A stretch of 36,299 bases of DNA from a virus: positions 1 to 36,299 of the IMG/VR virus record IMGVR_UViG_3300008120_000364; one strand, written 5' to 3'. Under the pieces are notes generated by a model. The model saw only the letters and a list, made by a program, of their open reading frames with translations. It was not told the origin of the DNA and ran no database searches. The stretch's first letter is position 1. Each line of letters starts with the position of its first letter. Shown one piece after another: positions 1 to 36,299 of the stretch. The position numbers and the translations under genes were made by a program.

Positions 1-183
1 GCTGTGTGGGGTGGCGTAAGCACTCTCCAAGCCGTGGAGTGGCTTGCTAGAGAGGCAGATTACCGCCTCTATGTATCAGTATGGAACGAGGAAGACCCCG
101 AAGAGCCATACCTGATAACCGATAAGATAAACATAACCGATGTGGTGCTTGCCACAAGATTAAACGAGAGGGATAACAAATGA
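1..183 (+). CDS. hypothetical protein, 5' end outside window
   Basis: The frame is open from base 1 and ends at TGA 181-183, giving the last 60 residues of a protein whose start lies outside the window. The visible part is mixed alpha/beta in character, with a Trp-containing segment and an acidic stretch (EEDPEE), and ends in a charged tail. I do not recognise the family. Its stop overlaps the ATG of the next gene (ATGA at 180-183), typical of translationally coupled phage genes, which supports it being real. Function unknown. Confidence 0.6.
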   Translation, partial: AVWGGVSTLQAVEWLAREADYRLYVSVWNEEDPEEPYLITDKINITDVVLATRLNERDNK

Positions 184-269
184 CAGTCGTATTGGTAGGA
201 GTTATTGCTGTGACCCTGATAGCCTATGGTCTTATTGTTCTGGAGGAAAAGATAAATGGAGGACACTAA
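180..269 (+). CDS. small single-span membrane protein (29 aa)
   Basis: A 29-residue reading frame that starts in an ATGA overlap with the preceding gene. Residues 3-21 are almost all hydrophobic (VVLVGVIAVTLIAYGLIVL), a likely single transmembrane helix, followed by a short charged tail (EEKINGGH). Its 3' end overlaps the start of the next gene by 14 bases and contains that gene's GGAGG ribosome-binding site. It could be a holin-like or spanin-like accessory, since a transglycosylase gene follows, but it is too short to assign by sequence. Confidence 0.5.
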   Translation: MTVVLVGVIAVTLIAYGLIVLEEKINGGH

Positions 270-540
270 GAGAAGGATAGAGACGGCAACGAAAGACGCT
301 GTCCGTCAGAGAAACTATCGAAGGGTGCGAGACCGCGCACTTACCAGACTAGGTGCGCTTCACAAAGAAGAATACCTAGCACTACTGGAGGAAGAGAGAA
401 TTAAAGATGAAGTGGAAGGCAAGGCTTGGCTTGATATTACTGGGCGCACTAACAATAGTGTGGATAAAGCCTCACCCAACATCAGTTCTGGAAATGCCAA
501 AGGACTTGGTAATAGAATCAAGACAGGCAACTTGGAATGA
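256..540 (+). CDS. hypothetical small charged protein (94 aa)
   Basis: The start ATG at 256 is preceded by GGAGG at 243-247. The N-terminal half is strongly charged and helical (RNYRRVRDRALTRLGALH, then EEYLALLEEERIKDE), followed by a short segment around WLDITGRTNN and an apparently disordered tail. It resembles small unnamed proteins found beside lysis genes in actinophages; that is recollection, not a search result. It overlaps the transglycosylase gene (407-823) by 134 bases in another frame and ends in an ATGA junction with the gene at 537. Function unknown. Confidence 0.65.
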   Translation: MEDTKRRIETATKDAVRQRNYRRVRDRALTRLGALHKEEYLALLEEERIKDEVEGKAWLDITGRTNNSVDKASPNISSGNAKGLGNRIKTGNLE

Positions 541-823
541 GAAGAAAGAGAACAAGCGCATCGCCAAACTTTACGCTTATTCAGGGTGGGGGTGGAGAGG
601 AAGAGAGTGGGAGTGCCTTAAATCCTTATGGACCAGTGAGAGCAGGTTTGACCACCTCGCCACAAACCAACAAGGTTCAAGCGCTTTCGGTATTGCTCAA
701 CGACTTGGAGAAAAAGACAGACGACCTAGAGTCCAGATACTTAAAGGCCTTAGATATATTTCTAAGCGCCACGGAACTCCTTGTAAAGCAAAAGCGTTTT
801 GGAATAGACACGGACATTACTAA
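407..823 (+). CDS. membrane-anchored lytic transglycosylase-like protein
   Basis: A 138-residue protein with an N-terminal hydrophobic segment (about residues 7-20), which could be a signal peptide or membrane anchor, and a compact C-terminal transglycosylase/lysozyme-like domain from about residue 66. Visible signatures are WECL, the presumed catalytic Glu78 in SESRFD, then GSSAFGIAQ and the closing GTPCKAKAFWNRHGHY, which matches the typical end of small actinobacterial transglycosylases (G-S-P-C...AFW...GWY). It is short for the family: the segment between the GIAQ motif and the last helix is reduced. It probably cleaves peptidoglycan glycan strands at entry or lysis. It overlaps 256-540 at its 5' side and 537-830 over most of its length. 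Confidence 0.8.
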   Translation: MKWKARLGLILLGALTIVWIKPHPTSVLEMPKDLVIESRQATWNEKKENKRIAKLYAYSGWGWRGREWECLKSLWTSESRFDHLATNQQGSSAFGIAQRLGEKDRRPRVQILKGLRYISKRHGTPCKAKAFWNRHGHY

Positions 824-830
824 AGAGTAA
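537..830 (+). CDS. hypothetical protein encoded inside the transglycosylase gene (97 aa)
   Basis: The ATG is in an ATGA overlap with the stop of 256-540, and the frame stays open for 97 codons through almost the whole transglycosylase gene, in a different frame. The N-terminal part is Gly/Ser-rich and looks disordered. Residues about 47-88 form a plausible amphipathic helix (ALSVLLNDLEKKTDDLESRY, then LKALDIFLSATELLVKQ), unusual for a chance antiframe product. No strong Shine-Dalgarno is visible, so translation would depend on coupling. It may be a coincidental open frame; the coupled start and coiled-coil-like helix favour a real gene. Confidence 0.45.
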   Translation: MRRKRTSASPNFTLIQGGGGEEESGSALNPYGPVRAGLTTSPQTNKVQALSVLLNDLEKKTDDLESRYLKALDIFLSATELLVKQKRFGIDTDITKE

Positions 831-842
831 GATAGCAAGCCT

Positions 843-879
843 GAAGCCCTGCGATAACCCTTTCTCGCGGGGCTTCTTT
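843..879 (+). terminator. hairpin terminator ending the left plus-strand unit
   Basis: GAAGCCCTGCG (843-853) pairs with CGCGGGGCTTC (866-876), 11 bp with one G-T pair, around a 12-base loop, followed by TTTAATTA. It lies 12 bases after the last plus-strand stop and overlaps the stop codon of the convergent FmdB-like gene. It should end plus-strand transcription. The minus strand lacks a clear U tract, so bidirectional action is only possible. Confidence 0.75.
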
Positions 880-1057
880 AATTATCTGTTGAGTAGAATC
901 CTTGCCCTCTGAAATGTACAGGTGGAGTATCCCAACTACGGCGAAGGGTAGTGCCACACTCAGAAGAAGGACAGGTATAGTCAGGTGCGACATCGTGTAT
1001 CGAACGATAGACAGTTAGCGTAGTTCCACAGTCGGGACATTCATATTCATATTTCAT
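878..1057 (-). CDS. FmdB-family zinc ribbon protein (59 aa)
   Basis: A 59-residue protein with the FmdB-type layout: start MKYEYECPDCGTT, a first CxxC (Cys7/Cys10), a second cysteine pair at Cys29 and Cys34, and the typical ending TPPVHFRGQGFYSTDN. These cysteines should bind one zinc ion. The family is called regulatory, but its biochemical role is unsettled. It is the last gene of the early minus-strand unit. Its ATG shares a base with the upstream stop (TAATG), so translation is coupled. Confidence 0.85.
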   Translation of the reverse strand: MKYEYECPDCGTTLTVYRSIHDVAPDYTCPSSECGTTLRRSWDTPPVHFRGQGFYSTDN

Positions 1058-1431
1058 TACGGCTTACTCGCTTCAATTAAATCAACCACCTTTACAAGGT
1101 AGCCACGGGAAAGGTTAGGAGGAATCTCGCAGGTTATTTCTCTGCCATACTTTCTAACTGCTTCCCATAGAATCTCAGTAGGTAGCATAAGAACAGTACG
1201 ATTAAGAACGAAAGCCCAGTACTCAGCCTCGGTCACAGACAGACCGCTTGGTGCCCACGCATTGGACTTAGTAAAGAAGCAATCGGTTTCAATATAAACA
1301 TTACCGGTGACGTTCCACTTGCGGTCGCGCTTAACCTCAATACGCTTACCTTCAGTAAGTAAGTCAGATACTAACTGCTCACCTTCTTTACCGAAGGAGA
1401 AGTCTAAATCAAAGGAGGATAGGGTAGTCAT
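1057..1431 (-). CDS. PD-(D/E)XK nuclease-like protein
   Basis: A 124-residue protein. Visible signatures are FGKEGEQLVSDLL near the N-terminus (a helix carrying a conserved Glu), then RIEVKRD at about residue 30, an E-x-K catalytic motif of the PD-(D/E)XK fold, and a conserved-looking SGLSVTEAEYWAFVL segment. Such small proteins recur in actinophage replication regions and are presumed nucleases or Holliday-junction-processing enzymes. An Asp between the two motifs is expected but not obvious, so catalysis is inferred. The gene overlaps FmdB by one base and abuts the sigma-like gene. Confidence 0.6.
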   Translation of the reverse strand: MTTLSSFDLDFSFGKEGEQLVSDLLTEGKRIEVKRDRKWNVTGNVYIETDCFFTKSNAWAPSGLSVTEAEYWAFVLNRTVLMLPTEILWEAVRKYGREITCEIPPNLSRGYLVKVVDLIEASKP

Positions 1432-2063
1432 TAGTAAGGAGAATCCCCACCTATCTCGTTCTGTAATTTACGAAGTGCGCTCTGACATCTGCGGTCGGCA
1501 GTAGAGAAGTGGCACTCTAGATACTCAGCCAACTGTTGAAGAGTATGGTTCTCATAGTATCTAAGACGAAGGATATCCTGCTCTTCCTTCTCTAGTTTCT
1601 CATAACCCTTCTTAATATCTACAAGCATAGCCAGTAGGTTGCCACCTTCAGAAGGGGCAGACGGCTTCTTAGGTGTGCCATCATTAACTAATACTTGGCT
1701 CTGTTCTAAAGCAGTATCTAATACAACGGACTTGATTACAAAAGGTAGAAGTTGTGCGATAGTGACTGTGTCATAGTAAGTCTCATCGTTAATCTGATAT
1801 CCAGACTTGGCCGCCTTTTCTTTACGAGCATAGCGTTCTAAGTTTCTTTTAATCTGCCAAGCAATTCGCTTCTCATTCCACTTACGCTGTTGTTCATCAG
1901 GGTCAGAGAGAGATTCATTAAACTGTTCTGCTTTGGATAGCACAAAAGCCCAAGCCTCTTGGAGTAAGTCACCGCGTTCTACAAACTGGCGGTATCTACG
2001 TACAGTTATAGTGACAACAGATGAAACTAAATCATCAAGGACAGGGTGTAGGTAATCAGTCAT
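1431..2063 (-). CDS. RNA polymerase sigma-70-family-like factor
   Basis: A 210-residue protein with two sigma-like regions. Residues about 20-45 (RRYRQFVERGDLLQEAWAFV) resemble sigma region 2. Residues about 152-205 resemble region 4: LEKEEQDILRLRYYENHTLQ, then QLAEYLE as the first helix of the HTH and a second helix ending in ALRKLQNE. The linker of roughly 100 residues carries a charged basic segment. Length fits extracytoplasmic-type sigma factors. GAGGGACA precedes the ATG. It could direct host RNA polymerase to phage promoters, perhaps those of the late unit, but no target sites can be assigned. The start overlaps the endonuclease VII gene by 8 bases. Confidence 0.75.
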   Translation of the reverse strand: MTDYLHPVLDDLVSSVVTITVRRYRQFVERGDLLQEAWAFVLSKAEQFNESLSDPDEQQRKWNEKRIAWQIKRNLERYARKEKAAKSGYQINDETYYDTVTIAQLLPFVIKSVVLDTALEQSQVLVNDGTPKKPSAPSEGGNLLAMLVDIKKGYEKLEKEEQDILRLRYYENHTLQQLAEYLECHFSTADRRCQSALRKLQNEIGGDSPY

Positions 2064-2343
2064 TGTCCCTCGCTAAGTATTGGATAGCCTTTGCCAGTGT
2101 AGTAATGTCATCGTTTAATAAACCAATAGCCCTGTTGTGATTAGAGCAGAGCAAGCCACGCACCTTGCCAGTCTTATGGTCGTGGTCTATATCTAACGCT
2201 CTTTTATCTGGCTTCTTACCACAGATATAACAGCCACCATTTTGTTCTTCAAGCATACGCTCATAGTCGGGGACATCTATCCCGTAGATTCTGATACGGG
2301 AGATACGATTCTCTTCGTAAGTTTTATTTCGGTTTCGTGGCAT
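2056..2343 (-). CDS. endonuclease VII-like HNH nuclease (95 aa)
   Basis: A small recombination endonuclease VII family protein. Residues 38-41 are CYIC, followed by the core LDIDHDHKTGKVRGLLC (His54-Asp55-His56, Cys66) and the closing AIGLLNDD...AIQYL helix typical of the family. The usual second CxxC is CSNH (Cys66/His69), so one zinc ligand is His instead of Cys. T4 endonuclease VII resolves branched DNA before packaging; copies like this may also be selfish nucleases. It overlaps the sigma-like gene by 8 bases and the preceding small gene by 20. Confidence 0.85.
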   Translation of the reverse strand: MPRNRNKTYEENRISRIRIYGIDVPDYERMLEEQNGGCYICGKKPDKRALDIDHDHKTGKVRGLLCSNHNRAIGLLNDDITTLAKAIQYLARDND

Positions 2344-2458
2344 CGGAGTTGGCTCTCTTGTTCATCATCTCGACGTATTGGTCAGCCTTAATTCTCTTTG
2401 CTTCTGCTATTTTCTTACGGCGTAGTGCTGCCTTGTACCAAGAATGTTTCTCAGTCAT
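2324..2458 (-). CDS. hypothetical small basic protein (44 aa)
   Basis: A 44-residue Lys/Arg-rich frame beginning MTEKHSWYKAALRRKK. AGGAAA lies a suitable distance before the ATG, and the start overlaps the stop of the upstream gene (2451-2657) by 8 bases. The charge pattern suggests a helical nucleic-acid-binding peptide, but no family is recognised. Its coupled position in the minus-strand unit is the main reason to believe it. Confidence 0.5.
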   Translation of the reverse strand: MTEKHSWYKAALRRKKIAEAKRIKADQYVEMMNKRANSDATKPK

Positions 2459-2657
2459 TGGCTTTATTTCCTAATGTAAAATCTTTTCTTACCTTAGCAA
2501 GAAGAAGGAGTGCCATTGCTTCCCTATGGAAGCCGTCCATCTCATACCATCTTCTAGCATCTTTTGCTATATCAGGACACATAGCACAGTTTTCTAACTT
2601 ACAAGAGTCAAGCACTGCTTGCGCCTGTAAGTTTAGAATCTCTTGAAAGTTAGTCAT
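2451..2657 (-). CDS. hypothetical protein with Cys cluster (68 aa)
   Basis: A 68-residue, mostly helical protein. Its central segment CKLENCAMCPD carries three cysteines that could bind a metal with a further ligand. A second helix (REAMALLLLAKVRK) follows. It overlaps both neighbours by 8 bases, as expected of the early unit. No known family is recognised. Confidence 0.6.
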   Translation of the reverse strand: MTNFQEILNLQAQAVLDSCKLENCAMCPDIAKDARRWYEMDGFHREAMALLLLAKVRKDFTLGNKAND

Positions 2658-3066
2658 TGGGTAGTTCAGGCCAGTTCTTATCTAATACCATAATTGCTAT
2701 GGCTGAATAGTTAAGTAAATCTACAAAAGAATCTCTTAGTGATTCATTAGAAGGCTTGACACCACTATCAAGTAGGTTATTTATTCTTGCTACCTTGTCC
2801 CACATACGGACTCGAAGTCCATTGAGAGGACCGCCAGGTGAGCGAGCCACATTTAATGGGCCGTAGTCTTGGTGCTTACGAAGTAGAAGAGTTCCTGCGG
2901 AATCAAAGACCCGCCACATATCATCTATAAACTTATCATTTACTTTCTTATGGGCATTGGGCGACAGGTTATTGTCCCAGTCTTGTAATCTATCGAGACT
3001 ACTATCATCCCCATATCCGTCAATAATGTTGCTGCCTCTTGTAAGTCCTTTTTCTTGCTCACTCAC
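2650..3066 (-). CDS. DUF1599 / nucleotide-modification-associated (Nmad1) domain protein
   Basis: A protein of about 138 residues. The central part (LLLRKHQDYG, then GLRVRMWDKVARINNLL, then ESLRDSFVDLLNYSAIAIMV) matches the DUF1599/Nmad1 pattern, a helical domain linked to nucleotide or base modification in phages. The substrate is unknown. The frame opens with an ATG at 3081, but GGAAGG lies about 7 bases before a GTG at 3066, which also gives the usual 8-base overlap with the upstream HNH gene, so I prefer GTG. No hypermodification enzyme is recognised elsewhere here, so its partner is missing or outside the window. Confidence 0.65.
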   Translation of the reverse strand: MSEQEKGLTRGSNIIDGYGDDSSLDRLQDWDNNLSPNAHKKVNDKFIDDMWRVFDSAGTLLLRKHQDYGPLNVARSPGGPLNGLRVRMWDKVARINNLLDSGVKPSNESLRDSFVDLLNYSAIAIMVLDKNWPELPND

Positions 3067-3511
3067 TGCCCCACCTTCCATTTCCTTTGCTCAAATTACA
3101 GAACCCGTGAACAGGCCTCACGTTATCTATGGTATCAGAACCGCCTTTAGAAATTGGTACAAGGTGGTCTATTTGCAAGCCGTGTCGCCACCCAGGTTTG
3201 CCTTGAAACCTTGGAGCATTTAAGTCAATAGGATTGCCACATATAAAACAGTCTTTTCCATACATATCAAGAACTTCTTGAAGGGTATATTTTTCAACTT
3301 TATTCCCTCGGATTAAAGCCCTGCGAAGTCTTGCATACGCTGGGTTTTTATCTGGGTGGCGCTGTCTAAATCCTCTCTGAAGACGAGCGTTTCTTTCCCT
3401 ATTGTTTTGCTGATATTCCTTTTGTTGCTTTCTTATCTTGTCTTTATTTTTAAGATAATAAAGTTTCTTTCTAATCTTTATTTTTTCTTGAGGAGTTAGT
3501 TGTTCAGACAC
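3059..3511 (-). CDS. HNH endonuclease (150 aa)
   Basis: A GTG-started protein (8-base overlap with the Toprim gene). Residues 1-70 are very Lys/Arg-rich with a repeated KNKDKIRKQQ / NNRERN character, a likely DNA-binding arm. The C-terminal HNH domain has CFIC (Cys88/Cys91), IDHLVPISKGG (Asp115-His116), N130 and VHGFCN (His135, Cys138). It resembles the HNH protein at 33561-34103 in both arm and domain. Free-standing HNH genes of this type are usually mobile or homing-like nucleases; no intron or split host gene is visible beside it. Confidence 0.9.
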   Translation of the reverse strand: MSEQLTPQEKIKIRKKLYYLKNKDKIRKQQKEYQQNNRERNARLQRGFRQRHPDKNPAYARLRRALIRGNKVEKYTLQEVLDMYGKDCFICGNPIDLNAPRFQGKPGWRHGLQIDHLVPISKGGSDTIDNVRPVHGFCNLSKGNGRWGSE

Positions 3512-4142
3512 CGAGAAGTTCCCTTAACTTTTCAGGTCCGTTAGTCAAGTAGAACTCATTGACATCCATACCGCTAGGCAACTGAACAATCTGTGAGTTT
3601 GCTACCTCTGAGGCGACACGCCGAGAGAACTCCGCACCAGGGTTTGTGCCGTCCTCTTTAACATCATTGTCACCTAATATAAATATCTTATCGAAACCAT
3701 TAAACAATTTAGAATAGAAAGGTTTCCAAGCAGCAACGCCTGGGATACCTACTGCTGGTACATCACATAAACCTGACATAACAACAGCATCTAATTCACC
3801 TTCACAGATAGCAATGTATCCACTATCTGACAAGATATCAGAGACGTTATAGATATGAAGTTTCTGTCCAAGTGGTTGCCCATACTTAGGCTTGCCTTCA
3901 TCTACCCGTCTAAACTTTACTGAGGTACATACACCAATAGCGGAGAAGTAAGGTATAGATAACCAACCAGTAAATTGCTCGTGACCATTGCTTGGATTGG
4001 TCACTGTGCCAAGCGAGAACTGCTCAGCCACATCTTTAGATATTCCACGTCCTTCTAGGTACGCTACGCTTGCCTCGTCTAGCGCCTCTGCGTACCGAGT
4101 GACCGCTTCCAACAGCGATTTCGTTTGCTCTTTCGAGTGCAT
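3504..4142 (-). CDS. Toprim-domain primase subunit
   Basis: A 212-residue protein with the catalytic Toprim part of a DnaG-like primase. EGELDA lies at residues 114-119 (catalytic Glu114) and GDND at 157-160 (metal-binding acidic pair), followed by the P-G helix region. The upstream part (AYLEGRGISKDVAEQFSLG) matches the segment that links zinc finger and Toprim in single-chain primases. The zinc-finger half is encoded by the overlapping gene 4036-4413 in another frame, 107 bases overlapping, so the primase is split. It may act as two subunits, or be joined by a +1 frameshift. It would make RNA primers for lagging-strand synthesis. Confidence 0.85.
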   Translation of the reverse strand: MHSKEQTKSLLEAVTRYAEALDEASVAYLEGRGISKDVAEQFSLGTVTNPSNGHEQFTGWLSIPYFSAIGVCTSVKFRRVDEGKPKYGQPLGQKLHIYNVSDILSDSGYIAICEGELDAVVMSGLCDVPAVGIPGVAAWKPFYSKLFNGFDKIFILGDNDVKEDGTNPGAEFSRRVASEVANSQIVQLPSGMDVNEFYLTNGPEKLRELLGV

Positions 4143-4413
4143 CTTTGAAACCTAACCCCTCTTTCTCCATAACTATCTGAACTGCTGTCCCGCCTTTGCC
4201 ACAGGTGTGGCAGAAATATAAGTTATCGTAAGTATTGATAACCGCACTACGCCTTGTATCGTCGTGCATACAACACTTGACGCTAACGTTGCGTCCCTCC
4301 CTTACCTCACCACCATAGTGATGAATGATTGGTGTCAGGGGGATTGAGTCTGCATCAACGTTGGCTTTGCCCCCGCCTTTACGTACCAGCCTGGACCAGT
4401 CTTGTGTTGACAA
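4036..4413 (-). CDS. CHC2 zinc-finger primase subunit
   Basis: A protein of about 125 residues with a CHC2 zinc-binding domain, the template-recognition domain of bacterial-type primases: CCMH near residue 48 and FCHTC with following GKGGTAV near residue 68. The C-terminal 20 residues are Arg-rich and read in the frame alternative to the Toprim gene, so they may be a by-product of the overlap. Two TTG codons are possible starts; AAAGGAG lies 7 bases before the one at 4413, which I prefer. Its natural partner is the Toprim protein encoded immediately downstream. Confidence 0.85.
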   Translation of the reverse strand: MSTQDWSRLVRKGGGKANVDADSIPLTPIIHHYGGEVREGRNVSVKCCMHDDTRRSAVINTYDNLYFCHTCGKGGTAVQIVMEKEGLGFKDALERANEIAVGSGHSVRRGARRGKRSVPRRTWNI

Positions 4414-4511
4414 GCGCAATCTCCTTTACAATTCTTATGAAAAGATTCAGCCAGTGCATACTTGTGATTTATATTAAAGTCACCAGCAATCGTACACTCA
4501 TTGCAAATCAT
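4335..4511 (-). CDS. small Cys-rich, likely zinc-binding protein (58 aa)
   Basis: A 58-residue protein with MICNEC at the start and HKNCKGDCACQHKTGPGW in the middle: two cysteines at the N-terminus and CKGDCAC plus His later, enough for a zinc site. Similar tiny proteins with the CxCQHKTG pattern occur in actinophages, by recollection. It overlaps the primase zinc-finger gene by about 80 bases at its 3' end and the preceding small gene by 14 at its 5' end. Function unknown; transcriptional or replication accessory is possible. Confidence 0.6.
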   Translation of the reverse strand: MICNECTIAGDFNINHKYALAESFHKNCKGDCACQHKTGPGWYVKAGAKPTLMQTQSP

Positions 4512-4623
4512 CTTCTCTTACTTCCTCTTGTTGCTCTACCTCAGTTGGTTCTTCTGGTAGTGGTGGTTCTGCTGGTGTATTCCATATCTCAGTTGTAGTT
4601 ATATCACCTTGTGGTATTGGCAT
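4498..4623 (-). CDS. hypothetical acidic, Pro-rich peptide (41 aa)
   Basis: A 41-residue frame beginning MPIPQGDITTTEIWNTP, then Glu/Pro-rich to the end, probably disordered. AGGAG lies 5 bases before the ATG at 4623; a second ATG sits directly upstream. It overlaps the Hjc-like gene and the Cys-rich gene, in line with the compact operon. No family recognised. Confidence 0.5.
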   Translation of the reverse strand: MPIPQGDITTTEIWNTPAEPPLPEEPTEVEQQEEVREDDLQ

Positions 4624-4975
4624 CATTACTCCTATCGTCTAACCATTGTTCTAAGTCTTGAATAACCCAAGCCTTATTAACTCCGTGTTGTCTTCTCTTT
4701 ACTATGACAAAGGCTGGAGGCGGAAAGGATAGACCTCTAGCCTTCGCATAGTTCTTTGCTTCTGTCTGGGCCTCGTCCCAGAACTCTGGAAGATTCATCG
4801 CTTTACGATTCTTACATTCCAAAATATAGGTCTGACCTGCGATTATGGTGACGATATCACCTTCATCGTTTGACCCTGCCTTGGCCAATCGCTCTGCGAA
4901 ATGACCGAGACTGCGTAGAAACTTCATAACATCAGTCTCAAACTTACTACCCTTGACTTTGTTATACCGACTCAT
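4604..4975 (-). CDS. Hjc-like Holliday junction resolvase / PD-(D/E)XK nuclease
   Basis: Starting at ATG 4975 gives 123 residues with all core features of the archaeal-resolvase-like PD-(D/E)XK fold: Glu13 in the first helix (KGSKFETDVMKFL), Asp40 in DEGDIV, and the E-x-K motif Glu53/Lys55 in YILECKNRK. The C-terminal part (PPPAFVIVKRR, then WVIQDLEQWL) is the usual strand-helix end. The frame is open to 5050, but the extra residues lack domain character and would overlap the DnaB-like gene by far more than the 14 bases seen here. It probably resolves branched replication or recombination intermediates. Confidence 0.8.
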   Translation of the reverse strand: MSRYNKVKGSKFETDVMKFLRSLGHFAERLAKAGSNDEGDIVTIIAGQTYILECKNRKAMNLPEFWDEAQTEAKNYAKARGLSFPPPAFVIVKRRQHGVNKAWVIQDLEQWLDDRSNDANTTR

Positions 4976-5807
4976 AAGTATCATCCATACTATTAGTGTG
5001 AAGCAACGCTCTGCCATCTGCATTGCTATCTGATATTGCACATTGTGCAAACCTCACAAACAAAGTAGTCCACTGTGAAGCATCAGCGTAGTGAGGACCA
5101 AACCGGTTCTTCACAGTGGCTACTCGGAGGTACCCTTGAGACGGGTCGTAACCAAGGGTAAGTATCACAGAGGGTAGTTGCGATACTTTTCCGTGGATAG
5201 CACGACGTGGCGGTGGCATAGTCGGAGAACCATACTCACTGGCTTCGGAGACGTGATGGAGGACAAGGACGCACGCCTCTGTCTTCCTAGCCATATCGTG
5301 CAAGTTCATCATAATATCTCGTAGTCCAGCCCACTCATTGTCGTGTTCTGCAACTACGTTCATAAGATTGTCAATGATAATTAACTCTGGATAGATTCCA
5401 TAAAGTTCTACATAAGCCTTAACTTCTGATTCAATATCATCAAGATTTGGGGATGAATCAAAGACCCATTGAATATGTGAAGCGTCCTGTAACTGTCTGT
5501 CGTAACTCTTTGGATTCTTAAATAGGCTTTGCTCAACTAAGACTTGGTCTTGGTGTGACAAAGCAGAAGCAACTCGTAGTGAAACAGTTGCTATGTCAGT
5601 ATCTGCCGAGAAGAAAAGCGTAGGTATCTTTGCTTTGATTGCATAGACTAAAGCGAACATAGACTTACCTGCGTTAGGTGCAGCAGCAACCATACAGAGT
5701 TGTCCCCTTCGGAACTTAACCTGATTGGCTGACAAGTCTTTCCAAACTTCAGGCAGTGGTTCTGCCTTTATCTGTGTCGTTGCCCAAGCCTTATGTAATC
5801 TAAGCAC
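4962..5807 (-). CDS. DnaB-like / RecA-fold replicative helicase ATPase
   Basis: A 281-residue RecA-fold ATPase. Walker A is APNAGKSM (Lys48), Walker B is LIIIDNL (Asp146), and LVLHHVSE near residue 182 fits the sensor strand of DnaB-family helicases, followed by an Arg-containing VATVKNRFGP region. It lacks the N-terminal primase-interaction domain of full DnaB, so it is a core-only helicase or a DnaB/RepA-like loader. The start is GTG, preceded by GAGAGG, with an 8-base overlap with WhiB. It sits among primase and nuclease genes, consistent with unwinding DNA at the phage fork. Confidence 0.8.
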   Translation of the reverse strand: MLRLHKAWATTQIKAEPLPEVWKDLSANQVKFRRGQLCMVAAAPNAGKSMFALVYAIKAKIPTLFFSADTDIATVSLRVASALSHQDQVLVEQSLFKNPKSYDRQLQDASHIQWVFDSSPNLDDIESEVKAYVELYGIYPELIIIDNLMNVVAEHDNEWAGLRDIMMNLHDMARKTEACVLVLHHVSEASEYGSPTMPPPRRAIHGKVSQLPSVILTLGYDPSQGYLRVATVKNRFGPHYADASQWTTLFVRFAQCAISDSNADGRALLHTNSMDDTYESV

Positions 5808-6066
5808 AACCCTCTCTGCTTTCCCTCGGCAATCTTATTTTGCGTTTGCGACGAACAACTTCTCTATCTGATGCAGTAAGTCCGCCCCAGATTCCAAATC
5901 GTTCTTTATGTATACCCCATTCAGCGCATTCAAATTGATGTGTGCATCTTTTACAGACACTCTTTGCGACACCGATAACTCTATGGTCTGAACCCTGTTC
6001 AGGGAACCAGATGTCACCGTCAACTTCTGCACATAGCGGAGCCTCGTATTGACGTGGCTCGCGCAT
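5800..6066 (-). CDS. WhiB-family iron-sulfur transcription regulator
   Basis: An 88-residue Wbl protein: four cysteines Cys12, Cys38, Cys41 and Cys47 (spacing CxxC...C around VCKRCTHQFEC) for a [4Fe-4S] cluster, the diagnostic GIWGG turn (58-62), and a basic C-terminal DNA-binding tail (RRKRKIRLPR). WhiB proteins are confined to Actinobacteria and their phages, so this is the best host marker in the window. Family members usually bind the primary sigma factor and change promoter choice. No clear ribosome-binding site precedes the ATG; it follows the upstream stop by only a few bases. Confidence 0.92.
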   Translation of the reverse strand: MREPRQYEAPLCAEVDGDIWFPEQGSDHRVIGVAKSVCKRCTHQFECAEWGIHKERFGIWGGLTASDREVVRRKRKIRLPRESREGCA

Positions 6067-6070
6067 TTAT

Positions 6071-6445
6071 CTACGACCAGATTGGTGCGCACTTATCGGT
6101 TGCCCCTTTAGGTGCAGCACATAACCAGCCTTTCCAAGGACCCTTTGCATTGGTCCCAGTCTTATATGTCATTGGTCCGTGTGAGCAAGTTGGTGCCTTG
6201 CCTTCTTCAACTATCGGCGCTGCTGTTGCTGGCGCGGATACTTGCGGTCTCGGTGCGAAATTACGTTGAAAGGTCTTAGCCGGTCCAGCGCTTCCAAGAG
6301 ATTGACTCACACTATGAATCAGTGCTGCCATATCTTGAGTTGATGCAAGTTGTGTTTCAAAATCTGCTGCAGTATCTGCATAGACATTGATTAGTGTTCC
6401 GTCTGCTAACTTAAAGTTAGCCTGAAACTTTGTCGTTTCAGACAT
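6071..6445 (-). CDS. hypothetical protein with C-terminal Cys/His motif
   Basis: A 124-residue protein with a strong AGGAGG ribosome-binding site. The N-terminal half is a small alpha/beta-looking domain (FKLADGTLINVYADTAADFE). An Ala/Pro-rich linker follows (about 65-85), and then a terminal motif with CSHGPM, KGPWKGWLC and KGATDKCAPIW: three cysteines and one histidine that could form a zinc knuckle. Proteins with this ending commonly sit beside the Cas4-like nuclease in actinophages, by recollection. A single-stranded-DNA-binding or recombination accessory role is plausible but unproven. Confidence 0.65.
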   Translation of the reverse strand: MSETTKFQANFKLADGTLINVYADTAADFETQLASTQDMAALIHSVSQSLGSAGPAKTFQRNFAPRPQVSAPATAAPIVEEGKAPTCSHGPMTYKTGTNAKGPWKGWLCAAPKGATDKCAPIWS

Positions 6446-7385
6446 TAGTTCCTCCTATTTGTTTGACTGATATTCTTGTTGATTCTTTTCCTTCTTTACC
6501 AGGAATATATCCTAGTTGTTTTTGTATTTCTTCTTTATCAACAATGAAAGAACCTTTCACCGCTGACCATTGCACTTGGATGCCAGACTTAGTAACGCCG
6601 AGTAATCCAGCAAGCGACTCTTTAAGTCCTTCCTTTCGTTCGGTCAGTTCCTTTATCTTGGCATCCAGTTGCAAATACTCCAGCGCATTTTTATCTGCGT
6701 CGGAATCCTCAATGATTATCTGTTCAGTTTTTGTAAGTTCTTTTTTTAGACCAACGCATCCAATCTCACCAGATGCGTCGTAGTATTTACAATAGAACTT
6801 ACAGTAATTCTCATCCTTCTCAGGTTCTGGTGCTACCTCTGATGTCTTAACAGCCTCTAACCAAGAGAGGGCTTCAAGTGCGACAGAAGAATCGTACTTC
6901 TCTGAGTGGACCTTTATGTCCCGCTCGTCACCGTCTCTTGGTATAGCGACTAAGTGAACGTTCTGAACCTTCCCCAATCCAGACTGTTCGATAAGGTAGC
7001 CGTAGGTTTGCACCTGCCAGCGTTGTTGCAGTGAAGGAAAGTAATTAAGGTTCTTTGCCTTAACTGTTTTCCAATCTACAACATCTCCCGTTTCCGGGAA
7101 ATATGCGTCTACGTGTGCTTTCATTCCATTGTATTCAACGGATGATTCAAGCATCACACCTTCGTGTTTATCTAAAGCCTTCTCAATAGCAGAGTGAATG
7201 GCTGTTCCCATAATGGCAGCCAACTTCAATTCATTCTCATTTGTCTCAGGCTGGTCATTAAGTTTGTACCAGACTTTACGTCGGCATCCACCTAATTCGG
7301 ATGGACCAACCTGTATCTGTGTGGAACGTGGCCGTGCTGCTTCCTTTGCGTGAAGCGCTTTAACTAATAAATCTTTTATGTCCAT
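6438..7385 (-). CDS. Cas4/RecB-type PD-(D/E)XK exonuclease
   Basis: About 315 residues from the ATG at 7385 (preceded by CAGG at a good distance; another ATG lies at 7400). Nuclease motifs: His64 in GTAIHS, Asp93 in HVDAYF, Asp104 and Lys106 in VVDWKT, and Q-x-x-x-Y (Gln124, Tyr128). Cys34 together with Cys195, Cys199 and Cys210 (CKFYCKYYDASGEIGC) matches the iron-sulfur cysteines of Cas4/AddB-type nucleases. A coiled C-terminal region (DAKIKELTERKEGLKESLAG) follows. It likely resects DNA ends for recombination or degrades host DNA. Confidence 0.88.
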   Translation of the reverse strand: MDIKDLLVKALHAKEAARPRSTQIQVGPSELGGCRRKVWYKLNDQPETNENELKLAAIMGTAIHSAIEKALDKHEGVMLESSVEYNGMKAHVDAYFPETGDVVDWKTVKAKNLNYFPSLQQRWQVQTYGYLIEQSGLGKVQNVHLVAIPRDGDERDIKVHSEKYDSSVALEALSWLEAVKTSEVAPEPEKDENYCKFYCKYYDASGEIGCVGLKKELTKTEQIIIEDSDADKNALEYLQLDAKIKELTERKEGLKESLAGLLGVTKSGIQVQWSAVKGSFIVDKEEIQKQLGYIPGKEGKESTRISVKQIGGTNV

Positions 7386-7564
7386 AGTGGAACCTGCCAT
7401 CTTGTAAATGTAATGTTAAAGAAGAGTAACCCAATCTGAAATACAGATGCTTGGTGTTCTCCAACAGGTAAGTTATAGATTTTGTAGAAGTCAAGACCAA
7501 TAGACCAGTTACTCATATAGTGTCGGTTAATATACACCGAGTATCTGACAAAATCTTTTCTCAC
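7376..7564 (-). CDS. hypothetical protein (62 aa)
   Basis: A 62-residue protein from a GTG that overlaps the upstream stop (GTGA) and is preceded by AAGGAG, so translation is likely. It is aromatic and hydrophobic (FVRYSVYINRHYMSNW, later FQIGLLFFNITF), with a beta-strand pattern and no clear membrane helix. The 3' end overlaps the Cas4-like gene by 10 bases from that gene's preferred start. No family recognised. Confidence 0.6.
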   Translation of the reverse strand: MRKDFVRYSVYINRHYMSNWSIGLDFYKIYNLPVGEHQASVFQIGLLFFNITFTRWQVPLWT

Positions 7565-8190
7565 TTAAACTCCTTCTTCTGAGTAACCAACTGTATTGGT
7601 GGGTGAGTATTAACGTCAAGCACCGACGCAAGTTCAACGGCTTTCTGGGCGTGTTGCTCTGGTGTTTTCTTTAGACTAGAAGAAGGTAAGCCAGCAAGAT
7701 AACCAAGAGCGAACTGACCACCCGAGCCAACACCGTAGATTCCCAACTTACTTTGGATGAACGAGAGGTCAATCGCAATGTGGAATAGGTTGCCAGCAAA
7801 CGCGACAAGATAGTCGAACCCTGACTCTTTTTCTTTTGTTGCTTCATAAGGGTCATATCCATTCTCTTTGAAAGCGGTAAGTATTGATGGAAGTATTTTC
7901 TTTCCCATCCACTGCACGGGGTCTGCACCTTTGTATGCGGGCGGAGTCCAGTTATAGGCGAGGATATCTCCAGGTCTTGAATCACCTACGATTCCTAATA
8001 AATACTTTCCGACGTTAACTATCTTCGGAGTTGTCGTACTTATAGTCCTGAGATTATCTTCAGTTATCTGAGAATCGGCTGCTAAGATACAGCGGTCTGG
8101 TAATTGAATTCCAACTAACGTAGTAATCGGCAGTCCTTTCCTTCGGAGAAAAAATTTTACACTACTGCGGCGTGTCTGCTCCGGTGACAC
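7561..8190 (-). CDS. proteasome-beta / HslV-like Ntn hydrolase
   Basis: A protein of the 20S proteasome/HslV superfamily. Counting from the threonine at codon 8124-8122 as Thr1, the sequence begins TTLVGIQLPDRCILAADSQ, with Asp17 in place and a lysine at 34 (Lys33 in classical beta subunits, one residue offset). GIVGDSRPGD, a FDYLVAFAG strand and YGVGSGGQFALGYLAG follow, all family hallmarks. The open frame reaches a GTG at 8190, adding 22 basic residues, but the strong AAGGAAAGGA lies 6 bases before an ATT (8127-8125) immediately before Thr1; an ATT start would give an HslV-like Met-Thr-Thr N-terminus. No alpha subunit or unfoldase partner is seen. First gene of the early unit. Confidence 0.85.
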   Translation of the reverse strand: MSPEQTRRSSVKFFLRRKGLPITTLVGIQLPDRCILAADSQITEDNLRTISTTTPKIVNVGKYLLGIVGDSRPGDILAYNWTPPAYKGADPVQWMGKKILPSILTAFKENGYDPYEATKEKESGFDYLVAFAGNLFHIAIDLSFIQSKLGIYGVGSGGQFALGYLAGLPSSSLKKTPEQHAQKAVELASVLDVNTHPPIQLVTQKKEFK

Positions 8191-8208
8191 GCCAATAATT
8201 TCTACAAT

Positions 8209-8538
8209 ATGAGCGTGAGCGAATATATAAGAGGCCGCCTACGGCGTGACCGGCGGCCTCCTAACCGCGAGGCGCTGACGCGCCAAGCCGAGCGGTCTGT
8301 GGTTTTCCGTCTACTCCGGCTGTTGAAAAACAGACCAAGTCTACCGCCAATACAGGCTACTGATTTGCGTTCCGTCGGTCCGACACACTCCTGTGTTTGT
8401 GGATGTACTGTCTTTCTAACCTACGCTCAGTTTGAAGATTATGAAATCTGTTGGTATGCACTAGATGTTGAATGTGCTAACTGTGGCAACCTACTTAAAG
8501 CACCTTGCCCAATAGATAAACCTGAATTTGAGCAATAA
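8209..8538 (+). CDS. zinc-ribbon-like protein, isolated plus-strand gene
   Basis: An open frame of 109 codons lying alone between the two minus-strand units. The C-terminal half looks real: HSCVCGC and later CANCGNLLKAPCP form a four-cysteine zinc ribbon with FEDYEICWYALDVE between. The first ~40 codons are Arg-rich, overlap two GC-rich hairpins (8231-8260, 8271-8284) and lack a ribosome-binding site at ATG 8209, so the true start may be further in, for example at a TTG near residue 39. Function unknown; a regulator or modifier acting early is possible from its position. Confidence 0.6.
   Translation: MSVSEYIRGRLRRDRRPPNREALTRQAERSVVFRLLRLLKNRPSLPPIQATDLRSVGPTHSCVCGCTVFLTYAQFEDYEICWYALDVECANCGNLLKAPCPIDKPEFEQ
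8231..8260. repeat. perfect 9-bp inverted repeat with 12-nt loop
   Basis: GAGGCCGCC (8231-8239) and GGCGGCCTC (8252-8260) flank a 12-base loop TACGGCGTGACC. A smaller hairpin, GGCGC-TGAC-GCGCC, follows at 8271-8284. The element sits between the early minus-strand unit and the isolated plus-strand gene. Its architecture and much of its loop match the hairpin at 36153-36182 in the late-unit leader. Likely a control element; not a terminator, as no U tract follows on either strand. Confidence 0.6.
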
Positions 8539-8570
8539 AAAAAGACCCCCAGGATTTCTCCCAGGGGTCC
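8537..8570 (-). terminator. intrinsic terminator of the late unit
   Basis: Read on the minus strand, a GC-rich hairpin (8544-8570; GACCCC pairs with GGGGTC plus an inner GG/CC pair) is followed by a run of seven T and then ATTG. It lies just downstream of the last lysis gene (stop at 8590) and should end late transcription. The plus strand has only a weak T run, so it is mainly a minus-strand terminator, though it also follows the plus-strand gene's stop directly. Confidence 0.85.
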
Positions 8571-8589
8571 TTGCCTCGCTGCTATTTAA

Positions 8590-8799
8590 CTAATACTTCA
8601 GACCGAACTCTGCTTCAGCCTTGTCTGCCCACTTCACGGCAGGTGCGGTTAGACCGCCGATTAGTACTGCATACTCAGGTGCCAAATCGGTAGCAAATGC
8701 GATACCCATTGTCACTGCTGATGCAAGCACAGCGCGGAGATAAGACTTAAATGCAGCCTTGAACTCTTTGCTTTTTAGTTTCTTGATTAACTTATCCAC
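8590..8799 (-). CDS. putative holin (69 aa)
   Basis: A small protein with a basic amphipathic N-terminus (MDKLIKKLKSKEFKAAFKSY) and two hydrophobic segments, about residues 21-37 and 43-56, separated by an acidic turn (TDLAPEY), then a charged C-terminus. This fits a two-span holin. GTG start, with GGAG just before it and starting directly after the endolysin stop. It would form membrane lesions that let the endolysin reach the wall. It is the last gene of the late unit. Confidence 0.7.
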   Translation of the reverse strand: MDKLIKKLKSKEFKAAFKSYLRAVLASAVTMGIAFATDLAPEYAVLIGGLTAPAVKWADKAEAEFGLKY

Positions 8800-9267
8800 T
8801 TAGTCTCCTTTAGGACTTGGTGTTTCTTTCTTTTTAGCCTTCCTTGAAAGAGCCGCTGTAACCCTGTTCTTCAACTTAGGCTTTTCCATCCAAGCAAACC
8901 AAGGACTTGTATCCTTGGAGTGTTCCGCCTTTATGGAAATATGTAGATGTTTCATATGTAAATTAGAACCAGTGTACTTACGGTCACCTTTATCTTTGGA
9001 CCAGATTCTCCCACTAAAGATTAGGTAGGATACCCGTTTGTCATCCTTCAACTTCTCATAGATATCACCGCAGTCAATACCGTGATGCGGGTCGTGAGTT
9101 AGGTCAGCAGCAAGACCTGTGTTGTGGTCCGAGTTCGGTGATTGCTTTAGGTGCGCAGCAGAAGGTAGGAGTCCATCGCTCGCCTTCATACGCTTGGGTG
9201 CAATGGCAGTTGCCTGTCGCAACACTGCGATGGCAGCAGGACTTGCTACTTTTACGACCTTCTTCAT
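8800..9267 (-). CDS. endolysin, M15-type zinc peptidase
   Basis: About 155 residues from ATG 9267 (ATGA overlap with the upstream stop, GGTGG at good spacing); an ATG 12 bases earlier is less likely. The metal-site pattern of M15/D-Ala-D-Ala-type peptidases is visible: SDHNTGLAADLTHDP supplies His and Asp spaced H-x6-D, and HMKHLHISI supplies the C-terminal His. The tail is Lys-rich (KNRVTAALSRKAKKKE), perhaps a wall-binding or electrostatic segment in place of a binding domain. It should cut peptide cross-links in host peptidoglycan. It lies between two holin-like genes. Confidence 0.82.
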   Translation of the reverse strand: MKKVVKVASPAAIAVLRQATAIAPKRMKASDGLLPSAAHLKQSPNSDHNTGLAADLTHDPHHGIDCGDIYEKLKDDKRVSYLIFSGRIWSKDKGDRKYTGSNLHMKHLHISIKAEHSKDTSPWFAWMEKPKLKNRVTAALSRKAKKKETPSPKGD

Positions 9268-9452
9268 ATTGACCACCATATTCTGATTGTTCCGTTACAT
9301 TCTCCACACACATAAGGCAAGTCGTCCCCATTCTTGTAGTGATTCCTGATTATCTTTGCAGTAGTTTCAAAGTCTGCTTCGTGGGTATCTCTCCCACAAT
9401 GAGGACATACCTCTGCTCCAACGTTCTGATAAACGTGGATGCAATGAGTCAT
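9264..9452 (-). CDS. zinc-ribbon-like small protein (62 aa)
   Basis: Two CxxC pairs, CPHC (about 16-19) and CGEC (about 49-52), separated by a charged helix, fit a small zinc ribbon. It begins MTHCIHVYQNVGAEVC, overlaps the upstream gene by an ATGA and the endolysin by another ATGA, so the three are translationally coupled. Zinc-ribbon genes within phage lysis cassettes are common, but the role is not known. Confidence 0.6.
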   Translation of the reverse strand: MTHCIHVYQNVGAEVCPHCGRDTHEADFETTAKIIRNHYKNGDDLPYVCGECNGTIRIWWSI

Positions 9453-9652
9453 CGTTTGATTGCTTCCTTTACAAGGTCAGTCAGTAAATCAACTTTATGC
9501 TCTAGGGCGTTGACCTTATCCTTCAATGAACTACCGCCGTTAGGTTTTAGTTCGGATAGATAATGCTTGGTCAAATGCTTTACTCCCATTGCTAGTGCTC
9601 CAGCAAGGGTAGTTACGGACACGGCTAATCCAGCCCAGTCAGCAGGGGTCAT
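9449..9652 (-). CDS. holin-like membrane protein (67 aa)
   Basis: A 67-residue protein with one N-terminal hydrophobic helix (about residues 6-23, WAGLAVSVTTLAGALAMG) followed by a charged, coiled-coil-like C-terminal helix (LKDKVNALEHKVDLLTDLV). Preceded by AAGGAG. The shape suits a class III-type holin or lysis regulator. It starts the lysis cassette right after the large tail gene. Confidence 0.6.
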   Translation of the reverse strand: MTPADWAGLAVSVTTLAGALAMGVKHLTKHYLSELKPNGGSSLKDKVNALEHKVDLLTDLVKEAIKR

Positions 9653-9662
9653 CTCTGGCTCC

Positions 9663-11891
9663 TTATACAGAACGAATAGTTACAAGTAATACTCCACCAA
9701 ATCCAGAGAATCGCTTATCCTGCGGTGTCCGGTTGATGAAATCTAGTTCTTCAATGAGTCCAACATAGGACTCTCCTGTTCGGTAATCTTCGATACGGAT
9801 AGTATCTCCAGCATTCTCAACAGATTCTAACTGTTGCATTCTCTGCCAAGCAGACCCTTCATAGCCAACCGCTACACCGAACTTATCTGTCTCGTGGTCA
9901 TAGCAAAGTACTGGATATTGAATTAAACGCTGACGAGGGACAGCAGGCAGAGCCTTAACTTGATAACCAGTAAAGATTGGTGTTGCCGTATCGTCATCAC
10001 CTAAAGTAAAGATAAACTTAAATCCTAGATACTGCTGTGGTGCTGTTGGATATCCAGCGGTAATCTCACCTACAGAATCACCTTGTGAGAAGATACCTAA
10101 ACCATACTCAGTGCCTTCTTGGTCTACAGATTTAACTTCAAGTGAACCATTAGTTGTATCAAACTGTGGCAATACAAACTTAAATCGCTTTAGTTCTAGT
10201 GTGTTATAGCGGATATAACCAGTCTGCAGGTATCCACTAGCGATATAACGAGTAAGGGATTCTATATAAACAGCACCATTAGTTGTCGTTGTGGCGTTAG
10301 TTGTAAACATTAAACGGTCAGTTCCGTCAACAAAAGCACAAGCAGTAGTCTCGTGATTGGTATTGCCAGTAGCCTTATATAGGTCATATGCAAAAGGAAA
10401 TACCAGCGGAGATATCTGAGTGCCAAGGTCAATGCGGATGACTCCTGGTTCATCTTCAACGCTAGTTGCAGCCCAAGCAAATCTATCTCTAAAAGCAAAG
10501 TCATAGACTGGTTGAGTATTTTCCCAAATCAACGGACCATAGGCTAAAGAACCATCATCTGCTACAGCAGCGGCTCTAATACCTTTAGTAGTTCCAATCA
10601 TAATGTAGCCAAGATAGTAAGCAATCTTGTAAATGCGCTCGCCTGATGGCATCTCAGCAGCAGTAATAGCGCTGGTTAGAGTAGGCATAGTTCCGCTAGA
10701 TGAGAGTGTGAACTTCTGGATATTAGATTGAGTTCCAGAAAAGCCTGTGCAGTAGATAGCAGCACCGCTTGATGTGACGCTGGTATAAACAAAGTCATCT
10801 ACTGGATGGGTATAGACAGCAGTAGGTAAAGATGTTGCTGCTGTAGAAATCTCATAAACCTTGTTATTGATACAGGCAACGATACGTTCTTTGGTGAACT
10901 CCATTACCGCATTGGTTACAGTAAGACCTGTAACATCAAACATCTTTACTGTGCTGGTTGGTGAGTCAGTTGAATAGCCAGTCAATGGCTTTTTGTACAT
11001 AGTCAACTTGGTAGTACCACCGCTGGTTACGTTAGTTACCCAGTAGGCGTAGACTCCATCGTCACACATTGCATAAACTTTGTCATCAGTTCCAGAGTTA
11101 TAGTCAACAAAATGCTGAACATTGCTGGTAATAGTTCCTGTTGCTACAGCAGATGGAACATCAGATGCAGTCTTGGCATAGGTCAAAGTGGTTGTAGTAG
11201 GAACTGAAGCAATAGTATATGTTCCGTTGAAGGTAGCATCTACTCCAGCAACTATTATCTCCATACCTACAGCAAGTCCGTGAGCAGGACTTGTGGTCAA
11301 AGTGGCTACGTTAGAGGTCAAAGCCTTGTTAGTTACAGTCGCTGTGATGGTTGGATATATCTTGTCAATATCAAATCCATCAAGCATTAGACAGCCATAG
11401 AACTCGTTATAGGTAGTAGCGCCAGTATTGGTCAACTGCTTCCATTGGATAGACCTGAGAAACTGTTGTGGTCTTAGATTGTCATTGAGATTAGCAGTTG
11501 TGTAATGACCTTCATCTACATCATAAAGAAGAGTTACTTGACCTCTTGTCCAGATATCACAACCCTTTGATTCGGTGTACTGGAAACGAAGTCCTTCATC
11601 CTGAGCAGGTTCAAAGTACTTGATACCTTGACCTAGATGAAATGATGATTGGCTTCTAAACCACCAGCCAGTTAGAGACTGTTCGCCTGCTTCTCTAGTT
11701 TGGTCATACTGTTGCTTACGATACTGAGCAGTAACGCGGCGATACGGAGTATCGTCAGATGCCTGAACAAAGAATGGCAATCCAGCGATAGCAATGTCAT
11801 ACGCCTCGCCAGTGGCTGCATAGTTGATAGAGCCTGCTGGATTAGAAAGTGTATAGGGTATAGCATCGGTTACGTCACTGCCCCAGGGCAT
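9663..11891 (-). CDS. large beta-rich tail protein, possible tail nozzle
   Basis: A 742-residue, Thr/Tyr-rich protein that looks almost wholly beta. Residues about 185-255 form a separate Ig-like or insertion domain (LTTSPAHGLAVGMEIIVAG, NGTYTIASVPTTTTLTY). The following region has repeated short strands with DDGVYAYWV, FVYTSV and FAWAATSVEDEPG, suggesting a propeller-like fold such as the nozzle proteins of short-tailed phages. That assignment is inference from size, fold impression and the absence of a tape measure; it could also be a minor tail or baseplate protein. It follows the fibre genes and precedes lysis. Confidence 0.6.
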   Translation of the reverse strand: MPWGSDVTDAIPYTLSNPAGSINYAATGEAYDIAIAGLPFFVQASDDTPYRRVTAQYRKQQYDQTREAGEQSLTGWWFRSQSSFHLGQGIKYFEPAQDEGLRFQYTESKGCDIWTRGQVTLLYDVDEGHYTTANLNDNLRPQQFLRSIQWKQLTNTGATTYNEFYGCLMLDGFDIDKIYPTITATVTNKALTSNVATLTTSPAHGLAVGMEIIVAGVDATFNGTYTIASVPTTTTLTYAKTASDVPSAVATGTITSNVQHFVDYNSGTDDKVYAMCDDGVYAYWVTNVTSGGTTKLTMYKKPLTGYSTDSPTSTVKMFDVTGLTVTNAVMEFTKERIVACINNKVYEISTAATSLPTAVYTHPVDDFVYTSVTSSGAAIYCTGFSGTQSNIQKFTLSSSGTMPTLTSAITAAEMPSGERIYKIAYYLGYIMIGTTKGIRAAAVADDGSLAYGPLIWENTQPVYDFAFRDRFAWAATSVEDEPGVIRIDLGTQISPLVFPFAYDLYKATGNTNHETTACAFVDGTDRLMFTTNATTTTNGAVYIESLTRYIASGYLQTGYIRYNTLELKRFKFVLPQFDTTNGSLEVKSVDQEGTEYGLGIFSQGDSVGEITAGYPTAPQQYLGFKFIFTLGDDDTATPIFTGYQVKALPAVPRQRLIQYPVLCYDHETDKFGVAVGYEGSAWQRMQQLESVENAGDTIRIEDYRTGESYVGLIEELDFINRTPQDKRFSGFGGVLLVTIRSV

Positions 11892-12330
11892 AGTTCCACC
11901 TTTCTAGGTATTTAATAGCAGATTTAAGAAATTCAGGATTATCCTTGAAGTTCCCTAAAGCAACATTACAGTTATGACAAAGCACCCCTCTAGGTTGAGA
12001 AGTCCTATGGTCGTGGTCTGCGTGAAACTGCCCTCTGCCACCAGGGTTATTGGTCCCACAAATAGCGCAAACATTTCCTTGGTCTTTTAATCTTTCTTCA
12101 TAAAGTCCTGGAGGAAAATTATATTTTTTAGCACGGTTCCAACGTCTACGATTTTCCGTAGCCCTTTGTTTGTTTTCAGGGTTTTGTCTATACCTTATAT
12201 AACGAGGTTTTTCACATTCCTTACAGGAATATCTATAACCTCTTTTGAACTTAGACTCTTTGAAAAAGGAGGTTTTTGGCTTTGACTCGTAACATCTATT
12301 ACAGGTCAACTCGTCGCCATATGGTGCCAC
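11875..12330 (-). CDS. endonuclease VII-like HNH nuclease (151 aa)
   Basis: A GTG-started protein (AGGAG upstream). The first ~50 residues carry two cysteine pairs, CNRCYESK and CKEC, a zinc-binding head found in many phage HNH proteins. The C-terminal endonuclease VII domain has CAIC, FHADHDHRTSQPRGVLC and HNCN, with the family's closing ALGNFKDN...AIKYLE helix. Core ligands are all present, unlike the copy at 2056-2343. It is inserted between a fibre-accessory gene and the large tail gene, overlapping the latter by 17 bases; its position interrupts structural genes, so it is likely a mobile nuclease. Confidence 0.9.
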   Translation of the reverse strand: MAPYGDELTCNRCYESKPKTSFFKESKFKRGYRYSCKECEKPRYIRYRQNPENKQRATENRRRWNRAKKYNFPPGLYEERLKDQGNVCAICGTNNPGGRGQFHADHDHRTSQPRGVLCHNCNVALGNFKDNPEFLKSAIKYLERWNYALGQ

Positions 12331-12405
12331 TTGTTCTCCTTATCTAAATAAAAGTTGAGCAGTTTAGGGACAATGCTCAGGTCACAGTTTTGGTAGGTAA
12401 ATATC

Positions 12406-12570
12406 CTACGAGATTGTGCCAGTTTCTTCTTCGCCGTTTAGCCAGCGTAGATAGCGCTGGTAGTCAGAGTTAGATTCATCTTTAGGAATCCACCAGATAT
12501 TTCCATTATCGTCTGTGCGTTTGATACATTCTACGCCAGATGGGGTTGTGCTTATTTCATATGTAGGCAT
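12406..12570 (-). CDS. short fibre-associated protein (54 aa)
   Basis: The frame is open further upstream, but ATG 12570 with GGAG 8 bases before it avoids overlap with the fibre gene and gives MPTYEISTTPSGVECIKRTD, ending IPKDESNSDYQRYLRWLNG. Such tiny proteins after a fibre gene usually assist its folding or assembly. The two other fibre genes here each have their own, unrelated-looking accessory. Assignment is from context. Confidence 0.55.
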   Translation of the reverse strand: MPTYEISTTPSGVECIKRTDDNGNIWWIPKDESNSDYQRYLRWLNGEEETGTIS

Positions 12571-12572
12571 AT

Positions 12573-13616
12573 TTATAACTCCGAACTGAACTCTAGGTAT
12601 GAAGAAGTAGTGGCATAGGACAACCATCTACCGCAAGCGTTGAGGGTCATTCCAGAACCGGTAGTTGCATAAAGACCGACTGTGTGAGGACTAGCAGTAT
12701 CTAGGCTAAGTGATGAAGCAACATAAGCCGCTCCGCTTGCAAAATTGAAAGCGTGAGTGTTCGCCCCAGATGCACTAAATGATGGAGCAGTTCGCATTAC
12801 AACCCTTAGTGGAAATGACATAATTGGCTGAGTGCTTGTATTTGCCGTTGCCAAGCCATAATAGGTATTGGCGTTGCTTGAAGAATCATAGCGTTGGAAA
12901 TACCTCTGGCAAGCGGCTAACTCGCCTTGAATTGTGCCGGTTGCGGTCTGGAACGCGGTGGCTACTGAACCGGCTTCTACTTGAACGCCCCAAAAATCTA
13001 TCGTTGCGTTCTGAACACCGACAGCAGCATAACCTGCACCGCTAGTTGTAGTTCCACAGGAAGTAAATAGATACAAGAACAATTTATTATTTGCACCAAT
13101 CGTTTTACCAGCAATAGAAGGCAAAGTTAGTGTGAAACTATATCGTGCCCAAGAAGTTGTGATTGCTTGAACTGCTGGTGATGTTGGAACTTCTGCGCTT
13201 CCGCCAGTTCCAAAATTCTGCGCCAAAGTAACACCAACATTCGGAGTGCCTGAACCGGCTTTAGCCCAAAATGAAACTGTTACAGTTTGATTGGTTATAG
13301 TTCTAACATCTTCTATACATTGTCCAAGATATGCGAAATGTCCTGCTGTGCTTTGTGAAGCAGTTACGATACGAGCAAAATTTGTTCCTTCGTAACCTGC
13401 AACTGGAGCAGTTCCAGCAGTAAAAGTCTGCGCTGAATAGGTAACAGTTCCGCCAGAAAAATCGTAAAGCCAGCGGTCGAAACCATATTGAGCAACAGTT
13501 ACGCTGCTAAAGTTTCTTTGATTTATTCTGAAATCACCATTGATGATTTTGTTCTTGCCAGCAAAGAACGGTGCAGCACCGACCTGCGCAGTACTAACTG
13601 CTTGTGTTCTTGGCAT
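12573..13616 (-). CDS. tail fibre / receptor-binding protein with beta-sandwich domain
   Basis: A 347-residue protein. GGGAGG precedes its ATG. From residue ~20 it has the pattern of carbohydrate-binding-like tail-fibre domains (NKIINGDFRINQRN, YGFDRWLYDFSGG, VSFWAKAGSG, then IDFWGVQVEAGSVATAFQ). That pattern marks a jelly-roll/CBM-like domain common in receptor-binding proteins, followed by a Ser/Ala-rich C-terminal beta domain. It probably binds a host surface glycan. It is followed by the 54-residue accessory, parallel to the other two fibre cassettes. Confidence 0.7.
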   Translation of the reverse strand: MPRTQAVSTAQVGAAPFFAGKNKIINGDFRINQRNFSSVTVAQYGFDRWLYDFSGGTVTYSAQTFTAGTAPVAGYEGTNFARIVTASQSTAGHFAYLGQCIEDVRTITNQTVTVSFWAKAGSGTPNVGVTLAQNFGTGGSAEVPTSPAVQAITTSWARYSFTLTLPSIAGKTIGANNKLFLYLFTSCGTTTSGAGYAAVGVQNATIDFWGVQVEAGSVATAFQTATGTIQGELAACQRYFQRYDSSSNANTYYGLATANTSTQPIMSFPLRVVMRTAPSFSASGANTHAFNFASGAAYVASSLSLDTASPHTVGLYATTGSGMTLNACGRWLSYATTSSYLEFSSEL

Positions 13617-13618
13617 TG

Positions 13619-13834
13619 TTAGTTACCTCCCAGTAATAGTCTTGCTTCATCTTCAGTAATACCTAGTTTATCTAGGAGTGCTTGGCGTTGGGCAGCCTTG
13701 GCTGCTGCTTCTGCTTTACGAGCCTGTTCTGTTGCTTGGTCAATTTGATATTGAGCATACTCAGCATCATTCATTTCACGGTCAATAATTTCATCAGTTT
13801 CTAAATTATGGATTCTAATTAAAGGTTTTGTCAT
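13619..13834 (-). CDS. tail fibre assembly chaperone-like protein (71 aa)
   Basis: Begins MTKPLIRIHNLETDEIIDRE, then a helical, Ala/Lys/Gln-rich coiled segment and a closing LGITEDEARLLLGG. GGAG precedes the ATG at fitting distance. It is clearly paralogous with the protein at 14858-15067. A short N-terminal beta part plus a helical tail, immediately after a fibre gene, fits a fibre assembly chaperone of the Tfa-like type; the biochemical role is inferred. Confidence 0.65.
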   Translation of the reverse strand: MTKPLIRIHNLETDEIIDREMNDAEYAQYQIDQATEQARKAEAAAKAAQRQALLDKLGITEDEARLLLGGN

Positions 13835-14739
13835 TATTTAACTCCGTAAAGTGTATAAGTGCCACCGCTAAAAGTAGAAGTGCCAGCATCTGTTCTTAAT
13901 TGAATGCTTGTAACTGCGCTAGTAAAACTTTGATTATAACCAGCACCAAAATAACCATACTGAGCAGTACCGCTAGCATAAAAAAAGTTCCAAACTTTTG
14001 ACATTGTATTTGTATAATTTCTTATATATAGCCAAAAATGAACGTTACTACTAGAAGTAGGAAGATTCACCGCACCACCTGTTGCTGAAGCATAAGTAGT
14101 TAATCCTTGAGAGTCGTTAGCGGAAGTTCCTGTTCTCATATAAGTTTGATAATAATTTCCAGCATTATTGTTTACTCTAAAAGCAAATGGATTGGCAGAA
14201 TTAACGTAAGGATTATTGACAACAAGGTATAAATCTATATAATCACCACTAATTCCAGTAATAGATGTTTCTGTTCCAGATAACGTTCCTGTCGCTAATT
14301 GTGTCATACCACCGCTTGAAGGCGTTGCCCACTTAAGTCCTGTAGCCGTAGATGAGTCAGCAGTTAGTACCTGATTGTTGCTGCCTACCGCTAATACTCC
14401 AGGAGTAGATGCAGCAGTTGCTGATAGCAAAGAACCCTTAGCAGTGAACTGGCCCTTGCTGATTGCATCGGCTAGAGGAACAAGTTCGTTAGCAAAGATT
14501 TCAATAATGTCACCGGTTACAGTCGCATCAGTTAGAGTGACTGTAGTTCCATTGGTGGCTGTGTAGTCATTACCGCGGGATAGAAGGACACCGTTACGGT
14601 ATACCTGCTCATAGCCCACAGAGTAGACAAGTGATACGGAGTTATCGTCTAGTCCAGATAGACTGGTTGTGCCAGCCGCTGGAGCCTTAGACCACCGAAC
14701 ACCAAGTGTCGGTGTAACCCCTATTCTTCCGGTTGCCAT
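13834..14739 (-). CDS. tail fibre protein
   Basis: A 301-residue protein. The N-terminus (MATGRIGVTPTLGVRWSK; YRNGVLLSRGNDYTATNGTT) is a typical phage adaptor/attachment segment. Residues about 100-140 carry a KG-type repeat shared with the fibre at 15069-15740 (ATAASTPGVLAVGSNNQVLT, then ADSSTATGLKW). The C-terminal ~150 residues are a beta-rich receptor-binding domain with many aromatic and Asn residues. GGAGG precedes its ATG. It forms a pair with the chaperone-like gene just downstream. Confidence 0.7.
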   Translation of the reverse strand: MATGRIGVTPTLGVRWSKAPAAGTTSLSGLDDNSVSLVYSVGYEQVYRNGVLLSRGNDYTATNGTTVTLTDATVTGDIIEIFANELVPLADAISKGQFTAKGSLLSATAASTPGVLAVGSNNQVLTADSSTATGLKWATPSSGGMTQLATGTLSGTETSITGISGDYIDLYLVVNNPYVNSANPFAFRVNNNAGNYYQTYMRTGTSANDSQGLTTYASATGGAVNLPTSSSNVHFWLYIRNYTNTMSKVWNFFYASGTAQYGYFGAGYNQSFTSAVTSIQLRTDAGTSTFSGGTYTLYGVK

Positions 14740-14742
14740 TAT

Positions 14743-14865
14743 TTATTTACCTCCATTAGATTTAATTAACCAAAGGTCAATGTTTTCATTAAAGTGTTTT
14801 GCTGAACAAAAACCCAGAACACGATAATCGCCAGTACATCCTGGTTTCATACAATTTTTATCCAA
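14743..14865 (-). CDS. small Cys-containing protein (40 aa), TTG start
   Basis: The frame runs from TTG 14865 (GAGG 7 bases upstream, 8-base overlap with the preceding chaperone-like gene) to TAA 14743: MDKNCMKPGCTGDYRVLGFC and a further 20 residues. Cysteines at 5, 10 and 20 with His24 could bind a metal. An internal ATG at 14850 has no ribosome-binding site. Its stop lies a few bases before the next fibre's ATG. Unknown family; real because of coupling and the Cys pattern, but tentative. Confidence 0.4.
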   Translation of the reverse strand: MDKNCMKPGCTGDYRVLGFCSAKHFNENIDLWLIKSNGGK

Positions 14866-15067
14866 GGAGTAACCTCGCTTCTTCTTCGGTAATGCCTAAG
14901 CGCTCAAGAAGTGCGGCTTTTGCTTCTCCTTTTGCCTGTGCTTCGGCTTGTGCTGCTTCGGCTTTTGCTTTGTCCGCTAAAAATTGCTCATATTCCGCAT
15001 CATTCATTTCGCGGTCAATTATTTCATCGGTTTGAACATTATGGATTCTGATTATTGGTCTTGTCAT
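14858..15067 (-). CDS. tail fibre assembly chaperone-like protein (69 aa)
   Basis: ATG 15067, preceded by GGAG and lying just after the stop of the fibre gene, gives MTRPIIRIHNVQTDEIIDRE; the frame is open to 15121, but that would overlap the fibre gene. A long Ala/Glu/Lys coiled helix and LGITEEEARLLLG follow. It shares N- and C-terminal motifs with 13619-13834, so the two arose by duplication together with their fibres. Probable partner: the fibre at 15069-15740. Confidence 0.65.
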   Translation of the reverse strand: MTRPIIRIHNVQTDEIIDREMNDAEYEQFLADKAKAEAAQAEAQAKGEAKAALLERLGITEEEARLLLG

Positions 15068-15068
15068 T

Positions 15069-15740
15069 TTAGGATTCTCCGTATAAATAAGCTGTTCCGC
15101 CGCTCCAGTTTCCACCATCATTAATTATATTTATGGCGGTTATTGCAGCGCTGTTGTTATAAACTGCCATTCCTTTTGTTAATTCCCAAACACTAAAAGA
15201 GTAACCTCTAGAAGTAAAATTTATAAATGACTTAGAAGTATCGGTATATCTCGGAATTTCAACGATTGAAATAAATTGTTCGTTGTAGGTATTACTTTGA
15301 CCTGCATATCCTATTGAAATTTGCGTTTGATTACTGCTATTATTACCGCTCACACTACCGCCGGCTGCTTCAAACCATTGACGAGCATAATTTTGATTTG
15401 AATCGGAATTAAATCTTAACTGAACTGTTCCATTTGAAGCACCATAAGCGTTTTTTATAATAAGTCTTAAACTTTTGTATGTAGTTGGAATTGAAGATAT
15501 TGCTATACTTGATGCACCTGATAAATTAGTTGTAGAAATTAAAGTTAATCCACCGCTTGAAATAGTTTGCCATTCCAAACCTGTTGCCGTTGATGAGTTA
15601 GCGGCTAAAACTTGCCCATTTGTGCCCACTGCCAGTCTTGCTGGAGTATCAGCCGCGGTTGCGGTTAGTATGTCCGCCTTAGCGTCGAAGATGGTCGGCT
15701 GAATACCACCTTCAACAGCGGGAATTCTTCCTGATGACAT
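15069..15740 (-). CDS. tail fibre protein, shorter paralogue
   Basis: A 223-residue protein with a short N-terminus (MSSGRIPAVEGGIQPTIFDA) that goes straight into the repeat shared with 13834-14739 (ATAADTPARLAVGTNGQVLA, ANSSTATGLEWQ). A C-terminal beta domain with many Asn/Ser/Tyr follows. It lacks the ~80-residue attachment segment of the longer fibre. The different C-terminal domains suggest that the two bind different receptor features. It is followed directly by its own chaperone-like gene. Confidence 0.65.
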   Translation of the reverse strand: MSSGRIPAVEGGIQPTIFDAKADILTATAADTPARLAVGTNGQVLAANSSTATGLEWQTISSGGLTLISTTNLSGASSIAISSIPTTYKSLRLIIKNAYGASNGTVQLRFNSDSNQNYARQWFEAAGGSVSGNNSSNQTQISIGYAGQSNTYNEQFISIVEIPRYTDTSKSFINFTSRGYSFSVWELTKGMAVYNNSAAITAINIINDGGNWSGGTAYLYGES

Positions 15741-16070
15741 TTACGATAACTCGCTTCCGAACGCTGCGAATGAGAAGTTTGCAGAAGAGCCATAGACAGT
15801 AATTACATCTGTCGCAGCCAAGGTCACACCAAGAGTTAGTGTGTCTGTGGCATTGGCAGGAAGTGATACGTCATATGCGATGTATTGACTAGCAGCAAGT
15901 GATGCACCTGCTACTCTGATTGCAATACGGTATGAACCTGCAGTGGCGGCCTGATTGCACACAGTGATAGTGGAGACAATCGTTGAGGTCGCTGCCGGAA
16001 CCGTATACAACGTTGTTGCTGTTGTAGCGGCTGGGTTGCTTTGTCCCAGCACTTTATATGTTGTTGGCAT
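15741..16070 (-). CDS. small structural protein, Ala/Thr-rich beta fold
   Basis: A 109-residue protein, MPTTYKVLGQSNPAATTATT..., with an alternating hydrophobic pattern over its whole length (TIVSTITVCNQAATAGSYRI, LGVTLAATDVITVYGSS). AAGGAAAA precedes the ATG. Similar proteins with the TYKVLGQS opening occur next to fibre genes in phage genomes. It is probably a virion decoration or fibre-base protein. Function inferred from position. Confidence 0.6.
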   Translation of the reverse strand: MPTTYKVLGQSNPAATTATTLYTVPAATSTIVSTITVCNQAATAGSYRIAIRVAGASLAASQYIAYDVSLPANATDTLTLGVTLAATDVITVYGSSANFSFAAFGSELS

Positions 16071-16101
16071 TTATTTTCCTTTTATCTAGTGTGTTTATTT
16101 T

Positions 16102-16494
16102 TTAGCCACCCATAAGCATTAAGCCTGAGACTGGGTCACTTGACCCGCCTGTCAGCCCTGCTTCAAAGGCATTTAAGTCATCTGATGTAAGTACGTGACG
16201 AACAGTTGCTCCTGAACTATGCGAGATAGCGGTGGTTCCTGCTCTGCCACGAACGATAGTGAATGAATCTCCAGAGTTATACTGAATGAAAACAATCTCT
16301 TCATTAGTTGTATCTGGGTCTAGTGCAACTGTGAATTGGTCTGGATAAACTCCACCTACTGCAGGGCCTAGAACTACGCCACCTAGCAGAGAAGAGCCGG
16401 TTCCAGTTGCAACAGTCATTGTTGTACCGGTTGCTCCGATACCTGATGCGAGCGTTGTTTCAACGCTTATGGACGAGAATTTACGTACAGCCAT
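16102..16494 (-). CDS. small virion-associated protein (130 aa)
   Basis: Begins MAVRKFSSISVETTLASGIG and has a beta-rich core (DQFTVALDPDTTNEEIVFIQ, SFTIVRGRAGT) typical of phage tail or head accessory proteins carrying a short Ig-like fold. It ends SSDPVSGLMLMGG, resembling the [10 protein letters not shown] end of the collagen-like protein, a possible shared anchoring signal. AAGGAAGG precedes the ATG. Exact role unknown. Confidence 0.6.
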   Translation of the reverse strand: MAVRKFSSISVETTLASGIGATGTTMTVATGTGSSLLGGVVLGPAVGGVYPDQFTVALDPDTTNEEIVFIQYNSGDSFTIVRGRAGTTAISHSSGATVRHVLTSDDLNAFEAGLTGGSSDPVSGLMLMGG

Positions 16495-16503
16495 AGCCCT
16501 TCC

Positions 16504-17406
16504 TTAGCGAGTTAGATGGATACGAATTGGGAACTGGTCAGAAAGTTTGAGTGCCTCTTCCTGAAGGCGTTGCTGGAACAAAGCAAAGACATACTTGCTT
16601 ACAGAAGAACCAGCAGATGATGGAATCTTTGTATCATTTAAGTCTGCTTCTGCAGATGATAGGTTGATTCGACCTGCATCCAAGAATGAAAGCAAACGGT
16701 AGCAAGCACCGTAAACAATCACATCTTGGCAAGAATCAGGTAGACCTGTTACATCTACAAAGTCATCAGTATTAGCATCCATAGTATCTGGAACCATTGT
16801 GTACCAAACCTTGATGGTTCTACCTGGTTGGATGTTCTCATAAAGGTTAATAGTCTTTTGAGTATTAAATGTTGGTGTATTTGCTAATGGGTCAAAGCGC
16901 CACTTACGGATAGGTAACCATTCCTTAGAAGAACCTGTGGTTTGCCAAGACATATAAAGAACTTCTCTTGCATCATCAGGTAGTGGATAGGTAACCTGTG
17001 CTGCATTGAAGGTAAAGGTTGTTGAACCTACTGCAAATAACTTTGGGTACAAAGAACGGATAGTATCGTTCAAAGCCTTCTTTATAGTTACTCTAGGAAA
17101 TGTTGGAGATAAAGTCACCTGAGCATATTGGCTATGAGGTGAAGCAGTAGTTCCAAGATATCCTCTTCCAAATCCTGGAGCCACATTAAGAGTGTTGCTT
17201 GACTGAGTAAAATTATCAATCCAGATTAACTCATCATCAATCTCAATAATACCTTTAGCAAGGTTTGACTGAGAGCCGACAGTAATAGCAGACGATGTGG
17301 TCGTCAAACCATTGGCATTGGTTACATAAGTGATACGGTCTTGGCGCAAGGTATAGCCTTGCAGATTACTCTTGACCTCATCTACTAACTGGTCGAACGT
17401 TGGCAT
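16504..17406 (-). CDS. virion connector/tail tube-like protein (300 aa)
   Basis: Opens MPTFDQLVDEVKSNLQGYTL, a helical start typical of phage adaptor or head-tail proteins, with an inserted beta domain (about 30-115; GFGRGYLGTTASPHSQYAQV). A region of strands and helices follows (SLYPKLFAVGSTTFTFNA, LPDDAREVLYMSW, GLPDSCQDVIVYGACYRLL). The last part resembles tail-tube adaptor proteins of short-tailed phages. I assign it as a connector or tail tubular protein from these features and its position between the capsid genes and fibres; a minor tail protein is an alternative. Confidence 0.5.
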   Translation of the reverse strand: MPTFDQLVDEVKSNLQGYTLRQDRITYVTNANGLTTTSSAITVGSQSNLAKGIIEIDDELIWIDNFTQSSNTLNVAPGFGRGYLGTTASPHSQYAQVTLSPTFPRVTIKKALNDTIRSLYPKLFAVGSTTFTFNAAQVTYPLPDDAREVLYMSWQTTGSSKEWLPIRKWRFDPLANTPTFNTQKTINLYENIQPGRTIKVWYTMVPDTMDANTDDFVDVTGLPDSCQDVIVYGACYRLLSFLDAGRINLSSAEADLNDTKIPSSAGSSVSKYVFALFQQRLQEEALKLSDQFPIRIHLTR

Positions 17407-18512
17407 TAGCCCTCCGTTATCTTCTCCTTGGCTTTCTCAATTGCCTCGGCTGCTTTTCCTTTTTCATACCAACCATCGCCCCATAGTGTTAGCAGACGCT
17501 GGAAGTAATATTCATATTGTTTGGCGATAACATCTACGCCATAAGTTTCAACTGCTCTCTTGCGGATAGCAGCCCTATCTAAACTCTTTACATTCTGTGA
17601 AGCCAGAATAAATTCTTCTACGCTTCTACATCTATAGCCAGTAACTCCTTGAACTACAGTCTCTGTAAATGCACCCCAGTCTGTTGTAATTACTGGAGTT
17701 CCACAGGCTTGTGATTCAATGTTTACGTTACCGAATGGTTCTATATAAAGCGTTGGAACAAAGGTAGCGATAGCGCCACCCATAAGTTCTGCTCGCTTCT
17801 CAGGTCCAACAGGTCCGATATACTCACCATAAGTTGGTATGTAATCACCAGGTCCTGCCATAATTAGCCTTGCACCTATTGTCTTGCAGATATGTGCTGC
17901 TACTTCAACACCTTTTCTTGGAACCATTCTTCCAATGTAAAGGTAATAATCTCCGTCCCCTTTACCAAGCGGGAACATATCAGGGTCTAAATATCCTGGA
18001 ATAACTGCATCAAAGAACTGACCATCTACTGTCGCTGCGTTCTTGAATTGTGCATAGACTGCGTGCATCCAAGCGTAAGACTCGAACACTCTGTATTGTG
18101 AAAATACTCCAGAGTATCCAACTCCAAATTCAACAGACATATGAGTTGGAAACGCATCTGCGATTGGCTTATGTGTAGCACCAGCAATCAAGCAGATAAA
18201 GTCTTGGTCTTGAAGTCTCTTACGTATTTCCTTTATTGCATTGCCATTGAACTTCTGCCAGTGTGGAAGTTTGTAATCAAATGGTGCTTCTACATATGGC
18301 TTCTTACCTACAACGATTCTGCGTTGAGTCTCGTTGATGCAAGGTATCAGTTCATCTACATCGGCTTCATTTTCTTCGCCAGCGTATAGATAGACAGTAT
18401 GTCCGAGGGACTTCATCATATTGCAGAACCTGCGAACCTTTTCGGTATATGCGCAGTTTGCATAATCTTTAGTTGTTTGGGTATGTGGTAGACTTACGAC
18501 GTGGAATCTCAT
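17406..18512 (-). CDS. GT-B glycosyltransferase (GT4-like)
   Basis: A 368-residue protein. The C-terminal half carries hallmarks of GT4-type enzymes: YYLYIGRMVPRKGVE with the donor-binding Arg/Lys, RLIMAGPGDYI, then the ExxxxxE stretch EPFGNVNIESQACGTPVITT and GAFTETVVQGVTGYRC. The N-terminal half is the acceptor domain (SLPHTQTTKDYANCAYTEKV). It could glycosylate a virion protein or a cell-surface polymer. Together with the GT25 gene it lies between the collagen-like protein and the connector, so virion glycosylation is plausible. It overlaps the connector gene by one base. Confidence 0.85.
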   Translation of the reverse strand: MRFHVVSLPHTQTTKDYANCAYTEKVRRFCNMMKSLGHTVYLYAGEENEADVDELIPCINETQRRIVVGKKPYVEAPFDYKLPHWQKFNGNAIKEIRKRLQDQDFICLIAGATHKPIADAFPTHMSVEFGVGYSGVFSQYRVFESYAWMHAVYAQFKNAATVDGQFFDAVIPGYLDPDMFPLGKGDGDYYLYIGRMVPRKGVEVAAHICKTIGARLIMAGPGDYIPTYGEYIGPVGPEKRAELMGGAIATFVPTLYIEPFGNVNIESQACGTPVITTDWGAFTETVVQGVTGYRCRSVEEFILASQNVKSLDRAAIRKRAVETYGVDVIAKQYEYYFQRLLTLWGDGWYEKGKAAEAIEKAKEKITEG

Positions 18513-18524
18513 ACCACAATCGTA

Positions 18525-19094
18525 TCAGAAATACAAGTCTTTATAGTCAACCTCTGAGCCTAGCAAGTCGCTATATCCTGGACCTTGGTATATCAGGGTA
18601 GGTCTGGCTACATAGGCAATTACGTCTTTATGTAGGCTGGCATAGTCCACATCTATATGGTTAGTTGGGTTCATACCCGCCTTGATGAGTTTATGGACAA
18701 ACTGCCTCTTGACCGCATAGGCGTGGGTTGAAGAACATTCTAGGCTTCTATACCAGTAGTCATTTACCCGTTGCTTCTGAAGCATATGCGCTCCGAAGTA
18801 CAACATATGCCAATCTTCAGGAACCCAAGCCATAGCCTGTTCAAATTGCTTCTCAAAATCATCTACAAAAACTGCATCATCTTCAAATATAAATATGACT
18901 TCGGACGCATATTTTGTCAATGCTGCTAGATGGCTAAGTTTGCAACCCAGTCTTGGGTCTACCGACTCAATAGCCTGCAGTCTCTCGTATTGAATACCAA
19001 GAGCCTTAGCCTGCTTATCAAATTGTTCTAGTCTGTCTGTTCTTCTATTTAGATTTATTAGTATTGGATTGGGGAAGTAGTCGTTAAACTTCAC
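18525..19094 (-). CDS. glycosyltransferase family 25 protein
   Basis: A 189-residue GT25-type enzyme: [19 protein letters not shown] at the start, [14 protein letters not shown] (the family's G-C-x-x-S-H motif), [15 protein letters not shown] with the metal-binding acidic cluster, and a late [14 protein letters not shown] segment with D-V-D-Y. GT25 includes bacterial lipooligosaccharide galactosyltransferases and animal collagen galactosyltransferases. GTG start overlaps the stop of the collagen-like gene (GTGA), so the two are coupled and the collagen-like protein is a candidate substrate. Somewhat short for the family, but all motifs are present. Confidence 0.87.
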
Positions 19095-20089
19095 ATTCCG
19101 CCAAGGAACATAGATACCGGAATGGCATCTGCTCCAGGTCCCGTTGCACCAGTTGGACCTGTTGCACCAGTGACACCAGTTGCACCGATTGGTCCAGTCG
19201 GACCTTCAGGACCGGTTGCACCTTGAGGTCCGGTAGGACCTGTAGGTCCAGTTACTCCATCGATTCCCGCAGGACCAGTGGCTTCTGTTGCTCCCACAGG
19301 GCCTGTCGCTCCAACAGGGCCTGTCGCTCCTGTTGGGCCAGTCGGTCCGGTAACTCCATCAATTCCTGCTGGCCCTGTAGGACCAGTCGCTCCAGTTGCA
19401 CCAACGTCACCAGCAGGGCCAGTAGCGCCAGCGGGACCAGTAGCACCAGTAGGTCCAACATCTCCAGTTACTCCTTGTGGTCCTGTAGCGCCCGTAGCGC
19501 CTGCCGGACCTGTCGCTCCTATATCACCAGTAGGACCTTGTGGTCCTGTCGGTCCTGTGGCCCCTACAGGGCCTGTAGCACCCACATCTCCTTGCGGTCC
19601 AGTCGCACCTTGTGGACCCGTTGGCCCTGTTGCGCCTGTATCGCCTGGTAAACCTTGTGGACCGGTAGCACCGGTAACACCAGCATCACCCTGTGGTCCT
19701 GTTGGACCGGTCGCTCCTACCGGACCAGTCGGTCCAGTCGCTCCCGTGTCTCCTGCAGGACCTTGAGGTCCTGTTGCACCCGTTGCTCCCGCAGCACCCG
19801 CTGGGCCTGTAGCACCTGTGGGTCCGGTTGCTCCGGTGTCTCCCTGCGGACCTGTAGCCCCAGTCGGACCAGTATCTCCTGTAACACCTTGCGCTCCTGT
19901 CGGACCGGTGGCACCCGTTGCGCCAGTCGCTCCGGTAGCACCTGTAGAACCCGCAGTACCGGTTGCACCAGCAGGACCCGTTGGGCCTGTTGGACCAGTA
20001 ACGCCTTGGATTCCTTGCGGTCCTTGGTCATTAGAAAACTCTATACCTACTTGAGGTGTAATAGATTCAATTACGATAATTGTTGTCAC
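19091..20089 (-). CDS. collagen-like triple-helix virion protein
   Basis: A 332-residue protein. A 22-residue non-collagen head ([20 protein letters not shown]) is followed by about 98 nearly perfect G-x-y triplets (residues 23-318), dominated by GAT, GPT, GPQ and GPA, and then [13 protein letters not shown] at the end. One glycine is replaced (Glu269 in GAT-EAT-GPA), with register kept. There is no lysine anywhere, so hydroxylysine-type glycosylation is impossible; the many Thr residues are the only plausible sugar acceptors. GTG start. Probably a trimeric fibre or head-decoration protein. The complementary strand gives long false open frames. Confidence 0.9.
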
Positions 20090-20427
20090 GTAGTCACGGC
20101 TCCTGTTACAACGAACTTACCTTCAAGTAGTCTTGTTACGGTGCCGCCTGAATCAAGCACCAAATCATAAACATATCTTCCAGATGCAATATCTGCTGTG
20201 ATATTTGCACCTACAGTTACGTTAATACGTCCATCACCTGGACTTAGAACCATACGACCATTATCTGTAGATGCAACTAAAGTAGTTGTAGTAGAACCAA
20301 CAAATGGTCTAACAGTCATAGTTCCGGTATAGCCAGATAGATTCCAAGGAGTTGTATCGTTTAGAATCTGAAACTGAAAATTAAATGTAGTTGCTTGGTC
20401 GCAAGTTAAATTATACTTCGCACTCAT
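20086..20427 (-). CDS. structural protein, BppU-like N-terminal fold
   Basis: A 113-residue beta-rich protein, [20 protein letters not shown]... with [32 protein letters not shown] and [19 protein letters not shown]. This pattern matches small phage proteins related to the baseplate/upper-fibre (BppU-like) or tail-adaptor fold that recur next to fibre genes. It is likely an assembly or attachment protein, perhaps for the collagen-like fibre encoded directly downstream, with which it overlaps by 4 bases. Confidence 0.65.
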
Positions 20428-20717
20428 CAGGAAGCGACCGTTCTGAGAGCAGCCGCTGCAGCCAGCCCAGAAGTGCCAGCGATGCGATTACATACACCAC
20501 TAAAATCAAGATGGGTATTCGCAGAACCCGAAATGCCCGCAATATCATTTAGCACTCCTACTGTGTCTGTATGAGTAGTAGTTACGGAACGAGCAGCAGC
20601 CCATTGTCTAGCAGCAAGTGCCATATCTACCATTTGGGTTGGTGAGCGATAATCGGTGCCACCATTGGCGAGGCGATTCAATTCTTGATTGAGTGTTGAA
20701 TTTGGATTGATGGCCAC
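20427..20717 (-). CDS. hypothetical virion protein (96 aa)
   Basis: A 96-residue, Ala/Thr/Asn-rich protein (MAINPNSTLNQELNRLANGG...). The middle has a helix (MVDMALAARQWAAARSV) and the tail is small-residue-rich (CNRIAGTSGLAAAAALRTVA). One-base overlap with the next gene. I do not recognise the family. Its place between the basic proteins and the collagen module suggests a structural role. Confidence 0.55.
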   Translation of the reverse strand: MAINPNSTLNQELNRLANGGTDYRSPTQMVDMALAARQWAAARSVTTTHTDTVGVLNDIAGISGSANTHLDFSGVCNRIAGTSGLAAAAALRTVAS

Positions 20718-20727
20718 CTATATCTCC

Positions 20728-20886
20728 TTACTTCTTTTTCTTTGAAACAGCGGCGTTATCTACGAGATTCGGATATGGTCTACCTGCTGCTTTGGCTCGC
20801 TTCTTAGCGGCACTCTTTTGTGCTGGTGTTAGTTTCTTGCTACGTTTCTTTGGGTTCTCTTGGTCCCAGAATGCTTTCTTCTTCAC
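20728..20886 (-). CDS. small basic protein (52 aa)
   Basis: GTG start in a GTGA overlap with the upstream stop; MKKKAFWDQENPKKRSKKLT, then PAQKSAAKKRAKAAGRPYPN and LVDNAAVSKKKK. The strong positive charge and the recurring KLTPAQKSAAKKRAKAAGRPYPN core, familiar from phage structural regions, suggest a DNA-binding or capsid-interior peptide. First of the Lys-rich genes to be read last in this cluster. Function unproven. Confidence 0.6.
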   Translation of the reverse strand: MKKKAFWDQENPKKRSKKLTPAQKSAAKKRAKAAGRPYPNLVDNAAVSKKKK

Positions 20887-21158
20887 CACTTCACCTTATC
20901 TGCCCAGTACGCAGCAGACATCTTGCCTTTAGCAATGTTCTTTGCGTGACGAGCCTTGAATGATGCTTGACGTTTTGTTGGCTGCTTATCGCCAGTTACA
21001 CCCTGCTGTCCAAATCTAATAGTCTTTACTTGGTTGCCCTCTTTGGCAACAACTACGTGTGATTTAGTTGGGTGACTTGGAGTTCTCTTAGGTTTATTGA
21101 AACCAGATACTCCGGCTCTAGTTAGCCTTGAATCCTTTTTGCTTGCCATATTCGCCAT
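20883..21158 (-). CDS. DUF6321-like basic protein
   Basis: About 91 residues from ATG 21158 (GGAAAG just before it; a TTG 9 bases upstream is also possible). The sequence KKDSRLTRAGVSGFNKPKRT, PSHPTKSHVVVAKEGNQVKT, IRFGQQGVTG and a closing ASFKARHAKNIAKGKMSAAY-WADKVKW matches the DUF6321 pattern as I know it. It is strongly basic and could be a DNA-associated virion protein. It overlaps the preceding small gene by about 40 bases in another frame. Confidence 0.72.
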   Translation of the reverse strand: MANMASKKDSRLTRAGVSGFNKPKRTPSHPTKSHVVVAKEGNQVKTIRFGQQGVTGDKQPTKRQASFKARHAKNIAKGKMSAAYWADKVKW

Positions 21159-21270
21159 ACTTTCCAAGAACAGTTCTGATGGTGCCGTTCTTATTTAGAC
21201 GCACCACCAGACCGTCCCTGATAATTACTGAGTTAAATCCATCGTGGCGTTTGAATTTGCCAGATGACAT
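21118..21270 (-). CDS. small basic protein (50 aa)
   Basis: From ATG 21270: MSSGKFKRHDGFNSVIIRDG, then LVVRLNKNGTIRTVLGKYGE. It looks like a small beta protein with a basic tail. Its last ~40 bases overlap the start of the DUF6321-like gene. Its ATG shares a base with the upstream stop, so coupling is strong. No family recognised. Confidence 0.55.
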   Translation of the reverse strand: MSSGKFKRHDGFNSVIIRDGLVVRLNKNGTIRTVLGKYGEYGKQKGFKAN

Positions 21271-21440
21271 TATTTCTTTTTGCCCATTTTCTTCTTGGAC
21301 ATTTTTGCTTCTGACAAAGCAATAGCAACTGCTTGCTTACGAGACTTTACAACTGGTCCCTTCTTGCCTGAATGTAGAGTTCCTCTTTTGAACTCGCCCA
21401 TTACTTTTTCAACTTTCTTAGCAGCGGCTTTTTTCTTCAT
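21270..21440 (-). CDS. DUF6496-like Lys-rich protein (56 aa)
   Basis: From ATG 21440 in an ATGA overlap: MKKKAAAKKVEKVMGEFKRG, then TLHSGKKGPVVKSRKQAVAI and ALSEAK. The pattern VMxEFKxGxLHSGxxxGPVVKxRKQAxAIALSEA is that of DUF6496 proteins. About one third of residues are Lys/Arg. Probable nucleic-acid-binding virion or early packaging peptide; function of the family is not established. Confidence 0.72.
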   Translation of the reverse strand: MKKKAAAKKVEKVMGEFKRGTLHSGKKGPVVKSRKQAVAIALSEAKMSKKKMGKKK

Positions 21441-21574
21441 TTCTTCACAGCCTTCTTTACGGCTTTCTTGACAGCCTTCTTGCCGTATTCCATCTTACGT
21501 TCTTTAGCGCCTTCCATCTTTTCGTGGCGCATCTTTGCTGCTTTTGACTTGTACTTCTCACCCTTCATTGACAT
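21437..21574 (-). CDS. very Lys-rich peptide (45 aa)
   Basis: MSMKGEKYKSKAAKMRHEKM and EGAKERKMEYGKK lead into three tandem AVKK repeats at the end. Nearly pure charged helix. ATGA overlap at its 3' end with the DUF6496-like gene and TAATG-type contact with the gene upstream. The histone-H1-like repeat suggests binding to packaged DNA, but this is inference. Confidence 0.55.
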   Translation of the reverse strand: MSMKGEKYKSKAAKMRHEKMEGAKERKMEYGKKAVKKAVKKAVKK

Positions 21575-21738
21575 TACTTCTGTCCCTTCGGATAAGCACC
21601 ATTAGCACCCTTTGAGAGTTTCTCATAGGACATAAATGGTTTGTCATTTGAACCTGGAGGATATGGAAGGTAGAACTCAGGACGGCTTGATGGCTTGTAC
21701 GAATTGTCCTGCAAATTCGGGTCTTTATCTTTTGGCAT
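21574..21738 (-). CDS. hypothetical protein (54 aa), Pro/Tyr-rich
   Basis: From ATG 21738: MPKDKDPNLQDNSYKPSSRP, then EFYLPYPPGSNDKPFMSYEK and a basic tail. The Pro/Tyr-rich, apparently unfolded sequence differs from its Lys-rich neighbours. One base overlaps the start of the next gene. No known family. Confidence 0.5.
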   Translation of the reverse strand: MPKDKDPNLQDNSYKPSSRPEFYLPYPPGSNDKPFMSYEKLSKGANGAYPKGQK

Positions 21739-21740
21739 TA

Positions 21741-21890
21741 TTACTCCTTGAAGTTTAGGGTATTGCCATCAAAGGCTTTACCCGATTCGTTACTTAGCCT
21801 CACCGCCGCATCAATATCTTTCTGCTTCGTTGAGATGGGTTCCATACCTTGGCGAACTGCCGAGTAGTAGGAATCCAATTCTTTATCCAT
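21741..21890 (-). CDS. hypothetical protein (49 aa)
   Basis: From ATG 21890: MDKELDSYYSAVRQGMEPIS, then TKQKDIDAAVRLSNESGKAF. An acidic/helical small protein whose start overlaps the preceding gene by 8 bases. GGAG near its 3' end provides the ribosome-binding site of the next gene. No family recognised. Confidence 0.5.
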   Translation of the reverse strand: MDKELDSYYSAVRQGMEPISTKQKDIDAAVRLSNESGKAFDGNTLNFKE

Positions 21891-22188
21891 AGCCAGCATC
21901 AATTAGAATCTGTGCTTCTGCATCGGTCAGAGTATATTCGTGACCACCGAGATAAGCGGCATCTGCATCAGCAATGTCATCTTGATACGGGGTTTGAACT
22001 TCGGTTACTGTGGTCCCGTTGACCAGCAATGAATAACCACGGGGAATGTCAGTTAGAAAAGGATTGATAGTTCCTGATTGAGTTCCACCTGCAATAGGTC
22101 TAGCAGCAAGACGAGCATACGGAGAATAACGATTCTCTGTAATACCCCAAGTCTCCCACCGCCAAGGTGTTGTTAATCTATAAGGCAT
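21883..22188 (-). CDS. hypothetical structural protein (101 aa)
   Basis: MPYRLTTPWRWETWGITENR starts a protein rich in aromatic residues and turns, with an NPFLTDIPRGYSLLVNGTTV segment and a helical end (YTLTDAEAQILIDAGYG). GGAAG precedes the ATG. It is the first gene after the major capsid gene and is plausibly a head-associated or connector protein. No family assigned. Confidence 0.6.
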   Translation of the reverse strand: MPYRLTTPWRWETWGITENRYSPYARLAARPIAGGTQSGTINPFLTDIPRGYSLLVNGTTVTEVQTPYQDDIADADAAYLGGHEYTLTDAEAQILIDAGYG

Positions 22189-22197
22189 ATCTTCCTT

Positions 22198-23127
22198 TCA
22201 GAATTGACTCATCCCAAGGGACAGACTTTTCAAATTTGCCTGTCCCTCAGAATCAATCAATTTATGAGATTGATGCAGCAGTCTCAATACGATATAGAGC
22301 CGCTTCACGTAGACGGTTGAATCCGCCGAAGTAGTACCAACCGATGGTGCGGAAACGACGTAGAGCGTCGATTTCTGGACCGATAACGGTTGAGATGTCT
22401 TGTGCTTGTGCTTCAGCAAGTGCTTCACGACCAGCAACAACTGCCTTGTAGACAGTAACTGCAGGTGATGCACCGTTAACGGAGTACGTTCTACGTACTT
22501 GGTTAGTTCCTGGAATCCGCCGGTTCCGGCTTCAGCGCGGAGGTCAGCAGATTGACGTGGGTGTAGGTATGCAGCATAGAGTTCGCCAATACGAGGCACA
22601 GCCTTGTTTGTACGAAGTTGTACTACTGCTTCGCGGATATCAGCAACTGTCATTGTGCCAGATGCGGTGATACCTGAAGTACCTGTTGCGGTGCCACCGT
22701 AAATTACGTTGGTACCAGAAGTCAAGACGTTTGCTACAACTACGTCGATAGAATCAGCAGCGTTGTAAGCGATGACGTCTGCAAGAGCAGCGTCTACGTC
22801 GTTGAAAGAAGTTAGGTTTAACTTCTTGGTTGTTGTTACGGCATTGCCGTACTCATTGAGTGTAACTGTAACCTGTGATGGGTTACCTAGTGCTACAGAG
22901 GAAACGTCAGATGTTTCAGTCAAAGTACCGGTTGCGGTGCTTAGGTCTGAATAGATGGAGAATACAACTGACGAACCTGGCATTGCTTGCTGTACTGGCT
23001 TGACATCAGCCAACGCTCTCATCACTGGGATGGAACGAAGAGCCATACGTACATACTGGTCATACGCAGTTTGTACGAGGTTGCTAATTGTCGAAGACGA
23101 GGTCAGCGTTCCCGTAGGAATTGCCAT
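22198..23127 (-). CDS. major capsid protein, frame broken near residue 212
   Basis: Residues 1-212 match HK97-fold major capsid proteins of this phage type (SNLVQTAYDQYVRMALRSIP, VFSIYSDLSTATGTLTETSD, GELYAAYLHPRQSADLRAEA, GTGGFQELTKYV). From residue 213 the open frame turns into nonsense-like sequence ending at 22198. The proper C-terminus lies in another minus frame, ending at 22262, with TVIGPEIDALRRFRTIGWYY, FGGFNRLREAALYRIETAAS. The frames meet at a 15-bp palindrome (22484-22498), and the ~40-50 residues expected between the two parts are missing. Either an assembly or sequencing fault or a genuine deletion; an intact capsid gene would be essential. Confidence 0.85.
   Translation of the reverse strand: MAIPTGTLTSSSTISNLVQTAYDQYVRMALRSIPVMRALADVKPVQQAMPGSSVVFSIYSDLSTATGTLTETSDVSSVALGNPSQVTVTLNEYGNAVTTTKKLNLTSFNDVDAALADVIAYNAADSIDVVVANVLTSGTNVIYGGTATGTSGITASGTMTVADIREAVVQLRTNKAVPRIGELYAAYLHPRQSADLRAEAGTGGFQELTKYVERTPLTVHHLQLLSTRQLLLVVKHLLKHKHKTSQPLSVQKSTLYVVSAPSVGTTSADSTVYVKRLYIVLRLLHQSHKLIDSEGQANLKSLSLGMSQF
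22217..22247 (-). other. hairpin just after the true capsid-gene end
   Basis: AGGGACAG (22217-22224) and CTGTCCCT (22240-22247) form a perfect 8-bp stem with a 15-base AT-rich loop. It lies between the stop of the restored capsid frame (22262) and the next gene. No U tract follows on the minus strand, so it is more likely an mRNA-stabilising 3' hairpin or attenuator than a full terminator. It supports placing the real capsid stop at 22262. Confidence 0.55.
22262..22500 (-). pseudogene. out-of-frame C-terminal part of the major capsid protein
   Basis: In the frame ending at TAA 22264-22262, codons from about 22495 encode RRTYSVNGASPAVTVYKAVV, AGREALAEAQAQDISTVIGP, EIDALRRFRTIGWYYFGGFN and RLREAALYRIETAASIS. 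The GREALAEA, ALRRFR and GWYYFGG elements and the LYRIETAAS end are standard for this capsid family. It must therefore join the N-terminal 212 residues, which are in another frame. A missing insertion of length 1 mod 3 would restore the frame. Confidence 0.8.
22484..22498. repeat. 15-bp palindrome at the capsid frame break
   Basis: GTACGT-TCT-ACGTAC, a perfect 6-bp inverted repeat with a 3-base centre, sits exactly where the two capsid reading frames meet. The repeat could have caused a deletion between short GTACGT copies in replication, or an assembly collapse. Confidence 0.7.
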
Positions 23128-23156
23128 TTACTTGCCTTTCGGTTAGTTAGTTCGGA

Positions 23157-23630
23157 TTAGAGTCCAGACTGCCTAATGATTTCATCTAACTCTTCACGGC
23201 TTCCTGCATTGAGCAACTTCTTATGAATCTCTGCTTGGTATTCAGGAGTAGTTCCTTGTTCCACAGCATTGGTCATACGTTGATATGCAGCAGCCTGTTG
23301 AGGGTCGACGTTAGGTGTTGCCTGGGTTGCTTGAGTTTGTACACCGAAAACATCAGCATAGTTCTCAAGCCATTTTGATACAGACTCCTCAGTTGGGTCT
23401 ATATCCTGTGGGATAAATGCAGCAATCTTGCTGTTTACCCCGCGACTAGCGAGGGCGTCTTTGATTGCTCTATCTCGTTGTGCTTTAGAAAGACCATCAA
23501 ACTGAGCCTTTAATTCAGCCAGTTCTTTTTCTTTCTGCTTGTTTGCTTTACGCAACTGTTTGACGAGGTCATTGGAAGAATCTTTTTCTTCCGTATCAAA
23601 GTCGTCATCTTCGTAGTCGTAATTGGACAT
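23157..23630 (-). CDS. scaffolding protein
   Basis: A 157-residue, highly charged protein directly upstream of the capsid gene. The acidic N-terminus (MSNYDYEDDDFDTEEKDSSN) leads into a coiled-coil (DLVKQLRKANKQKEKELAEL KAQF). A helical region (RAIKDALASRGVNSKIAAFI) and a Gln/Thr-rich segment follow, with a short helix at the end. This is the usual composition of tailed-phage scaffolds, which guide shell assembly and are then expelled. No protease is recognised. Confidence 0.78.
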   Translation of the reverse strand: MSNYDYEDDDFDTEEKDSSNDLVKQLRKANKQKEKELAELKAQFDGLSKAQRDRAIKDALASRGVNSKIAAFIPQDIDPTEESVSKWLENYADVFGVQTQATQATPNVDPQQAAAYQRMTNAVEQGTTPEYQAEIHKKLLNAGSREELDEIIRQSGL

Positions 23631-23748
23631 AGGTCCATCTCCCTTGTTTAGTAGTTGTCGTAGGCCTCATATGGCTTTGGGGGAAACCGTATGGCTCCTA
23701 CTCCTGGTTTTCTGTCTCTCTAACGGACCAGTCGTCCCGTTAGCAGGC
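23631..23748 (-). other. 118-base gap before scaffold gene, with hairpin
   Basis: The longest gap inside the late unit. CTAACGG (23720-23726) and CCGTTAG (23737-23743) form a 7-bp stem with a 10-base loop just after the stop of the upstream gene; no T run follows on the minus strand. Further on, a strong AGGAG-TAGGAG purine block lies before an ATA codon opening a 14-codon frame, probably not a gene. This may be a processing or promoter site that raises capsid and scaffold expression; no clear promoter is seen. Confidence 0.4.
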
Positions 23749-25197
23749 CTAGAATGCGCCCGCTCTGTCGCGGGCTAGTGCGCCACCTGCAACTCCGGCT
23801 TGACCAGAGAATGTGGCTTGCTCTAATTGAGTCAGTTTTTTACGTTGTCTTTCTGCCTCAGTTGCTCCAGTTAATCCAAAGACTTCTTTCTCAACTGTCT
23901 CTTGTGTAAATGGAGTCTGCTTGTAGAACTCTGATAGTTGTGCACCACGAGGTGCTACTTCTACAACAGTTCTAAATCCTTGTCTTGCTGTTTCACCAGT
24001 TACGCCATAGCGTTGTAACTCTTCTGCTCTTGATACACCGGTCTGTAGTCCTGCCATAGTTGCAGCACCACCAATTTCAGCAGCAGTTACCTTACGACGG
24101 ATTTCTGTTAAAGCCTTATCTGGGTCTAATGCGTAAGCAAGAATGTCACCATTAGAAATATCTGGGTAGTATGCACGTAGCGATGCAGCAATCTCAGGTG
24201 CAGCATTAATAACTCGGTTCTGTGCTACCTGGATTCTATCTTCAAGTTCTGCTGCAGATACATCGCCAGCAATGAACTTTTCAAACCCTTCTTGACGGCC
24301 CATATCTCCACGGGCATAGTATGAAGCAGGTAGACCATAATTACGCATAATGTTTTGGTACTGGTCTTCTAGTCCAATATATTCTGCTTCAGATAAAGCA
24401 GTTAATCCTTTTTGAATACGAGATTGATTAGCAGCAAATCGCTTCTTATAAGCATCTGTATCTCGTAGACGGATAGTAAACTCTGAAGGAGATACATTCT
24501 CCATAATCAAACCTCTAAGTGGAGTTACTAATCCACCTAATCCGTATTGGTTGAATTGTTCAAATAATAAATCATATGCAGACTTACGCTTGGCTTGCTC
24601 TTCAGAGGTACCAGCACCCATTCCAGTTCCAGTTAAATAACCGGTTCCTACTGCACCTACTCCTCCACCAGTTCCGCCAGTACCACCGGCTCCACCGGCT
24701 CCACCTGCTCCGCCGGTTCCACTTTCACCAGTTCCGCTAATTCCATAAAGAAAATTATTCCATTCAGAATCTGTTACTTCTTGGCCATTAACATATTTTT
24801 TTCCAGTATTTGATATGCCACTTCTACCAGTTGAAACATATTCTGCATCTGCTCTATTATTTTCAAGCCCTGGAAGACTTGCTCCTCTTGGATAAACAAA
24901 ATTGGGATTAGCACCAGATGAGCCACCATAAGCCCTATTTGCCCTATCCATATTTAAGGTATCGGCAAAACTTTGTGTTATCTCACCTGTATAAGTTGCT
25001 TTTGCTGACTTTGCATTTTTTAGGGTTTCAAGAATTGGAGCATAACTCTTTAGGTCATTAAGTAAACTTTGTGCTTTATTAGCAACTTTAGTTTTACCCT
25101 GCGCTGTAGCATCGGCAATAGTTTTTTCAGCAGCAGCAACGCTTTTGTTATATTCCTTTATAGCGGAATCTACTTGCTTTTCAAATTTAGTAGGCAT
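23749..25197 (-). CDS. virion-associated protein with Gly-rich linker (482 aa)
   Basis: The first ~85 residues are helical and Lys/Ala-rich (KQVDSAIKEYNKSVAAAEKT). A Gly/Thr-rich linker at about 155-200 (GAGGAGGTGGTGGGVGAVG) separates them from a mostly helical C-terminal domain (EFTIRLRDTDAYKKRFAANQ, RNYGLPASYYARGDMG). That looks like a phage structural or ejection protein rather than an enzyme; no catalytic motif is recognised. AGGGG precedes the ATG. It is one of three consecutive large genes between portal and scaffold. Confidence 0.55.
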   Translation of the reverse strand: MPTKFEKQVDSAIKEYNKSVAAAEKTIADATAQGKTKVANKAQSLLNDLKSYAPILETLKNAKSAKATYTGEITQSFADTLNMDRANRAYGGSSGANPNFVYPRGASLPGLENNRADAEYVSTGRSGISNTGKKYVNGQEVTDSEWNNFLYGISGTGESGTGGAGGAGGAGGTGGTGGGVGAVGTGYLTGTGMGAGTSEEQAKRKSAYDLLFEQFNQYGLGGLVTPLRGLIMENVSPSEFTIRLRDTDAYKKRFAANQSRIQKGLTALSEAEYIGLEDQYQNIMRNYGLPASYYARGDMGRQEGFEKFIAGDVSAAELEDRIQVAQNRVINAAPEIAASLRAYYPDISNGDILAYALDPDKALTEIRRKVTAAEIGGAATMAGLQTGVSRAEELQRYGVTGETARQGFRTVVEVAPRGAQLSEFYKQTPFTQETVEKEVFGLTGATEAERQRKKLTQLEQATFSGQAGVAGGALARDRAGAF

Positions 25198-25199
25198 TA

Positions 25200-26309
25200 T
25201 TACCCCTGGAATCCGAAGTCTTTGAGTACTCTAAGTGCAGCATCAGAGACTTCTTCTCTAGCATTGTTTGTATACTGCCAGCGAGGGTCCTTACGGAGTT
25301 GACGCTGGAAATCATATAGAGTCATTTCTCTATCTTGACCAATAGCACCACGAAGTGTTGGGTCATTTAGTGCAATAGTATCTGGATTAACTTCTAGTGT
25401 TGCAGCCATAAGTTTCTTATATGGAGCATATACAGTCTCAAGGTCTATACCTTGGTCAAGTAGATTTGCTACTCTATCTGGCATACCTAATCTTGCAGTT
25501 TGGCGGATTAGATTCTTGAATGTTTCAACATCTGCACCATCTGCAATCTGCTTAGTCCAAGCATCTACAGATGTACCAAAGTCTCTATTTAGGTCAAGAC
25601 CATTAGCGGCTGCAGTCTTAGCAAGTTCTTGTCTTGTTAGGTCTGCTGCTGCCTTCTTCTTTTCAGAGAACTCTGGAAGTTTACGAACAACATTGGTTAG
25701 GAACTGAGCCTCATCAATTCCTTGAATTGTAGTTTGAACTCTTTTACCATCAACTATTTTATAAGTCTGTCTAGTTGGGTTCTTTTTCTGAGCCTTCTGA
25801 AGTTTAGTAGTTATCTTTGTTAACTCTTCAGCAGTAGGTTCTCTATTAAGTTCTCTCTTCCAGACATCTGTAATTAGACTCTGTGCGCCAGTCTTACCAG
25901 CAATACCGATATATTCAGTAGGAAGGTTAGGCTTAGTTCCGCTAGGCTCGGCACTTTCCATAAGGAATTGCTCAAGCGTTAAGTCAGGTCTACCGCTTCT
26001 ATTTGCCTCTGTTACTAAATCAGTAAGAGCATTTGTATAAGCAGTTCCTAACTTTGGACTATACTTGCCAGTTGCAGATTTAACATACTTAGCCCCTTTT
26101 AGAAGTTTAGATATTCTAAGTATTTCTTCTCTAGGGGAGTTTAATAGATTTACAATTCTTTCATCTACTCCAACAGTTCCGGTAGTTCCTGCACCAAAAC
26201 CTTGATAACCAGCGCCAGTTCTAAATGAAGATATGGTTGGTTCACCTGAGATACTATTGCTCTTCCACACCTCTGTAACAGAAGGCGGATTATTTGTACC
26301 TGTTACCAC
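25200..26309 (-). CDS. virion-associated protein (369 aa)
   Basis: GTG start with AGGAG 6 bases upstream. A helical protein after a disordered head (MVTGTNNPPSVTEVWKSNSI). Helices such as ELTKITTKLQKAQKKNP and ELAKTAAANGLDLNRDFG give it the look of an internal head protein. The end (YDFQRQLRKDPRWQYTNNAR) resembles no enzyme known to me. It lies next to the 1555-residue protein and probably works with it in the virion. Function unknown. Confidence 0.55.
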   Translation of the reverse strand: MVTGTNNPPSVTEVWKSNSISGEPTISSFRTGAGYQGFGAGTTGTVGVDERIVNLLNSPREEILRISKLLKGAKYVKSATGKYSPKLGTAYTNALTDLVTEANRSGRPDLTLEQFLMESAEPSGTKPNLPTEYIGIAGKTGAQSLITDVWKRELNREPTAEELTKITTKLQKAQKKNPTRQTYKIVDGKRVQTTIQGIDEAQFLTNVVRKLPEFSEKKKAAADLTRQELAKTAAANGLDLNRDFGTSVDAWTKQIADGADVETFKNLIRQTARLGMPDRVANLLDQGIDLETVYAPYKKLMAATLEVNPDTIALNDPTLRGAIGQDREMTLYDFQRQLRKDPRWQYTNNAREEVSDAALRVLKDFGFQG

Positions 26310-26321
26310 TTATATCTCCTA

Positions 26322-29300
26322 TTAGTCTCTGATTAGTCTTGAGAACAATGCGAAGTAAGCATCTTCTGCATTGCGGTTAGTCTTGGATAGACGTTCCAAT
26401 TCAGCCTTAGCCTGTTCCTTTAGAAGGTCTTTGTAGTTCTGGGCAGATATTGTATTGCCTGGAACTGAATCTCTAGCGTTGATATATTGGTTATATACAT
26501 TCAACATACCTTCGATAGGCTGGCGAATTGCTGGGTCTAACTTGATATCTGGGTTAGAAAGCATAAGGCTTAAATCATTTAGTGCTTGAGTTCTTTGAAT
26601 GGCCTTTTCTGCGCCCTTGCCAAGTTCTTCCTGAAGTGCAGGTCTTGCACCTTTGAAAGATTTAGACCAGTTTTCCCATTGTTCTTTTAATTGACGCTTT
26701 TGGTAATCGTTAGTCGTTATAGCAAGTTCTGCTTCATAAAGGTCTTTTTGAGTGTAGTAGAAGTTCTCGTCAAAGGCTGTATTAACCTGACGTAGATAAT
26801 CCTTCATTAACTTAGATTGCTTTAGACCCATATTGATAAGCAACTTATAGGCGTTGAAATCAAACTCGCCTTCTTTTGGAATAAAGAACGAAGCCGCTTC
26901 TGGATACTTCTTGAGCAGTTCTTTGTTATCATCTATCCACTTATTAGCCTTATCATTAGCGCTAATAATTGCAACTACGTTGCTTTCAGATTCAGATATT
27001 GTATACGGAACCTGGTCTGGGAATAGACGAATCCATTCTTCCATAGCCTTGTCATAACTACCGGTCTTTATAACTAAATTATTCCAAGTTTGCTTGAAGT
27101 TAGTCTCACCATTTTGACGAACCCACTTAGCAATGTCACTTTTAAGTGTTGTTTGCGGTGGGGCTGGTGTAAAGAATCCAGCAATAAACCTTGTAACTAG
27201 AGAAGTAAATGTAGAAGCCTCTAGTTTGTTCTGATATTGCTCCATTTCACCTGGAGTAATAGGAATTTCTTGACCAGTCTTTGGGTCAACCTTTGGTCTT
27301 AGTCCGTGACCTGTGGCCTCTAGGTATGCTGCTGCTTTGCGGAACGCTGAAGCGAACTGAGAGTTACGCTCATTCTTATCCATAAGCGAAATAAAACGAT
27401 TTACGTGTGCAGGAAGCACAGCATTCATCATCGGCTGGTCTTCACCATAAACACCAAGTGCAATTCTATCCAGTTTATCTAAACCTGGTACAAGATTACT
27501 TATACCTTTGATTGTAATTGCAGATAATGGACCAGCAAATGTAGGGAATAGTGAGTCTGGGTTAGAAGATGGAGTAATCATCTTTAACTTGGCAGCAAAT
27601 TCAATAGGCATTGGAGCCTTGATTGCACCTTCTTGACCAAAAGCGCTCATTACCTTGTTTACCGCTTGGTACATTGCAGTTGTACCTGGATAGAAGAAGT
27701 ACTGTTCGCCACTATCGTCAGTCTGAACAAAGCCAGAATGAGCAATACCGTCATAAGTTAACGATGCTCTTGTAATTGCTTCTGGGTTATACCGTGTAGT
27801 ACGGTAGAAACGACGATAAAAGTCTTCAGTTGCACGGTAGAAACGAGCAAAGTTACGAGACGACATAGCCAACTGGCTACGAACTGCAGGATTATCTACA
27901 TATGCTAATGCAGAATCCTTAGCCAAATCCTCTGCTGTATCATTTACTCTACGCATTGCAGACTTGTAAGCCTTATTATAAGCCTCGCCAGTCTTACCCT
28001 TGGTAAAATCATTAATAACTTTTTGAGTATAACCAGCATCATCTAGTTCTTTACGGAATCTAATGACCTCATTAAGAACGATTGGCTCACGACTCCAACG
28101 AGCGTTAGCCTCACCCATAGCATCCCAGCCTTTATCAAAAAAGGATGCAGCAAAATTATCGCCTTCTGAGACTGGAACTAGCGTTGGACCTGAAATATAC
28201 TCAGGTGCAAGTTTAGGGTCATTAGGTAAATCTGCAAGTCTAAGTTCTTTTGCACTTACCTTAACCGTGCCATCTTTGTTTACTTTGACAACTGCGTTAA
28301 GTAAGTCTTCGTTTAGGTCGCCATTCTTCTTAGAGAATACGTTTCTGGCTGCAATATATGCACGCTGTGCGTGAGTATCTATATTTCCGCCATCCTTGAA
28401 GTATAACTGGAATCTATCACGGTCTCTTTTTGGTAGAGTGCTTAGGTACTTCTTCATCTCAGCAATTGCTTTGTTTTCGTCTTTCATATAACGAACAGCA
28501 ATACTACCAAGTTCATCATTTGCCATAACAGAAATCTGGAAAAGCCAGCCAACCTTAGCCTGTTCATTGGCTACTGGGTTGTAGTTAGTAAAGGCTTTAT
28601 CTCCGACAGAACGCTTGTAAGCCTTGCCATCAATAGTAATGGCTTCCATCTTGCCATAGCGATTTACGTCATCTGCGATATTAGAATAACGTCCACCACC
28701 GCGAACGCCATTCTTGGCACCTTCAGATACGTCAGCAAGAAGGTCATCTAAATTGCCATAGCGAACAAGTTCTTCAACAATCTTTGCAGATTTCTTATCT
28801 AACTTATAGGCAAGTTTATTGCGAAGTACAGCCTCTGCCATAACAGCGCGAACTTCATTCTCGTTAGTTGCTGCTGCAATCTTTGCAGAAAATTCTGCCA
28901 CTTCGTCAGCCTTAACAAACTTGTTAATAGCGCCTAGTTCACCTGGCTTAGTTGACCATACAGTGGACTTAAACTTTTCAAGAGCAGTATCTTCTGCTCC
29001 TACGCCTTTACCTGTACGGATACGAGTAGACCAGAGACGACCTTTAACCATATCCCAAGGGTTACGGCCACGAGCCAAGTAAAAAATATCATCTTCGATT
29101 GCGTTACGAATAGCGAATCTAGGACCAGCCAAAGTTAAGAATGACCAGCCAGATGTAATCTTATCTACCCACTTATTGTGAGATGCGCCAACAATTCTTG
29201 ATACAAGACCTTGACGAGCAGTTAGTCTATCTAAGTCAACGATTGATGGAATAACCATTGATGAAGAAAGTTGATATGGGAACAAAGCCATTTGCTCTCC

Positions 29301-30989
29301 AGCAAATTCTGCTGGATTACCTTTACGCACTCCGTCAATTACAACATCTGCAGCGTATCGCTTCTCAAGTCCACGACCTGCAAATTGCTCCATAAAGGTT
29401 TTACCTGGGTCACCTTTACGAACACCACGAGTTGAGAATATGGTGTTCCAAAGTCCCTTGGTAATCTGCATACGCTGACCTTCATCACCAGCAGCAAATG
29501 CTTCAGCAATAATCTTGCTATGGTAACGAGAGTTTGTTAGACGCGCTGTACGATAGATTTGGTCTACAGCATCTGGAGCCATAACATCAAATACAGTAGA
29601 TGTTGGATTTGGCACTCTTGTAAACTTAGCAGCAAATCTATCTAGTCGTCCTAGAATCTGATTTTCTGTAAAGCGAACAGCACCATCTGGACCTTTTAAT
29701 CTACCAACTTGCTTTTCTAAAGCAGCGATATCTTCAGACCTACCTGTAATACCAGTTACGATATCGTCAAACTGTGGCCCAATTCCGTATAAAGAACGGA
29801 CTAACTTCTGTCCAACTTTATCAATATCAAAAACTTTACTTGTGGCAGTAAGAGCAGCAACTCTTGCTTTACGTCCAGCAGTTAATCTTGGAATCAAAGG
29901 CGTTTCTCTGGCTGCTTGACCCTTAAAGATAGCAAGCATATCTACGCCATTTTGGAAGAAATTCTTTGCAGTGTCTGCATCTTTGATACCAGCCTTGACA
30001 AATTCATCAATAGCAGCAGGACCAAATTCTGGAGCAAGGCGACGAAGTTTTGTCATAGCCTCTGTAGATGCAACTACATCTTTAGATTTACGAGCCTTAG
30101 ATAAAGCATCTAAGTCATTACCGTATTGATTAAAGAACTCAACTACTTTTGGATTGTTAAATGCTTGGTCTAGTTTTTTAGGAGAGCCAGCAATTTTAAT
30201 AATTGAATAGTTGATAGCATCGTAGGCTTTCTTAGCCTTACCAAGCGCAAGCGTTGGGTCTACAAATGCAAAAACTGTATCAACAAAACCGGATATGCCT
30301 TTATATAAAAAGCCTGAACCTTCTAAGCCTTCAGGCAAAAGTGCATTTGCTACTTGACGACCTGGAGAATACTTAGATGCAAATACAGCATCATAAGCAT
30401 CTTGCCATAATGGGTCTTTATTTTGAGCAGCAAGAGATGCAATTTCTTTTTCTTCAGGTGTTCCACTAGCAATAATGTCAGCAAGTGCCTTACCTTCAGT
30501 TACTTGTTGAACAACTTTGATTCTTGCTGGACCATACTTCTGTGTAGCCTTAGCAATACGTCCTTCGTTGTATAGAAGTTCGCCATTGTCATTTGATTTT
30601 TCCCAAGCAGCGCTAACAATCTGAGAGCGCTTTGCTGGGTTATATAAATTTTTAAGTGCGCCTTCTTCTACAGCAAGAGCGGTTGTTCTGTATACGCGAT
30701 TCTTAAAATCAGTAACTTCTTGAAGGGCATCAAATACTTTACCGCCGGTGTAGTGCCAAGCAGTACTAAACCAGCCACGTTTAGCAGGTTCTGGTTGTGT
30801 ACCGAAAGTTGTCTTTAATATTTCTTGTTGGTCTGCAGGTAAAGACTGAAATCTAACCTTTGCTTCAGATGCAGGCATATCAAGAAGGCTCTTATGTGTA
30901 GAGACAATCTTGCCAATCTCGCTTGCCTTCTCTTGGTCAGCAGGAGAAAGTCCAGCCTTTGCTGCGGCTATCTTAAGAGTTTTCTCCAC
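26322..30989 (-). CDS. very large internal virion / ejection-type protein (1555 aa)
   Basis: The largest gene. GTG start with AGAGG just before it. Mainly helical and Lys/Ala-rich throughout, with no transmembrane array and no coiled repeat typical of a tape measure. Regions such as RGWFSTAWHYTGGKVFDALQ, GPRFAIRNAIEDDIFYLARG, and FTSLVTRFIAGFFTPAPPQT are aromatic-rich islands. It follows the portal gene and precedes the scaffold. Size, helicity and position fit an internal head or ejection protein that enters the cell with the DNA, as in short-tailed phages. A tape-measure role is less likely: it lies before, not after, the capsid and tail genes. No enzyme motif was recognised. Confidence 0.6.
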   Translation of the reverse strand: MEKTLKIAAAKAGLSPADQEKASEIGKIVSTHKSLLDMPASEAKVRFQSLPADQQEILKTTFGTQPEPAKRGWFSTAWHYTGGKVFDALQEVTDFKNRVYRTTALAVEEGALKNLYNPAKRSQIVSAAWEKSNDNGELLYNEGRIAKATQKYGPARIKVVQQVTEGKALADIIASGTPEEKEIASLAAQNKDPLWQDAYDAVFASKYSPGRQVANALLPEGLEGSGFLYKGISGFVDTVFAFVDPTLALGKAKKAYDAINYSIIKIAGSPKKLDQAFNNPKVVEFFNQYGNDLDALSKARKSKDVVASTEAMTKLRRLAPEFGPAAIDEFVKAGIKDADTAKNFFQNGVDMLAIFKGQAARETPLIPRLTAGRKARVAALTATSKVFDIDKVGQKLVRSLYGIGPQFDDIVTGITGRSEDIAALEKQVGRLKGPDGAVRFTENQILGRLDRFAAKFTRVPNPTSTVFDVMAPDAVDQIYRTARLTNSRYHSKIIAEAFAAGDEGQRMQITKGLWNTIFSTRGVRKGDPGKTFMEQFAGRGLEKRYAADVVIDGVRKGNPAEFAGEQMALFPYQLSSSMVIPSIVDLDRLTARQGLVSRIVGASHNKWVDKITSGWSFLTLAGPRFAIRNAIEDDIFYLARGRNPWDMVKGRLWSTRIRTGKGVGAEDTALEKFKSTVWSTKPGELGAINKFVKADEVAEFSAKIAAATNENEVRAVMAEAVLRNKLAYKLDKKSAKIVEELVRYGNLDDLLADVSEGAKNGVRGGGRYSNIADDVNRYGKMEAITIDGKAYKRSVGDKAFTNYNPVANEQAKVGWLFQISVMANDELGSIAVRYMKDENKAIAEMKKYLSTLPKRDRDRFQLYFKDGGNIDTHAQRAYIAARNVFSKKNGDLNEDLLNAVVKVNKDGTVKVSAKELRLADLPNDPKLAPEYISGPTLVPVSEGDNFAASFFDKGWDAMGEANARWSREPIVLNEVIRFRKELDDAGYTQKVINDFTKGKTGEAYNKAYKSAMRRVNDTAEDLAKDSALAYVDNPAVRSQLAMSSRNFARFYRATEDFYRRFYRTTRYNPEAITRASLTYDGIAHSGFVQTDDSGEQYFFYPGTTAMYQAVNKVMSAFGQEGAIKAPMPIEFAAKLKMITPSSNPDSLFPTFAGPLSAITIKGISNLVPGLDKLDRIALGVYGEDQPMMNAVLPAHVNRFISLMDKNERNSQFASAFRKAAAYLEATGHGLRPKVDPKTGQEIPITPGEMEQYQNKLEASTFTSLVTRFIAGFFTPAPPQTTLKSDIAKWVRQNGETNFKQTWNNLVIKTGSYDKAMEEWIRLFPDQVPYTISESESNVVAIISANDKANKWIDDNKELLKKYPEAASFFIPKEGEFDFNAYKLLINMGLKQSKLMKDYLRQVNTAFDENFYYTQKDLYEAELAITTNDYQKRQLKEQWENWSKSFKGARPALQEELGKGAEKAIQRTQALNDLSLMLSNPDIKLDPAIRQPIEGMLNVYNQYINARDSVPGNTISAQNYKDLLKEQAKAELERLSKTNRNAEDAYFALFSRLIRD

Positions 30990-31393
30990 TATAAACCTCT
31001 AGCAACGAAGTCCTGATATAGAACTGCTATCTCTCCGGATTCGTCATATGGTAATAACTTAGCCAAAGTATCAGAGTACTTCTCTGTCATTTGTGGACGC
31101 ATACCTAAAACTTCTGGACCTGCACCTGCACCCATAGCAATACCAGTTGTAATTGGTTCTTCTGGTCGTTGAGTTGGCGCAAATAATGGTGTGATTCGCT
31201 CTAGTTGACTCGGAGCAATACCCTGCTCTGAACGAGAAACTGGATTTACATTTGGTGTCTTAGCCAATGGTGCTCCAGATTTAATTGCTTGTGTCTCAGC
31301 ACCTTCACCGTATGCGATTGAATTCATATTCAAGTCTGTTCTCTTGGAGAACTTGCCAGGACCTGCTGCTCCTGCTAATGGACCTCTAGCCAT
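30989..31393 (-). CDS. hypothetical protein (134 aa)
   Basis: MARGPLAGAAGPGKFSKRTD opens a largely disordered, Gly/Pro/Ala-rich protein, with a short helical end (YSDTLAKLLPYDESGEIAVL, YQDFVARGL). A stretch around NPVSRSEQGIAPSQLERI lies midway. GAGG precedes the ATG, and there is an 8-base overlap with the gene upstream. Probably a head-associated or assembly protein by position. No family assigned. Confidence 0.55.
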   Translation of the reverse strand: MARGPLAGAAGPGKFSKRTDLNMNSIAYGEGAETQAIKSGAPLAKTPNVNPVSRSEQGIAPSQLERITPLFAPTQRPEEPITTGIAMGAGAGPEVLGMRPQMTEKYSDTLAKLLPYDESGEIAVLYQDFVARGL

Positions 31394-31604
31394 TATTATC
31401 CTCCATCGTCTCTAAATCTTCTGTGAATTGTTCCCAAGCCTGATTAACTTGAGTTTCTCTTATTGCGTTATATGTTGCTAATTCTAAAATCTCATCTGAA
31501 AATGTATGTACTGCTGTCATTAAGTTATGAAAGAATCCTGCTAATACTACAAAGAAATCAGCGAGACGGATAGGGCGTGGAACGTAATCTTGTTTTTTAC
31601 TCAC
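31386..31604 (-). CDS. hypothetical protein with hydrophobic helix (72 aa)
   Basis: GTG start. Residues about 14-34 (LADFFVVLAGFFHNLMTAVH) are hydrophobic and could be a membrane or amphipathic helix. An acidic tail (WEQFTEDLETMEDNNG) follows. Small proteins of this shape near portal genes are common in phages with unknown role. Confidence 0.55.
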   Translation of the reverse strand: MSKKQDYVPRPIRLADFFVVLAGFFHNLMTAVHTFSDEILELATYNAIRETQVNQAWEQFTEDLETMEDNNG

Positions 31605-31629
31605 ACCCTATCCTCTCGATAGATTTTAT

Positions 31630-31764
31630 TTAAGCCTTCTTGCCCTTACGTCCGGCAGGGGCATATCCGAAATCTACTTTTCCGCCTTTTGGCTTTGAAG
31701 TATCTTTCTTACCTTCTGTTGGCTTCTGCATTGGAGCAGCAGCACGTCCACCTTTTTTGTTCAT
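31630..31764 (-). CDS. small basic protein (44 aa)
   Basis: From ATG 31764, preceded by GGAGG at 31768-31776 region: MNKKGGRAAAPMQKPTEGKK, then DTSKPKGGKVDFGYAPAGRK and GKKA. Gly/Lys-rich and apparently disordered, like the basic proteins near 21000. It lies between the portal and the head-protein genes. Function unknown, perhaps DNA or head binding. Confidence 0.5.
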   Translation of the reverse strand: MNKKGGRAAAPMQKPTEGKKDTSKPKGGKVDFGYAPAGRKGKKA

Positions 31765-31786
31765 TTAGCACCTCCTTCGGTTATGC

Positions 31787-33547
31787 TCAACCTGCGATTT
31801 GCGCGAGCAAACTTGCTATATCTGGACGAGAGCCAGCAGCAGGGGCCGCACCAGTCATTTGTTCTGGGTTAGGCTGCGAGGCAGGGGCTGGGGCCATACC
31901 TGCTGCTGGAACTTGTGCGCCCATCATTTCTGCTGGGACTTGTGGTTGTTCTTCTGGGGCAAATACTTCATCAACGATTGTTTCAATCGCTTTACCTTTT
32001 TGACGACCCTTGATGACTTCCGCGATTCGGGTAACAATCTGACTAGGGTCTTGACCCTGTGCCGCAAGCGCGGGGATAGCCTGAGCATACTGAGCCATAG
32101 CAACGCGCAAAGAATCACGCATCTCTTCAATGTCAACTCGTTGTTCTTCTTGTGTAACATTTAACTCCATTGGAATCTCACGACGTACATAGTCACGAGA
32201 TACAAGTTTGTCAGAACGCATTTGTAGCAAAGCAATAATTGCACGGTTAGGGTCCATACCGGACATAATTCCGTAGCGTACATCTACACCATATTCGCCA
32301 CCGATAGCCTTAGATGGAACATACTTCATTGAGTATGGTGTGCCATCTTCGCTTCCGCGAATTTCTTTGGTCATATTGCCAAATACTTTTTCATCTACTT
32401 CAAAGCAAAGTGCTACAAGTTCTGTAAACAAACGAGCAAACTGTGCTTGAGCCGAGCGAATCTGTGTATCGAATCCAGCCTGTAGTGCTTGTACACCACG
32501 ACCGGTAACAACCGATGCATCTAATTGACCTGTGCGTACTTCTGGATATCTTGCACCTAGACGTAATTCTCTTTCAAGAACGCCAGACTCAGTAAATACT
32601 CCAGGTGGAAGTTCTAGCGGTACACGGCGAATCGCTTGAGGGTTGGCAGACCGCATAATCGAATCTGGTCCAAGGGCCAGTTCTTGCACATCCTGTGGGA
32701 TTGCAATTGGTGCCTGTATAGATTTTTCTGCCGCTTGTATTTGCAGAACTGCAAAACGTGCGCGAGCCAGTTGTACCGCCAGAACATCGTCGAACTGACC
32801 TCGTGCTTCGCCATCAATAGATGAACGAACAGCAACTGAAGCCAGACATTTACCAAGGACGTTTACTGTCTGTGATAGAACTAGGTTATTGCGCTCTGGG
32901 ATAAATAATAAATCTTGGTCTTTGTCGTGATAACGAACTAGAGTTACATAAGGTGTATTGGCTGGCATCTTGTTTAATGGATAGCCAGCGTTATTAGCAC
33001 CAAGGATTTCTTTGTAGAACTCTGGATATTGTGCTGCTAAAGATTCAGCATCAGTATTTGTAATCTGTGTTAGAGAAATAGTTCTTCCGAATCTATCAAT
33101 CTCTGGATAGACACCAAATGGATTTAGCAAACGGATACGTGGATTGTTGTTCATATAATCCATCTCAACGATTGCTGGCAACATACCGTAGGTATTGAAC
33201 CAGTCAGCACCTGTGTACATCTGAATCTGTAGGTCTGAACCTGAGACGTAATAGTTTGCAATGCGGGTTCTTGTATCAGCAGATTTACGTGCTGCATCTG
33301 AAACCATATTGGTAGCAGAGCATTCAAAGGAAGGTAGTGGTGCCATTGCTTCTGCAAGGTCACGAGCAGCAACGTCAATGAAGTTAGCGACTAGAGGCTT
33401 TGGATATTCTTCAGAAAACATCGCCGGATAAACTTTAGATATGTCGCCCTGTCTAACAGATAAGACACTTCTCATACGCTGGTCACGCGGAGCGTACTTA
33501 GTCTTCAGTCTATCGACTTTAGCGATGACTTCTTTAGTTGATAGCAT
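31787..33547 (-). CDS. portal protein
   Basis: A 586-residue protein directly downstream of terminase and HNH genes. It begins MLSTKEVIAKVDRLKTKYAP and has the familiar portal sequence features: a wing with KPLVANFIDVAARDLAEAMA and YMNNNPRIRLLNPFGVYPEI. The GTGRGVQALQAGFDTQIRSA stem region leads into helices (QFARLFTELVALCFEVDEKV). The acidic/Pro-rich C-terminal part (QVPAEMMGAQVPAAGMAPAP) is a likely barrel extension or tail. It should form the dodecameric ring through which DNA is packed. Confidence 0.82.
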   Translation of the reverse strand: MLSTKEVIAKVDRLKTKYAPRDQRMRSVLSVRQGDISKVYPAMFSEEYPKPLVANFIDVAARDLAEAMAPLPSFECSATNMVSDAARKSADTRTRIANYYVSGSDLQIQMYTGADWFNTYGMLPAIVEMDYMNNNPRIRLLNPFGVYPEIDRFGRTISLTQITNTDAESLAAQYPEFYKEILGANNAGYPLNKMPANTPYVTLVRYHDKDQDLLFIPERNNLVLSQTVNVLGKCLASVAVRSSIDGEARGQFDDVLAVQLARARFAVLQIQAAEKSIQAPIAIPQDVQELALGPDSIMRSANPQAIRRVPLELPPGVFTESGVLERELRLGARYPEVRTGQLDASVVTGRGVQALQAGFDTQIRSAQAQFARLFTELVALCFEVDEKVFGNMTKEIRGSEDGTPYSMKYVPSKAIGGEYGVDVRYGIMSGMDPNRAIIALLQMRSDKLVSRDYVRREIPMELNVTQEEQRVDIEEMRDSLRVAMAQYAQAIPALAAQGQDPSQIVTRIAEVIKGRQKGKAIETIVDEVFAPEEQPQVPAEMMGAQVPAAGMAPAPASQPNPEQMTGAAPAAGSRPDIASLLAQIAG

Positions 33548-33560
33548 ATCTCTTCCTAGT

Positions 33561-34103
33561 TTATTTTGAACTCTTGGTCATATTACATATACCGTGAGAA
33601 GGTCTTATATTGTTTAATGTGTCTGAGCCACCTTTAGAAATTGGAATAACGTGGTCAAGATGTAGACCGTTTTCCCAACCCTTTGCACCGATACTTCTAG
33701 GTGCATCCATATCTATTTGTTCTAAGCAGATATGGCAGACTGTTCCGTATAGTTCAAGAACTTGAGCAAGAGTATATTTTTCATACCCATTGTTTCTTTC
33801 TTTGGCCCGTCTTCTTGATTTGGCTCTTCTATATAAATCTATATTTGATACGTAGTATCTTTTGTGTCTTTTAAGAATCTTCTCTTTGTTGTTCTTATAG
33901 TAACTTCTATGAGATTCCAGAATAGATTCTTTGTTATTATTATATGTAACTTTTCTGTGTTTCTTTGCTGCCTCAGGATTTCTCTTTTGGAAATCTTTTG
34001 ATGACTGAGTATTAGCAGTGGTACAGTCTCTACAAGGCTGCTCATTATTTCTACGGTGTCTGTTATAGCCAGACCGCGTACCACATTCAGCAACCTTAAG
34101 CAT
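33561..34103 (-). CDS. HNH endonuclease (180 aa)
   Basis: ATG overlaps the terminase stop (TAATG). Domains: an N-terminal Cys pair (CGTRSGYNRHRRNNEQPCRDC), a repeated basic helical arm (YNNNKESILESHRSYYKNNK, EKILKRHKRYY) and the HNH domain with CHIC (123-126), LDHVIPISKGG (Asp150-His151), Asn165 and SHGICN (His170, Cys173). It resembles the HNH protein at 3059-3511. HNH proteins beside terminase genes can stimulate packaging cleavage in some phages, so it may be useful rather than selfish. It separates TerL from portal. Confidence 0.9.
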   Translation of the reverse strand: MLKVAECGTRSGYNRHRRNNEQPCRDCTTANTQSSKDFQKRNPEAAKKHRKVTYNNNKESILESHRSYYKNNKEKILKRHKRYYVSNIDLYRRAKSRRRAKERNNGYEKYTLAQVLELYGTVCHICLEQIDMDAPRSIGAKGWENGLHLDHVIPISKGGSDTLNNIRPSHGICNMTKSSK

Positions 34104-35986
34104 TAGATAAACTGTCTTTCTTTATCCTGTAGCAATTCATCTATATTTATAACCATTTGTCTTTTACGTTCGTTATGATTCAAGAACGGATTTCTCATAT
34201 GGGTCTTCTGATTGAGTCCTACGTTTAGCATTTCTCTTGCTCTGATTTCACAGAACCAAAGTGCCATAACCATATCGGTCTTACCTTTGGTCGTTGGGGA
34301 CCAAGTGATAAGTTGCTCGATAAGACTCTTGATATTTTCTGTCTGGTCTGATGGTAGGTGCATCAGATTATCTCTATGATGCTTTCCATCTTGTTGCTTA
34401 GTTCCAAACAATGTGGACATAGAAGCCACACCGAAACCTGCATCCCACTTGTTATTACCAGTATGGTGTTCTCTAAGAACCGTACCTTTAGATGCTAGGA
34501 AGTTTCTAATACCTTCATCTTGCGTCAAGAAAGACTGGAAAGCGTTTCGCTCAACTATCCATTCTGACGGGGCGTAGACGTTAGTCCAGTCCGTGATAAG
34601 TTGTCGTATCTGAGCAGGCGTCGGACGCGTAATCTTGATAGCATCCACGATATATCTCTTATGACTAATACGGTCAACAGCATAACAGACAGCGGCAGTG
34701 TCACCGACCATCGCAGGGTCGAGGCCACAGATAAAAGAAAAGCCATTAAGGTCACGAGGATGTCCAGGGAATCCTGGAGTGAGGCGACCCGCCTTGCGCA
34801 TTCCGTCGATGCTACCTTTGACGCAAACCGGGTCAAAGATGGCGTCATCTGAAATATCTTGCTGCTGATAGATAAGCGCCCACGTTGAAGCGTCCATTGC
34901 CTGACGCTCCGCGTAAAGATGTTTACCATTCCAGCGCGGATATAATCCTTCTTCTGTCTTATGTTCATCTGTCTGCCCATCGAACGGTTGGTCGGAATAG
35001 GGCCAGAGTGTAACCCACTTATCTGGGTCTTCATTGGTTTCAAGAAGAGCCGGCATTGCTAGATATGTCCAGGGTACTGTGCCACCGGGGTATCTATCGG
35101 GGTTACGAAGTTCTTTATATAAATCTACTGAAGCAACTCGCGTCCCTACTACGATAAGTTTACCGGTAGGGTTAAGACGAGACCGCACGTCTTGCTGTAG
35201 CCACTTAATCTGTTTTTCAAAGTCATTGGCATTAGATAAGGTAACTGCGTCATCTATGATAATCATATCTGCACGCTTACCGTAAATCTGACCACCAATA
35301 CCTACAGCCTCTAGGTTTGGGTCCTTTTCGCTAGACTCTCTAAGTTCCTCACCGAAGGTAACTCTGGTTTGTTGCCAAGAAGCAGTCTTGGTATTAAAGC
35401 CGATACCTGCAGCATAGGCCTGCTGGAGTTCTTCATACATCGGGTGAGTCAAGCGCTGCTTGATAGCGTAGAGAAAGTCTGCAGCGAGGCGCTGGGTTTG
35501 AGAAACTATCAGAACCCTGAAGTTCGGGTTATTAACAATCTTGTAGGTGACATAGTCAACCGTGACCGTAATCGACTTTGCGTGGTTAGGCGGAATGTTG
35601 ATAAGGATGCGGTTATCCGCTAGTCCCTTCTCATACTTCATAGAGGGGTGGAACCAGGTCGGTTCTCTACCTTCAATAACATCTATCAGGTTCTTCTGGT
35701 GACCGAAGGTCTCTTGGTGAAGGTACTTCTTACGCCAGGTAGGAAAATCTAATTCTTTGGCTGAGGCTTCTGCGAAGTTCTTCTCTAGCGCACCTAGCCG
35801 CGTTCTATCCGCCAGTGACTTAAAGACGGGGTCAGTACGCCTGTAGTATTCATAGGACTTCAATGTACGGCCTGCTACTTGGCAGGCCTGTTCTACAGTC
35901 ATACCTTCTGCAATAGCAGAGAGGATAACCTTCTTAGCCTTCTCCGAGTCTTGTTTCTGTCTCGGATTAGGTACGGAGTTAGACAT
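34103..35986 (-). CDS. terminase large subunit with N-terminal HTH
   Basis: 627 residues from ATG 35986 (AAGGA upstream); the frame runs 19 codons further, in a region without a ribosome-binding site. An N-terminal HTH-like part (GMTVEQACQVAGRTLKSYEY YRRTDPVFKS) resembles small-terminase-type DNA binding. The ATPase has a Walker A-like PPNHAKSI and Walker B IIIDDA, with IVSQTQRLAADFLYAIKQ between. The nuclease domain begins at FICGLDPAMVGDTAAV with a catalytic Asp, and later residues VERNAFQSFLTQ fit the RNase-H fold. No separate small terminase is seen, so this fused HTH may replace it. It pumps and cuts DNA at the portal. Confidence 0.88.
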   Translation of the reverse strand: MSNSVPNPRQKQDSEKAKKVILSAIAEGMTVEQACQVAGRTLKSYEYYRRTDPVFKSLADRTRLGALEKNFAEASAKELDFPTWRKKYLHQETFGHQKNLIDVIEGREPTWFHPSMKYEKGLADNRILINIPPNHAKSITVTVDYVTYKIVNNPNFRVLIVSQTQRLAADFLYAIKQRLTHPMYEELQQAYAAGIGFNTKTASWQQTRVTFGEELRESSEKDPNLEAVGIGGQIYGKRADMIIIDDAVTLSNANDFEKQIKWLQQDVRSRLNPTGKLIVVGTRVASVDLYKELRNPDRYPGGTVPWTYLAMPALLETNEDPDKWVTLWPYSDQPFDGQTDEHKTEEGLYPRWNGKHLYAERQAMDASTWALIYQQQDISDDAIFDPVCVKGSIDGMRKAGRLTPGFPGHPRDLNGFSFICGLDPAMVGDTAAVCYAVDRISHKRYIVDAIKITRPTPAQIRQLITDWTNVYAPSEWIVERNAFQSFLTQDEGIRNFLASKGTVLREHHTGNNKWDAGFGVASMSTLFGTKQQDGKHHRDNLMHLPSDQTENIKSLIEQLITWSPTTKGKTDMVMALWFCEIRAREMLNVGLNQKTHMRNPFLNHNERKRQMVINIDELLQDKERQFI

Positions 35987-36056
35987 TGGGTTCCTTAAAA
36001 AAAATTTTTTATAATGGACAGAACTATCCCTACTAAAAGTCAACCAACGCTCTATA

Positions 36057-36086
36057 AGGGAGCGCTGGTAGCAGGACGCGCTCCCT
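36057..36086. repeat. 9-bp inverted repeat, 12-nt loop (IR1)
   Basis: AGGGAGCGC (36057-36065), a 12-base loop TGGTAGCAGGAC, and GCGCTCCCT (36078-36086). Perfect stem, no U tract. One of three elements with the same stem and loop lengths in this window. Confidence 0.7.
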
Positions 36087-36094
36087 AACTACTA

Positions 36095-36111
36095 CCGCGC
36101 CTCTGGCGCGG
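36095..36111. repeat. 7-bp GC hairpin, 3-nt loop (IR2)
   Basis: CCGCGCC-TCT-GGCGCGG, a very stable short hairpin directly after IR1. No T run follows on either strand, so it is not an obvious terminator. Confidence 0.7.
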
Positions 36112-36123
36112 ATTAGGGGGAGC

Positions 36124-36150
36124 GGAGTGGTCGAACGAAGCGACCCCTCC
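36124..36150. repeat. 10-bp imperfect inverted repeat (IR3)
   Basis: GGAGTGGTCG (36124-36133) and CGACCCCTCC (36141-36150) pair with one mismatch around a 7-base loop AACGAAG. Confidence 0.6.
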
Positions 36151-36152
36151 TA

Positions 36153-36182
36153 GAGTGAAACTACGGGTGGTCCGTTTCACTC
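36153..36182. repeat. 9-bp inverted repeat, 12-nt loop (IR4)
   Basis: GAGTGAAAC (36153-36161), loop TACGGGTGGTCC, GTTTCACTC (36174-36182). Perfect stem. Loop and outer bases resemble the element at 8231-8260: both begin GAG, end CTC and share TACGG at the loop start. Confidence 0.7.
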
Positions 36183-36199
36183 CCCTACTATATATAAGG

Positions 36200-36222
36200 C
36201 GCGAAAAATAGCGCATTTCGCG
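36200..36222. repeat. 7-bp inverted repeat (IR5)
   Basis: CGCGAAA (36200-36206) and TTTCGCG (36216-36222) with a 9-base loop. It borders the AT-rich segment. Confidence 0.6.
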
Positions 36223-36263
36223 TTTATGTGATGTAAATCATATTTATATGTATATAAAATAGG

Positions 36264-36280
36264 ACAAAGCACCACTTTGT
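36264..36280. repeat. 6-bp inverted repeat (IR6)
   Basis: ACAAAG-CACCA-CTTTGT, near the window end in AT-rich sequence. Weak alone; of interest only as part of the cluster. Confidence 0.4.
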
Positions 36281-36299
36281 TTAGTGCAGATATTTGATT

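Follow-up and report, generated by a model that had tools for sequence, protein, structure and literature searches.

The window analysed here, meaning the whole stretch of 36,299 nucleotides of IMG/VR record IMGVR_UViG_3300008120_000364, holds a gene for a protein resembling HslV and proteasome beta subunits. Structural and then presumed lysis genes run leftwards and end at a hairpin (Table 1). The unit opened by the Ntn hydrolase gene continues through an exonuclease, a gp49-like gene, a WhiB-like regulator, a DnaB-like helicase, a RusA-like resolvase, primase parts, a DUF1599 gene, and a sigma factor. An earlier note on this DNA had the gene heading an early unit that lacks an alpha subunit or ATPase. 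This agrees with the leftward replication unit, its own promoter-like element, and the synteny in relatives. The window proteins that were scanned include none recognisable as an alpha subunit, HslU, or another protease ATPase.

Table 1. Coordinates of the Ntn hydrolase gene, its signals and catalytic codons, and its neighbours in the window.
Feature	Position	Strand	Basis or remark
Sigma-factor-like gene	1431..2063	(-)	Far end of the Ntn/replication unit; profile match
DnaB-like helicase gene	4962..5807	(-)	Part of the Ntn/replication unit; profile match
WhiB-like regulator gene	5800..6066	(-)	Marks an actinophage; profile match
gp49-like gene	6071-6445		Matches Phage_gp49 and phrog_364
PD-(D/E)XK (Cas4/RecB-type) exonuclease gene	6438..7400	(-)	Next conserved gene of the Ntn unit; profile match and synteny
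Ntn hydrolase gene	7561..8127	(-)	Met plus 187 residues; Thr1 is the second codon
Gly47 codon (oxyanion hole)	7984..7986	(-)	Within GIVGD; 80-sequence alignment and alignment A3
Lys34 codon	8023..8025	(-)	Equivalent to proteasome Lys33; 80-sequence alignment and A3
Asp17 codon	8074..8076	(-)	80-sequence alignment and alignment A3
Thr1 codon (nucleophile)	8122..8124	(-)	80-sequence alignment and alignment A3
ATT start codon	8125..8127	(-)	Directly before Thr1; 80-gene alignment and forced start in relatives
Shine-Dalgarno-like AAGGAAAGGA	8134..8143	(-)	6 nt before ATT; read from the sequence
TAAAAT, -10-like element	8154..8159	(-)	Of the Ntn gene's own promoter; 26 nt before ATT
Terminator-like hairpin	8541..8572	(-)	Strong, with T-run, after the lysis genes; parts late genes from the Ntn/replication unit
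Presumed holin/lysis genes	8590-9279		Names guessed from sequence, without a named family match
Portal-type gene	31787..33547	(-)	Homology to annotated Streptomyces phage portals

Several other features of the window deserve a record. The interval from the lysis genes to the Ntn gene contains an inverted repeat (AGGCCGCC/GGCGGCCT, 8228-8263) with no adjacent T-run. Four HNH/endonuclease VII-like ORFs are scattered about (2056-2343, 3059-3511, 11875-12330, and 33561-34103), some of them between conserved genes, and a collagen-like repeat protein (19091-20089) stands beside two glycosyltransferase-like genes (17406-19094). The head module includes a 1555-residue protein (26322-30989), possibly an internal virion protein, with one weak PHROG hit and almost no family match.

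The open frame ends at 7561 on the minus strand, and the earlier note had taken it from a GTG (7561-8190); in 74 of 80 genes, translation begins with ATG or GTG directly before Thr1. Starting at 8190 would place a 21-residue leader before I-T-T. Relatives, however, begin at the codon preceding Thr1, some of them with a stop shortly ahead of it, and this GTG is almost certainly the wrong choice. Among the 80 sequences, window included, the codon before Thr1 is ATG (52), GTG (22), ATT (4), or ATC (2). The window is a member of the ATT group and falls in an ATT/ATC subclade with L002, L003, L005, L006, and L008. In L005, L006, and L008, the sixth codon upstream of the ATT is an in-frame TGA and no ATG, GTG, TTG, or CTG intervenes, so ATT must be the start there. 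Similarly, when close viral relatives are searched for with the 188-residue protein, the alignment begins exactly at the codon preceding Thr-Thr. Given the start codon usage of relatives and the AAGGAAAGGA before the ATT, the gene very probably runs 8127..7561 from an ATT adjoining Thr1, which leaves no 21-residue leader.

No propeptide is seen in the start-codon alignment of 80 family genes, and all 14 distant phage homologues examined begin Met/Val/Leu-Thr (Ser instead of Thr in one). Because the start codon directly precedes Thr1, removal of the initiator Met would by itself expose the nucleophile. Of 56 distinct upstream sequences from relatives with ATG or GTG starts, 54 have a TANNNT motif 4-9 nt ahead of the start codon (shuffled controls: mean 4.7, maximum 10), which suggests leaderless transcripts from the Ntn gene's own promoter. 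The ATT/ATC subclade has a longer promoter-to-start spacing than these apparently leaderless relatives, with a ribosome-binding site in between.

Alongside the start, the catalytic residues can be checked against relatives. Thr1, Asp17, Lys34, the GxVGD strand (here GIVGD), and GSGGQFALG are all present as first noted, and T1, T2, D17, S18, K34, G47, and the GxGG glycines do not vary in any of the 80 aligned viral sequences. Loss of Thr1 and the lysine from most related phages had been named as grounds for abandoning the assignment; both are kept in all 80 and also throughout alignment A3, with its 24 diverse members. The dN/dS ratio against five relatives is ~0.08-0.16, and these comparisons indicate an intact gene under purifying selection.

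In profile searches, the window protein matches PHROG 1040 ("peptidase HslV family") at 2e-21 and falls just under the cut-off of Pfam Proteasome (PF00227; 20 vs 22.4 bits). It does not reach the HslV equivalog cut-offs (TIGR03692, 21.6 vs 157.75 bits; NF003964, 23.3 vs 137 bits), does not match the PrcB model TIGR03690, and no second protein of the window matches the proteasome family. A profile of the phage family searched against the PDB ranks BPH (7e-11) and HslV (1e-10) ahead of 20S-beta (2e-6).

The AlphaFold2 model (mean pLDDT 82.9, pTM 0.81) is weak mainly at residues 21-30 and contains both helices 50-59 and 70-88. Its top Foldseek matches in the PDB are HslV, BPH, and 20S subunits, 20S-beta included (E ~1e-9 to 1e-7), with VIA-align Z scores of 16.9 for BPH and 15.3 for HslV; 20S-beta chains score similarly to HslV. 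The predicted fold is thus proteasome-like, with counterparts of the Thr1, Asp17, Lys33, and Gly47 that characterise the superfamily. The H3-H4 hairpin in the window lineage has an HslV-like length, and the pore loop NGYDPYEATKEKESGFDY is long and mixes acidic with basic residues. Taking the PHROG match, the predicted fold, and the invariant residues together, we have very little doubt that the enzyme is an Ntn hydrolase of the HslV/proteasome-beta-like class, as was first proposed.

Gene order around the Ntn gene is kept in 80 relatives to the limits of each contig; in L052 and L074, HNH/endonuclease VII-like homologues are inserted between it and the exonuclease gene. When 80 loci were fetched by their exonuclease, all 56 with >1.3 kb upstream carried the Ntn gene. 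In this window lineage (A), the gene stands behind its own promoter-like element at the head of the replication operon. The first phages to be cultured for 'Ca. Planktophila' (order Nanopelagicales) are OX376640 and OX376641 (PMC10202952), and in OX376641 (ct2KA10, phage LanE43AprF5) a 30% identical relative immediately follows the portal gene. Scanning with this relative brought up lineage B, in which the Ntn gene directly follows a homologue of the window portal in 80/80 loci. There it has a strong GGGGAC-type ribosome-binding site and no adjacent promoter-like element, and in phage F5 it overlaps the next gene; because of this site and overlap, it looks late and coupled. The H3-H4 hairpin is shorter in lineage B than in the window lineage. 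At the corresponding place in the window (31394-31786), two small ORFs lie between the portal gene and the next gene, a basic one of 44 residues and one of ~70 residues that is possibly membrane-associated.

Among 27 long contigs of both lineages, exactly one Ntn copy is found in all but G018, whose contig is broken exactly at the missing interval, so the gene is present in 26/26 long contigs that span the locus. Judged from these contigs, freshwater actinophages of two lineages, which keep the gene at different addresses, have the Ntn enzyme in their core gene set. Each lineage is one clade in the tree (100/99). The tree leaves the A-B relation and the root unplaced and does not separate translocation within one phage family from separate acquisition.

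Phages of Arthrobacter, Microbacterium, Geobacillus, Vibrio, Pantoea, Erwinia, Tenacibaculum, and other hosts carry more distant homologues. Ten phage homologues besides the window protein were tested, and PHROG 1040 was the sole PHROG that each of them matched. The Ntn gene of these distant phages lies mostly among genes of DNA or nucleotide metabolism or other non-structural genes; several stand beside or near genes for thymidylate synthase, dihydrofolate reductase, ribonucleotide reductase, RNase H, or DNA ligase, and these neighbourhoods are usually early regions. In DSL-LC01, it adjoins WhiB. No bacterial chromosomal relative was confirmed in a scan of genome contigs with the family alignment (two patterns only, weak), and 396 Actinomycetota genomes gave only 12 weak, mostly partial matches. 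A PADLOC search returned no match that would make the Ntn protein a defence system.

The position next to the portal invites a structural reading. Many tailed phages have their maturation protease directly after the portal gene, as the Ntn gene is placed in the 80 lineage B loci and in the cultured phage F5, and no other maturation protease is recognised in the window's head module. During head assembly, the enzyme might then take the place of a classical prohead protease and cut the scaffold, the portal, or the 1555-residue protein. However, in the window lineage the gene heads an early unit with its own promoter-like element, distant homologues sit mostly in nucleotide-metabolism regions, and four Streptomyces phages (Beephvirinae) whose homologous portals are 41-43% identical were found to carry no Ntn gene. 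In addition, the major capsid gene has, by eye, no obvious cleavable N-terminal extension. We regard a virion-processing role as unlikely.

The probable host matters for what the enzyme could act on. A host in Nanopelagicales is likely because the phage carries WhiB, has 43.7% G+C, and has a portal half identical to that of the Planktophila phages. Proteasome-family genes (PF00227) are present in 309/393 sampled Actinomycetes genomes; several small genomes without them (1.2-1.4 Mb, 42-48% G+C) fall in one order, which we infer to be the host order, its size and composition fitting Nanopelagicales. Only 3/121 genomes of that order have proteasome-family genes, and matches above cut-off number 2/61 for Mpa and 0/61 for HslU. 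A search of 296 genomes of the order for the portal, as a link from phage to host, found none, a result that carries no information on the host. The premise that Actinobacteria have 20S proteasomes thus fits most sampled genomes of the class but few of the probable host order.

It was on this premise that the phage protein had been suggested to join, replace, or poison host beta rings. The presence of WhiB and the 309 proteasome-bearing genomes speak for that suggestion, but with proteasome-family genes in 3/121 genomes of the probable host order and HslU above cut-off in 0/61, it is left unsupported. Vibrio, Pantoea, Erwinia, Geobacillus, and Tenacibaculum, which are not known to have a 20S proteasome, are also hosts of phages with homologous genes. 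BPH, moreover, is the closest fold by VIA-align, and BPH and HslV precede 20S-beta in the profile comparison. We consider such an action extremely improbable. Since the hosts seem to be without a proteasome, the enzyme probably forms a ring of its own rather than tampering with a host machine.

A self-compartmentalised peptidase, one of the options first listed, is placed here as the leading functional idea. Methionine aminopeptidase would remove the initiator Met and free Thr1, as it does for BPH (PMC5777263). The subunits would assemble into a homo-oligomeric ring, single or double, that encloses the active sites, and early in infection a limited selection of proteins, from host or phage, would be cleaved with no dedicated unfoldase. 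The basis for this is the catalytic set, the start, the promoter-like element, the placement at the operon head, and the single copy in each contig that spans the locus. The terminator-like hairpin after the lysis genes, the replication synteny, the near absence of an Mpa- or HslU-type partner above cut-off in the probable host order, and the mostly non-structural neighbourhoods of the gene in distant phages also count in its favour. On the other side, BPH, the best fold match, is inert on standard substrates (PMC5777263), the late, morphogenesis-region placement in lineage B is not explained by a purely early role, the AlphaFold2 model is weak at residues 21-30, and the host order is inferred. 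For the whole mechanism, that is, an early-expressed, self-assembling, unfoldase-independent and phage-specific Thr peptidase of the HslV/BPH group, we put the chances at about even.

Two other uses of the same fold should be weighed. The enzyme could be a proteolytic core fed by a host AAA+ unfoldase such as ClpX or ClpC, which would redirect host protein degradation. Its H3-H4 hairpin in the window lineage is HslV-like in length, and the probable host order has AAA+ genes, seen as sub-threshold matches in open frames of ~440 and ~700 residues that are ClpX- and FtsH-like by length only. Yet no unfoldase is encoded near the Ntn gene, no docking motif is demonstrated, and Clp ATPases pair with ClpP, whose fold is unrelated; we think a borrowed unfoldase improbable. 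Connectase is proof that the Ntn fold can turn into a protein ligase (PMC8665760), and the phage enzyme could be a specific ligase or transpeptidase of that kind, or an amidase. The full proteasomal catalytic set and the compact core without insertions resemble the HslV/BPH group instead, and different chemistry seems to us less probable still.

Comparison with known systems shows where this enzyme stands. Phage HslV-like peptidases are already catalogued: the window protein belongs to PHROG 1040, whose annotation rests on homology only. BPH (PDB 5ovt/5ovu) is the best structural match (Z 16.9, 24% identity). It has no propeptide, loses its Met, forms a double ring without a dedicated unfoldase, and has a Thr1 that reacts with epoxomicin, yet is inert on standard substrates (PMC5777263). 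It differs in being a betaproteobacterial chromosomal protein with a very acidic pore loop, in contrast to the mixed charges of NGYDPYEATKEKESGFDY. HslV shares the Met-Thr-Thr start, the GSGG motif, the H3-H4 spacing, and a Z of 15.3, but the window protein is far under the equivalog cut-offs (21.6-23.3 vs 137-158 bits), and HslU is neither recognised in the window nor above cut-off in the probable host order (0/61). From 20S beta (PrcB), it is set apart by the lack of a TIGR03690 match, of a propeptide, and of a second proteasome-family match in the window.

The 22 new proteasome homologues listed by Fuchs et al. (2021; PMC8665760) include the phage-borne PPH and AAH. These group I proteins are likewise compact subunits without a propeptide that are spread by phages; PPH, however, has ~140 residues and no helix H2, unlike the 188 residues and both helices here, and no Actinobacteria-specific phage with AAH was reported (PMC8665760). 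The Planktophila phages E7 and F5 (OX376640/OX376641, PMC10202952) have a homologous terminase, portal, and Ntn family member, but with the enzyme directly after the portal, a shorter H3-H4 hairpin, and a strong ribosome-binding site.

In the literature searched, we found no description of these lake-actinophage lineages with their fixed Ntn addresses and no report of a function for any phage proteasome homologue. What is new here is that lake actinophages have the gene in their core set, that it stands at one of two addresses, and that the host probably has no proteasome. At its boldest, and very tentatively, the comparison would point to a self-assembling, unfoldase-independent Thr peptidase that is essential in phages of the most abundant freshwater actinobacteria, supplying a proteasome-like compartment to cells that have none, with a second, late role beside the portal in the sister lineage. 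Because the enzyme is a core gene, has cultured relatives, and serves phages of a probable host order with no proteasome or HslUV that could blur an assay, the role of phage proteasome homologues becomes directly testable. The cultured relatives are available on a growing host, Planktophila LanE-43, and the two addresses allow early and late use of one enzyme to be compared in nature.
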